This document shows, one piece after another, positions 1 to 64,000 of a DNA stretch of 64,000 bases; position 1 is the first letter of the stretch, and each line of letters starts with the position of its first letter. The notes beneath the pieces were generated by a model. The model had not been told where the DNA came from. It saw only the letters and a list, made by a program, of their open reading frames with translations, and made no database searches. The DNA comes from Neoscytalidium dimidiatum. Taxonomy: Eukaryota; Ascomycota; Dothideomycetes; Botryosphaeriales; Botryosphaeriaceae. The stretch is taken from contig CM074705.1 in the NCBI GenBank assembly GCA_037367355.1, forward strand, positions 62,001 to 126,000. Reading direction: 5' to 3'. Position numbers and translations under genes: made by a program.

Positions 1-3000
1 AACCCAAGTCTTCTCCCACTCCGCTGCCTTCTCATTCTGCTCAGAAGGCGGCTTCTGCTTCTTCCAAGCCCTCCGTGAAGAGGGCATCACCCAATGCCTT
101 GACCCCAGCTCCTAGCAGTGACCCCGTCGAGCCGTCCAGTCCCGTCCGCAGCGAGAGCCCCGACAATGGCAGGGATAAAGAGAACGGTCTGCCGTCTCCC
201 CGCTCCTCTCCGAGTGTGGGTGCTGACGCGAGACCAGAAGGCCCCAATGCCCTCCACAAGGACAGCCCAACACGAAAGGTAGCTCTGCTTCCCCTGGCTT
301 TTGTTTCTTTCGCTGACCTCGTCCAGTCGAAGAAGCAGGTCAACTATGCCGAGTCCGATGCCGAAAGTGATGACAAAGACGATGTGTTTAAGCCCGTCTC
401 CGCCAACGGTGCCAACAAACGCGCTCTCAAGCGGAGGAAGATTGCTGCACTGGACGATTCCGACGGCGACGAGTTCGGCCCAGATGCTGTAGATGATGAC
501 GATGACGATGAAGGTGAGTGCCTGGAATTTAGACCGTTTGAGTATGTCCTCACGAAAAGCAGAGATGGACGATTTTATCGTCCCCGATGACTCGGACGAA
601 GAGCCGGTGTCCAAGAAGCGGAAGCGACCATCGGCAGCCTCTTCTCGCAAAACCTCCAAGCCCTCCTCGCCTCCCGTTCCCACTTCCCCTCTCGCTGAGG
701 ACGATGATATTGTCATGGAAGGCAACTCCTCCTCTACTGCTCAGCAATGGCGCTTTGACCCGGACGACGTCAACTCGTCCGCCGTGCGCCCTCCGCCGAA
801 GTCAACAAAGAAGAACGACGGCAAGACCAAGGAAAAGGCCTACAAGACGGAGCCGGAGCAGCGCTACACCTGGCTGGCAGAGATCCGTGATGCCGACAAG
901 AATCCTCCAGGTCATCCTGACTATGACCCAAGAACTTTGTACATCCCGCCGGGTGCGTGGAACAAGTTTTCGCCCTTCGAAAAGCAGTACTGGGAGATCA
1001 AGTCTAAGTTCTGGGATACCATCGTCTTCTTCAAGAAGGGCAAGTTCTATGAGCTCTACGAAAATGACGCCACCGTTGGCCACCAGCTCTTTGATTTGAA
1101 GCTCACCGACCGCGTGAACATGCGCATGGTCGGTGTCCCGGAGTCGTCCCTGGACATGTGGGCCAACCAATTCGTCGCAAAGGGCTACAAGATCGCCAAG
1201 GTCGACCAAATGGAATCCGCGCTCGGCAAAGAAATGCGCGAACGCGGTGGTCCAGCAAAAAAAGAGGAGAAGATTATTCGCCGTGAGCTCTCGTCCGTGC
1301 TGACGTCCGGTACTCTCGTCGACGGAGCCATGCTGCAGGATGACATGTCTACCTACTGCGTGGCTATCAAGGAGGTTGACAGGGACAATCAGTCTGTCTT
1401 TGGCATAGCATTCGTCGATACCGCCACTGCTCAATTTCATCTCTGCGAGTTCGTCGACGACGCCGACATGACCAAGTTTGAGACCTTTGTGGCTCAGACT
1501 CGGCCAGGCGAGCTGCTCCTGGAGAAGTCTTGCATTTCCGCCAAGGCACTGCGCATCTTGAAGAACAACACCGGACCCACCACCATTTGGAACTACCTGA
1601 AGCCTGGCAAGGAGTTCTGGTCTGCTGACACCACGTCGCGAGAGATCGAGGCCAGCGACTATTTCGTGTCGCCCGATCAGGATAACATCGAGGCCTGGCC
1701 TACTGTGCTTAGGGATGCCCGAGAGAACCATGAGCTGGCCATGTCCGCCTTCGGTGCACTATTCCAGTATCTTCGTATGCTTAAGATCGAAAGAGACCTT
1801 GTCACCCTGGGCAACTTTGCCTGGTACGACCCGATCAGGAAAACTACCAGCCTTGTCCTGGACGGCCAGAGCCTGATCAATCTGGAAATCTTTGCCAACA
1901 GCTTTGATGGCGGTACTGAAGGCACACTGTTCTCCATGCTCAACCGGTGTATCACTCCCTTCGGCAAGCGCATGCTCAAGCAGTGGGTCTGCCACCCACT
2001 TGCAGATGCGCGGAAAATCAATCAACGTCTCGACGCTGTCGATGCCCTGAACGCCGATAGGACGGTCATGGACCGCTTCACAGCTTCCTTGAGCAAACTT
2101 CCGGATCTTGAGCGCCTTTTGTCCAGAGTCCACGCTGGCAGGATCAAGGCACAGGACTTCGTCAAGGTCTTGGAGGGCTTCGAGCAGATAGAATACACGA
2201 TGAGTCTCCTTAGCGAGTTCGGCGACGGTGAAGGCGTCATCGGCCAGCTCATCTCCCAGATGCCCGATCTTGCAGGATCTCTGAAACATTGGAGGGATGC
2301 CTTCGACCGCAAGAAGGCCAAGGAGGATGGCATCCTCGTCCCTGAGCCAGGCGTCGAAGAGGATTTCGACCAGAGTCAGGAAGAAATTGAGGCAGTTCTT
2401 GCCGATCTCGAGAAGCTGCTGAAGCAATACCGGCGGGAACTTGGGTCCACGACCATCTGCTACAGGGACAACGGCAAGGAAATCTATCAGCTCGAAGTCC
2501 CGATCAAGATCAAGAGCATCCCGAAGGGCTGGGACCAGATGTCTGCTACCGCCAAGGTCAAGCGCTATTACAGCCCCGAGCTCCGTAAGTTGGTGCGCAA
2601 GCTTCAGGAGGCTCAGGAGACGCACGGCCAAATTGTCAAGGAGGTTGCGGGTCGGTTTTATGCTAGATTTGACGAGGATTACGCCACTTGGCTGGCTGCC
2701 GTCAAGATCATTGCCCATCTCGACTGTCTGATCAGCCTGGCCAAGGCTTCCGCTTCCCTGGGTGAGCCCAGCTGTCGGCCCAAGTTTGTTGACAGCGAAC
2801 GGGCGGTGCTCGAGTTCGAGGAGTTGCGTCATCCTTGCATGTTGACGAATGTTACCGATTTCATTCCTAACGACATCAAGCTCGGTGGCTCATGCCCGAA
2901 CATCGATCTTCTTACTGGCGCCAATGCAGCCGGTAAATCTACTGTTCTGCGCATGGTGAGATTTCCATGTTACTACCATTTCGTGACTTTTTGGCTGACG

Positions 3001-3692
3001 GCCTCTAGACTTGCATCGCTGTTATTCTTGCCCAGGTGGGAGTCTACCTGCCGTGTTCCTCCGCTACGTTGACGCCTGTCGATCGCATCATGTCCCGCCT
3101 GGGAGCACAAGACAACATCTTCGCGGCGCAGTCTACCTTCTTCGTGGAGTTGGCCGAGACCAAGAAGATCCTGTCCGAGGCCACCCCTCGGTCGCTTGTC
3201 ATCCTTGACGAGCTGGGCCGTGGAACTTCGTCCTACGATGGAGTTGCCGTGGCCCAGGCTGTACTTCACCACATCGCTACTCACATCGGCTGCTTGGGTT
3301 TCTTCGCTACACACTACCATTCGCTGGCGACCGAGTTCTCTGGTCACCCTGAGATTGCGGCGAAGCGTATGGCAATCCATGTCGACGACGAAGAACGCCG
3401 CGTGACGTTCCTGTATCGACTGGAAGCAGGAGTTGCAGAGGGCTCGTTCGGCATGCACTGCGCGGCCATGTGCGGCATCAATCCGCGTATCATCGAGCGC
3501 GCTGAGGTTGCTGCTAAGGAATGGGAGCACACGAGCAGGCTTAAGGAGAGCTTGGAGAAGGCTCGCGAGGCCTGCTATGTCCCGCTGGGTGTGCAGAGTG
3601 ACGTTTCCTGGATTTTGAAGGAGAACGTGGATGAGGAGGCCATTGATGAGCGCGGCCTGGATGTCCTGATGAGGGCGATTGAATCTCTGTGA
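1..3692 (+). CDS. msh6: DNA mismatch repair protein MSH6 (5'-partial)
   Basis: Predicted exons are <3-278, 327-513, 563-2955 and 3009-3692 (introns of 48, 49 and 53 nt), giving 1179 visible residues; the start lies before the window, so the N-terminal PCNA-binding motif is not seen. The N-terminal 180 residues are Ser/Pro-rich and acidic, as in MutS-homologue-6 linkers. The mismatch-recognition motif Phe-Tyr-Glu sits in GKFYELYE (about 1045-1068). The C-terminal ATPase has Walker A TGANAAGKST, which the third intron follows closely, then Walker B VILDELGRGTS and the ATHYHSLA switch region. The family pairs with MSH2 as MutS-alpha and recognises base mismatches and small loops in the nucleus. 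The first intron is a multiple of three, so reading through it would add 16 residues. Length and motifs suggest a functional gene. Confidence 0.96.
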
Positions 3693-4493
3693 ATGAGCTT
3701 GCTCTTTCTGTCGTCATGTTACAGTTTATTTCGCTATTCGGATGGAGATAAGATGTTTTTTATTTGGCGTTAGGGGGAAAGGATACCGCGGGTAATTTAG
3801 CTGCGGGCCAGTATTTCATTGCTTCAAAAGCGTAGATGGAGAGCGATCAATCAGATGCTCCTTTAGCGTTTCCATCCATGCGCATCCAATTTTCATGTCT
3901 TTGTAGGCGCTTTTAAGGTTATTGGCAAGTCTTCTGCTATCTGACTTGGGACGTGCTGTGTAGATGATGCAAGGGTTGGTTGGTGCTCGTGTTCCCAGCC
4001 ATGGTCAATGTTGCATTAACATAATACAGGGAGGTTTCTTGCCAAGAGAGCACACGAATGAAGCGTCTTGCATCTTTGTTCGAGCCAATCAGGCCAAGAG
4101 CTTGAAAATGCCGTGTTGAGCTATCGTGCCTGAGAGGGTTGAAGGAGTAAGCGCGCGACGTGCTACACTGATGTGCTCCATTTTCACTGCGTGGGTGCAA
4201 CAGTGCGTTTATCAGAGGAGACGGAGAATCCAGGCAGGCCAGGTCCTTGAGCTACGTCTGAACAAGCCTGCGGCTCTATTGTGGCCGGGGAAAGTTTATA
4301 AGAACTTCCCTGGTTATCGGTTACAAACAAGCATAATGTCCTTGAGGCTTACCGTGGAGGCAAGACTACATACCGCTAGACTTAAGCTTAACTACAAGCT
4401 AATATAAAGCCATGTTCCGCCTCACATAGGATTCCAATGCATCCCTCCACCGTCTGCGCTCCTGGTAAAAATTAACAAGCGAAGCACACTGCA
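3693..4493. other. intergenic, MSH6 3' flank
   Basis: About 800 bases between the MSH6 stop and the decayed gene at 4494. It is AT-richer than MSH6. Short open frames on both strands lack splice support or recognisable motifs. I see no RNA gene or repeat. Confidence 0.5.
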
Positions 4494-5040
4494 ATGGATC
4501 ACTTGACTTTATTCCTGCTGTCTCTGGGCGTGTTGCTCGCATTCTTTTGCCTTTCCCTCGGCCCGACCTATGTGAAATGCTACTCCGCCATCTGCGTTGA
4601 AGAGCATTTCCCCTACAAGTCCGGCTCCGTCCATTTCATCCAAGCCTGCAGGACACTGACAGAACCGCAGCGTCCGCATCCGTATCTCCGTCCACTACGC
4701 CCACCTCCTTTTCGCTTTCCTCGTCCTAACTGCCCGCCGCCTCTCCCTCGGCGGCCTCACCACCATCTGTCTCACCCACCTCCTCGCCGGCTCGCAAGGC
4801 TACTTCGCCGCCGACCAGCTGCGCTTCTACCGCTAGCACGCCCTCGCCGCCGTGGGCAGCACGGGACACCTTTGCGACGCGCTGCTTGGCCTGCCCGTCG
4901 CGCGCACCTCCGCGCTCGCGCCCGTCTTCGGCCTCGCGCCGTCGATCGTCAGAGGTAGTTTTCTTGTGGCGGGTGCCGCAGCCGGGCAAGAAGGAGAAGA
5001 AGGCTGCGAAGCTTGCGAGGTTGGTGGGGGATGCGGATAT
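4494..5040 (+). pseudogene. decayed hydrophobic membrane-protein gene
   Basis: An ATG at 4494 opens a frame beginning MDHLTLFLLSLGVLLAFFCL, a signal-anchor-like hydrophobic stretch. After about 4680 the plausible protein moves to another frame, with hydrophobic runs such as HLLFAFLVLTAR and GGLTTICLTHLLAG and then LLGLPVARTSALAPVFGLAPS. That frame is cut by TAG at 4834-4836 between FYR and HALAAVGSTGHL. Coding-like GC bias and sensible protein continue on both sides of the stop. The sequence then dissolves around 5000. The arrangement of hydrophobic segments recalls ferric-reductase-like proteins, but no heme or flavin motif is visible and I do not assign a family. A frame change plus a nonsense codon makes decay likely; an unrecognised intron near 4640-4690 could explain only the frame change. 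Confidence 0.45.
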
Positions 5041-6027
5041 GGTGCGTGAGGAGGAGGCAGGTGGTGTTGAGCTGCGAGAGACTCCACGCCGTGGGTCATA
5101 TATTCGTGGTAGAGAGGATAGCGGATGAGATTGCCACGACCGTCGTTCGCGGCGATCATGGTGGTGGGCAACCAAGTGGGAGAGATGTTGCAAGGATACT
5201 GCCAACAGTCGGGATAAGGCGCGCCTAGAAGGGCCGTATGTCTCTCATCATTCACCGTTCACATCATATGATACCGTGAATTCCGTCGTGGGCGGCACAG
5301 GAATAACTTGAGCCTTGCCGCTGGCGGAGAGCTTCGTAAAGATGCAAGCTCTTTGTAACCAGGGCAATGTCGAAACGAAACGGTTTTTCATTGTATGGAA
5401 TGTCCGCGAGAGTGAAGACGTCCATTTGCCCGATGTTGACGGTAAAATCCTACAGCGACAACCCATTTCAGGAACAAAGAGCTGACGTCACTAATGCAGT
5501 CATCCTCGCCCGAGCCGCGCATTCGGCGATAGTAGTCTCCTTTACCAAAAAATCCTCGCAGGGCCGCAAGGACAACGCTTGGGGTTTCAATCAGCCATTG
5601 GAGGACTCTTAGAGGGACCTGTCGAACCTGATAAAGCCGTTAGAGACGCGAACGAGGGTCCGGCGTGGGTTTACTTCTCCGGGCCGACGTCCTTTAGTGC
5701 CTCGGGAGAAAGCGTTTGCGTGGACTTGAACCGACGGTCCCCGAGATCTTCTCGAACCTCACTGGATTGGTATTGCGCAAAGTGGGATGTGTAACGCGTG
5801 CCGGTCGGCAAACCCGATGCGCTCTCTCGGATATGGTTGCAGAGGCTCGGCGAACGAAGATGTCGGACATAACGCACAACTCTGGCGTTGCCGCACGCGT
5901 ACGGCTGCCCCACCGCGGCTTGCTCCTATATATTTGTTATCTTGATGAATCAACTTCAGCTTCTTCTGCCTTCAATGTCTCTCGTCACAGTTCGCAAGGC
6001 GTCTTCTAGTGCTCACTCGGAGATACA
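5041..6027. other. intergenic, upstream of MFS gene
   Basis: About 990 bases. A TATA-like tatatatt lies at about 5929-5936, roughly 95 bases before the MFS start codon. Otherwise only short overlapping open frames on both strands, with no motif I can defend. Confidence 0.4.
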
Positions 6028-7893
6028 ATGGCATCTAACGCAGCCGTGAATTCTCGGGGATCCCACGGGATCACACCGCAGGCCGAGATCGAAGAACAAG
6101 ATGATCGGCATTCGCAGATTGACATCGAGAAGAATGCACTCAGTTCGGAACGACCAAATGATGACAGTAGAGAAGCGGAGCCTGAGATTGTAAGTTAGCC
6201 ACCTGTTGAATTGTACACTTATCCTATCCGAAGCGGTCTTCACTTACCTTTAGCACCACCCACGAAATGATTCCGCATAGAAATTTCGTTAAATAGGTCT
6301 TTCCTTCATTCCAGATGCTAGCTGATATCATCTACTGCATGCATATGTTCAGTATGGTGTGCACCAGCAAAGCGTCTTACTTTCACAGTTGTTGACGACT
6401 CTGCTTCATGCAAAGGTTGAAAGGGTTTACGCTTACGAGATGTTATCAAGGTATCTTGGGAAGGGCCCGATGATCCTACAAATCCAAAGAATTGGCCATT
6501 GTGGAAGAAGTGGATAGCAACGCTTCTGACCTCCCTCGGCGGTCTTGTTACATTAATGTCAGGCGCGATGATGGCTCCAGCGCTGTCGGACATCAGCCAC
6601 GCGCTTAACATCAAGCCCGAAGAAAGCCAAATCGCGCTGTCTATCTTCATCCTTGCCTTCGCCTTCGGCCCTCTACTTCTGGGCCCCTGTTCCGAAGTCT
6701 TCGGCAGGAAGCCAGTCTGGATGGCCAGCAGCACGTGCTACGTGATTTGGAATGTCATTTGCGGTTTCTCAACGAAGAGAGGCACGATGATCGCTTCGAG
6801 ATTCTTCTCTGGAATAGGAGCCAGCGCTCAGTTCGCGGTCAGTGCCTTCTCTGCTGCCCTACGCACGCGTAACCAAATGCTTACCCCGAGTCCGTAGATT
6901 TCATTCCCCGTCTTGAGTGACTGCTGGAAGCCAGATCAGCGGGGAAAGTCCTTCGCGCTCGCCACCTTCATTCCCCTGCTCGGTCCCGCGGTCGGTCCTA
7001 TCGTCGGCGGCGTCATCACCGACAGGATCGGATGGCGATGGCTCTTCTGGGTCCTCGCCGCCTTCGACGCCTTCCTCATCCTCCTCACCTTCGTCTTCTT
7101 CCGCGAGACACACGCGCAGACGATCCTCCGACGCAAGGCAAAGCGCCTCCGCAAGCAGACGGGCCGCAGCTACCGCACCGAGTTCGAGCTCTCCAGCCCG
7201 TCCTTGCTCCAACGACTGCGCGTCGGCCTGACCCGCCCCTACCGCCTGCTCACCACGCAGCCCATCCTCCAGCTGCTCTCCCTCCTGCTCGCCTACAACT
7301 TCGGCATCCTGTACATCGTGCTCTCCACCTTCGCCACCATGTGGGTGGACCGCTACGGCCTGTCGCAGGAGGCGTCCGGCCTGCACTACCTCGCGCTCGT
7401 CATCGGCTACACCGTCGCGGCGCAGGCGGGCGGCCCGGCCACCGACCGCATCTGGGCGCGCATGAAGCGGCGGCGCGGCGGCGCGACCGCGCCCGAGTAC
7501 CGCGTGCCGCTGATGGTCCCGGGCGCGCTGCTCATCCCGGCCGGGCTGGCGTGGTACGGGTGGAGCGCGCAGGCGCGGCTGCGCTGGGCCATGCCCGACG
7601 CCGGCATCGCGCTGTTCGGCTGCGGCAACATCCTCGCGACGCAGGCCATGCAGGCGTACGTCATGGACGCCTTCGCCGACCACACGGCCAGCGCCGCCGC
7701 CGCCAGCCAGTTCCTGCGCAACCTGTTCGCGTTCGCCTTTCCCATCTTCGCGCCGCGCTTGTACGACGCGCTGGGGTTCGGCTGGGGGAACAGCCTGCTG
7801 GCGTTCGTGTTCCTGGCCATGGGCGTGCCGGGCCCGTTCGTGCTGTGGAGGTACGGGGCCAAGTTGAGGCGGATGGGGAAGCCTCAGCAGTGA
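6028..7893 (+). CDS. MFS transporter, DHA1 multidrug-like
   Basis: Exons 6028-6189, 6451-6837 and 6898-7893 give 514 residues. The hydrophilic N-terminus is followed by WEGPDDPTNPKNWPLWKKW, the lead-in usual for fungal drug:H+ antiporter-1-type proteins. Next come about twelve hydrophobic segments: SEVFGRKPVW is the motif-A loop, and PLLGPAVGPIVGG is the antiporter-type motif C in TM5. The loop LSDCWKPDQRGK fits the TM4-5 region. It should sit in the plasma membrane and export small molecules by proton exchange; the substrate cannot be read from sequence. The first intron is long for this window (261 nt). The last exon is markedly GC-rich. The next downstream gene is almost 4 kb away, so no cluster context helps. 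Confidence 0.88.
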
Positions 7894-10800
7894 ATCGGGG
7901 GACCGTGGGTGAGTTCATGGTTTTGGTGATGGGGCATTTCTGGTGAGAAGACTGATGAGGGTCATGTGAAGCGGCCGTTGGAAGCAGTCTTGTGGTCCCG
8001 CGAGTGAATCCGTCCGGAGCATCGCTATACACGATAGAGTTGAAGTCGAGTTCTATTTTTTTTGAGTTTGATTGCCGAGGCTGGGTCGTTCGTTGGTCGG
8101 GTCTGAAGGAAACTGTAGTCAGTGCACGGCTGCCTGCTGGGGAGGGTCTCTGGCGCTGCACGCATCAGGGGATATGTAAACAGCCGCTCTAGGCGCTGCG
8201 CAATCGTGGATTGGGGTTCGCAAAGCAGCTCCACATGAGGAATGCTGACCGTGGGGCTCGGAAAAGCCGCGCACTGTGCGACAATCAACGCTCGTTCGCC
8301 CCGCGCGAGGTGACTTCAACCTCGCCCTGCGTAAACAATATATTGGAACCAGGTAGACGGTCGTCGTCAGGCGCTCTGCCCTGACTGTGATCGACGCTAT
8401 CCGCTCAGTCCCGTGTGGTGGCCATGCTGAGCCCTTGTTGCTGTGCCGCATCCCTGCCTTTGCGCGAGTCATCGCTTGCGTCTTGCCTTCGGGTGGCTGC
8501 GGACAATCTGCATCGCGACTCGTGTGCCGGAGGCGTCTTCGACCATCGTTTGAGAAGGCTGAAGGCGCCCCTGCCTGCGCGAACTATGTGCCGAAGTCCC
8601 GAAGGCGAAGGATTCCAAATATTGAGGAGCGAACACTCGAGCGCAGAAGCGCTCGGTGTGTGTGTGGATACGTTATATTGGAAGAAATGTCTGGCCCCCA
8701 GGTGAGCTTCCGAGTTGCGCAGTATTCACCCATGCGCTGACAAGTTGAGAAAGCAAAGCATATCACGACCTACTTTCTAGGCTACGTTGTCACACGAACC
8801 TGGGCTTATCGCGCTTTATTATAGGCTGAGCTTGCAATCCCTGTGCTCATATACTGGAGCGCCAGCTCATTCGGATAAAGACAAGGAGGCTCTCGTGGGG
8901 CTGCACCCCTGTTCAGCCTCGTGACGAGACCATGCAGAAATTTGGTATTGTCCGCCGTCGCGATCGCAAAGACGATGCCGTCTGAAACTAGAAGTGATGA
9001 ATGGTAGACTGACCTACATAGTATATCGGCATTGGGAAGCTTCACGCCTATCTTCCTCTTTGACTGCAACTCAAGTACCTTCTCGATGCGGGTTTCAGGG
9101 CTCGCGCTCTTGCGTGGATCCGACGCAATCGCCAACCGAGAGTGATGAGAGCGCTAGCGCAAGGTGCCCCTGCCATGCTCCTTTTCCCTGGCTTCTTTTG
9201 TGGGACTCGGAGCCCGTGGAGTGCGTAGGGGGGGGGGCATTGCCAAGTCGTAAATATATCTGACGAATCCGGGCGTTGCTGGTTGGTAAGGGTGTTAATC
9301 TGGTGCTGATTCGCATGCCTAGGATCATCTCCGCAGTGGAGGCAAGATCGCTTGTGGGCTAAGTGAGGACTCTGCCGCAGTCCCCGTTGACAGCTCTCGT
9401 AGCGGCTGCACCGTCTAGTATGACATCCGAGCAGCTTGTGTCCAGCGTGTGGCTTCCCCATGGCCCTAGCTAGCCTTATTAGTCTTGGGAAAGTAGTAGA
9501 CAAACGTTGATCAAATGCTCCCTGCCCTTGCAGATCTTCGTTGCCGCTTGTAAGCCCGCCGATCCGATACAAGTCGCCTCTTAGTTACGAGGGCATATGG
9601 GCCTTGGCGTTGAATTCGATGTGACATCTATGGTTCCGAATGGTCTTGATTCACGTTATTGGGGAAGATCTGGGCAAGCCGAGATGGCCATGGCCTTGGG
9701 GCTTGTTCGGTTGAGCACGCTCGGTGATGAAGGAAGTTTACCGTGATTTTTTATGAACTACAAAGCCTTTAACTCAGGACTAGAGCTTAGAATGGGAATG
9801 CTTACACAAACTCTCGGGCATAGGCAAAAGTAGAAGTTGAATGGTGATCTGCAGTGACTCTAAGAAAATGAAAGTCCAATGCTACAAGCAGTCAGGAAGG
9901 GCAGGATAGATATTAAGGAGAAAGGCCCAGCCAGCGTTTCATGGTTGATCACTACCAATTCAATCATACCGTGGGTCAAACGCGATGACCGCCGGTGTGT
10001 GATTTCCGAGTTCAGGCTGCATCGGCGCTACTTCTCAAGAAAAAAAACTTGCGGAGTGGTCTCATGGATTGAAGGACTAAGTGATCCACCATGACAGTCA
10101 GCAAATTTGATATCCTCTTTCAATAATAGCTGTCGAATACGGGTATCTTTGAGGCTTTTAGTGTAGATCGAGCAACAGTGTCGAGCACAGTTTCTAATGG
10201 CGATTCTTGATCGAAATGGTCAACTTGACAGAGCCACGGGAAGCCTGAACGTCTTGACTTCCGTGTGACTGTGAAAGACGTTTCAATGCATCGTAAAGAG
10301 ATCCACTATCCGGCCCTTACGCGTCCACTTGCAGCAGCACATGAATCATTAATTGCTCCGTGTCGCCGCAATGATATGTATCGGGAAGCGGATCAGTGCA
10401 GCATTTCGATTACCTCCGGCCGGAGTTTCTTGCGAGGAGCACGTGCTCACGAATCTCGAATCTTGAAGATCAATCCAAAGATCTCATAGGAGATTGGGCC
10501 GACATGGTTAAGTGATTGCGCCGAGGAAATTGCTCCGGTATGGTCGTGCACCTCCAGGTCGTGGTCATCGTCAAATTCTCATGCCTACATCATGGACGCG
10601 TCAGTCTTGAACATTGATCCAGTGAAGAGAACTTGAACTCGTGGCGGCATTGATTGGATCTGAGGATCATATCGGACAACCTGCACTGTATATAGATATG
10701 CTTTGGAAATGCGGCGCGCGCATGCGTCACGCGCATTGAAGAAACCCGGCGTTACTGTGGCCGTGCCTGCCCAACGGCTTTTCTGCGTACCATGGATGCC

Positions 10801-11855
10801 TTCCCGCGCTGCGAAGACGATGACACACTCACGACTCAGCCTTATCGTCAGCCATTGATCTCGAGAAGCCAAGGGACAAGCTTCGGGGGACGCAAGGACG
10901 GCGTTTGCCCTTCATGAATCACGGGGCGTCCTCGGTGTGATTTCGCAATCGGAGGTCTCCCGGTCCGGCTTCAGCGCAGGGGCTTTTTCAGCGGTGTGGG
11001 CAGCGCAGCCAGCCTCTTCATGCGCGCTTAAAAGTAAGATCGTTGTTGAGTCGCCGTTGAGCTACGCGCTGAAAATTGCTCCAACGAGGCAAGTCTCCGC
11101 CGATCTCGGATCCGGTCCTGTCAAGATCTGACCAGTGACTCTTTCACGGACCCGCGGAGCTCGGAGATCTTTAGATCTGTCCCGGGCGCCGACTTGGACA
11201 CTGCTCTTTGCCGCCTCTGATCTGCTCACGCAGCGGCCGGCCTCTCGATGACGAAGGGCTCCGATGGAGGCTGTGCTGGGTTTCAGGACTCACGGGGTGC
11301 AGAGTTTGATACTTGGCGTGCTGAGCCTGCCTCTTCTGGATACTGCCTCGAGTCGGGCTCAAGCTGTGGTTTCAGTGCGCGGAAGATGGCGAGTGCCTCC
11401 GAGAGCCCCCTGGCACGCTGGCCCGGCCTGCCAGATTGCAGATCAGCCGTGCTTTTCGGTAAGTCCTCAGATCCTGCTCGGCTATTCGAACCGTTCAGCT
11501 TGCGGGGAACCGGCATGCCGTCGCGCGCAGGGCAGAGGCTAAGCCTGGTGGGCACCCCGGCTCCGTCACTTTCATGCTCCATGACCGACGACGAGTACGA
11601 GGGGGCGACCGCGAACGCGCAGTCCAACCCTCGATCCGGCATCTTCCTACCGCGCTTAATCTTCTCCCGCGACGCCCGTCCCTCCTCCAGCTCCAGACTC
11701 GTTCTCCTTCGCAAACCTCCCAGTGGGGAGCTCTCGTCAACTCAACCCTCCCTGAAACATATAAGATCGCTCATTCTCCAGATGCCTGTTGTTTTTCGCG
11801 GTTTCCCTGTCCGGCTCCCCATCCACTACTCTGCTTAGCCCATCCTTCCCGCCGC
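7894..11855. other. gene-poor region, about 4 kb
   Basis: No gene is supported here. Open frames up to 196 residues (11248-11838 +) and 174 residues (9048-9572 -) show no domain, no splice-consistent extension and no hydrophobic pattern. A G run (about 9229-9237) is the only simple repeat noticed. A TATA-like catataag at about 11757-11764 lies 90 bases before the next gene and may be its promoter. Confidence 0.45.
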
Positions 11856-13357
11856 ATGCCGTCCGAGATGGCTGGATCACTCGAATGGCCCTTGATGGTC
11901 AGGGACGAGGAGGACGCTCCGGCGAACTTCACCCCGGCAGAAATCCCGCTAGCTGGCAGAGTCGCATCGGTGAGCTGGCCACGAGCTGTATATAACAGTC
12001 ATGCTTACACAGGGACAGATGTTTATGTCGTTAGTAACTCTTTGCGTTCTATCAACCTGCATCACTCGGCGAGTACAGCGCATCCGAGAATGGATGTCGC
12101 TACCCCTGGCGGCGTGGCTCATCGTCATCATCTACATCGATTCTTTCCTGTTCGTCTTCGTGACAGCGCTCTTCAAAGACGTTGGCCTGAACAATAACCC
12201 GGAAATATGCGAAGGCGCAATTCTTCTCTGCTTGATCTGCTACATGACCACCAAGATTTTCATCTATCTCTTTCTCGTAGAAAAAGCTGTAAGTGCGGCG
12301 CAGGACGTCGAAAGAAGCGACGGAAGGGCTCATGCGTTGTACAGTACATCGTCCGAGGAAGCCACAAATCCAGGCTCACGGACAAACTTTATCTGTTCAA
12401 CTGCTTCTTCATGATGCTTCCATATACTATTGTCGTAATTCTTAATTTTGTCTGGTGAGAGTCCCTGCTGGTAGTCGGCAGCGCAAAATCTGACCCACGG
12501 CGCAGGAGGATTTCATACATCAACAAAGGCGGCACTTGCATTATTGGGATGGAGAAGCGAGCTATGCTGCCGCTCATCGTATTCGATGTCGCCGTCAACG
12601 TATACTTGACAGTGCTCTTCCTGGTACCCCTGAGGCAGCTGTACTCCTACAAGTCAAACCAAAACTCAACCCTTCACACCATGGCGTTTCGCACCTTCAT
12701 CGGCAGCTGTGCGACATTGACGTCAAGCGTTGCGAACTTGACAGTCTTGATGGTACTTGAAGGCGAGCCTGGCTGGGTTTGTCTGATGTGCTGCAACGCC
12801 GACAGTGAGTGTCCTCCCATCGGGATGCTCACACTGGAAACCTATCGGACACCCGGCTGACATCTCACGTTCGATGACCAGTCCTGTTCTCCGTGCTCGT
12901 CCTCCATTGGGTCACCTCCGGTGACAGGACGGGGCAGACGACCGGCCGCAGCTACAGCCGCGAAGGCGGCGTGGCCTCGAACCAAGACGGCGTGCGAGGG
13001 CCGTCGCACCACACGTCCAACACGCGCAGCCGGACCGGCAAGCACAAAACGGACGTCGGGACGGAGACGATGCTGTCTCGACACTACCAGGAGGCCGCCG
13101 CCGCCGCCGGTGGCGACTGGCCCGACGCCATCAAGGCCGACATCAACGCGTCGTGCGCGCCGGCCGAGCGCAGCAGCGGGGAGGAGATCGCGATGAACAG
13201 GATCATGGTGACGCACGAGCGCACCATGGTCGTCAGGGAGGAGCGCAACGAGAGCGGCGACGACTTGAGCGAAACGACGGCTGGGACCAACGGAGGGTAT
13301 CAGCGGGAGGGCAGCACGGATGGGATTGTGGATAGAGATGCTGGACGAAATCATTAG
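11856..13357 (+). CDS. multi-helix fungal membrane protein, receptor-like topology
   Basis: Exons 11856-11969, 12013-12288, 12345-12454, 12506-12804 and 12882-13357 give 424 residues; every junction is GT-AG and keeps frame. The first 38 residues are polar with one N-glycosylation sequon. They are followed by about seven hydrophobic segments, including FMSLVTLCVLS, AAWLIVIIYIDSFLFVFV, GAILLCLICYM, MLPYTIVVILNFVW and YLTVLFLVPLRQLY. Between the third and fourth lies a basic loop, RGSHKSRLTDKLYLFN. The last 140 residues are hydrophilic, charged and Ser/Thr-rich, like a cytoplasmic tail. This organisation, with an extracellular N-terminus, seven helices and a long tail, resembles fungal GPCR-like proteins of unknown ligand. 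I know similar uncharacterised fungal proteins but cannot name a family. Function is unknown. Confidence 0.8.
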
Positions 13358-13497
13358 TCTGACACGAATTTCTTTTGTACTGTTAACAGAGAGTATGTAA
13401 CGTTAGATAGGACACGAAGATAGAAAGGTTACACAGGGCGTGCTAAGATACGCACGCCGGCGATATTACAATTTCTGTTATGGACAAAAGATTAGAC

Positions 13498-13569
13498 GTC
13501 GAACTGAAAAAGCACGATGCCGCACTGTTTACACTGCTGGCTAGTGGCTTTAATATTGTCCTACATTAG
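13498..13569 (+). repeat. dispersed about 70-bp repeat, copy A
   Basis: Begins GTCGAACTGAAAAAGCACGA. The segment matches three other places in the window: 43589-43652 (+), 56001-56069 (-) and 56245-56318 (-). It lies 141 bases after the stop of the membrane-protein gene. Differences between copies are largely C/T and G/A changes. It contains a small inverted pair, GCACTG and CAGTGC-like. Origin unknown; a MITE or other small transposon fragment is possible. Confidence 0.7.
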
Positions 13570-14316
13570 AATGTTGTCTGGTTCTCGTAAGGGAGCCATT
13601 AATTACACCTACTTCAATAGTAAGCCAGGCATCTTGCAAGTTCAGGATCTCTGCATAGGGAGACGGTGCAAAGTAATTGTGTGGAATATTCTATCATCTG
13701 TTCACTCCATTTATAAGCGAAAGTATCATTATCAATATCGCCTATAACAGACGTTTACACCAAACGTTGTTACTAGGGGACAGGTGCCATACTAACAGAT
13801 TGTAAAGGGTAGAGATCACGAGTCGCAATGGACAACTTGGGGATGGAAATCCGCAGTCATCTTCTCCCAAGTATCCACACCATTCATCAGGCATACAGGC
13901 GATGGATGTGCCTCTAAAGAAAATTTTCATGATGATGGCATTGCTTGCTGTAAAGTTTGCAGAACACCGCTACGAAGACCTTTAACCAGGCGCTGGTTTC
14001 CTGTGTGAAAGGGTTGCCGCTGGCTTTTTGACGCTTCTCTTGAAGCTTGACAACGAAGAGTTCGATGTGTACATGAACCCCAGAGAGACACGTACCGCCC
14101 ACCCATCAAATGCGTTTCTTTGGACGGCCACGAGACGTATGTCGTACATCATAAGTTGCTGCCTGCCAGTAGGGAGAAACGAGCACTCCTACTTTTCTTC
14201 TGTCATATTTCGGATCAATTTAACACTCATTCATTTTCGAGTCAAGTCGAATATTTACAATCAATATTTACACAGATGATCCTGTATAGTCCATCTCACA
14301 TGATCATCATTCTTGC
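13570..14316. other. intergenic between convergent genes
   Basis: About 750 AT-rich bases between the membrane-protein gene (+) and the carboxylesterase gene (-). They would hold both 3' ends. No coding signal is convincing. Confidence 0.4.
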
Positions 14317-16099
14317 CTAGTACCACAGAGCCTTGTTCCAGTGAAGGCACTTGGCGTTGGCAAGGTCGTCCTCCTCGAGATAGAAGGTAGAGTTGAAAAC
14401 CAGGGTGTTGGTGTCGTTTCCGTACTTGGGCCAGAAGAGCTTGTCGTCCGCCCACTTGGTGTTGGGGTTGCCGGTCAGCACGAACGACAGCAGGTACTTC
14501 TGCATGGCAACCGCGATGGTGGAGTTGACGGAGGTGCTGCCGCCCATGCCCCCGCCTGCGCCGCCGGCGGGAGCACCCGAGGTGGAGTTGGAGCTGGAGG
14601 TGGTCGAGTTCCAGGACGTCGCGGTGGAAGAGCTGCTCGACGACGAAAGGCTGTAGGTGCTGTACCAGTAGTAGCTCTGGTCGGTGCCGTGGGTGGCCTG
14701 GTCGAGCGCGACCATCGCGTTCCAGGTGTTGTTGTTGAGGTACTGCGTGAGGGCCAGGTTCTTGCAGGTCAGGTCGAAGGACTGCTTCATGTCGGAGAAG
14801 CGCAGGCCAGGGCTCGCGTAGTCGGACTCTGGGTAGAGCTCGAGCAGCTCGTCGACGACGTCGTCGGTGATGGCCGGGAAGAAGATGCGCAGGTACGTGG
14901 CGACGTCCTCGGAGGTGTTGACGCCGTCGTAGGCCTGGCTGTTGGCTTCGTGTTGCTCGTGGCTGAGGACGACGGGGCCGTCGAAGTTGACGCGCTTCTG
15001 GTAGAACTGTGCCTCGTCTGTTCGTTGCGTTAGGTATGCTGGACGAATTTAGACGAACTATGGAACGTACAGGTGTCGGCAATGATATCTCCGTCGACAC
15101 GGGGCTGCATTTGGTAGGTGTAAGTGTCAACGGCGTCGTCGGCAGCGGAAGTGAGCGTGTCGAAGTCGACGCTGCGCATGCAGTCAAGAGAACCGCCATC
15201 ACAGCCAACAGCGGACGAAACGTTCTGCCAAAATGCCTGTCGAGAGAAAGGTTAGCGTACTCTCCAGCGTTGGTGATGAGGCTATTCTATTCCAAGCTTT
15301 ACCTCTGCGTGGTGATGGCCTGCGCCAGGAACAAAACCGGGGGACATGACATAGGCGCGGTTGAAGTTCTGCTCGGCGTGACCCGCGAAGCGCTAAAATA
15401 GCCGTCAGTTGACGACCAATTCTGAAAGGGAAGATGAACTTTGCGTACAGTCATTTGGAAGAGCACTTGAGAACCACCGGCGGAGAAGCCAACAGCAGTG
15501 ACTTCATCCGGGTTGCCACCGAAGTTGCTGATGTACTTCTTCACCCACTTGAAGGCGTGCTCAACATCCCAAACTGCGGTGTTCGATGTACCTCCCTGGT
15601 GAAGGAAAGATGGGCCGTTGGCAAGGCCGGTCATGCCCAGACGGTAGTTGTAAGCAACGTAGACGAAATCCTTGCTGAGATCGAAAAGACCCTCGGGAGT
15701 GTTCTCCGACTTGCTGCCACCGGTGAAACCACCGCCATAGGTCCAGACCATAACAGGAAGATTCCTGCCTTGGGCATCAGCGGGCGCCCACACGTCCAAG
15801 TAGAGGCAGTCCTCTGCTGAGGCGCAGTCAACGTCGGCGTCGGCAAGCGAGCCATCGTTGATCTCGGTCTCGACCGGAGGCCATTGAGGCTTCGCCCAGC
15901 GCAGGTCGCCTGTAGGCACGGCAGCGAAGCGGATATTCTGGTACTTGTAGTATCCGAGTGACTCATTGCCAGCGGCAGCTACAACCGTGGAGTAGTCAAG
16001 TGTGACGGTAGGCATGGAAGAGTTGGTAGTCGAGCTGGGCTGGACGGCCGATACGGCGGATGCCGCCAGGGGCAACAGCAAAGAGGAAAAAGAACGCAT
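14317..16099 (-). CDS. secreted type-B carboxylesterase/lipase-like
   Basis: Exons (minus) 16099-15449, 15392-15303, 15236-15071 and 15017-14317 give 535 residues. The start MRSFSSLLLPLAASAVSAVQ is a signal peptide; an ATG 25 codons upstream is possible but would bury it. EDCLYLDVWAP matches the type-B carboxylesterase signature 2. TYGGGFTGGS supplies the oxyanion-hole GGG, and GFSAGGSQ is the nucleophile elbow (GxSxG). Many Asn-X-Ser/Thr sequons support secretion. Near the C-terminus there is an unusual Ser/Thr/Gly-rich insert (about 14510-14660, minus strand) with a run of serines, likely a surface loop. The family hydrolyses carboxylic esters outside the cell; fungal relatives act on lipids, sterol esters or plant esters. 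The exact substrate is not readable. The gene looks intact. Confidence 0.9.
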
Positions 16100-17867
16100 T
16101 GGAGCAGGTGAGCGAGCGGTGCTAAGAGCGAGCGAAAGGAAGAGATGTTGTGAAAAGCATAGACAAAATAACAACAGCCTTATATATGGTAAAAGGAGAA
16201 GGTCGGTGTAGAGACGAGTACAGCGGGCATGGCGCAGAAGGGCCGCGTTGCTGTCAAGCTGTTTGCCAGCCCTAAAGGTGATTCCCGACTTGGCGTTTTG
16301 CTTAAGGCGGTAGATGACGCATGGCAGCGGGCCAGGCCGTTGATCCCTAATTTAACGCAGCAAAAAAGGTACATCGAGTAGGTCCGAAGACGGTATGGCG
16401 AAGAGAGCTCATGGTCTTTAAGATGCCGGACAACCGGCTGGGGGAACAATGAGCCTCAAGCATTACGAATCATCCCAAGGCAAAGTCAGACCGCGCCCCG
16501 TGAACCTGACAAACATGCTCTTTGGCGGAAAAAGAAGCAAGTTGTTGCGCGCATGGTTCCGCCGGCACCAGCGCAGGGTCGGCATGGTTGCTGTTTTGAC
16601 GACGAGGTCAACATGCTTTACCCTGCAATAGGAGGGAGCCAGGCTCAGGCTGGTGGTCATGTTTACGCGTTCTTCTTTATAGCGCCGTGGCAGGTGCAAG
16701 AAATACGACTGTGCTGCTCGCCTTTTCCATGTTGACGTCTTAGCGTCGGGTGTATCGAGCTCGGATCCGAGATGTGCTCGGAGTTAATAGCAAGATTAAA
16801 GACAAGTTACTGCTGGTGTCCAACTACATCAAGTAGCTGACGGGGAACTTTATACACTTATAGGTTCGGAAAAAGCAGTTCTAAAGTGCGGGGCTGTAGG
16901 TTTTCCGTAATGATCGGCGGAGAAAGGCTGTTCTCATGCATGCAGTAGCAACCTGAATTGTGTAGAAATGAGAGAGTATAGATCAAGAGCACCTGAGAAC
17001 GACGTGTACGAACTTGACCATTCTCTTCAAAGTGAGTCGATACCGAGAGAAACTGGTATGGCTTACGGCCTGTTGGCGAGATGTGAATGCAGAGCGGAGA
17101 CGGCCACGACTTCTGCGAGCTTACGTCCGAGGAGGCCAGGAGGCGGGGCGGAGCGGACAGTTGAGCGGAGCACGAACTCTCTCCCCCATAGACACATTTT
17201 TTTCTGCCGGGTCATTAAAGGCAGAACGGTCGTTCATGCGAAGCGCTAGAGGGAGGCTCAGCCACACCCGCCTACTTCTTCTGACCGACGCGTATCTCTC
17301 TTGATCAAACCATCCACATCCGGGTTCGACGACTCCCACCTTTTCGCTCTGTCCAACACCACATCACACCACCAACCGGGCACTTTCCCAAAGATCATTC
17401 GTTTCTTTCTCTAAGTCGGACCACTACTTCCGAATGTGTGCGCAAGGGGAAGTTTTGGGACTGCAGTTCTTCTCGTTGCACAGACAGAGACCTCGAGCGC
17501 GACAGTTCGCGACGCAAGCCTCGCAATGGTGCTTCGCTGCTCGGGGTTGGATGGCAACTCTCCTTCAACTGCTTCGCGCGGGCGATCGTCGTCTGTTTTT
17601 CGGTGGGACAGGACCGTCGTCGGGCTGGTATGTGTCGGATGTTCCGTGCTGGTTCCACTAGTCGTCGTTCCTACCAAGCTTCCAGCTGGGTGCTAGGATT
17701 ATTCAATTGGATAACTTTCGCAAATTCCAGCAATTTGACGCATTGACCAGGCGATAGTTCCAGTTTCTGTTTTGTCTTGAGAGAGACTACTACTACTGAG
17801 GCCCCATGAAGATAGGATGCGGGGCCGCACGAGCGATGGGTCTGTTGTGCTCGTATCGTCAAGAGCA

Positions 17868-17907
17868 CCCTGCCCTGCCCTGCCCTGCCCTGCCCTGCCC
17901 TGCCCTG
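17868..17907 (+). repeat. (CCCTG)8 pentanucleotide microsatellite
   Basis: Eight perfect tandem CCCTG units in intergenic DNA. Confidence 0.95.
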
Positions 17908-18632
17908 CACAGTATACTATGTAATAGTACTGTTATGCGCTGCTGGTTAGGACGCAAGATCGGACGGAGGAAACTCCGATACTCGGTTTAGGAGCAGTCG
18001 GAAAACGCCCATGAACCCCCGGAAGAATGCAGCCCGGCTCATGCCACTGTCAGCCTCACCTGATGAGCCTCGCAGTGGGAACACTCGTCAAGAACGAGGC
18101 GTCTCTACCTGCAATTCACAAGTCCCTCGGCACAGCGGGATATGCCTTTCCACATTAGGCCGCATCCGCACAGCTATAATCATGCAGAAGCTCAAGGAAC
18201 CAACCGCACGCGCGGCTCCCGAATCACGCACCCCTGCGATTCCCCTTGCGTAGAATGCTGCCGCGCTGCGTAAGGCTGCACCCAATGACATTTACCGCAG
18301 CCAAACGGAAATCCACAATTCTCAGGGCCACCTCAGGACTTCCAAGACGGATGCCACCCGGCATTCGAGAGCGCAGTCGCATACCAGGATGCGCGGCCGC
18401 TTTTCAATTCAAAGGCTCGTCGTCCCGCAAACAGCTTCCCGGCACTGGAACACTAACCACCACTAACACGAGGTGCAACGTAGCATGACTCTGTCGATCA
18501 GAGGGTACTGTGGAAAGGCTGAAGTCGTGATGCGGGCCAAAATGGCTCGTTCCGTGGCGTGTAAGAGTCGGTGCAGAAGAGCGCACAGGCGCAAATGACG
18601 AATTAATTGGCGGGGCGGCAGTCGGGGCGGGA

Positions 18633-18664
18633 CTGGCACTGGCACTGGCATCGGCACTGGCACG
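18633..18664 (+). repeat. imperfect (CACTGG)n hexamer repeat
   Basis: Tandem ACTGGC-type units with one cATCGG interruption, upstream of the zinc-finger regulator. Confidence 0.8.
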
Positions 18665-18947
18665 TTGGACATGTGGAGGCGGGCGTGGCACCTATATTTG
18701 GGTGTGGCGCCGGAATCCTCCATCCCACCGGAAGAGCCGAAAAGAGCGACGATTGCCAGACTCCAGCGCTCGTCCAGCTGCAAATCGCTGGGGGAGCGAA
18801 GGGCTGCTGGCGTCGAAGTCCGGCTAAAGCCACGTTCCGGCGGCCTTCTCGAAGCCGCCGGAGATTCCCTGATCAGCGGTGCAGCGAGGAACAGTGCATG
18901 GGAGATGCGCAGCAGCAGCAGCAGTAGCGCAGCGCCCAATTCGAAGA

Positions 18948-18983
18948 TGGTGCTTGGTGCTTGGTGCTTGGTGCTTGGTGCTT
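18948..18983 (+). repeat. (TGCTTGG)5 heptamer repeat
   Basis: Five tandem TGCTTGG units, about 220 bases upstream of the regulator's start codon; possibly within its 5' leader. Confidence 0.9.
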
Positions 18984-19199
18984 GGCCCTGCGGGGAAGTT
19001 GGCTCCAGGCTGGGGGAGCGGGAGCGGGAGCTGCAGAGGCCTCGCGTGGTGCGCCCTCTCGCCCCGGTCGGGCCTTGGTCCTCTTTACAGCTACAACTCG
19101 CACCGCTCCTCCCTAGCCTTCCCTCCCCACGAGTCATCGCGCCCCTCTTTTTTATAGCCATGACCGCCGCTGTCCTGCGCTGCTGCCCACGCCTCCGCC

Positions 19200-22100
19200 A
19201 TGGCAACCACTCCCCTCTCGCTGCGCCGCTACTCCTCCGAGAGCCAGCAGTCGGCCGGAGAGCGCGCCGACATCCAGCCCATAAGCATCCCCTCGCCGCC
19301 CGCCTCGGAGCGGCATCAGTGTAGCCAGTGCTCCAGCAGCTTCCTGCGCCTCGAGCACCTGAAGCGCCATGAGCGCGACCACTGGGACAGCAAGCCGTAC
19401 ACCTGCGGCCTCTGCGGCAAGGGCTTCACTCGAAGGTAACGCGCCACATCCCCAGCCAGGCCTGCCTTGCCTGCAGCTGCCGCCGCTCATCAGTGCTCAC
19501 CCGTGCCCCCCCCCAAAAATAAAGCGATACTCTGAAGCGCCACGAGCACGTCCATGCCGCTGTGTCCTCTGACGGCGAGAACGGCTCCTCGGTGTCCACC
19601 AGATCTCACCGCGGCCGCCATTTCCGCGCATGCCACAACTGCGCCCAGGCCCGGGCCCGCTGCTCGGGCGAGGACGTCTGCGCCCGCTGCCTGTCCAAGG
19701 CCATGGTCTGCGAATACCCAAAGAAGCGCCGGCGCAGCGGCCAGAGCTCGCCCGCCCGCAACGCCTTTGCCTCGCAAGATCCAGCCTGGAGCATCGGCGA
19801 ACTAACGCTCAACACCAGTCACAACTCGCCCCAGTACGGCCTTCTTGACAACGACAACCTCTCGTGCTACTCCTCCAGCAGCGAAACTTTCCCCCATAAT
19901 ATCTCCGGCTACGGCCTCGGCCACGAATCCGACATGCCCAACATATCTCCGCTTGAGATCAATTACGAGCAGCTGTCTCCGCTGGTGGTTGCTAACAGCG
20001 GAGGTCTGATATCACCTGATATAGATACTTTCGACATCGGCCAGCCGTTTCCACCCCAGCCTCCACCCCACCACCACGACCACATGAATCTCAATTTGGG
20101 ATCCATGGGGGACCCGGGTTCCTCCTCCATCAATTGGCTCCCAACCGCATTCAGTGAAGAGATAGACTACGGCGCTCTTTCCGGCATTGGAGTACCGCTC
20201 AAAAGCCCAAGCAACAAGATGCCGGGTGCAGGCATGGACGGCGGCGGAGCTGCGCTGCCCACGCCTGCTGGCATGGATTTTCTGCCCGCCAGCCCCCCAA
20301 ATGGTCGCCGCGGCTCGCATTCACCCGCGAGATCGACGGGGTCTAGCAACTCTAGCACCGAAAGCAATGGCAGGTATTACGCAACAAGCTTCGACGGCGC
20401 AAGAATACCTTTCGTCCGGGGCACCAAGAGACGGAGATCGTTCAACGTTTCCAGCTCAGAGCCCACCCGCTCATCCCTGTTCCGAGACCAATCCGGTGTA
20501 TTTTCGTTCCCTGAGATTTCCGTTCCAATCGACAGTCTGCCGCCTGTGCCAGCGACTGGGCCGGCGATGGACCTCAAAGCGTACGATCGGATAGCGGATG
20601 CATTCCGCCAAGTCTGCCACGGCTTGGGCACTACTTTTGTCCCCTTCAAAACTTTGGCAGTCCCGGGCCCCGCACATCTCAATTACTTCCTGCAGCTCTA
20701 TTACGAGCACTTCCATCCAATACTTCCCATTCTTCATCTGCCCACCCTCAAACTCAACGAGGATGAGTGGGTCCTCGGTCTGGCCGCAGCGGCAATCGGT
20801 TGCAGATACTCAGATTCCGAAGAGCTTCTGACCTTCATAAGACCGATGACCGAATTCTTGCGGCGCGTGGTCGTCATGTCGGTACGTGGCGCGCCCTCGA
20901 GCTATGCGGCAGGCAGAACGATACTGACTCCCTTTAGGTCGAGCACCATCCCCCGCGGCAAATGCCTCTTGGTGTGCTCCAAGCTCTTTTGCTGAACTCG
21001 ATAAACATGCTGTACAGCGGCTCCAGTCGCATGGAGGACAGCGCCTTGAACGACTTCAGCAGGCTCGTCGAAGCAGTGCGCACATGGAAACTCATTCCCC
21101 CGTACGAAACGCCTCCGCAATCCTGGTCCGAGTGGGTGCGGGCGGAAGCGCGGATCCGTCTTGGCTACTCGATCTGGGTGAGTATGGCCAAGGGGGCACG
21201 TCTTGGCTTGGCTGACCGTGTTTTAGATGCTCGATTGCACGCTCGCGTACCAGATGGATCAGAAGCCTTTCCTGAGCATGGATGACCTGCACGCTGCGCT
21301 TCCCTGCAATGAACACCTGTGGGCCGCCAGCAATGAGGAGGAGTGGGCAAGCCTGCGCCGCAATACTGAGCGTACGACACCCAGACTCGGCTCTGATCCC
21401 CGTCAGTCACTGACCTGTTCAGGCAACCCACCCGTCTCGGAAGCGGTACATACCTTGTTCGTCCGCAAGGAGGTGAAGCAAGATATCGGCGAATTCAGCA
21501 GGGTTCTTTTGCTTCACGGAATCTACCATGAGATGTGGACTGTGGCGCGATATCACCGCCGTTCGCTGGCTTCGTGGATCCCCTCGGCCGATGAAGCAAT
21601 GGACAGGAGCGCGCCAGAGTACCAGGAGAAGCCGCAAAATGTGGCAGACAGGAGCATCTACATCCCGGAGAATCCTCTTTATTCGAAATGGCGGAACGCG
21701 GCGTGCGACTGCCTGGACGTGCTGCATTGGGCCGCGAATGCCACAATCGCGCACCACTCGGGCTCTGAACACAACACCGTCTGCCATCTGCACAGCTCTC
21801 GCGTCATCCTACTAACCCCGATCTCTGAAATCGTCGGTCTCGCCAAATCAATGGCGACAAGCGATCGGCAAAGCCTACCACAGCTCACCAAGCTCGAGAG
21901 CAAAGTCTCCCTCTGGGTGCAGAAAGACCAGCACAAAGCGCGCCTCGCCATGATCCACGCCGGAGCTGTCTACTGGCACGTCCGGAGGTTCTCCAAAGCA
22001 GCCTTCTACGAGCCCAGCGCGGTGTTCCTCTCGACACTGGCGCTGTGGGCGTACGCGTCCTACACGTCGCTCACGACCTCCTTCGCCCGCACCGACAGTC

Positions 22101-22480
22101 GCAGCGGCAGCGAGTCGCCGTCGCCAGGCACCTTCACCTCGTCAGACAACATGACGCTCAGCAGCGGTGGCGGCGACGACTACTACGACCACCCGACCTT
22201 CATCCGCCTGGATCGGCCCAATGACGACGAGATGGTGCAGCTGTTTGTGCGCAACGGCGACCCGGGCAAGATGAAGGCCCATGTCTCGGGCGTCGGGAAC
22301 ATCCTATCGCCGCTCGCGCCCGAGAGGATTCTGAGAGAGGGTTGCAAGATCCTCTCTCGCATGACGCTGACGTGGGGAGTGGCGAACGAGCATATCAAGA
22401 TTCTGTCGAACATGGTGGAGCAGATCTCGAATGTCAGGACGCGGGCTTCGGCTGCCTCTGTACAAGGACCGCCGTCTTGA
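19200..22480 (+). CDS. hybrid C2H2 / Zn2Cys6 transcription factor
   Basis: Exons 19200-19435, 19525-20881, 20938-21177, 21227-21371 and 21423-22480 give 1011 residues; the fourth intron (51 nt) is in frame, so retention is possible. Two C2H2 fingers lie near the N-terminus: [21 protein letters not shown] (about 40-60), and one starting CGLCGKGF whose DNA-contacting helix is completed across the first intron as [14 protein letters not shown] Zn2Cys6 cluster follows (about 107-133) with spacing CX2CX6CX5CX2CX6C, then KKRRR, a nuclear-localisation-like basic patch. The middle is Ser/Pro/Gly-rich. From about residue 450 the pattern [16 protein letters not shown] starts a fungal-specific transcription factor domain (PF04082 type). 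Such proteins are nuclear DNA-binding regulators; the target pathway is unknown. Confidence 0.9.
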
Positions 22481-22692
22481 GACTCACGATAGAGGCGGAG
22501 AGTACAGCATGCTGTATTCTTCGTGACATTATGTATCTAAATAAGAACGTCTCGTAAAGAGGAAAAGTTCGGAGACCACAGCACCGTTCGGCCAGCATTT
22601 CACGTGCTGAGCTGCTTACACAAAAATACTCTGCGTCCTTTGCTTGTGTCCTGGGAATTGCTGTAAATGCGCAGTGATTGGGCGCCATACTC
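22481..22692. other. short intergenic gap
   Basis: Holds the 3' ends of the regulator (+) and of the P450 pseudogene (-). Nothing else seen. Confidence 0.5.
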
Positions 22693-24314
22693 CTACGCCG
22701 CTCTCTTTATCATCACCATCAGCGGGGGCTTCTCCCACACGATAAATGCCTTTTGCTTGATCCACCCGGATTTTCCTCCGCAAGGGATATATCGAAGTTC
22801 TGAACAACGCTGCCCGACGCTAGCCGTATCTCGTGTAGTGCTAGGCTACTACATACACCATTAGCAAATTAGGGTGACGGGTATGGCTATACAAGCTACT
22901 CACTTTTTCCCAATGCAGCTTCTCGGCCCTTGAGAGAAAGCCTGCATAACTTTCCTATCGTCACTCGCAAACTCACCCACTGTGGAAGCTTCGGGCAGCC
23001 AGCGCTCTGGCAAAAACTCCTCTGGCCGGTGGAAATTGCGAGGAGAATGGTAAGCCGGCCACTGGTGCACGCCCCACCGTAGTCTGTGCATCAAGTCAAA
23101 TCAGCCTACAGCTCGATCATTTTCATAGGAAAACGATTACCCCGGACGGTACGCGTTTGCCACAGATCACGGCGCCTCCCTCCGGCACCAGCCGGTAGAG
23201 CATGTCCGGCGTCGGTGGGTACAGCCTCAAACTGTCGTTGATCACCGCATTCAAGCACGGCAGCGTCGCCAGCTCTTCCAACGCGAATTCCTCCCCCTCC
23301 GCCTTCACCCCTCGCACCTCCTCCACCAGCACGTCCAATTTCTCCCGATGCGTCGTCAGCCACCAAACCGCGCCGCACAGCGCCGTCGCCGTCGTCTCCG
23401 TCCCCGCCGCCATGAAAACGCTCGCATTGATACGCATCTGATCATCCCGCGACAGCACGTCCCTCTTCTTCTCCACAAACGACCACAGACCCGGCCTCTC
23501 CTCTCCGCCCCTGCCCAGCCGCGCATCGACCATGGCCGCCGCATAGTCCAGATGCGCCCTCGGCCGCCTCGCCACCGCATCCGTCGCCAGCGCCCGCGCG
23601 GTTCAGCCACGGCAGGTAGAAACCCGAGTCACCCGCCGCACGCACAGGAACCCTGAACACCGCGAACACGTTCCGCAGCACCCACGGCGAGCACCGCCCC
23701 GCCGTCCAGCAGCCCCCAGCGGCGGCCCCGAACGCCCAGGTCCGCCACGACGTCCAAGGCCAGGAAAAGTCGAACGCGTCCGCGACGCTCGTGGGCCCCG
23801 CCGTCGTGCGCCTGCAGCATGCTGCGCGGCGTTGAAGGCGGGTTCCTTGGGGAGCGCGCTGCTGCCGTCGTGGCGCGCGTAGATGTCTGGCGTTTTGTTT
23901 TTCGGCGAGTCAGAATCTGGCAGCCGGTGCGGGGGAGGAATGGATTCGGAAGTCTTGTTTTATCTCTTTCTCTCTCTTTCTCTCTCTCTCGTTTTCTTAC
24001 CGTTCCAAGCATCGCTTGTGATGTAGCTGAGCTCAGCTGGGCTGAGGCACACTACGGGGCCGTAGGCTTGGTGGGCGCGGTGCGCGTGTTGGATGCTTGT
24101 GCCGGCGAGGCGGTGCCAGAGGCGTGGGAGCGAGGTTGCGCGGCAGAGGAGCGGGCCCGGGTAGGAGCGCAGAGGGTGGAGGAGGAGGTTATAGAGGGCT
24201 ATACTGCTCACCCAAATACCCTAGATTATTTTTTATTTATTAATTAGTTCGCCGTTGTTGGGTTTGGTGGAGGGGAAGTACCATGGCGGTCAGTAGGAAG
24301 GTGGCCAGGGCCAT
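22693..24314 (-). pseudogene. cytochrome P450 pseudogene (CYP)
   Basis: Read on the minus strand, P450 landmarks appear in order but in several frames. A hydrophobic anchor MALATFLLTAM begins at 24314. YNLLLHPLRSYPGPLL lies near 24200. A 114-nt intron follows at 23887-24000 and carries a CT-rich microsatellite. AGTETTAT (I-helix) lies near 23400, NDSLRLYPP (ExxR helix) near 23230, a PERW-type segment near 23000, and the heme loop FSQGPRSCIGK near 22920. A 55-nt intron (22849-22903) precedes the tail ending WEKPPLMV at about 22710. Lesions: the stretch between about 23810 and 23760 lacks roughly 70-80 residues of helices B' to D. Frame changes occur near 23700, 23600, 23060 (an extra G in GTGGGGCGTG) and 22775 (one base lost). 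The ExxR glutamate is Asp. Not functional as written. Confidence 0.85.
23945..24000 (+). repeat. CT-rich microsatellite
   Basis: Pyrimidine tract of CTTT and CT units inside the second intron of the P450 pseudogene; it contains the polypyrimidine side of that intron's minus-strand donor region. Confidence 0.7.
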
Positions 24315-25966
24315 GGCGAACCAGCCGAAATTTCTGAGCGGTTGTTTTGTTGTAGCTCAGGTGTCAGCGGGAACGTCCAGCTTGTCGTAAGGTGAGGTTT
24401 TATCGGAGGAAACATGACCCGAAGGTTGATTTTGGGGAAGGTGGGGAGAAAGTGTGACTGTGGTGGGGAATTTAGAATCCTCTCCTCGCTTACGTGTAAA
24501 CGATATCGGGATGATTGACGCATGCTCAGTCAGCTTGATCATTCTGTGCCTTCTGGAGTTGAGTGTTCGAATTTCATTTTCGAATAAAAGTGGAGCTTAG
24601 GCGAATGACTTAGTACCTCATGGTCCTTTTCATAACTGTCGTTCCTCTACAAATGCTGTAAGTCAGGATTCTTGCGTGGTGGACTTACCCGGAGGATTGC
24701 AAAGTGTAGAATTATATCGAGGCGACTGATCCGTGTTGCAATCAGTGCGGCGTCGTACTTGTCCATTTAGACACAACGTAGTCCTTCTGCCAACCGACGG
24801 TAGAGGTGCTGCGAATAAAAGGAGGAATTTGTCTCCACTTTCTTGGCCTGGTTAGAATTAAACATTCCTACTTGAAATGGGGTATCAAATCTCTTCGTGA
24901 GATGTGATGCACGCCATTGCACCTGCCAGCCATCGCCTCTGGGACATTCCACCGGTCCACGAGCGTTGAGCCACTGATTGTCTTCTCTAGCCGGTGCTCA
25001 GATGCTCTTGAACTCCTAATTATGAATTCGAGATCACTGTCTCACATCAAGGAGAGGGTTTGCTCAATATACACATAATGCAAACCCCCGAATGTTTGTA
25101 AGAATCACCGTTGAAGCTGTCTCTAGCCAAGATTGTACACAATATGCACTTCTATGATCATTAAACAATAATAATAGTTTCGCTATTCAAGTAGGGAGAA
25201 CGAGCTAACTCTCTTTAAGTCAATCTTACATATTCGCAAAGCTCGCGTCCGTTAATCTGTAGATTTAATCGGTGGGTAGAATTACTCACCACCGTAGATC
25301 GCAAGCCATACCCCGACTAAGCAGGAGGCGATTTCCACCAAAGTATAAACAAATTTGCACATCAAATTACAGTGTTCTCTTACTTCCAGTAGACATTGAA
25401 GCACTTAGTGGCAAAGTGATCTCATCGCCATGATCGACAAAATCTCTTGGGGAAAGTACCGCTGCAGATTGCAGCCAATAGTGGACGATCGACACAGCGG
25501 TCAATTTATAGTAATAATGATGTGAAACTTTTCAGGCACGACCCTCCAAAGAAAATAGAAAGCAAAGAAAACTGAACCAGCACATTTGTTGAGCGGTCCA
25601 CACCAGATCTGCTCGAATACTGTTAGAGTTGGCTATATACCAGCTTGACTGCGTGCGACTGCAATGTAAGGTTGAAAGCAACATTTACGAGCGGAACTTT
25701 GCCCCGGCTTTCCCGGTGGGGTTGTCGTATGATCCAGAGGGTCTTCGGATAGAAGGTAAGGCTTCCCCGCACTGTTACCTCTTTTACCGGAAGATCGCTT
25801 GGGGTGATAATTCAAGCTGAGCTGGTCTTGCTTCCTCATGGAGTGCGTCAGAGGTTGCAATATGGTATACGATACATGATGCCGCGGCTTTTTAGGTGGA
25901 GTATCGGCTTGGCCATAGGGAGCCATGCGATTTGCGCAAGGGTTATGTTGTAGAAGCAGGGCAGCC

Positions 25967-26337
25967 TTTAGCCGATAGCCTGGAGGTGTCGTTAAGGGTG
26001 TGAACTTCTCTATTATTCCAAACAAGATGATGTTTCTCAATGAGTGGTTGGTGGGCGTATGGAAGGCGAGGTTTTAGCCTGAGTCTGCAGAGGCGATCTA
26101 GCGCTGTCCCAATTGGAAGGTAAGCAGCCAAGAATGGATTGGATTCATAATAAGAATGGTGCGAGGGGAGACATGAATTGCAGCATTACAGGCGCTATAA
26201 AATTGCTTGCAGCTAAAAAGGGATGTCACCCATTGTCGTGGAGCAGCCAAGTCGCCTAAAACAGTCTCGGCTCCAATAGCATCCTTGGACAAGCTACAAC
26301 GCATCGCTTATGACCAGCCGCCAAGCTTCGTTTAGCC
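25967..26337 (-). promoter_or_regulatory. three GGCTAAA motifs (XlnR/Xyr1-type sites)
   Basis: TTTAGCC, which is GGCTAAA on the minus strand, occurs at 25967-25973, 26073-26079 and 26331-26337, that is 570, 464 and 206 bases upstream of the GH11 start codon. GGCTAA(A) is the established binding motif of the XlnR/Xyr1 xylanase activators in filamentous fungi. Three copies in 370 bases before a xylanase suggests xylose- or xylan-induced control; binding itself is inferred. Confidence 0.55.
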
Positions 26338-26470
26338 GTCGGCAGAATTAAAGTGCCACCATCACTGCACCAGAAACGACTCCGGTGTACGCAGGAGCTC
26401 TTGGCTGTTTGAAACATCGAGCCGTGAAACGTTCACCTCCACACACCGGCACTGTAAGGGACCTGCTTGA

Positions 26471-26480
26471 GTATAAATAC
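26471..26480 (+). promoter_or_regulatory. TATA box of xylanase gene
   Basis: GTATAAATAC lies 57-66 bases before the ATG at 26537, a spacing suited to a short 5' leader. Confidence 0.65.
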
Positions 26481-26503
26481 CTTAGGGCGTCTCGAAGCCA
26501 TGA

Positions 26504-27262
<759 letters not shown>

Positions 27263-27705
27263 GAGTTCACTTAGCGATTCTTATTGCGAGACATGCCGGT
27301 TTGACGATTGAGAAGTAACCATTCCTCCGAGTGTCCAACGTCTCTTCAAAATGTCTCGTCATTTTTTCAGCAGTATATATTCGCACAACATAGCCACTCC
27401 TTGATTAAAATTGCAAAGGCGTTCTTAAGGTCACCGGACAATTTGATATGAGTAAACTGTGCTACCCGAACTCATCTTTTGCAATAAGACTCTGTCGCCT
27501 ACCTTTGAAACAATTTGGATCCGGTATCTCCCGCCATGGGCATTCCTTCTGAGAGGTTATCCGCAGTAATTGCGCTACCAACTGTTGACAATGAGTTTGT
27601 TTTGATTGAGAATCAAGATGAAAACAAAATTAGCTCCCACTCCCCGAGACCACATTATATCCCTCCTGCCCTATCAAAAGGAATGACTTGAGAAATAGGC
27701 CACAT
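27263..27705. other. intergenic between convergent genes
   Basis: About 440 AT-rich bases holding the 3' ends of the xylanase (+) and glucan lyase (-) genes. No other feature seen. Confidence 0.5.
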
Positions 27706-30700
27706 TTACTGATACGTGACCTCCACCTCCGCCGTTACGTCCTTCTCAGTAGGAATCCAAACGATCGAGGCTTTCTTCCCAACGTCATTGTCGGTTCGGA
27801 CCCTGTCATTCGTGCCATCACGCAGTATGTTGACAGCGACCCCGCCCATATCGGTCTCTGCCTCATGCCAGATTACGAGACGGTAGTCATCGCCAACATC
27901 TCGCTTAACCTGTGCATCATCATACTTCTCGGCATCTTTGACTTCGGCGACGCTGCCCTTCCAGTACGTTGAGAGCTTGATATGCCTGCGAGTGACCTTG
28001 GAATCGTCCGTGCCGGTGACTTCCTGGACATTAAGTGAGCATTTATCCGGGCAATACTATTAGGTCAAGAAACGCTTGTTTCGCACCTGTTCGATATCGA
28101 CGCGGCGGAAGTTGCTGCGCGCAGCATTGTCACCGTACTCGTTGTTCGGCTGCGCCTGTGCCTCGTCGACCTTGTCCTTCGGCTGAAGAAAGAGGTAGAC
28201 GTCGTCGGGGGCGCTGCTGCGTGAGACGCCGTCATCCAGGTACATGGAGTACTTGCTTGGACCGCGCTGAAAGTAGTCAGTGGAAATGCTGGTTCCGTTC
28301 AGTACAGGAGACCTACCGATGAGTGGTCGGGATAGATGTTGATCGTGATCGGATTTGCGGGCGCTGAGGGAAGCTCTGGCCTCGTGCGATCGGGCACGAA
28401 GTCTCGAACTTGAATTTGGGGGATGATTGCACCTGGCGAGCGTTAAGAGTCGGTAGATCTGTAGGGCTGGGCGGGAGAGTTACCTTCTCGAATGTACATT
28501 GGACAGACGTAAGGCAGCTGGCCATCCTGGGGGGCAATATGGCAGTCATACGAAATATTGGAACCTCCTTGGACCCTCGGTTGAAGAGCCTCACCTATGG
28601 AGTCATCATAGTGCGGACGAAGGTTCGAGGGGAACCACGAATTGGTCGATGGAAGGTAAATTTCGCGCCTTTCCTGCTTTTGCTCTAGCTGCGGTGCTAC
28701 GAGGATGTCATTCCGCACCATATACTGGCTCTTGTTTGCCCATTCATGCTACTTTTTCATTAGCATAGGTGCTACGCACGGGGTGCTACATGAATTTCTT
28801 GTCCTTACCCTCGAGAAGAGACTGCCGTCCAGAGGATCAGTGATGACGAGGGATCTTGCAATAGGCAATCCTGTGACACTATTCTCAAACATGGCATCGT
28901 ACAGCAGTTGTAGGAGACTGTAGCGGAGGCGTATGTAGTATCTGCTGACCGGCAAAACTGACTGATAGATACCATGCTCTCCATCTGCAACCTCTCTCCA
29001 ATGGTCACGGTACCATTCATCATATCGATATGGCTCCTTTTGAAACTTTAGCTTGGGGCTATTGCCTCAAACGTCGGAGTCGCTCACCTGGAAGTCCTTC
29101 TTCCTCCAATCAACATTTTCTTTGTCCGTGTGCTTCGCACTGTAGTGGTTTCTGCAATCCGGTTAGCCTTGCGATGGTATTTAACGGGAGATACAAACTT
29201 GCCTGAACCAAGGGAGAAGACTGTAGGCACAGTACCAGCGAATCAGCAGCTCCGGATCAGCGAACGCGGTGAGATCTCCTTCGGGTGGCTCGAATCCGCC
29301 CACATCAGCACCCGCAATAGTGACTCCCGCCAGACCAAGAGCAATGACCTGGGCAACGGAAATCTGCAAGAAGTCCCAGGTCGAAGCATTGTCTCCAGTC
29401 CAAAGCCCGGCATAACGCTGAGCACCGGCGTAGCTGCCCCTACCGATGATAAAGTTGCGTTTGCCTTTGCGGATGTCCAGGTGATTGAGACCCTTGAAGG
29501 TTGCCTTGTGCAGGTTGAAGCTGTACAGGGACCAGATCTCAATGGCCGCCTTCTGATCGATTTGATCCGGATCTCTGGCCAACGCTCTGGTCTCACCGGG
29601 CCAGCCGTCGGAATCAAGCATGAGGCGGAAAGGCCACCTGAAGGCACTGATCAGCGGGGAATGCAAAACGTCACAAGCCGGGAAACTCACGACTTCATGT
29701 CTCCGTATCGTTGAGCCATGCAGGGAGATGTCATATCCTGCCAGACGAACTCAAGACCAGTATTGAAAAGGTACTCGTACTGCTTACCCCACCAGTCTCG
29801 AGTCTTTCTCTGGTTAAGATTGGGATAGTATCCGGGACAGCCTTGCTTGTTCCCATAGGAAACGCCACCGCGGAAAAACTGGTTTCGGTCAGCTCCGTTG
29901 AAAGACTCACTGAATTCGTGGTCGTCATCGGGCTCCTCGGGATCACTGGGAACAAAGGGACGCGTATAATACATCTGAGCACCACCGTACTGCATGTAGC
30001 GTTGGTCCCACCAATTGGGCGCAGATGGGTCAATATTGCGGCGATCGAGCACGAAGTGTTTATTGGCGAGGCCTTCGTTCAGTGTGGTGTATTCCGCATC
30101 ACTCTTGGCGTTGATGACGGGAGTGATGTTGGTGCTGCAGCGCACTCCTTTCTTGCGGAGCTCCAGGAACATCTTCTCAGGCTCCGGGAACTTCCCTTTG
30201 TCAATGGTAAAGGTCCGGTAGTCACGTTGGATGTCGACGTCAATATGCATCCCATCTGTGTCTCAGGTAAGCAAATGTTCCTTGGAAGGACTTCGGATAG
30301 ATACCCAATGGAATGCCGTAGTCGCGATATTTCTGAACCGCCTGTTCAACTCGCTGCTGTCGATCGTATCCGTAGCAGCCTTGGTGATTACCAAGAACGA
30401 AGCGCGGCATCAGCCTCGGCCGCCCGATAAGTGATGAGTAGCGCCGGATAACCTCGCTTATGTCGTTCCCGGCAATGAAGATGCCTTGGAAGCCATTGAA
30501 GCGTGTGGCGATACGAACCTGAGTGGTATTAGTTTTCCCAAGATCCACGCAAACGTGCGAGTAGTTGTCGATGAATGTTGCCAACTGCGACATGCTACCA
30601 GGTTCATCAGCATATGCACATGCTAGCGCGAGTTGATGTATTGGCTTACTATCCGGGGTGGCCGTTGACTTCGATAAAGTACGGTTCTATGTATAGTTAG

Positions 30701-31686
30701 TCAAAGTCAACTATGTCGTTTAAGATATCTGACCTGAGTGGTACAGAGGTTCGGCATTCTCGAAAGGACCACGTCCATAGACGTTGTTGTAGCGCATATT
30801 ATCGAAGTCTGCATTTGAAATCAGTTGTCATAGCAGAAATAAGATCATGTTAATGGTGTACTTACTGAAGTAGTTCATGTAGGTGTTGTCCTTGAACAGA
30901 TCTTTGCCACCCTGCTCACCGAAGCCCATGTACCTTGCAGGATCTGGTTTCTCAATAGAAAGGACTATTGCACTGGGTTCCTGATCTGTGTCACGCACTT
31001 GGTACTGTAGAGGCTTCTTTTTGGTCTTCCAGATGACAGCCTCTCCTGATTCCGCGGGCGCAGTGATGGGGAGATGACTGTCCTCATCGTCACGGACATG
31101 CATCTTGAGTTTCCCAGGCGTTTTGATGGTCCGGGTGGCGATGATCCGGAACGGATCCCTCTGAATCCAGAGCTGCACCATGGGATTGCCACTTCCGTCG
31201 ACGGATCTGAGGACATAGTACCGCGGGTTGCTGTCGTCAAACTGAACAGACCAGGTAATACCTTCAGCGCGGTCCAAGATATTGATCATGTTCGACAAAT
31301 TGCCTCTGATAATGGTCCTCCTGTAATGATTTCAGCATAACTATATGGGGAAGATGTTCCGTTACAGCATACGTGTTGTAGTCGGTGAATTCGTGACCTT
31401 CCTTGTAATGCGGATAGAACCTGATGCGCCACACCAACGGACGCATGAATTGGATCAACATGATAGCGCCGGTGTTGAGTCGAAACACTCGGCCATGGCC
31501 GCAAGCCGGATTTTGTTTCTTTCCAGTGGCATCGAGCTGGTCCTTCTCGTTGAACGTGACTGAGTCCGGCCTCAAAGTTCGGGTCAAAAGCTCTTTGTCG
31601 AAGAATTCGTCAGCGGGGATGAAACGATACGGGTCACGATGCTTAGGATGGTCCTCATCCTGAGTTCCAACTGTGGCGTCAGGCAT
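27706..31686 (-). CDS. alpha-1,4-glucan lyase (GH31)
   Basis: Thirteen exons (minus): 31686-31373, 31320-30866, 30808-30734, 30686-30650, 30594-30305, 30255-29691, 29637-29203, 29151-29088, 29036-28809, 28748-28484, 28432-28317, 28266-28087, 28023-27706. All junctions keep frame and give 1113 residues, close to the about 1070-1090 of known lyases. Landmarks follow the algal and Pezizales lyases: MNYFNFDNM, FIDNYSHVCVDLGKTN, CSTNITPVI, EFVWQDMTSP with the nucleophile Asp (about 564), GLWTGDNAS with the acid/base Asp (about 661), and YLDDGVSRSSAPDD. GH31 hydrolases usually read WxDMN at the nucleophile; here DM is followed by Thr, as in the lyases. The family splits alpha-1,4-glucans from the non-reducing end by elimination, giving 1,5-anhydro-D-fructose. 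There is no signal peptide, so intracellular glycogen is the likely substrate. The frame stays open upstream of the chosen ATG but holds no other ATG. One intron is GC-AG. Confidence 0.92.
29152..29202 (-). other. GC-AG intron within glucan lyase gene
   Basis: On the minus strand the donor is CAG|GCAAGT and the acceptor is TTGCAG. Removing 51 nt joins LLPWFR to NHYSAKHTDK in frame, as family relatives require. Reading through hits TAA. The strong CAG/AAGT context is typical of GC donors. Confidence 0.85.
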
Positions 31687-33500
31687 GTTAGGTAAGTTGA
31701 ACGTTCCGATGGTCTTCGTGTTCTGGTATTGAAAGTGTCCTCGAGCGCGAGGGGATATGATATCGATCGGAATGAAGCCGCGTAGCTTGGAGGGGAGAAC
31801 AATTACAATGAAGTCTCAAGGTGGATCATGGCTCGTCGGTGGTGCTATGGTATGGTTTTGAACAATTCTAGATTTAATTAAATAAATTGAAGAGCGGGGA
31901 AAGGAAATGGGGACGCGTGTCTCAATACTGAGTGCAGGTGGGGAGACGATTCGAGATTACGCAGATTCAATTGCACATGAGAATTTGTAGTCTTCCCCGT
32001 GGGTGTGTGTGTAACTTGGCGTCTTGGCTAATCCGTATTTACTGCATTTCATCTAAACGGGTAAGGGATGGTCGTGAAGGGCGCACTAATTACTGTGTCC
32101 GACCGTATGCCCCGCACAAGATCTACAACAATTCCGAGGACGAGCATCTGTACGATGCCATTGACTGGGGAATCACCTGTAAGTAAGCGAACACACATAT
32201 CACAAGGCAGTTATATGCAGGAAGGAGTCAATTTGAGGAGAAGGAGAGGGAGTTGATCTTGTAGGTAATAGAATTCGACTCATGCTTGTGGGATAGGGAT
32301 TGTCGCCACCACGCAACCTGTTTTAGGGATTCGTCTAGGGTAGAAGAAGCATGCGACCTGAAGATCGGAGAGATAGGATCCTGCAAATTGCTTGCTAAAG
32401 GCAATTGAATCTAATGGTAAGAATGGCTTGCTTGGCCCTAGAAAATGGACCCCGCACGATGCTTAATCTACAACTGTCCGTATGCTGCATGAGTGACTGA
32501 ATCCGGTTATCGCGTAACATGGCGGCTGGACATACCCGTCGTTGCATGCGTCCGCAACGCAGAATATTCCCCAATCGAGCAGGATGACGTGCGCTTGTAC
32601 ACCATACCACTGCATGTACTGATTCATATTCTTAGCCGCAAGATCGTATGGGCAAGGACTCTCATTGGCGGTTCGTTGCAACTTCTACAATGTTGCCTCG
32701 AGCGTGGTAGACGCTTGGGAAAGGACCTGTTTTGCTATCATACGCTGGACTAAATTGGGAATAGATTCGCTCGTAGCACTAAAATGTGGAAGTTTCGCAA
32801 ATTTCGTTCAACCTTTGTAGCAGCTTGTGCGAGTGAGGCATATGCAGCCAAGCAGCACTACCCGTTACCAGGACCGGGGAAAATGCAGAGAATCGACATC
32901 TGCATACTCATGATCTAGACTGAGCCTTAAGCACGGCTATGGGCGAGAGCTGAGCTGCAGACTGCGTTCCACATATGCGTGGGGCTTACTACGCAGTGTC
33001 AGCCAGCCCCTCGCGTCCGCCCCGCCCGCCAAGTGCGCATGGCTCCGAATGTAGAAGCACGTCGATGCAGTGGCTGCTCATAGCGTTGGAATCTTGAACA
33101 CCACGACATGTCTATTCACTTGCATGTAATTTCACCTTTATATGACACTAGTTCAGACAGACCCCGCAGTCGGTGCTACTATCATGCTGTAAGCGCTTAG
33201 TTGCTCGTATTCGCGCCATTGCGTGGGGATCAGAACGAGAACGAACAGGGCGAAAACGGAATATCATGCATAATGGTTTCACAGAAACGGGATCCTCCGC
33301 TTCTAATCATCTTGCTTCTTTCCTCATATTCACATGCTATGTGGGCGAAAAAGGTGCGCTGATCATCGGTCGATGATGATACTCGTAGCTGAATGCTAGC
33401 GAAGCCCCAAAGGGCTTGCTTTTCGTACTTATAGCTGCATCGGCTTCACGAGTGGGTTTGCTCATCTTTAACAAGCCTTCAGAATATCAATAATCACATC
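31687..33500. promoter_or_regulatory. shared divergent promoter region of the lyase/dehydratase pair
   Basis: A 1.8-kb spacer between two start codons pointing away from each other. GCGGGG (31894-31899) and GTGGGG (31939-31944) fit the SYGGRG consensus of the carbon-catabolite repressor CreA, 210-260 bases upstream of the lyase start. Glucose repression would suit a glycogen-degrading route, but this is inference from short motifs. A 72-codon minus-strand frame at 32463-32681 is listed separately. Confidence 0.4.
32463..32681 (-). other. unexplained Cys/aromatic-rich open frame
   Basis: The frame (72 codons) includes AAKNMNQYMQWYGVQAHVI, followed by a segment with four cysteines. It looks like real protein rather than random translation: balanced composition, aromatic residues at intervals and few rare residues. 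The upstream sequence has an in-frame stop and no good start, and no splice donor extends it convincingly. It may be a relic exon of a lost gene between the lyase and the dehydratase. I do not recognise the family. Confidence 0.25.
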
Positions 33501-36419
33501 ATGACCACTCGACTTACTCCAAAAGGCCAGGCTCCAATCCTTGAGCCATCATTCTCCTCCTCAATCATCGAAGACAAACGCAGTGACGGATATTGGGTTG
33601 AGACGTTTCAGTTCAGCAAAGAAGACCGTGTCCCTGGAGTCATCACGTCAGTGCTCTTCTAATACATAGCTTCATGATCTTTGGACTTACTGTCGGCTCC
33701 CAACAGATCTGGGCTTGTTTCCGGTGTCATTTCCTATCTTGAAAATCCCCTAGCCGCAGCAGAGTACAGGGGAAAGGACAAAGCCTCTGTGCTGAAAGAT
33801 GGTAAAAAGACATCTACAGAGGGCTCTGAACATGTGCTAAGATCTTCGCACAGCTGAATGGACCAAGTACGAGCTCGGAAAATTTGATTCACCAGTCGCT
33901 GTTGTTCCTGTCGACATTACAGGTGATGGCTTGACTGATTTGGTCATCTGTCACGACTACGGTCCACACATGCTGCGGTGCAACCAGCGAGGCGGCTTTG
34001 TCACTTGGCTCGAGAACCCAGGCAGAGACGGTCTCAAAAACGGCTACTGGAAGGAGCGCTTTATTGGTCGATGGCCGGCAATGCACAGGATCAAAGCCGG
34101 GCATTTTACACAGAAGTCAGTTGTCTGATCGAGTCTATCCGGTTGAACAATCTGACGAACATACAGATCATTTGTCGAGGTCATTGCCGCTTCTGTTGTC
34201 TACGGCCCTCATGACAAGGCTACTCCTATTCCGGTCATTAGGTTCCAAGCACCGGAAAAGGTGTTGGAGGCGTGAGTAACCTGTCTTTGCTTCTGAATGA
34301 TAATTCTGACATCTTAAGGAATGAATGGCCCCATGATGTGATTGACGATGAAAATTTTACTGTGATCCACGAGGTCACCCAAAAGAAGTAACACACCCAC
34401 ATCCATTCAAACAAAAAAAATAGAGCGCGTACTCAAGCTAATGTTTTCACCAGATTTGATGGTCCTAACGGACTGGATTCGATGCTAATCGCATCCCGGG
34501 AAGGTTTGACTAGGCTCTATTATGAAGATAGTGTCTGGCGACGTGATCATATCACCGATGGTGAAGCTCGAGAGGCACGCCAGCTGCTCAACAGCGAGTT
34601 CCCCGGGTCAGGTGATTACTGGGGCACTGGTGGGTCCGACGCAGGACGCGTCGGAGCCGACCCATTTGCATATATCGCAACTGTTGAACCCTTTCACGGG
34701 AACATTGTCTGTGCTTACACAAAGGTAGACCAGGGAATCAAAAACAGCAAATGGCAGAGATATGTGCTTGACGTCTTTGGGACGCCTGGTCAACAGCTGA
34801 AGTACGGAGACGGTCCGCTGCACTACGTGGTCTGCGGTGACTTCGATGGTAAGCACCAGCACCCCAGGAATTCAGATAAGCCCGCCATGTTCTAAAATAT
34901 TTCCAGGAGATGGTGATGATGAGTTCCTCGTATCAGCGTTTGGTCCAGTTGAATACGACGAGAATTGGCTGCCCATCAAGGTCCGTATCGACATCAACGC
35001 TTGAGAGACCATCTACTAACCATGAATGATAGCCTACTGGAGCCCCCGATCCAAACAAAGTAAGTCGTAATGTAAACCCTTTTATGCCTGTACACTAACA
35101 CTATCTAGGGAATCATGTATTACAAGCCCATTGACCTGAGGAATGGCATATTTGCAAAGTGGAAAGTATCGGGAGACTCTTCAGCTCGTCTTGCCATCGG
35201 GTACTCTCATTTTCCTGCTTCCGTTACTCTTTTACTTTGATTAATGACAATTATACAGCGATTTCACCGGTACCGGGCGCCTGGACTTTGTTTCCATCAA
35301 GTACAACGTCATGAATTATTACGAAGAGCCATCGCCCGTCGTCTCACTCTTCGTCAACGATTTTGCGCCGCGAAACAACATTGACTCACTCTCACCCATT
35401 GTTCCCAGCTTGTGGGGCAACGAGGGCATACTCTATCTGCGTGACCCTGCACGTTATTCAACCAAAGACACGTTGAAGCCTGGTCTGGATGCTGACAGAC
35501 ACATCCTGCAGCCGGCACAGCTGCAGCTCATCAGCGTGGCTGACTTCGAAATCAGCGTGGAGAGTTATCCCAGAGGCTACCAAGGTATTCAGATAGACTA
35601 CGGTGATGGCATCAAGGTCATTTACGGGTCGATTACCTTGCAGAATGAAGTAAACGAGGTCCGCACGCCTTTCTCGGTGAAGCCATTCACATCATTCAAC
35701 ACTGCCTCCCAAGCGGCGTCCACTCAGGCCACCGCTGATGATAAGACCGGTGCCATTCTCCTTCGTCTCAAGCCTTGCTCTGACAACGCCACGTCCGCCA
35801 CCTGGCCGAAAGCGGACGACGTCCCAGTGAAGACGCTCCTCGATCTCTCTGACCAAGGCGTCTCGCTGGCACCGCTGGAGTTCGTCAAAGTCGAGGACCT
35901 CTCCTGGGGCAGTGATTTCAAGGGCGTCGACTTTTACAACCTCTCCGGCTTTCATTTCCGCTTCCTGGAGACTGGGCAGGCCATCGGCCACATCCAGTTT
36001 TGGACTGCCAGTAAGCATATCCCACAATGCTTATCGTGAAAGAGTTAGCTAAAGGTTCCGTAGGCACCAATGTCAACTGCGGCGTCCACAACCACAGCCA
36101 CGACATCTTCGCCGAGATGCACATCTCGCTGTCCGCCGGCACGGGCAATGGCGGCATGGGCCGGCTGCAGGATAAGTACAATGATCTGTCAGAGACTGAG
36201 ATCAAGCAGCTTCCTGACAGCGCATTCGACCGACTGGTTCTGAAGTCGCTGGAGGAGCACGGCGGTATGTGGGAGCGCGATAGCTACGGCCGGCCCATCC
36301 GACGCCGGGACAAGGCCCTCGCGTATCCATGGCACAAGTGGCAGGCCGGTGATGGCAGCGCTGGTGTGGATGTGTGGATGGCAGTCGAGCTCAATCCGGA
36401 CTTGTATCCGGAGAAGTGA
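33501..36419 (+). CDS. aldos-2-ulose dehydratase-like (1,5-anhydrofructose/glucosone dehydratase)
   Basis: Eleven exons: 33501-33646, 33707-33801, 33854-34115, 34167-34271, 34319-34387, 34454-34848, 34907-34980, 35033-35059, 35109-35200, 35259-36010, 36064-36419, giving 790 residues. The first about 450 residues read as a beta-propeller. They carry FG-GAP/VCBS-like calcium loops: DITGDGLTD (about 101), DFDGDGDDE (about 355) and DFTGTGRLD (about 423). The rest is beta-rich and cupin-like, with HNHSHDIFAEMH (about 680-692) offering His, His, Glu and His metal ligands. A propeller joined to cupins is the architecture of the basidiomycete aldos-2-ulose dehydratase/isomerase. That enzyme turns glucosone into cortalcerone and 1,5-anhydro-D-fructose into microthecin through ascopyrone M. 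Placement beside a glucan lyase, the source of anhydrofructose, strengthens the call. No signal peptide is seen. Confidence 0.75.
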
Positions 36420-36844
36420 TCAGGGCATTTGGGCTTCTACGAGCGTGCAGTCTAGTTTGCAGACTTGCTCCCAGGCCAGCTAGGGCTTCAAAATTGTATG
36501 TTGATTAACTCAGCTCATTAGAGAGCTTCTTCCATAAAATCAAAATTGTAAGTCATTCGGTCTCTTGTTCGTCCTACGCTTGAACGGAGAAACACGCCCT
36601 TTGATGACTGCACAAAAATATTCTAAAAGTTCATTCATGATACTTGTCAAAGATAATTTCATTGCTATGCCACCTTATACATCTACTGTCGAGAATCTCA
36701 AGAGGAAGCTTTTTGAAATTTTGATGACAAGATACTCAATCTAGCGAGCTACTGCAACACCTTTATCTAAAACACGAAGAAAAGGAAGTATGTACAAAAA
36801 GACCATCCTCCACCCTTGTCCATTCGACAGAATAAAGCTACATT
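36420..36844. other. intergenic between convergent genes
   Basis: About 425 AT-rich bases containing both 3' ends. Nothing further seen. Confidence 0.5.
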
Positions 36845-37906
36845 CTAAGCATTCCCGCAGGCGAACGTCATATTCAGGCTGTTTGTCGTGGTCGCATACT
36901 CGATCTGAACCGGCTGACCAGCAGCCTTGGGCGCCGCAGCCGTGAACCTGCATGCGCCGCCAAACTGGAGCTGCACCTTCGACTCCGCGGCACCGAAACG
37001 CGCAGTAGTAGACTGCTGATCGTCCCCATTGACACATGTACCAGTGACAGCGTTATCCCTGACACCACACTGCAGCGTCGTCTTGGTCGCCTTGCCGCCG
37101 CCGTTGCGCTTCTGCCACTCAAACGCCTTGTCATTCGGCCAGACCTCGTACGCGTCGGTAGCCGCGGCCTCGTTCGCCTCGATCGGATGCACGGCCATGA
37201 TGCGGATTCCGGCGCGCTTCATGACGGGGAGCTCGTTGCGGGCCCAGTCGCTGCTCTGCACCATGCGGCCGTCGGTGAAGGGGTCGCTCGCCTTGGTCAG
37301 GAACTCCTTCGGCGCGCGGATGGCCACCGTGACGAAGTCGCTGCTAGTGTTTGCCGCCACCTCGCCGAAGGCGACCGAGAAGTTTCCCCAGAAGAGATCC
37401 CATTGCGGGTTGGTTGGAAGCGCCTGCGGGTGGTTGATGACGTCGTTGCCCACGGACAGTTCGAGCGTTTTGAGGCCCAATTTCTTGGCTGCGTTCTGGC
37501 CCAGGTCGAACGGCACGCCGGACCAGAACATGGCTTTGTTCTTGGGAGGGGGTGTGATGTGCTTTGCAGCGTCGGCGGGGCTGTTGATTATGATGGCCGA
37601 CGACGCTTGGCGGGGTGAAAAGATCGAAGTGAAGTTGAATAGGTCTTCCGGGGTGATGTTGATGCCGAAAGGATTCTCTCCGGTATTGCTGGGAGATTCC
37701 TTGCCGCTAGTGGGTTTCCCATTGTTTGCGGGAGTTTGAGCCTTGGGCTTGCTCGTGCCAGGGCGTCCCTTCGCGGCGAGAGCGGAGACGTCCTGAGGAA
37801 TTGGAACGGGACCTGCGGTGACAAATCCAATCAGGAAGAATGTGAGGGCCAGAAGCCTCCCTATCACTAGCCGAGCGTGGCTTGCAGAAAGACTTGAGGG
37901 GTGCAT
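36845..37906 (-). CDS. secreted protein with CD38/ADP-ribosyl-cyclase-like residue pattern
   Basis: Single exon, 353 residues. Residues 1-31 form a signal peptide ending FVTA, then a Pro/Lys/Ser-rich linker to about 100 with glycosylation sequons. Residues 120-240 show, in order and spacing, AMFWSG (Trp128), KTLEL (Glu149), LFWGNFSVAFGE (Trp173) and RNELPVM (Glu225). In the CD38/Aplysia cyclase family the catalytic set is Trp in (L/F)WSG, Glu in TLED, Trp in FW and Glu in the VExxNL/ELPNL segment, with the same order and similar gaps. Those enzymes cleave NAD to cyclic ADP-ribose, ADP-ribose and nicotinamide. The match is by motif, not alignment, and the animal proteins' many disulfides are absent here. 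The last 110 residues form a separate domain with four cysteines (280, 291, 319, 350). Secreted NAD glycohydrolase activity is the working inference. Confidence 0.6.
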   Translation of the reverse strand: MHPSSLSASHARLVIGRLLALTFFLIGFVTAGPVPIPQDVSALAAKGRPGTSKPKAQTPANNGKPTSGKESPSNTGENPFGINITPEDLFNFTSIFSPRQASSAIIINSPADAAKHITPPPKNKAMFWSGVPFDLGQNAAKKLGLKTLELSVGNDVINHPQALPTNPQWDLFWGNFSVAFGEVAANTSSDFVTVAIRAPKEFLTKASDPFTDGRMVQSSDWARNELPVMKRAGIRIMAVHPIEANEAAATDAYEVWPNDKAFEWQKRNGGGKATKTTLQCGVRDNAVTGTCVNGDDQQSTTARFGAAESKVQLQFGGACRFTAAAPKAAGQPVQIEYATTTNSLNMTFACGNA

Positions 37907-40900
37907 ATTCCTTGTTGGGCAAAGAATGGAAATGTGTCTAAGGCGCTGAAAGAGGGTAAATGAATGTCTTTGTCTAGCGAGCGATGAGTTGTAAGGAGTG
38001 AAGGAACTTTAGCAACTGCTTTGAGTAGCTGGATATAGTTGTCACAACCATGAGTACTTATACTGACTCCCCCTGGGCACAGTCAACGGAGATCAGATCT
38101 CTGCCAAGTTCGTAAGTAAGAGAACCTCAGTAGCCACGCCGCTTCCCTGTTTGCTCGTGAAAATATTTCCAGACTGCCAATGTCATGCGAAGTCTGGTGT
38201 TGAGACTATGGGCTAAGGCCACCACCGTTTTGAAACGAGCGGTAGATCAGTGCACCCCGGAAATGGCCTCTGCGCATTGCAACGAATCATTTAGTACGAT
38301 ACGACTTAACTCTCTTTAGGTAATACATATTTTTAGGCACACAGGATCACCACTTCAAAACAGGATGCCAAGATGGGGACTATCGGTTCATCGCTTGTAA
38401 TGGTAGCCGCCTACATGCGGTCATATCCAGTCTGAACCAACTCCTGAACTCCGGCGTACGGAAACGGAAACGAAAATCACACCATGCAATTCCGGCTTCC
38501 AGCGGCAATCTCATATGCGCAGACCACTACCACTCGGCGTTTCAGTGACAACACCTTTGCTTCCACCATGGCCTGAGGAAAACACTGGACTATGTCGGAG
38601 ATGTAATGAAGCATGCGAAGCGACCAGCAGCATATTCCGATGTGCATAGCTTCCTGGCTCTTCGGACAACTGGACGTACAGTTGTGTTCACGAGGGTGGA
38701 GCTGTAACAGCGGAGACCGACGGATTGCTTCACCGTGCAGCGTGGCATCGCCAACGATCTCAGCTTAGGGTATGTCCTATAGCTACTACTAATCCTGACA
38801 GCGAATTGACTGCATCATATTCAGTAAGTGAGCAGAACATCTACCACTACAATTACTCGTTTCAGGTCAGGCTCGGCCTCGTGTTGGTACATGCCACGAG
38901 TCAACATCATGCTAACAGCCAGGGAAAAACCTACTTAACCACCTGCCTCACCAATCAAAAACTCACAGCACCGACGAATCACGCCCTTGGATCCTTCGTA
39001 TAGTCTGCCCTGTACTATTGCGCACACTGCGAAAATTGCAGTGCTGTTGCTCTCGTAAGACTGCGCTTGGGCAAAGGATCTACGGATTTATTTGACCAAC
39101 CGCTCACTTCCGCACAATTGCTGCAGTGGGCGGCGTGTCCACATCTTGTCGGAAGGCCTCCTTAGCACGGTTGTCTCACCCTTTCCGCCAAGCTGGCATC
39201 TTCGGTCCTGCACTATTTACTGCACCTTTGGGTCTCTCATTTCTGTAGACTAAACGCGGATGGAATTGCCAGTCTACCTGCTGCAACTTGGCACCAAACA
39301 TTCTCGGAACATCTGCTGTTGCATGAACTTAGATTAAAGCAGCGCGAGATGCCTTGAATCCCCTTATTTCAGGTGGATATCAAAAACCTACATTTAACAG
39401 TATCAAGGTGAAGAGAACAGTGCCTGCATCCTTTTGTGAGATGATGCAACAAACCATGCGCGAGTGAGTCCCTCAACAGATGCCATTTCTGAGGATGGTT
39501 ATGCTGCCAAGGGTAGCACTAGAGAAGAGCCGCAGAACATATCCACAAACAAGACGCTTGTAGCCCGTACCCTCCGAAGTAGTCGAAGGTAGTCCTGATG
39601 AGCTAGAGACGGAATCTATATTGCCAGATACCCCTTTGCTGAAGTATAGCTATCTATCACCTCTGACCGTCGATAATGGTTATGTGCATAAGGACAAAAT
39701 TTGACGAGGTAGATTACTCAAGGTTATCCCTGCCCAAAACTCGGGAACGCCTTCTTTAACTTCCATTTCCAGGTAAGTGGATCGCGGACCGCGTCGGCTC
39801 CGGCCCGTAGCTGTCGCATTGTACCGAGGTTCCTAGCATGTCATGACTCTTTCTTCCTATCTTATCTACGCGTTGGCATATTTGTAGAAACTACTTATTT
39901 AGCCTTAGTTGTCCCCGCAGGCTGCAGTCGGCCTTCTACCTCTGAATGGTTCTATAATATCGCCCCGGCGCCTATTCACGCTAGCTACAGTGTCTCTTTA
40001 AGTACTTTGGTCGGAATTTTACAATCAGCTATGCTATTTGGTATTGCAATGTATATTTTGTACGATACTCGTGTACGTAATGGGAAACTCTAGGAAATGT
40101 TTTCATTAATCAGGACATTCGAGGAGGATATGGACGCCTGTCCATTGAAATATGTAGGATGGGTTGTGTGTTTCCCAGTTGGCTACATTTCTCGATATTA
40201 TCAGTGTGATGCACAATCTACTTATTAGCATCGAAAGCTTGAGTTTGCCAATAAGCCAAGCATGCATTTTATCGTCTAGACATATAGTAAGCCGATTATC
40301 TCGTAAGCCCGTAAGGAATAATTACCACACCTCTTTAGTGGCTCACAGACGGTATGAGAGTTTTTTTACTTTTACTTTTCATATGGACTTTGTTACCTTT
40401 CGTACTACGTAGAAAAGTAGGAAGCACGCTGTTTGACAAGTTCAGGATATTTTCTAGCCTTTGGTAGAGCGCGTGCGCGTCGCTTTTAAACAAGGTTCAA
40501 CTACAGGACATTATCTCTTTTCCTTTCAAAGACGCTGTAGAACTTCGATAGGGCGCAAAGCCAGCGAGGCTGCAGGAAGGCTCACACAAAATCGGCAACA
40601 GTTTTGTAGAGTCAGCTGGCGCATATGTCTAGGCTATTGCGTGTACAGCATTGCTCAATGCCTATTTTAAGACAGTGGCGTCAAATAATCTTCATCCCAC
40701 TACGCCCCACGCTTACCGAGTCATGGCGGTGCAAAATCGTAGAGACGGGATTCAATCCGGTAGCCAGTCAGCTACGACAATCAGACATTTAAAGAATATT
40801 TACCCTTTTCGTTTTCGCCCAACTGTCTTCGATCTCGCTGGCTATGCATGTTGTCCTACCCTGCCTTTCTTGCCCAAGAGCTGCCAAGGACGGCTTAGAA

Positions 40901-41224
40901 GAGCTTTACGTTCTCGGTGGCTTAGTTAGCTGCATTCCTAACCGGCTCTGCTTTGTAGCCGACTCTGGTAGGCCACAACCCCGCTATAATTCAAATTCAC
41001 AGCATTAACTTGGATAAGAGTTCGGCAACTCTTCCCGTGAGCGGGGTGATCTGTACAACACAAATGAATAAACTTAGATTATGGCGTATCGTGAAGCCTC
41101 GCATAAGAGCACGTGAATACTCTCTCACCAATTTATATTTGTCCCTGTATTCTCTCTAGAGCTCTGTTCGAGCCATTTACTCCGTGCGCTCGACATTTGG
41201 CTCCAGGGAAAAAGCGCATATAAT
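37907..41224. other. 3.3-kb gene-poor region
   Basis: Begins with the promoter of the secreted gene (TATA-like ttatac near 38059, minus side). The rest is AT-rich with only short frames. CpA and TpG remain common, so strong RIP is not evident. I see no gene, RNA gene or clear repeat. Confidence 0.45.
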
Positions 41225-43433
41225 ATGCTTACTAGAATCGACGGAGATCTTCAACCCTCCCACGAGCAGACCATGAAGCCTCTTCTGACACCTCAGTCCA
41301 GAAGTAAGCGCGACTGTTATCCCGCGTAAGCTAGAAGGACCAGCTGACATGCTTAAAGACACCTTTGAGGTTCTTTCTCCGCAGGAAGCTCCGAGGACTC
41401 TCGGTTCCAACCTATCTCTGCTGAAAAACGCCGCTTTGCATTTGACCCTGCTCATCATTCCAGCTTGCTTTATCGGTACGGAAATGGGCCAATCCTGTCA
41501 ATCTCAATCTGATTTGCTACAGTTCTTGGGGCATTCATTGCCGAGATTCATGACAAAGACAAGACGAAAGCTAGGGATGCAGTGGTGCAAACAGCTAATG
41601 TGGCAGCCACCTTGTGGCCGATTTTGTTTGCTGCTATCATGGGTAATACATTGAGAGCAGCTGCCCTGCACTCCGCTCAGAATGGAGTTGCTCTTGGTGT
41701 AAGCCAATACTCCTATGTACCTTTGTCGAATTCACAGCTGATGGTTTCCTAGACACTCGAGGTACTTTCTGCTAGCCATACTCTCGTCAGCACGCTTCGA
41801 GTTTGTCTCGGTGTCCGTATGTTTGGAACATGGATGCTTGCGATAATAGTGGTGTGGATGTTCAGTCCCGCAGGTGGCCAGAGTTGCCTCAGAGCGCTGA
41901 AGCCGCAGCCAACGCCCTCTTCAACCGTGATCCCAATCCAATACTTCCCGAGAAACGACATCTTGGACACTGGAGACGCTTTCCGAGATGGATCAACTTC
42001 GCTGTATAACAGATGGAGCGCAGTGGCAGGTGCGGCGATGATGGACCCTGATGTGACGCTCATGCATTCGAACGGGTCGAGCAGTAACTTTCGAAAAGCC
42101 AACGAGCTGGCCGGGGGTCATGATCTGGCCATAGGTTCTACCCGCAACGATCTTTGGGGAAATGTGCGGATACCGCTCCTGCACCTCCTACCACGTTATA
42201 GAGAGGATCGGCCATTGGAAACGGTGGATGTGCTTCCGGATTCAATTCCGCCCTATGAATCGCTCATAGGGATCCCCATTCGAGGAATGATGCCATCGTA
42301 CAGAGGCAATGTATCTACTGCGGTTGATTCGCATTACCAACGGCTGTCCGTAAGTGCCACTTTAATTTCCAGTAGTGGACGTTGGTCGATGTGCTAACCC
42401 GGCATCCAAGTGTGGGCCATGGCTCAATAGGACTGAATGGCTTCTCAACAATCCTGCCGGACTACTATTACACTCGCCTGTAAATGGTACGATTGGTTGG
42501 AGAAAAAATTTTACCGGGTACCCAAACATTTTCGTGGACCTTCTCAATGACAGTCAGCGGACACAGCAGGTCTCAGCTACATCAATCACTGCCCCAGCGC
42601 GGAAGCAAGTTTTGGTATTCGGTACCAGAACGGGACTTCCAGACAATCTGACCTTGTGTGAAATCACAACTGTGTATGTAGAGAGTCAAATCGAATGTGT
42701 AAGACCCGCTGACGGCACAGAATTGTCTTGCGCTGCCAAAAGCGTTCGACAGTTGGATCTTCCGACGCTAGGATCCTTGACTGCTTTCGATACAGAAAAT
42801 TCAGTAGAGATGCTCCTCTACATACCCTATCTACTGGCGAGTTATCGGCGCGGCGAAGCGGGAATATTGGAAAAGTTCTTGAAAGATCCTCCGACCATGT
42901 TTGACAACAGTACATCGGAACCCCCGTGGGCCGAATATTATTACGAAGACTTACAGACCGACGTTTTTGAAGCACGCCTCAGCATGCTTATCAACACATC
43001 TCTCCGTGCATCGTTTGACATGCCGAGCCTGGTTCGCATGAAGCGCACCGAGACGGAAGACGATGGGCGCTGGACAAACACAAGCGGAACGTGGGAAGAA
43101 TTTCGTGACACTTATAGAATTCAGACGCTATGGTTTGCTTTGTACTGGGTCTCGACCTCTATGTTGTCCATCTGTGCTCTGGCAAACGTAGTGCTCCGAT
43201 ACCGAATTCTGGTCCCGGATATCTTAGGGAGTGTTTCGGCGCAGGTTCAGGACTGTCCCTACGTCAGTGCTCTTGCGGGCAACAGTGTTATGGATGGTTT
43301 GGAGCGGGCAAGGCTTCTGAAGGATAAGTGGGTTGTCATCCAGGATGTTGAGCCCACCGGAAATACTGGCAAAATTGCTTTCAGCGACCGAGATGATGTT
43401 GGTGGTCTTTGTAGGGGTAGGTGGTACGACTAA
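41225..43433 (+). CDS. large fungal membrane protein, unknown function
   Basis: Exons 41225-41303, 41359-41475, 41523-41698, 41753-42349 and 42411-43433 give 663 residues. Hydrophobic segments: LHLTLLIIPACFIVLGAFIA (about 55-75), VAATLWPILFAAIMGNTL (about 95-112), FGTWMLAIIVVWMFSP (about 150-165), and near the C-terminus LWFALYWVSTSMLSICALA. Between the third and last lies a 400-residue segment with several Asn-X-Ser/Thr sequons, so it is probably outside the cell. The tail VMDGLERARLLKDKWVVIQD is a pattern I associate with a large uncharacterised fungal membrane family. No catalytic motif is visible. The 5' exons are inferred from splice sites; the start codon could differ. Function unknown. 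Confidence 0.75.
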
Positions 43434-43588
43434 TTGTTGACGGTCATCGGGCGTTTCTATGGTTGTTGTTTGCCCGGATGTCTTCTTGTCAACTGAGAAC
43501 GATCGTCGCTCTTTAGGCAGCTGTTGGTTCATTGATCAGATTCGCTAATTTCTAAAGTATCGAAACTCGAAGAAATGATGAGCTTCCT

Positions 43589-43652
43589 GTCGAACTGAAA
43601 AAATACGACGCCATACTGCTTCCAGTGCTGGGCGGTGGCCTTAAATTTTAGT
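43589..43652 (+). repeat. dispersed about 70-bp repeat, copy B
   Basis: Begins GTCGAACTGAAAAAATACGA and runs to the TTAAATTTTAG end. It is the most diverged copy relative to A and C at its 3' side. Located 155 bases after the membrane-protein stop codon, similar to copy A. Confidence 0.65.
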
Positions 43653-43718
43653 TTTATTTTTCTTTTCTTTATTTAGTCTACTAAGCTCTCGCATATAATT
43701 TGTATTTCCCGTTTAGGA

Positions 43719-45022
43719 TTACTGGTTGCCTAGAATATGCCTACGACTGGAGTGACCCTCCGAAGAGTTTACGGTGCCGACCGTAGCCAATTCGATCTCG
43801 TTAGTAGTTCTTGGGCCCTGCTCTGCATCTCTCTCCGGATCCGCTGCGGCTTTTCCCTTGCGTGAAGCAGCATTCGATTTCGAGATATGGTATGTGCCTA
43901 TCCCAATGCCGATCCCAAAGGCTCTATCGCTGCTACGAGGGCCCCAAGCCCAGCCAGCTCCCCGACGTATGGGCATATGGTACCAGCGGAAGGAGAACCA
44001 GGCGCAGATTATGCCCATAATGGAACTGAAGAGCACGTCGAAACCGTGGTGCTTGTAGTCGGTGTAGCGGGTCGAGGCAATGTAGATGGCGGCCCCGATG
44101 GGTATGAAAACAATCACGAAGAGATATATCGGCGGTGTCGCGGATTGACTGCGTGGGTGCGTCTTGACGGCTTGAGGTAGTGGTGCCGTGGCAGTTTCGA
44201 TGTTCGATTGGTTGAAATGCGGAACGGGTTCCTGGAAGGGAGCTGGAGCAAGGAACGGGATCGTAACGGAAAATTTGGTAGCGAGGAAGAGGTTCAGATA
44301 AACTAGTCCGGCAAAAGCAACTGAACCATTATCTTCGTTAGCATGTTTAGCTGTGTAGAGCCCCTCATGACGAACTTACTGTTGCAGTGTCCGCTGGGAA
44401 AACTTCTGAATCCATCGTTGAACTCTGATATACCAACCCCGCCGCCATCCTTGCTCTGGCAGATCCCCCAGCGGACATGGACCGACGTGCCTTCTAAAAG
44501 CTCGCTGCTGAAGCCCCCGACAGTGTATTGCGGCAGACTGTTTACGTCTGGATTGCACCGGTCAAGAAAGTCCGGGCGTGGCTTTCCGAAGAGATTCTTC
44601 ATGCTCTGCGTTAGGAAGAACAACAGCACCGTCGAAAAGGCAAGTCCCGATAAGCCGGCGAACAGCTCCCACAACTTGCGGCGCCACCGCATTTGCTTTG
44701 AGACCGGCACCCCATCGCTTTCAGGGCGAGTGACAAACACCATACATACGACCACGACAATTATGGCAGGCGCTACGATAGCGGCAAGGAATGCGGTCGT
44801 GATGGAGATGGTGTCGGGCCCATACGGGAACGAGATGGATGTGTCTGTGAGAGAAAAAGCACGCCTTGAAGGTGGTATGACGGAGAAGACGCCGCCAATA
44901 ATAGCAAATGCGCTAGATGCCTCGTGTCAGCGCGTTCTGTCCTTTGAAATGGATTGGTTGACTTACCAGAGCACAATAATGTCAAGAATGTAGGAGACGA
45001 TTACTTTGTTATTGAACTCCAT
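43719..45022 (-). CDS. PAP2-family lipid phosphatase (Dpp1/Lpp1-like)
   Basis: Exons (minus) 45022-44967, 44912-44380 and 44320-43719 give 396 residues. About six hydrophobic helices frame the three PAP2 motifs: KNLFGKPRP (Lys-X6-Arg-Pro), RSFPSGHCN with the PSGH histidine split from the next exon by intron 2, and STRYTDYKHHGFD (Arg-X5-His-X3-Asp). These are the active-site residues of Mg-independent lipid phosphate phosphatases. The family dephosphorylates diacylglycerol pyrophosphate, phosphatidate and related lipids at vacuole, Golgi or plasma membranes. Compared with yeast Dpp1 the protein has an extra polar loop after the PSGH exon and a charged cytoplasmic tail. All motifs are intact. 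Confidence 0.92.
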
Positions 45023-46314
45023 GTTTGTTCTTCGTAACTTCTGACGCGGGTCACTGAGGATGAAGATGAAAAGGGAGGCACGTCGTTAGAGTCAAGTAGC
45101 AGCAAGCAACAGGTTCGAGCGGGGAAACGCTTCCAAAAGCTTATCAAACGGCCTAGCATTCCTTGGCGATCCGCTTTCCATTCCTTGGTAACACATTATC
45201 CCTTCACAGCCACCGCGCCGTGCGTGTACACCGGTGATTCTCTACCACACAATGCCCGAAACAGAAAATGTGCGCCGATGCAAGGCGATGTGGTCTGCCG
45301 GTGAATACGGGGCCCCCTCGCGTGCCCCAATACCTAATCTGGTCAGCGGGCTTCCAATGAGACGGGGCGCTCATGACACGTGCAATAGGCCGCAGGCACA
45401 CTTTGTAGGACTTAGGGGAATTAGTGGTGGCTATGGCTCGTATTCGGCCCGCTCGTACACTAGAGTTGCGGGCCTTGATATCTGGCCACCAAACAAGCTA
45501 CGGAAATAAGACCTCCATAGTCGGCGCAACCCCGGCGGATGTTCTTCCACTACCGAATCCTGGACCTTTTGGTAATCACCGTGGGTCAACAAACAGCTCG
45601 AACAGTCAAATTTGTTCCATCGACTGCTTAAGATTAGATGCGAAGAGCGACCATCAACGCCGATGCAAGTCCGGCCTAACCAGACGTACTAACGGTGCCC
45701 AACGTGCCACACACGCTAAAGCTGACAAATATCATAGTGCCTGCGAGGCGTTGGCGAATGCCGTGCCAAATAGTATGCTATGATGCTGTAGCTGTTGTTT
45801 AGGGCCGCAAATTTCCATAGCCTAAGAAGTCTACTTGGCTGCAGTACCTATCCGTAGGCTTTAACAAAGCGTCAAACCCAAGTGTTCTGTGGGCGGCATA
45901 TCTACTCGTATTCGGGTACGGTGCCATCCCACGGCATGTAATACAATCAGACGGTCTACGACGTTGGCGGCCAAGTGAGTGATGGTTCGCCTTATACCGC
46001 AGAAGACCGATGTTGTCTCGAAGCACCGATTGATAAACCAAGTAACGCATATCTTCTATCAGGCACTATGCCTTTCGTCAGTTTGCTCGCGTGCCACGTG
46101 AACGATATTTCCGAGCGAGTCCTGATCGTTGCCTTTTAGTTGACGCCGTACGCGCCGCGCGCCCGTGCGTCTGGACTTCCCTTGCAGGAGTTCTGCCCGT
46201 GTGGCTATGCTGGCTGTTCCGTATCTTGGCCCTTGGGATTTAGAATTCTCAAATGACGCTCTATGGATTTGTCCGTGCTGTCACTGAGAGCTTTATTACT
46301 TGATTACATCTAGA
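45023..46314. other. 1.3-kb intergenic
   Basis: Contains the promoter of the PAP2 gene and the 3' end of the GATA-factor gene (both minus). Open frames at 45234-45783 (+) show no domain. Nothing else seen. Confidence 0.45.
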
Positions 46315-47683
46315 CTAGTGTGCGCGCCGCTGTACCTCCTCCTTCTGGTCAGCTTCGCCTAACTTATCAAGCTCTTCCTGTATAGTTATTATTCGCTGCT
46401 GTAATTCCTGTAGCTCTGCCCCTAATCCCGCCCTCTTTTCCTGTCGCTGCTCAAAGGTCAACTCCGGTTTAACCGAAGGCACAGGAGCTACCCGTTTCCG
46501 TCGCCTGATCTCGCGTCCCTTCATTCGCATCGGTCGATCGATACTATGTAGCTTATAGTAGAGACCGCAAGCATTGCATAACAAGCGTCCAAATCTATCC
46601 CATCTCCAAAGTGTCGTTATAGAAGTGCCACAGTTGGCACAGGCGACGGCGGTGTCTGTGCCAACTGAAATCGCAAGCCGTTTCTCATATCGATTCTGAA
46701 CAGTGTATCTCTCGGATCGTTCGCCAACACCGATCTGAAGTGGTTCATTCGAGACATCGGCGGAAGAGGAGTTGGATCGAACGGCATTCGAAATGCGGTT
46801 ATTGTAGACTGGGCAACCTACGCAATCTTGCTGGCCACCAGTGCCGTTACAACGACCACCACCGGGACAGATCCCCGGTGCTGGTTCGTGGTCTCCATGA
46901 GTAGAACATTCGTTTTTAGAGTTTGTTTGAACAGTTTTGGCTCGCCATTGCGATTTCCTCGCGCTGAATTCTTGATCGAGAGAAGTAGTGGTACCCCTTT
47001 TTTGGTGTCTTGTTAGGTCCACAGGACGTGACTTATTCCATGCCCTTAGATACAGACCACAAGCATTGCATATAAGTTCTCCCGCAGGCGATCTCCTCCA
47101 CAGGGGAGTTTGCGCTGTGCCGCAGTTTCTACCTGCAATTAAGGTAGTGCTCAAGGTGAAAGGCGTGATAAGAGCCATACCTACAACGCTGGCCGGAACA
47201 AAGTGTATCTGTAATATCCGATTCCGGAAGAGACGGGCGAGAGGAGGAACCAGGACTGTGAGGCCGCGGATCACGATCGTCGTTGGAGCGGCTTGGGTCA
47301 TGTTCACGAGAATCGTTCTTTGTTACTTTCTCATTGCAGATGGCGACGAAGAAGGTTCGCTCCTCGTGCTCCATCGATGGCAAGTGATCGGACTCGTGGT
47401 TCGTATGATCCTTTGGGTGTTGATCTTTGGCAGCTTCCGAGGCGTCAGAGACCTGCTTCGGCCTAGGGTCTCGCCCTAGGACATGGTGAGCTGGAATCCG
47501 GTTAGCCTACTGAGCGGTGTTGTTGAACTTACCATCGCGTAATATATCCTGCGCGGAGATGCCGGGCATGATCGCTGTCGGAGGCGTTTGAAGCCGTTGT
47601 TCGGAGAGATGAGTCGAAAGGTTATCGTGCAGACACCGGAGAATAGTCAGAGCATAGAATGGAGAGGGGTTTGGAGGTGACAT
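46315..47683 (-). CDS. sreA: SreA/URBS1-type GATA repressor of iron uptake
   Basis: Exons (minus) 47683-47533, 47475-47181 and 47128-46315 give 419 residues. Two GATA zinc fingers of the CX2CX17CX2C type are present. The first starts CRNCGTAQTPLWRRSP, is split after its first cysteine by intron 2, and ends CNACGLY. The second starts CANCGTSITTLWRWDR and ends CNACGLY. Between them sits the diagnostic cysteine-rich region, CPGGGRCNGTGGQQDCVGCP, which in SreA, SRE and Urbs1 senses iron. The C-terminus has a leucine/glutamine-rich coiled coil (about 375-410). The family represses siderophore synthesis and iron-uptake genes when iron is sufficient, by binding ATCWGATAA-like sites. At 419 residues it is shorter than the 530-590 usual for the family, mainly in the C-terminal part. 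Second-finger arginine and leucine contacts look intact. Confidence 0.93.
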
Positions 47684-48338
47684 GGTGATGGAGGAGATTA
47701 GATAATGCTGTAGTTAGCGTCTTTCGCGTAAGCTGCACGCTAAGCTGGGGGTAGGGTGGCTGAGGCTATGTATGGCAGAAGCTTTCTGCTTGACTGTGGG
47801 CCAGGCAACCCACGTGCCTCAACACTCACCACTTATCCGGCCACCCCACTAAGACCAAGACGGAAGACGCACCGGAAAGGAGATAGAGAGCTTCTTGCTA
47901 AGCAGGCTGTGAAATGGCGTAGCAGAAATAGAGAAGGTGGGACAGTAGATCTTGAGGGCTCACCGATGACATGAAGAGTTGAACCCTGCTTCTGCCGTGA
48001 CTCGTACCAACCAGCGCGCTCAGACAGAATCACATTCATCACTTTGATCACCGGTAGCAAGCAATCTTGATCACATTGACCACTCCCTGTGTGTAAACCA
48101 TATTTATTGGCAGTACATAGAGCCTTCATACTTATCAAATTGATTTCTACCAGAAACACTTGTGCGAACCTTTCCGGCCTACTGCGACGGCTTCAGAAAA
48201 CACGGTTACCTAACAGTATGCATTTGCCCCCTCTGAAAGGAGCACTGGTATGACACTCATTCCGTTCAGCCAAATCAATTCATTAGATGTGCAAAATAGT
48301 TAGTAAACAGGGCCAGACCCTACAGCCGTGCTTTTACT
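47684..48338. other. intergenic, sreA promoter side
   Basis: About 650 bases upstream of the GATA factor. Open frames 47756-47974 (+) and 47833-48159 (-) overlap without motifs. No clear gene. Confidence 0.45.
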
Positions 48339-49019
48339 CATCAGCAAAATTCCCCAGCCAGTTTCGGCTAAGAGCCTTAGGTCCAATAGGAAACGTGCCC
48401 ACCTATCTAGCTCGTAACCCCGTAATTAGAGCTAGCACTTCTAGAGCTTCTAGAGCTTCTAGAGCTTCTAGAGCTTCCGAAGGTTCTAGAGATTCTAGAG
48501 CTTCTAGAGGGTCTAGACGTTCCGGAACGCGCGTATACGGACTACCTTAATACGGTCGTAATTCTTAAAGTTTACCTTAGCGCGTTATTCGCACTAGCGC
48601 TAGCGCTAGCGCGTAGCTACCGCCCCCGCGTAGCTATAACTACCGCCTACGCGTAGCTATAACTACCGCCTACGCGTAGAATTTCGCTTAATCGTTCGAA
48701 TTTTACCTTCTTTCTTTAATAGCGTTAATAGCTATAGAGAGAGAGCTTTAGCGAATTCTACGTATACGAGCTATACGAAAAAGAATAAGTATTTTCTTAG
48801 AAATCGTCCGTACGCGCGTACGAAATAACTAGACTCTCTAGAAGTACTAGAATCTCTAGAACCTCTAGAATCTCTAGAACCTCTAGAAGCTCTAGAGGCT
48901 CTTAGGTCGGGCTAGACTATAAATTAAGGTTATAGTCCCTACGTTCTAACCCGGATCGGCATAGGGTCGACATAGGGTCGACAACTTAGTGGCTTGGCGC
49001 TCGGGGAATTTTGCTGATG
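48339..49019. mobile_element. 681-bp element with 17-bp TIRs and RIP-saturated core
   Basis: CATCAGCAAAATTCCCC at 48339-48355 is the exact reverse complement of 49003-49019. Between them, 48421-48959 contains no TpG at all and only two CpA (48436, 48592) by direct reading, while CpG and TpA are abundant. It holds tandem CTAGAGCTT units (about 48440-48475), CTCTAGAA-type units (about 48835-48900) and three repeats of a CGCGTAGCTATAACTACCGC-like unit (about 48610-48680). This dinucleotide pattern is the signature of RIP, which converts CpA to TpA. No transposase frame survives. A non-autonomous DNA element or a remnant around a repeat is likely. Confidence 0.7.
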
Positions 49020-50199
49020 CTCGAACGGGCCCAACGAACGTGGAGGCGCCTGTCGGCTGCCACAAGTCCGTTCAATGGAGCGTCAATGTTGAAAAAGCCA
49101 TGCTCGTTCAAGCCGCAGCAACCGTGGAGCAGATTTCGTCAGCTCTTAGTCAGCTTGCAGACGCTGATTACTTCAATTTCGAAGTTTCGAAACACTGCAG
49201 AAGCCTTTGATCCGGTCTTTCTGGATATTGAGAATTTCACATTCACTACAGCCGTAAAAGCTAGCAAAGCCGTTACTGTTGCGCTCGGACTTTCTCCAAA
49301 GAATTTGACTTCTGTATTAAAGCATTCCTTCCCAACATCTTTATGAAGCCGCGGAACACAGCCTCCCTTAGCTTTAGTAATATTCCATCAGGATATTTTA
49401 TAGTTGGATAAATCGGCCTTATTCGCCCCTTTACACTTTAATAATGAATTGCAATCATATAATCGAGACGATAACATTGCAGTCGGACCTTCGAACTTTC
49501 TAGGGGCTTCTCTTAGTGAATCAGACATCTTTACCTGAGCAGTGGAACTGCGAAAGTGCGAGGAGCTTGAGCCACGACATCTCTGTAAACTTGATGGAGT
49601 GAATCTATACCACCATGAGCTCGGATTGAGATTCCGGAAGTGTACAATGCATTTATTACTAAGCCTACGGCTCGGTGATGCACAAGCACGGGCTTGTTTT
49701 CTAGGTCTTATGGCCTCTGATACATTAGTATGGGTGAAGTACTATTATAAGATACAGAACTAGCTTCCAAGTGGCTGGAAGTGGTAACGAATTCATGAGG
49801 AGAGTGGGCGGCGCGGGGGTTGGAGGAGAGTAGTATGTATTCCAGTTCACATCGTAAATGTAGAATAAAATAGATACGGAAGAGAAAAAGGCAGCATGCT
49901 GTTACAACATTGCTTTCTATGTAGTCAGAGTATATACGTCAACGCGCTCCATGTCACGGCCAGTGGAACATAAACATCAGTTGAATTAGACTCCACCGCC
50001 ACGTGACCAGAATCTGGACGTTCAGAAATACCCGTTGAACAGCGCGAGAGACAATGGACGCTACTAGCCTATTAAGTTCATATTATCTATACTTTATAGC
50101 TTATGCATAATTCTGTACGGCTCTCTTTTAGACTCTCTCCAGTTTTTCATCTATCATCGGCCCGAACGCGGGCAGGCAGAGAAACATGAAATTCAGCTC
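49020..50199. other. 1.2-kb region with coding relics of unknown origin
   Basis: Frames 49011-49346 and 49542-49763 (+) contain protein-like stretches, for example KFRNTAEAFDPVFLDIENF and LRLGDAQARACFLGLM, but stops separate them and no start or splice model joins them. Possibly a decayed gene adjoining the TIR element. Family not recognised. Confidence 0.3.
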
Positions 50200-52283
50200 C
50201 TGACCTGTGCCAGACGCTTTTTCTGGTCAGCTTACCCCTCTTCCTTTGGGTAGGTCAGCAGGAGCGCGTGAATCACGTTCCAGATCTGTGCGAGGACTAC
50301 TATTAGGTCCAATCTTTCTTCCAGACTATCCACGGAGAGGCACCCGTGAACTCGAGCTGCATTATGGTTGCTTCCGGCACGCTCGTTGAAGTGGCGAATA
50401 AAAGAGTTCTCGATATCGCAGTGAATCGCCAGACTACCGGATTCAAAATACCCCTTTGTGCCTTAACATTGTTCGAAGAGGTCGGGAAACGCACATTAAT
50501 CATCACATTACACCACTCCGATATCTTTACACTTCATCTTCAGCGATCTTCGACGCGCGTATTTCCAGCTCGGTTTTTAGCCGCGGCTCCAGTCCCGACA
50601 AGACTTGAATTTTAGAGAATGCATCTCAGACCAAGAATACCGGGATACTGCCAAGTCCTGGGAGAAGGAGCTGGCATGTTTGCCGGCGGCGACAGCCGCT
50701 CTTTCCCCTATCTTTCAGCCAAGCGCACGACGGTTGACACCAAGCTGCAGTTCGTGGATCACACACTCACGTTGGCAGCCTCTCTCAAATCCCTTCATGA
50801 CTTCTCCAGACAGATGGGCCTTGTATCCGTTGTGTCTGTTATCAGGGCCGCGTTCGGCTGCACACTGGCCGAGTATATAGAATGTCCATCCATCCTTTTT
50901 TGGAGACTTTTTCGGATAGCATCAGTAACCCCGAGCTCTCAGATGCGGCGGGCCAACTCATTTCGGTGATTCCAGTCACGGTGTATTCGAACGGAACGGT
51001 TTGCGAAGCCATTGCACGGCAGGCAGCCATGTTGGACGAGTCAGTGAAACAAGGTAGGGTGCATCCTCGCAACATCAAGCGGCTTGTCAACCGCCAACTT
51101 TCCCAGCCGCTTTATTGTGCAATGTTTGCGTATCATCCTGACACTGGGATCAAGGAAGATGCAAGCGAACCTGCCATCCGGGGTGGGCGGGTGGAGCTGA
51201 TTTCGCTTGCAGTGGAACATCCAATTGCATTAAACGTTGAGCAACTTGGAGAGGCGCTAGCGGGTACTTTCTCTGCCCTGGACGCGATAATGAGCACTGA
51301 CCAAATAGCGATCTTTGCCCGGCAGGTGGACGCTTTGGTTATTGCCATGCTCCGGTCACCTGATTGTCCTGTAGCAGACCTTACAGAGGAGTTCCCCGTG
51401 GATTTTTTGTCTCTTGCGGAGCCAACAATCACCGAAGCCATCCTTCGTGCACCTTACCTTTCGCTCACATTTTGGTTGGACCACTGGGCGAACAACAATC
51501 CCGACTTGGTGGCCCTGTAGATCGCGAGCAAGATCAGCCATGGAGGATTGGTGAGCAAAACTTGGAGCTACAGGGAGGTCAGCACTACGTGGGATCGGGT
51601 TTCTAGCTTCCTGGTCCAGACCGTATTGAGTAAACGTATATGCACCGTTTTAGTCATTTATTGCATACGCACTGGTTGCCGGAAATTGGAAGGGTAGGAA
51701 CTGCTACCTTCCCGTACGAGCGGAGGACCTCCCTCCAGGCTCTCTTGCTTCACGACAGTGGGTCAGCAATACTCTTCACAGACAAAACATCAATAGCAAC
51801 ACTACCAAACTCACCGACAGAATATCGTATCATAATGGATGACGAGACAGACTTCACGGAAAAGCTGGTGGTAACGAGCTCGCTGGACCACATATCGACG
51901 GAATCGCGGAGGGGCGATAATTGTATATTTTGTGTACTTCCGGATCTACCGGCACACTCAAAGGAGTGCTAGTCAGCCGTGGTAACTTGTCAGCGTTCAA
52001 GGAAGCGCAGTCCGATTTCGTCTGCCGAGAAATGCCGGACACACGAGCGCTGGCCGGGAGAGGCAAGTACCTCGCTCACGCCAGCCGAGCGTTCGACGTA
52101 CACATTGCAGGGATGGTATCGGCATGGCGACGCGGGCTGGCTGTAGTCACGGCACTGCGAGCAATGCTACTGGATAATCTACCACTTGCATTGCGTATGC
52201 TCGGGATAACGCACAATGGATTCGTACCTTCCAGAACTCGCTTTGCGTGGCGACTGAATGGCTGGTGTTTGAGGGCATTTTAA
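50200..52283 (+). pseudogene. NRPS condensation-adenylation remnant
   Basis: Fragments in three frames follow the order of an NRPS module. A condensation-domain start is seen at 50346-50520, where LIITLHHSDIF stands at the HHxxxDG active site but has lost its final residues. Its middle follows at 50600-50870 (EYRDTAKSWEKELA). The long frame 50882-51520 carries the C-domain end and the start of the A domain (WANNNPDLVAL). TAG at 51518-51520 interrupts it, while protein-like sequence continues in frame beyond. The A domain resumes in another frame: YILCTSGSTGTLKGV (core A3) at 51921-51965, then ASRAFDVHIAGM and GITHNGFVPS near 52080-52230. It ends without later cores, carrier or second condensation domain. 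The product would have been a peptide; identity unknown. Clearly broken. Confidence 0.8.
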
Positions 52284-52601
52284 TCCGGAACTTCCACAGG
52301 ACATGGCTACTAGCATTTCTCTCGTCTGCTCATTTCTCCGTACAATCTTAGTTTAGATGAAGCAGAACTTAACTGTTGGGCGGCGTCTATATCACCATAT
52401 TCCTAACAGAGGATCTTTAGAAAAGTAGTAACCCCAACGCACGGATTTGTTCAAGGTCCTTCAGTGTTTGATGGGAAATTGCTTTCCAAATGATTATCAT
52501 GCGGAGACCCTTACGAAGAGGCAGGAAAATAACAAATGGGCGGCTTCATTAAGAAGAGTGGTATTTCATTGAGGTAACACAAAAGAGCAGCCCATACTCC
52601 G
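52284..52601. other. intergenic between NRPS remnant and P450
   Basis: About 320 bases with no feature recognised; the remainder of the NRPS gene is absent here. Confidence 0.5.
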
Positions 52602-54425
52602 CTACTGATGGTGAACCTTCCGCAACCTTATCTTATCGATTAGACCACTGACCTCCTCGGGACTCTGCTTCCATTGCCCATCTGCAGTAAGTAGGTCATC
52701 ATTCATTTTGTTCCACGTGGCCCGAATCAGCTTTTCTTTCGCATCAGAGCGGGCCGTCACCTTGACTTGGTATGGCGGGAACATCCGAGCCAGTCCGGGT
52801 CGGCTGTTCTTGACATCGATGTCTATTTCGTTCCCCGACGCATCCTTTGCTTTTTCTATGTTGAAAGCCCAGAGCCAATTAGAAATGGCTAGATAAATGC
52901 TGCGTTCAGCAAGGTGTTGACCAGGGCAAATACGGCGGCCAGCCCCAAAGGTGAACAGCTTGGTGGCAGCACCCAATTGATCTCCCGTTGCCATTTCGAT
53001 CTGGCCTTCCCATCGCTCCGGCATGAATCGATACGGCTCTGGATACACATTGGGATCGTGGTGAATAGCCCAGGTATTGTAGAGCAGGCCCGTTCCTTGA
53101 GGGATCCTATATCCTCTCCATTCAAAGTCTTTGGTTGCCGCATGTGGAAGGCCGAGAGCTCCGACAGTAAACCAGCGATGCAGCCTATATGAGATATATT
53201 GTTTAGATTTCTTGTTTCAAAATTTAACTGGTATATGTCAGACTCACTCTTGTTCCATTTGCCGGACGTACACCAAGTCTACTGCATCCTCATCTCGGGG
53301 CAAGCGGTCAAAGCCAACAACACGATCGATTTCTATGTACGGTCAGACCGCGAGAATGAACTACACTTGAACCGTCTAAGCCTCACCTTCTTGTGCCTTG
53401 CGCTGCGTATCAGGATAGAGAGCCATAGCCGCAATCCAGGCATGAATGCTGTTTGCAGTCGTCTCCGTGCCGGCCTGGAGACATCATATTAGTCTCTGTC
53501 GTTATATGTCAAAATTGATCAAGGCAATCATACTCCGGCTAAGATTTCCAGTATCCCAGCCGCCTGCGTATCATTCAACTGCAATACTTCCTGATTCTCT
53601 CGGACTGCCTGGATAAAAGACGGTAGTGTTGTGTTCTGAGCCTTCTTGAAGTGCACGAGCGTGTTTTCCTCATACTCCTTGAAGATCTTTTGAGCTTCTC
53701 TCTTGGGACTGAAGAGAGAGGCAGGAAGCTTCAGTAAGAGGGGATAGAAGTTCACCCAGTTGTACTGGATATTGAACTTCGTTGCCGCCAAGAATGTCTT
53801 CATAATCTGCCCCACGATAGGGTTATCCGAATTCGGCACGCGGTAGCCTACTGTCATGCTCATGGAAACAGAATTAGCATATCTCGCAATATGCTTCGCG
53901 AAATTCTCGGGAGTATCTAGCATATCAAGAAGTAGCTTCGTCCCTTCCAGAATCTGATACGGAAGGTATTTTTTAGAAGCGGTGACGTTAAGCATCCCAT
54001 GCCACTGGCGCCGGGCATTGCGCCAATTAGGTCCGTTCTCCTGAGCAGGTGAATAACCACCTCTACAGATCATATTAAGAGGCAAATTCGGACGAGTTGA
54101 GCTGTTCTGGCCTTGCTTAATAAATAATTCGTGGGCAGCGCTTTGCTCATTGACAACTATGTACGGAACGGTGCCTTTCATGAAGGAAAAGACGGGCCCG
54201 TATTTTTGAGCCCATTCCTGGAATTTCCTTTCTTGGAAGAACGCGGGCAGCTGTGTCGTTCAATCGCAAGGTTTTCAAGCGCATGGATGGAGACTATACC
54301 TGTCGCAAATTCCCAAAGATAGGCTCAGTTGGAGGCCCCGGTGGTAGGTTTGTAGGGCGGTGGCCTAAACCCAAGATATAATAGAGGCTGAAAGATACTA
54401 GAGCAGTGAGAAGTATGAGAATCAT
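52602..54425 (-). CDS. cytochrome P450 monooxygenase
   Basis: Exons (minus) 54425-54300, 54250-53534, 53474-53387, 53332-53248 and 53184-52602 give 532 residues. The N-terminus MILILLTALVSFSLYYILGL is a membrane anchor followed by the proline hinge NLPPGPPTEP. The I-helix motif AGTETT spans intron 2. The ExxR helix reads ELHRW, completed across intron 4. The heme loop is FTFGAGRRICPGQ with the Cys ligand. The layout, with LGLPHA after ExxR and this hinge, resembles fungal P450s of the CYP64/CYP620 kind that decorate secondary metabolites; the substrate is unknown. It should be ER-anchored and need a P450 reductase. The gene is intact and lies head-to-tail against the broken NRPS module, suggesting a former common pathway. 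Confidence 0.9.
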
Positions 54426-56000
54426 TTTATTGTGAAGATAGTATTATTTCTTGGAGAAGTTGGAGGCGCTGAGAGTAATGGCTGGATGGACTGGGTCTCT
54501 ATTATACCCTTGAATTCCGTCACTGCCAATTGACCGCTGGGGTTACCGAATAGCCTTATTATTCGTTCCGCATGAAGCCTAAAAGTATATTTTAGACAGA
54601 CTCAGTGAACGCACCCCCACTTTTACAGGCGTAAGCGATCTTTCGAACATGTATTAGCTTAGCTTAGTTGGATGAGTAAATCAGCGCTTTGTAATATTCA
54701 TAATAAGTTTTTGTTTACAATTCAGTATGGGTCACTGTTAGATCATATAGTGCACAGGGATTGATTGAATTACTACTAGCCATCTGAAGAGGCTAGTGGA
54801 AGTGACTTAATATAAAGAAGATGGTTCCCGATAGCTGTCTGTAGCGTGATACGTGTGCAGTGTCGGTCATCGGTAACCGAAGTAATGAAAATTCAATTCC
54901 ACGGTTCGGCATCTAGTTCTAGACTTAGTCGAGTAACTTTATATTGCGCGTATATTTTAAGCTCGAACCCCACGTCTCGGCCTCCCCGCTCGGTTAAGCT
55001 CGATGGATGCATCGCCAGAGTTAGCCAGGATAAACACATCTGACAAATCCATCCCACTAATAGGATGTCTACGCAATGATACTTCCAAAGTTATCGTGAG
55101 CCAAGGGCTGGTAGAAGCGCCAGCCAAGCCAGCTAAACTTTGAGTTTTGCGACGTAACTGTAATAGCTTTGTCGGTCATGATTAGTAAAGTGACCCTGTA
55201 AGTCCATGGGGATTCAAACGAAATGGTTTGTGGTGAAGATGATCTAGCACAACTGTCAGATTCAAATGTCCGACCTGAATGCCTAAGATCAATTGGGGTC
55301 GGGTTGAATTAGATCGGTGTATTTGGGTTACGATATGTTGTATGTTGGCCCGCTTTTTTTGTTACTTTCTTGACTCACCTCTTAGCCAATCTCCGTTGAG
55401 TAGTGATGCGGTGGCTGTTGTGATGCTCCATCACCAGTCCTATCCCGGCACGATAGTCGAACAGTTAATTCTAGGAACCCAATCGCCGCCAGAACCACCC
55501 GCAAATCCGGATTCCGTCCCTCCTTATGTTTCTTTAATGAAGCACCGATTTTGAAAGCCTTTTATCTGCCGTTAGGTTGTGGATTCCACAAAAATCACAT
55601 CTTTTCAGCGAGAGAGGTTGACACGTATCAAAAACGGTTTTATCTTCTTGGTTATTCTATGGAAAAGCATCTTGGTAGATCGGCACAGCGCAATTCGGAA
55701 TCCGGCCGTCATAGCTTTGATAGGACACCAGTATTCAAACCCTTCTGAAGCTTTCAGTATACCCATTCGCCAGGATTCGGGAGGCAATTCGGGTGCATGC
55801 CGCATATCGATCCAGTCGCGGACTTCATTCTACACCTGCATAGTTTCACTACTTAAATATTGTACTTCCGAGATGTACGCCCAAACTTTGACCATTCGTC
55901 CATTATCTAATGAGTTGCAAGGTCGACGATTTTTGTAATCTCATCGAACTCAACAAGTGTAGAGGAGTGGCGCTGTATATTACGCCATCGATTGATATGT

Positions 56001-56069
56001 GTAGGACTATATTAAGGCCACTAACCAGCACTGAAAAACAGTGCGTCGTCGTACTTTTTCAGTTCGACA
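56001..56069 (-). repeat. dispersed about 70-bp repeat, copy C
   Basis: On the minus strand begins GTCGAACTGAAAAAGTACGA and ends at TAATATAGTCCTACA. It is the closest match to copy A. It contains GCACTG...CAGTGC able to fold back. Confidence 0.7.
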
Positions 56070-56244
56070 ATATGTTACATAAATAACCTATCAACTTGAC
56101 ACAAGGGTTTAATATATGGATTTTGATAGAACTCTCTGCTGATGCTATCAGATCTGCGTTATCCTTGATGCCATCCTGTGGTGGATATATTGCAAATTGG
56201 TCATGGACATATAGTGCTGTAAAGACGCCTCATTGCGAAAGAAC

Positions 56245-56318
56245 ATAGGTGTAAAACAATATATGGTCATTAGCCAACGCTATAAAAACAGTGCGGGATC
56301 GTGCTTTTTGACTTCGAC
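56245..56318 (-). repeat. dispersed about 70-bp repeat, copy D
   Basis: On the minus strand begins GTCGAAGTCAAAAAGCACGA; about 175 bases from copy C in the same orientation. It carries more A/T substitutions than A and C. Confidence 0.65.
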
Positions 56319-56339
56319 GTAACGGCAAGATCTTGCAAA

Positions 56340-57010
56340 CCCCTGACGCCATGTCCAAAGATCTGCACAAAGTGTTGGTCTTCGACAGCCTTGTCATGAA
56401 TGACAGCGCAACCAAACTCGAAGTCCCGCGGCTTCAACGTGGTCTCATCGAAGCGAATTTTGTCAGAGCAAGTTTTGTCGGCGAGGAAGACGTACCTCTG
56501 CGTCCTTCCAACTACGCTGCTCTGTTTGGAAGATGAGATGACGTCCTGTTCTTATTACGGTTTTCATGTGGTGGACTCAAAGCGATAATGGTCAACAAAA
56601 GGATCTTTCCTTCCTAGGACGCTGAAGTATATTCCGAATTCGGTGAGGACGAGCAAGCTGTGTTGCAGCCATCCGCTAGCCTAGCAGGCCCCAACTCCCA
56701 GATATTCCTGAAGCCCACTAAGAATGATCAGTTTCTCGCTGATGCATTGAGGGGCTGTTCGCATGATATCATTCAATTCCTGTTAAAGCATTCCCGGTGA
56801 AGAATGGCACTGCATTATGGAACTTTAACTCAGATTCTCAGTATCTCTGACTCACGACAGGAAACGCGCTAATGTACGGTTTGTCTTATATAACGGACCA
56901 CGTTAATTTTTCAATATGTGGGGCGTTTTGCACAAAGCGAACTTCTCTCCTTAAAAATCGTGAGCCTCGAACTCCAGAGCAGCTTGCAAAAGCACTTATC
57001 TAAGCTATCT
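56340..57010 (+). pseudogene. possible decayed gene, ankyrin-like fragment
   Basis: Protein-like sequence starts at ATG 56351 (SKDLHKVLVFDSLVMNDSA) and runs to a stop at 56534-56536. Another stretch (about 56620-56800) includes LADALRGCSHDIIQFLLKHS, which resembles the helix pair of an ankyrin repeat, followed by a stop. A third (about 56940-57000) reads SLLKNREPRTPEQLAKAL. No intron set joins them into one frame. The fragments may be relics of one gene; the assignment is weak. Confidence 0.3.
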
Positions 57011-57874
57011 CATAAGCATGACGAATTGCAGTCGATCTGATATCAGCATGCAATAGCTCTAAGCAACAACATATGCTCCGCCGAGACTCGGCCCAATCGG
57101 AATATTTCCTTCAAGAAATTCGGTGAACTTAATATCGAGCGCGATGATTGGGCACTTATGTTCGCACACTACTCGAGAGCATATCACACACAACAAGCTG
57201 AATAGTTGGTCCGGCTCTGTAAGATCCTAAGGAAATGAAAAGCCCCATTACGCAGCTATGTAGTCAGTCGAGTCAAGCCTTTGGTGGTACTGTTCTCGGT
57301 AAGATGCAGATCGGACTCAGCGTAGCCAATGAGATGCTATGAGACTTCCGAACTTGATAATTAGGCTACGGAATCCGGTTGTTCTAGTCGTAGTTGATCT
57401 CCGAATGCACTCGATTGTCCGAAAATTTGTAAGACGGCTCGTTACAAAGATGCAAACAAAATACGAGTCGGTGTAGATCAAGGGCGCGAGGGTCACTAGC
57501 GCAGATGCTGCAGTATACAATAAAGCAACATGGCGTTTTCTAGTTGCCATTGGGAAGAAAAACGGGCGTGGTGGAGAATCGGAGTTCGGAGACGGAGTTC
57601 TCATGTCAAAAGTCGGAGCCCGGGGTCGATGCAACACGACTCGTCTCACACGCGGATGTACAGCCAAGGGTGCGGGACAGCTGTCCCTGGGCACAGTACT
57701 CCGAGCATTGCTGTACTCCGACAGAGTGGAATGGGGTGGCAGCAAATGACACAAATACGCGGGCTGGGGAGTCTTGCTTCTGCAGCAGTAGGTGCCCGTT
57801 CTTTTGCTTTTCCCCTCCCCTTCGAGATAATCCCCACCGTACAATCGCCTTACCCAGCAACCGGGGTCGCGAAC

Positions 57875-59629
57875 ATGTTTAAGTCCCTTAGCCGCAAGCA
57901 GCGGCTATCGCTGACCATAGCGATTTCATTTAGCTTCTTCGTCGCCGAGATATCTGGTCCGTTTCACGCCCAACCTCTCCGTTTCATGGTTCTGACGATT
58001 CCATCATCACAGCCGGCTTCTACACCAGATCCTTGGCTCTCGTAGCCGATGCTTTCCATTATGTGCGTCCCAAGGCCACAATGTGCAATATCAGCGCAAG
58101 GGCTAATGAGGGGAAATAGATGAACGATCTTATCGGCTTCATAGTCGCGCTCGTTGCCGTCCAGGTAAGCGGCATGGCCAAGCTCAACCCCGCCCAACCA
58201 AGGTGCAGCTTATCTGACCGCCATTCTCAGGCCACCGAGCGCGGCATTTCTCCGCAAGGCTTCTCATTCGGCTGGGCAAGAGCGCAGCTGCTTGGCGCCT
58301 TCTTCAACGGCGTGTTCTTGCTCGCGCTCGGCTTGAGCATCTTCTTGCAGTCCATTGAGCGCTTCATCTCTCTAGAGCGTATGCGTGCCCGGGAGAAGGA
58401 GCTCTAAAACATGACCAGGAGGCTGACCAGGACTGGAACAGATGTCAACAATCCCTTGATTGTCTTGATAGTGGGCAGCGTTGGCCTGACGCTCAACATC
58501 ATAACCGCTGCCTTTCTTCACGGTGCGTGTGTTCCCGAACCAGCTTGGAATGCGGCCTAACGGGGAACTGCAGAGCATGACCACGACCATGGCCACAGCC
58601 ACGGTCATGGTGAACATTCGCACGGGGATGAATCCAGTGGAGAACATGCCGACGGAGTGGAACTGCCAGTAGGTGCCCCTTGCTGGTGGTGACATGGCGG
58701 ACAGTTCGTTGGCGTGCTCACACAGCTTGACCCATTCAGGAAGGCCACAGCCATGCCGAGCACATCCATCGCACCGCCCAGTTGAAGCCTTCAGGCTACG
58801 ACTTGGGCATGATGGGCGTCATCGTCCACGTCTTGGGCGACGCGTTCAACAACATCGCCGTAATCACCGCTGCGCTGGTCATCTGGCTGGTCAAGTCCGA
58901 AGCGCGCTTCTACGCTGACCCGGCATTGAGCACAGTCATTGCGCTCATGATCCTCGCTTCCGCCATACCGCTCAGTAAGGCCATCCCGAACCGTCCTCCT
59001 CCACCTCCTCCTCACCCGCCAGAAAAAAGAGGCTTACCAACGCTACTGTAGCTAAGCGAAGCGGCACCATTCTGCTCCAGAGCGCGCCGCCCGGCGTGCG
59101 GCTGGACGACGTGAAACACGACCTCGAAATGGTGAGTGGACCTGGCGATCACCGTCAGCCGTTTGACATTGATTCGTCTCTTCCTGCCCGATGTGCCTGA
59201 GCACGCACCCGCCCGGCCAGTCAATTTTTTTGAACGTGCGACGCGCTGACCGTTGATCTTTCTGTTCGCACATCGCAGATCCCCGGGGTGCGCTCGGTCC
59301 ACGAGCTGCATGTTTGGCGGCTGGACCAGAAGAAGGCGATCGCGTCGGCGCACGTGGTCGTCAACGAGGAGTCTCTGTCGACGTTCATGCAGAAGGCCCA
59401 GACGGTCAGCGAGTGCCTGCATGCCTACGGCATCCACTCGGCCACCCTGCAGCCGGAGCTGGCCGCGCCCAGCGTGTCTTCGTCGACGGCCGACGTTGTG
59501 GACGGTAGCGGCAGTGGCGATGGCGCGGCAGGCGGCGGCGGCGAGGGGTTGAGGCAGCGGACAACGGGTCTGGCCAGCTGCCGGTTGACGTGCGGAAATG
59601 TATGCGAGCCGCTGATGTGCTGCAATTGA
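57875..59629 (+). CDS. zinc-type cation diffusion facilitator (Zrc1/Cot1-like)
   Basis: Nine exons: 57875-57956, 58013-58062, 58120-58164, 58231-58378, 58442-58522, 58574-58668, 58740-58974, 59052-59131, 59279-59629, giving 388 residues. Six transmembrane helices are seen. Helix 2 has ADAFHYMND and helix 5 has VHVLGDAFNN; each supplies the His-X3-Asp metal site typical of Zn-CDF proteins. The loop between helices 4 and 5 is His-rich (EHDHDHGHSHGHGEHSHGD), as in vacuolar zinc transporters Zrc1 and Cot1. The C-terminal cytosolic domain follows (VRSVHELHVWRLDQKKAI). The protein should move zinc (perhaps cobalt) from cytosol into vacuole by proton exchange. A Ser/Gly-rich tail and cysteines at the end are unusual. 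Small exons make boundaries less certain, but every junction keeps frame. Confidence 0.9.
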
Positions 59630-60409
59630 CGTATCAAAAGTCTGCCTTGCTCCTCTCTGTAAGGCTCACTCAGGGCGCCTGAACGCGTCGCTGAGGACAT
59701 GTGGCTAGAAAAAAAAAAAACAAGAGGCAGCGTGCTTGGTGTTTCTTGGGACTCCATCACGAGGCCTTCCGGCCGCGCGGGATTTGTTCTCGAAAGGCGT
59801 TTCTACTCCTCTGACCGGTCAAGTCTGATGAGGAGTCGCGGAATGACGTCTTGACGACGGCGGAGCTACCCGGCGAATGGCAGCCCGCCGCTCCAACTCC
59901 GACAGCAATCGTCTCAACCCGCCAGGCAATCCCGGTGGCTGAAACCGCTCCGCGCCCAGCATGCCAATTGAAAGACTATCCAGCATCGCATACCCCAACC
60001 GCTTCTCTTCCACTTGCTGAGCCCTCGGCGCATGATATCCGTGATGCAAGCCGTAGCGACTCGTCCGCCCTGCCCGCCACCCCATTGGCCGTGCTTCAGG
60101 ACACCTATAGCCATACTCGACCTTTTCAACTGCCAGAAAGACCCACTGACAAGAGCTGTGCCTAGAGCATCCAAGGCCGGCCAGAGTCGCAGCCAAGTTA
60201 GTCCAAGTTCACTGCCACAACCGCCCACTCGCGCGCTCAGAAAAACACAGCAGCTATAACAACCCCGCCGAGGGCCCTTCCCTCATCGCAGACCCACTGG
60301 CGCATTGACTGCTTCATCCGACTCCCTCGCAATAACCTCTCCTTCCGAGACATCTCAAATCCCTTGCCCGCCCTCCCCGTTGTCCTATCACCGGCCACAA
60401 CCTCCCAAC
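59630..60409. other. intergenic between tandem CDF genes
   Basis: About 780 bases holding the end of the first CDF gene and the promoter and leader of the second. An A-run (about 59709-59720) is the only simple repeat. Open frames here have no motifs. Confidence 0.45.
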
Positions 60410-62096
60410 ATGCCCAATCACGACGACTCTGGCCAACGGCCGAGCAGTCGCACAAGTGTCACTACCGCCGATCCACCCGCAATATCCCAGATCACCACCA
60501 ACTCCAATGCTGCAGGATCGTCTACCCAGAGCGCAGTGGAGCCGCAGAGCTCAAGCACCGTCCGGATCGAGGGCGAGATCCAACTATCCGGCCAGATTCC
60601 TGGAGCAGCAGCAGCAGATCTCCCCACCGCAGGAAACCGCAGCTCCCTACACTTTGAGGGCAATGTTTCACTTTCGAGTCCGACCGCGCAACATCAGCCG
60701 CAGATCCAAAGACCCGCCGTTGGCGAAAGCCAAACAGCAAAGTCTCCATCACACGTCACTACCGAAGGCCTCACCCGGCGCCATCACCACCATGACACCA
60801 GCCGGGGCGACGTCGAGAGCCAAAGCACGCCGCGCCTCCTCCTCTCCGGCGCGGACCCGCTCCAGCTGAAAGCCAAGCTCAAAACCGACAACGAGCTCGA
60901 CTCCATCGGCGCGAACATGGCGCGCAAGCGGCGCACCTGCAACCGGCTCGTCGCGCTGCGCACGAAGAAGCCCGTCCCGCGCGAGCGCGACATCCGGCGG
61001 TACTACGAGGAGCAGAACGCGAGCATCCAGACGTTCCTCAAGAGCGTGGACGAGCACGAGCAGGAGGCGGGCGACGAGCGGGACGGGTCGAACCTCAAGT
61101 ACCGGATCGCGGTCAACGGGTCGCTGGCGGCCAACGTCGTGCTGTCGGCGCTGCAGCTGTACGGCGCGGTGAGCACCGGGTCGCTGTCGCTGTTCACCAC
61201 CATGGCGGACTCCATCTTCGACCCGCTCGCGAACGTGATGCTGCTGCTCACCCACCGCGCCGTGAGGAAGATCGACGGCCACAAGTTCCCCGCCGGCAAG
61301 GCGCGCATCTCGACGGCCGGGAACATCGCGTTTTCGTTCCTCATGTGCGCCGTCTCGCTCATCCTGATCGTCATGTCTGCCCGCGAGCTGGCCGAGGGCC
61401 AGGAGAAGGAGGTCAACGAGTTCCATCTCCCCGCCGTCATCGCCGTGGGCGTGGCGTTCGGGACCAAGCTCGTGCTCTTCCTGTACTGCTGGGCCCTCAA
61501 GGACATCTATTCCCAGGTGCACATGCTGTGGGAGGACCATCGCAACGACCTCTTCATCAACGGGTTCGGTATCTTGACGTCGGTGGGCGGCAGCAAGCTT
61601 AGGTGGTATATCGACCCCATCGGTGCGATTGTGCTGTCTTGCTTGATTGCGTTCCTGTGGAGCAGGACGATGTACGAGGAGTTTCAGTTCCTGATCGGCG
61701 TGAGCGCGGACGTGACGACGCAGCAGCACATGACTTATGTCGGTAAGTTGTCTCCAACTCGACACCGTAGGTTTTGCGAGTTGCTAATGTTCTGTGGCAG
61801 CGATGACGCACTCGGATCTCGTTCTCAAGGTCGACACAGTGCGCGCCTATCACTCAGGACCGCGGCTGGTGGCTGAGGTCGACATCGTCATGGACAGAAA
61901 CCTCAGCCTTGCGGAGAGCCATGACTGTGCCGAGTCGTTGCAGATAAAGCTCGAGCAGCTGCCGAATGTTGAGAGGGCGTTTGTGCACGTGGATTACGAA
62001 GTCACGCATAAGCCGGTGCGTGTTACCCCCGGTCTTCTTGACGATCTTGAAAGCTGATGTTTGTAATAGGAGCATTCTCTGAAGACCCATCTGTAA
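60410..62096 (+). CDS. manganese-type cation diffusion facilitator
   Basis: Exons 60410-61742, 61801-62015 and 62070-62096 give 524 residues. The last 9 codons come from a small exon that restores the family's usual ending; skipping that splice would add 13 other residues. The N-terminal about 200 residues are disordered, Ser/Pro/Gln-rich, with HHHH near 160. Six helices follow. Metal sites are Asp-X3-Asp twice: DSIFD in helix 2 and DHRND in helix 5, the pattern of Mn-CDF proteins (MTP8-11 group) and unlike the His-X3-Asp sites of the zinc gene next door. The cytosolic domain has THSDLVLKVDTVRAYHSG. Expected to carry manganese (or iron) out of the cytosol into an organelle or the medium. Confidence 0.85.
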
Positions 62097-63406
62097 CAGG
62101 AAGTATTGGTTTCGGCACAAGCGGACCATTACTTCTTGTGGATTCTTGGGGAGAGGATTGCTTGTTGAACTTGAAGTACGGTGCTTCACTGAGCAGCCAG
62201 TAGACAAAAAAACAAAGCGGACGGATAGAGGACCAATTTGCTACCGGGCCTAACGACTTGATGAGATAAACCATTTGCGGATGATTTTATTTTCCAACGG
62301 CGCGCACACACAGTTTACGGGTCTATACCTATACGATAGTACATTATTGCGCCTCATGATGATACACACCATACGACGGAAATAGATTGCTTGTGACGAC
62401 GGTGATTCGAGAGATAAGACGATAAGCATTTGAACCCACCCACTGTTGTTACTATATTCTAACTGAATTTAGGTCTGTTCTCATTAACATCATCTTATTT
62501 TTGTCGGCAGCGGGGCCGCTCGATGGTGAGTAGGATTCTGCGTTCAAATTGAGGAGAACGGTTTGTGGACCCACTTCGGCAGTGCGCCTCCTCGGCTGTT
62601 TGCTACGACGGCACAACGACCGGAACGCCAATTCTCCTTGTTTGCCCACCTGCTCAGGAAACCAGTTTCCTCCATCCGCCCAGTGACCTGTACATGCCAT
62701 TTTCTTCTGCTAGCAACTAGCCAAACAATCCCCACGACAACGGTATCTCGGATAGAGCGCGCCTCAACATGATAAGCATCATTCACCATATCCTATGCCA
62801 CGTACGACCATAGGTTATAGAAAGTAACGGATCCCGTTCGCTCTCCGATATTCAAGCTGTGAACCGGGCAATTAGTACTCAAGTGGGTGACCATTGGGGA
62901 ATCCTGCCTGTTGTACGTTCTTTTTTTGACTTTTGGTGTTCCGATTTTTGCACGGGGCTGCGCACTCGCCGTAGTATCACCGTAAGTTTCTCCGTGCGTG
63001 AATGGCACCCAAACTGCTCTCTTTTGCTTTTGAAATCTTCTCAGTCGATCCGGAATCAATCGAACAGAGTTCAAAAACATGGGTTGTTCTATATGCAAGG
63101 ATCACTCGAACTTATTGTGATTTGATTTGATGATCCGACGGACAGGAAGCTGGTGGAAAGACAGTGAATGTTTGCGAATTGGCAAACTATTAACACTACA
63201 AAGTCAGTCAGAACTCGGCTGGGGTATAAGTAATTACCGGTGTCTCTGTACTTCTTCACTTTGCTTCCTCCCTAAATTCATTATTTTGCCAACCCTTACG
63301 AATTAAAAGTTGCCCTTCAGCCTATTGCACCTACACACGGAAGCAGAAAGGGTACACCAGTCAAGAATTTCTCCGCTATCACTACCAAAAAATTGTCTGT
63401 CGAATC
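62097..63406. promoter_or_regulatory. intergenic with promoter of the RNase H-fold gene
   Basis: 1.3 kb, mostly AT-rich. GGGTATAAGTAA at about 63221-63232 is a TATA-like element 175-186 bases before the ATG at 63407. No other gene is supported; frames at 62563-62772 and 62859-63125 lack motifs. Confidence 0.45.
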
Positions 63407-64000
63407 ATGGCCGGCTTCGTGCAGCTAGATATGGCGGAGGAGTTCGCAGAAGTCAATGACGATCGCATCTTCAGAGGCGGCGAAGGTCTCAATGAAATCC
63501 ACAGTCTGGAAGCCTTCGAAGCCGGTCAAGGCGATCGCCCCACGATCATGGCTCCATGTGTGTGTCAGAATTGCGGCAACGTAGTTTGGCATACCGATTC
63601 AATCATGATATCCGTCGACGGGGCATGCCACCGCAACGGCCAACCAGATGCCACTGCAGCCTGTGCCGGCCTCTTCGCCCCGCATTCGCCTCACAACGAA
63701 ACGCATGTCCTCTCTGCTACACCTACACCGACAAGCCAGCGCTCGGAGCTAATGGGAGGTATCAAAGCGATGGAAGCAGCTGGGCGCCTGATTGCCACTT
63801 CTGTTGAAAAGATTTCACAGATCGCCATCAAGGTCGATTCCGCGTACCTGGTTGGCGGTCCGACCCGGTGGGTGTCGAAGTGGGAAGCTCGTGGGTGGAC
63901 GAACGCCAAGGGAGATCCAGTCGTTAATCGAGACCTCTTTCAACAGCTCGAAAGCCGCATCAAGCCCCTTGAGCGTAGCGGTGTTCTGGTCCAGTTTTTC
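63407..64000 (+). CDS. RNase H-fold protein (3'-partial)
   Basis: Open from ATG 63407 to the window end: 198 residues, no intron. The C-terminal part carries an RNase H-type layout: SVDGACHRNGQ with the first Asp (about residue 69), TSQRSELMGGI with the Glu (about 119), and IKVDSAYLVGG with the second Asp (about 146). WVSKWEARGWTNAKGDPVVN follows, as in RNase HI-like domains. The fourth acidic residue would lie beyond the window. Upstream is CVCQNCGNVVWH, a possible Cys4-type zinc site. The family cleaves RNA in RNA-DNA hybrids; fungal genomes hold many copies of this domain, often single or in transposon-derived genes, so role and substrate are uncertain. Confidence 0.8.
   Translation, partial: MAGFVQLDMAEEFAEVNDDRIFRGGEGLNEIHSLEAFEAGQGDRPTIMAPCVCQNCGNVVWHTDSIMISVDGACHRNGQPDATAACAGLFAPHSPHNETHVLSATPTPTSQRSELMGGIKAMEAAGRLIATSVEKISQIAIKVDSAYLVGGPTRWVSKWEARGWTNAKGDPVVNRDLFQQLESRIKPLERSGVLVQFF

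What the first reader, a model, noticed from the sequence alone, without database searches (positions are those of the whole stretch)
27706..36419. Divergent glucan lyase / aldos-2-ulose dehydratase pair: an anhydrofructose pathway locus in an ascomycete
The minus-strand GH31 gene carries lyase-type motifs (WQDMT, GLWTGDNAS, MNYFNFDNM). The plus-strand neighbour has the propeller-plus-cupin build of aldos-2-ulose dehydratase. Established chemistry links them: lyase makes 1,5-anhydro-D-fructose from alpha-1,4-glucan, and the dehydratase makes ascopyrone M and microthecin from it. Finding both next to each other, both apparently intact, suggests a dedicated glycogen-to-antimicrobial-sugar module. 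I am not aware of a clear description of such a paired locus.
Basis: partly seen in the sequence, partly recalled or inferred. Interest (0 to 1): 0.88.

Follow-up and report, generated by a model that had tools for sequence, protein, structure and literature searches.

The report
Paired anhydrofructose-pathway enzyme genes
Two neighbouring fungal genes look like a two-step production line that turns stored starch-like sugar into unusual sugar derivatives; the same pairing recurs in other fungi and, in a split form, in some bacteria, but no activity has been tested here.

Summary
Minus strand 27706-31686 is an intact 13-exon GH31 gene (1,116 aa); divergently, 33501-36419 is an intact 11-exon gene (790 aa) for an aldos-2-ulose dehydratase/isomerase (AUDH). 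The GH31 protein groups with the Morchella and Gracilariopsis alpha-1,4-glucan lyases (100/100), apart from 8 glucosidase-side sequences, and carries WQDMT at the nucleophile (38 of 38 lyase-clade rows, 0 of 8 others). The second protein keeps the residues aligned with Phanerochaete AUDH's propeller and cupin sites but lacks its C-terminal part. The pairing recurs: 19 of 59 named fungal AUDH hits share a contig with a listed lyase hit, in 18 species. No pyranose oxidase passes cut-off here. Best reading: alpha-glucan -> 1,5-anhydrofructose -> ascopyrone M -> microthecin. Activity, co-expression and any antimicrobial role are untested. The enzymes are known kinds; the conserved locus and its split bacterial form were not found in the open papers searched.

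The parts
27706..31686 (-). GH31 alpha-1,4-glucan lyase-type gene, 13 exons: 31373-31686, 30866-31320, 30734-30808, 30650-30686, 30305-30594, 29691-30255, 29203-29646, 29088-29151, 28809-29036, 28484-28748, 28317-28432, 28087-28266, 27706-28023; 1,116 aa, no signal peptide seen by eye
   Evidence: hand-spliced model; 91% identical over 100% to Macrophomina protein P0093; best PDB hit of the whole protein 2x2h lyase; lyase clade in tree
29729..29743 (-). WQDMT, nucleophile motif shared with characterised lyases
   Evidence: 38 of 38 lyase-clade rows have it, 0 of 8 glucosidase-side rows; position checked; that its Asp is the nucleophile is recalled
29382..29408 (-). GLWTGDNAS, acid/base motif (general GH31, not lyase-specific; role recalled)
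31687..33500 (.). 1,814-bp divergent intergenic region, possible shared promoter
   Evidence: gap between the two start codons; no regulatory test was made
33501..36419 (+). AUDH-type gene, 11 exons: 33501-33646, 33707-33801, 33854-34115, 34167-34271, 34319-34387, 34454-34848, 34907-34980, 35033-35059, 35109-35200, 35259-36010, 36064-36419; 790 aa
   Evidence: hand-spliced model; 90% identical over 100% to Macrophomina MPH_09991; only PDB hit 4a7k
34084..34086 (+). His158 codon, equivalent of Phanerochaete His155 in the propeller site
   Evidence: alignment, position; role of His155 recalled from Claesson et al. 2012
36087..36122 (+). HNHSHDIFAEMH cupin metal motif (His681, His683, Glu690, His692)
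   Evidence: alignment, motif check, position

Best explanation
The locus is a two-gene anhydrofructose-pathway module. The GH31 protein is a cytosolic alpha-1,4-glucan lyase that cuts glucose units off glycogen (or maltodextrin) by elimination, giving 1,5-anhydro-D-fructose. The AUDH-type protein dehydrates this at its propeller zinc site to ascopyrone M and rearranges it at its cupin site to microthecin. Shown here: gene structure, family placement, conserved active-site residues, recurring linkage. Inferred: both reactions in this fungus, the glycogen substrate, the cytosolic place, microthecin as end product. Least certain: the purpose (chemical defence, stress or overflow metabolism).
For: Lyase clade 100/100 with Morchella lyase (P0182) and 2x2h, WQDMT in 38 of 38. 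AUDH: 4a7k is the only PDB sequence hit; the fold model of the Macrophomina orthologue matches the three 4a7 entries first, E 8.8e-60 to 9.7e-59; residues aligned with His155/215/295/337 and His630/632/Glu639/His641 are kept. 19 of 59 named fungal AUDH hits share a contig with a listed lyase hit, 18 species; paired proteins diverge in parallel (Mantel r 0.84 over 20 pairs with the window, 0 of 5,000 permutations as high; this shows co-inheritance only). 6 of 28 strong bacterial propeller genomes have a lyase-type GH31, and in 6 of 6 it lies at the propeller locus. Fungal AUDH propellers group with 4 of the 6 lyase-linked bacterial ones, support 82/86. AUDH_Cupin matches only here in this genome and no pyranose oxidase passes its cut-off, so glucosone is not the obvious substrate. 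Chemistry lyase -> 1,5-anhydrofructose -> ascopyrone, microthecin in fungi: PMC12441222, passages read.
Against: No activity, transcript or metabolite data. The window GH31 sits in a 22-row subclade beside, not inside, the 7-row one holding the characterised Morchella lyase, so its activity is transferred across 42% identity. With the catalytic part alone as query a maltase-glucoamylase outranks 2x2h. A second lyase-type gene on contig C4 (59% identical) has no AUDH_Cupin match on its contig. 40 of 59 named fungal AUDH hits have no listed lyase on the same contig, and Calocera cornea and Camillea tinctor list the two on different contigs (only 120 of 526 lyase hits were listed, one name per cluster). 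In the 20 pairs, a GDN[AS]S pattern is missing in 2 lyases (Kalaharituber, Escovopsis) and FHG in 2 AUDHs (Cercophora, Thelonectria). Two of 3 genomes with a lyase among 386 of the cyanobacterial phylum show no propeller. AUDH's C-terminal part is missing.
Confidence: 0.8

Rival explanations
1. Same enzymes, different purpose or end product: the pair is a stress, overflow or redox route (ascopyrone P or another 1,5-anhydrofructose derivative), not an antimicrobial one.
For: One paper describes the pathway as operating under stress in fungi and red algae, possibly in starvation (PMC6629992, passages read). Among 20 window ORFs scanned for Pfam domains, the transporter and regulator-type matches lie 5 to 21 kb from the pair and nothing ties them to it.
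Against: The cupin motif, assigned (recalled) to the microthecin-forming step, is kept in 20 of 20 pairs.
Confidence: 0.35
2. AUDH acts on glucosone from a pyranose oxidase (cortalcerone route) and the lyase is only a neighbour.
For: AUDH also uses glucosone (recalled; a cited title on cortalcerone from pyranose oxidase plus AUDH was seen); 11 of 28 bacterial propeller loci lie next to a GMC oxidoreductase.
Against: No TIGR02462 match above cut-off in this genome (4 weak partial matches); linkage with the lyase recurs in 18 other named fungi; the GMC-linked bacterial loci show no split cupin, 0 of 11.
Confidence: 0.07
3. The GH31 protein is an ordinary alpha-glucosidase with at most side lyase activity.
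For: Databases name many members 'alpha-glucosidase'; a maltase-glucoamylase is the top PDB hit of the catalytic part alone; a title in the reference list of PMC12441222 reports 1,5-anhydrofructose made by a GH31 alpha-glucosidase.
Against: Tree and WQDMT motif; none of the five other non-lyase GH31 proteins of this genome put in the tree has WQDMT.
Confidence: 0.05

Closest known systems
Fungal alpha-1,4-glucan lyases (EC 4.2.2.13, GH31), e.g. Morchella vulgaris Q9UVZ1 (P0182)
   Same: Same clade, WQDMT, full length, 42% identity over 92%
   Different: Sister subclade; the 10 contig-sharing lyases that were put in the tree (of 19) all lie in the window's subclade
Phanerochaete chrysosporium aldos-2-ulose dehydratase/isomerase (PDB 4a7k)
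   Same: Propeller plus cupins, aligned candidate catalytic and metal residues kept
   Different: Window protein aligns only to residue 731 of 900, so the C-terminal (lectin, recalled) part is absent; genome shows no pyranose oxidase above cut-off
Anhydrofructose pathway of Anthracobia melaloma (lyase, anhydrofructose dehydratase, ascopyrone tautomerase; Yu et al. 2004, title seen in a reference list only)
   Same: Same proposed chemistry in an ascomycete
   Different: Described there as purified enzymes; no gene cluster seen in the papers searched; whether its dehydratase is this gene is not known from any call
Bacterial propeller-cupin-lyase loci (L015, L016, L017, L023, L025, L033)
   Same: Lyase-type GH31 beside the propeller, plus a cupin half
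   Different: AUDH is two genes; cupin about 240 aa (in L025 only about 145 residues match); gene order varies

Membership tests
alpha-1,4-glucan lyase (EC 4.2.2.13, GH31) | Phylogenetic place with characterised lyases, apart from glucosidases | tested here: met
   100/100 branch, 46-row tree; long branches noted for 2x2h and several glucosidase-side rows
alpha-1,4-glucan lyase (EC 4.2.2.13, GH31) | WQDMT-type nucleophile motif and the acid/base GDN motif | tested here: met
alpha-1,4-glucan lyase (EC 4.2.2.13, GH31) | Releases 1,5-anhydrofructose rather than glucose | not testable with these tools
   needs an enzyme assay
aldos-2-ulose dehydratase/isomerase | Seven-bladed propeller followed by cupins | tested here: met
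   4a7k sequence hit over both parts; fold match of the 90%-identical orthologue; TM only 0.48, so domain packing in the model is unsure
aldos-2-ulose dehydratase/isomerase | Propeller His155 and cupin His/Glu set | tested here: met
   window His158, 220, 307, 349; His681, 683, Glu690, His692; in 40 aligned fungal, animal and unnamed rows these columns are 90-100% conserved
aldos-2-ulose dehydratase/isomerase | C-terminal lectin domain (P. chrysosporium form) | tested here: not met
   window protein is 790 aa and aligns to residue 731 of 900; not a catalytic part, so only the P. chrysosporium sub-form fails
aldos-2-ulose dehydratase/isomerase | Converts 1,5-anhydrofructose to microthecin | not testable with these tools
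   needs an enzyme assay
Anhydrofructose-pathway gene pair | Linkage found beyond one family of fungi | tested here: met
   19 of 59 named fungal AUDH hits, 18 species; bacteria 6 of 28
Anhydrofructose-pathway gene pair | Co-expression | not tested
   no transcript data in these tools

The most novel reading that the evidence does not exclude
The lyase-dehydratase partnership is older than the fungal gene: bacteria hold it as three genes (propeller, cupin, lyase), and fungal AUDH arose by fusing the propeller and cupin genes of such a locus. The same propeller dehydratase is fed by three alternative makers of 2-keto sugars: a glucan lyase (1,5-anhydrofructose from glycogen), a GMC oxidoreductase (glucosone-type sugars), and a UDP-GlcNAc-2-epimerase-family protein that would eliminate UDP from UDP-glucose to give 2-hydroxyglucal, the enol of 1,5-anhydrofructose. 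Among the 28 loci seen, the split cupin occurs with the first (6 of 6) and third (11 of 11) and not with the second (0 of 11).
Probability: 0.25. Interest if true: 0.8.

Novelty: new variant of a known kind. Interest (0 to 1): 0.6.

Why it matters
As far as the papers searched and my recall go, the anhydrofructose pathway is known mainly from purified enzymes in a few fungi and red algae. A recurring gene pair gives it a genetic handle in ascomycetes, names a candidate gene for the ascomycete anhydrofructose dehydratase, and predicts which genomes can make ascopyrone M and microthecin. The bacterial split form suggests that some cyanobacteria, Paenibacillus and others may run the same chemistry, and that the two AUDH reactions can be carried by separate proteins, which makes the two-site mechanism directly testable.

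Tried and rejected
Rejected: alpha-glucosidase identity (tree); glucosone as main substrate; chance linkage (11 of the 19 shared contigs are under 350 kb; bacteria); no formal probability was computed. Led nowhere: literature on the paired locus. Searches listed no paper that described it; passages (not whole texts) of PMC9061262, PMC11650716, PMC6629992, PMC12441222, PMC4795551, PMC8023676, PMC5863803 and PMC11046441 were read. One search was swamped by an unrelated acronym (20 of 2,657 listed). Only open-licence PMC papers are held; look-ups 19, 25, 26 and 69 (three papers: the lyase structure, the 2016 lyase review, the GH31 subfamily paper) found nothing held, so 'not found' is limited to that library. 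Not done: fungal genome context (only contig lengths, names and some locus tags were available), promoter analysis, signal-peptide prediction, regulation. Rows left out: the tree used 29 of the 120 listed lyase hits and, besides the window gene, 6 GH31 loci of this genome (C4, C1, C9 twice, C11, C8); matches on C7, C12 and a third C9 locus were not included. In one search the L023 propeller row was out of frame and is not counted, and cupin halves were joined for 4 of 6 bacterial loci. In one search only the 7,995 candidates sharing most words were scored.
Full report
What is there. The window is bases 62001-126000 of contig 11 of a 43.76-Mb, 40-contig genome. Its closest named protein relatives are in Macrophomina, Diplodia and Botryosphaeria or Neofusicoccum, so it is most likely a member of the Botryosphaeriaceae (family recalled). 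I spliced both genes by hand from the sequence and rechecked the coordinates. The GH31 gene runs 31686 to 27706 on the minus strand with 13 exons and 1,116 aa; one intron uses a GC donor (GCAAGT). The AUDH-type gene runs 33501 to 36419 on the plus strand with 11 exons and 790 aa. Both are open throughout. Independent Macrophomina models match at 91% and 90% over the full length, which supports the splicing.

The GH31 protein. The best PDB match of the full protein is alpha-1,4-glucan lyase 2x2h, E 1.3e-47; with the catalytic part alone as query it ranks second after a maltase-glucoamylase, so the PDB search alone does not settle the matter. A maximum-likelihood tree of the catalytic region (46 rows, 431 columns) does better: 38 rows, among them the window protein, the Morchella vulgaris lyase and 2x2h, are separated from 8 glucosidase-side rows (three PDB alpha-glucosidases and five other GH31 proteins of this genome) with 100/100 support. 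All 38 carry WQDMT; none of the 8 does. Long branches (2x2h and several glucosidase-side rows) make the inner order unsure, and the place of 2x2h rests on the motif as much as on the tree. The window protein lies in a 22-row fungal subclade next to the 7-row one that holds the Morchella lyase. The genome has one more lyase-type gene on contig C4, 59% identical, with no AUDH_Cupin match on that contig.

The AUDH-type protein. Phanerochaete AUDH is the only PDB sequence match, E 2.3e-104. A fold model of the Macrophomina orthologue (28-sequence alignment, mean pLDDT 85.9, pTM 0.67) matches the three AUDH entries first at E 8.8e-60 to 9.7e-59, far ahead of the next hit at 1.7e-9; TM is 0.48-0.49, so the domain packing in the model is unsure. 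In an alignment with 38 of the 92 relatives and six bacterial propellers, Phanerochaete His155, His215, His295 and His337 correspond to window His158, His220, His307 and His349 (90, 97, 95 and 100% conserved among the 40 non-bacterial-locus rows), and cupin His630, His632, Glu639 and His641 to His681, His683, Glu690 and His692 (95, 95, 97 and 97%). The four propeller His are kept in 5 of 5 readable bacterial rows; in the 4 bacterial cupins joined there, the second His column reads Gln in 2. That His155 is the proposed catalytic residue, and that dehydration happens in the propeller and isomerisation in the cupin, I recall from Claesson et al. 2012, which I did not read here; it is cited in PMC4795551 and PMC8023676 (passages). 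The protein aligns only to residue 731 of 900 and so lacks the C-terminal part.

Recurring linkage in fungi. Nineteen of the 59 agree in species and exact contig length with a listed lyase: Macrophomina, Diplodia intermedia, Lepidopterella, Lasiosphaeris, Fusarium flagelliforme, F. austroafricanum, Colletotrichum truncatum, C. musicola, Dactylonectria, Xylariomycetidae FL2044, Tricladium (two pairs), Cercophora, Monosporascus, Thelonectria, Jackrogersella, Kalaharituber, Escovopsis and Tuber brumale. Eleven of these contigs are under 350 kb, the smallest 40,437 bases; in two cases the locus tags are consecutive (DL765_009768/009769, OQA88_11656/11655) and in a third two apart (SLS58_009886/009884, where the lyase model is short). 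On the multi-megabase contigs, same-contig is weak evidence. Against: 40 of 59 have no listed lyase on the same contig, which a representative-only, truncated list cannot decide; Calocera cornea and Camillea tinctor list the two on different contigs. In the 20 pairs with the window, WQDMT and the cupin motif are found in 20 of 20, a GDN[AS]S pattern in 18 and FHG in 18. Distances between the paired proteins run in parallel (Mantel r 0.84, 0 of 5,000 permutations as high); shared ancestry of the species alone would also give this.

Bacteria. Their surroundings within the fetched flanks fall into three groups without overlap or remainder: 6 with a lyase-type GH31 plus a small gene; 11 with a GMC oxidoreductase plus a xylose-isomerase-like TIM-barrel gene and no such small gene; 11 with a UDP-GlcNAc-2-epimerase-family gene plus the small gene. 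None of the 40 weak loci, some of them on short contigs, matched any of these queries. The lyase search over the 28 genomes gave 6 with a strong match (E at or below 1e-40), 6 of 6 at the propeller locus; one also has a weaker second GH31 match elsewhere. The small protein is most likely the cupin half of AUDH: for 10 of 10 tested, AUDH_Cupin is the best Pfam family, but with E from 2e-4 to 0.33 and always below Pfam's cut-off; profile comparison gives E 1.5e-12 over 96 columns around the HN...E.H...YPWH motifs; its fold model (pLDDT 85.4) matches AUDH 4a7k first, E 3.1e-8, though other cupins follow from 2.4e-7. Among 386 genomes of the cyanobacterial phylum only 3 have the lyase at E 1e-60; two of these have no propeller match but do have cupin sequence beside the lyase, in one of them only an 81-residue match. 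So lyase with cupin sequence is seen in 8 of 8 lyase loci, lyase with propeller in 6 of 8, the 6 having been found through the propeller. In a propeller tree (rooted arbitrarily) the fungal and rotifer proteins group with 4 of the 6 lyase-linked bacterial ones (82/86, not strong); the Vibrio and Gastranaerophilales ones lie elsewhere on long branches.

How it most likely works. A lyase removes glucose units from alpha-1,4-glucan as the enol of 1,5-anhydrofructose; in fungi this is turned into ascopyrone and microthecin, described as antibacterial (PMC12441222, passages). Neither window protein begins with an obvious signal peptide (by eye; no program was run), so intracellular glycogen is the likely substrate. 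This genome holds AUDH_Cupin only here and no pyranose oxidase above the curated cut-off (4 weak partial matches), so 1,5-anhydrofructose from the neighbour is the likeliest substrate. Both reactions in this fungus, the end product and the benefit remain inferred.

Novelty and score. Each enzyme and the chemistry are known. The recurring lyase-AUDH locus and the split bacterial form were not found in the nine paper searches named in Tried and rejected, which cover open-licence PMC papers only. I rate it a new variant of a known kind, interest 0.6: it gives a little-explored pathway a clear genetic handle, but the biochemistry it predicts is expected. The three-source view of the bacterial loci, including the guess that an epimerase-family protein makes 1,5-anhydrofructose from UDP-glucose, would be much more surprising; the one such protein compared is a close relative of ordinary UDP-GlcNAc 2-epimerase (E 2e-101), which argues for caution.

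Noticed in passing
L019, L021, L022, L026-L032, L034: Eleven bacterial loci (ten actinobacterial, one Pseudomonas) combine an AUDH-like propeller, a split AUDH-type cupin and a UDP-GlcNAc-2-epimerase-family gene; possible UDP-sugar route to the same substrate.
   Followed up: partly
L009-L014, L018, L020, L024, L035, L043: Eleven bacterial loci combine the propeller with a GMC oxidoreductase and a xylose-isomerase-like TIM barrel, four of them also with a glycogen-debranching-type gene; possibly a glucosone-type route.
   Followed up: partly
P0067, P0068, P0071, P0072, P0075, P0077: Bdelloid rotifers (Rotaria) encode AUDH relatives; in P0067 the cupin HNH motif reads RNL, so the second site may be lost.
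   Followed up: partly
P0085: A 1,331-aa protein (eukprot entry, Mesen1 id) with an alpha-amylase domain ahead of a full AUDH; a natural fusion or a gene-model error.
   Followed up: no
own genome C4:1945040-1948520 (L083, L091): Second lyase-type GH31 gene, 59% identical over most of its length, mostly in one long open frame, with no AUDH_Cupin match on that contig.
   Followed up: partly
   Followed up: partly
window 26537-27262: GH11 xylanase gene just left of the lyase (PF00457).
   Followed up: no
window 36848-38008, minus: Secreted-looking (by eye) ORF right of AUDH, no Pfam match.
   Followed up: no
window 6421-6894, 19523-22477, 46318-47322, 52605-54259: An MFS-transporter piece, weak fungal transcription-factor-domain matches, a GATA factor and a P450 farther out; no sign that they belong to the pair.
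   Followed up: no
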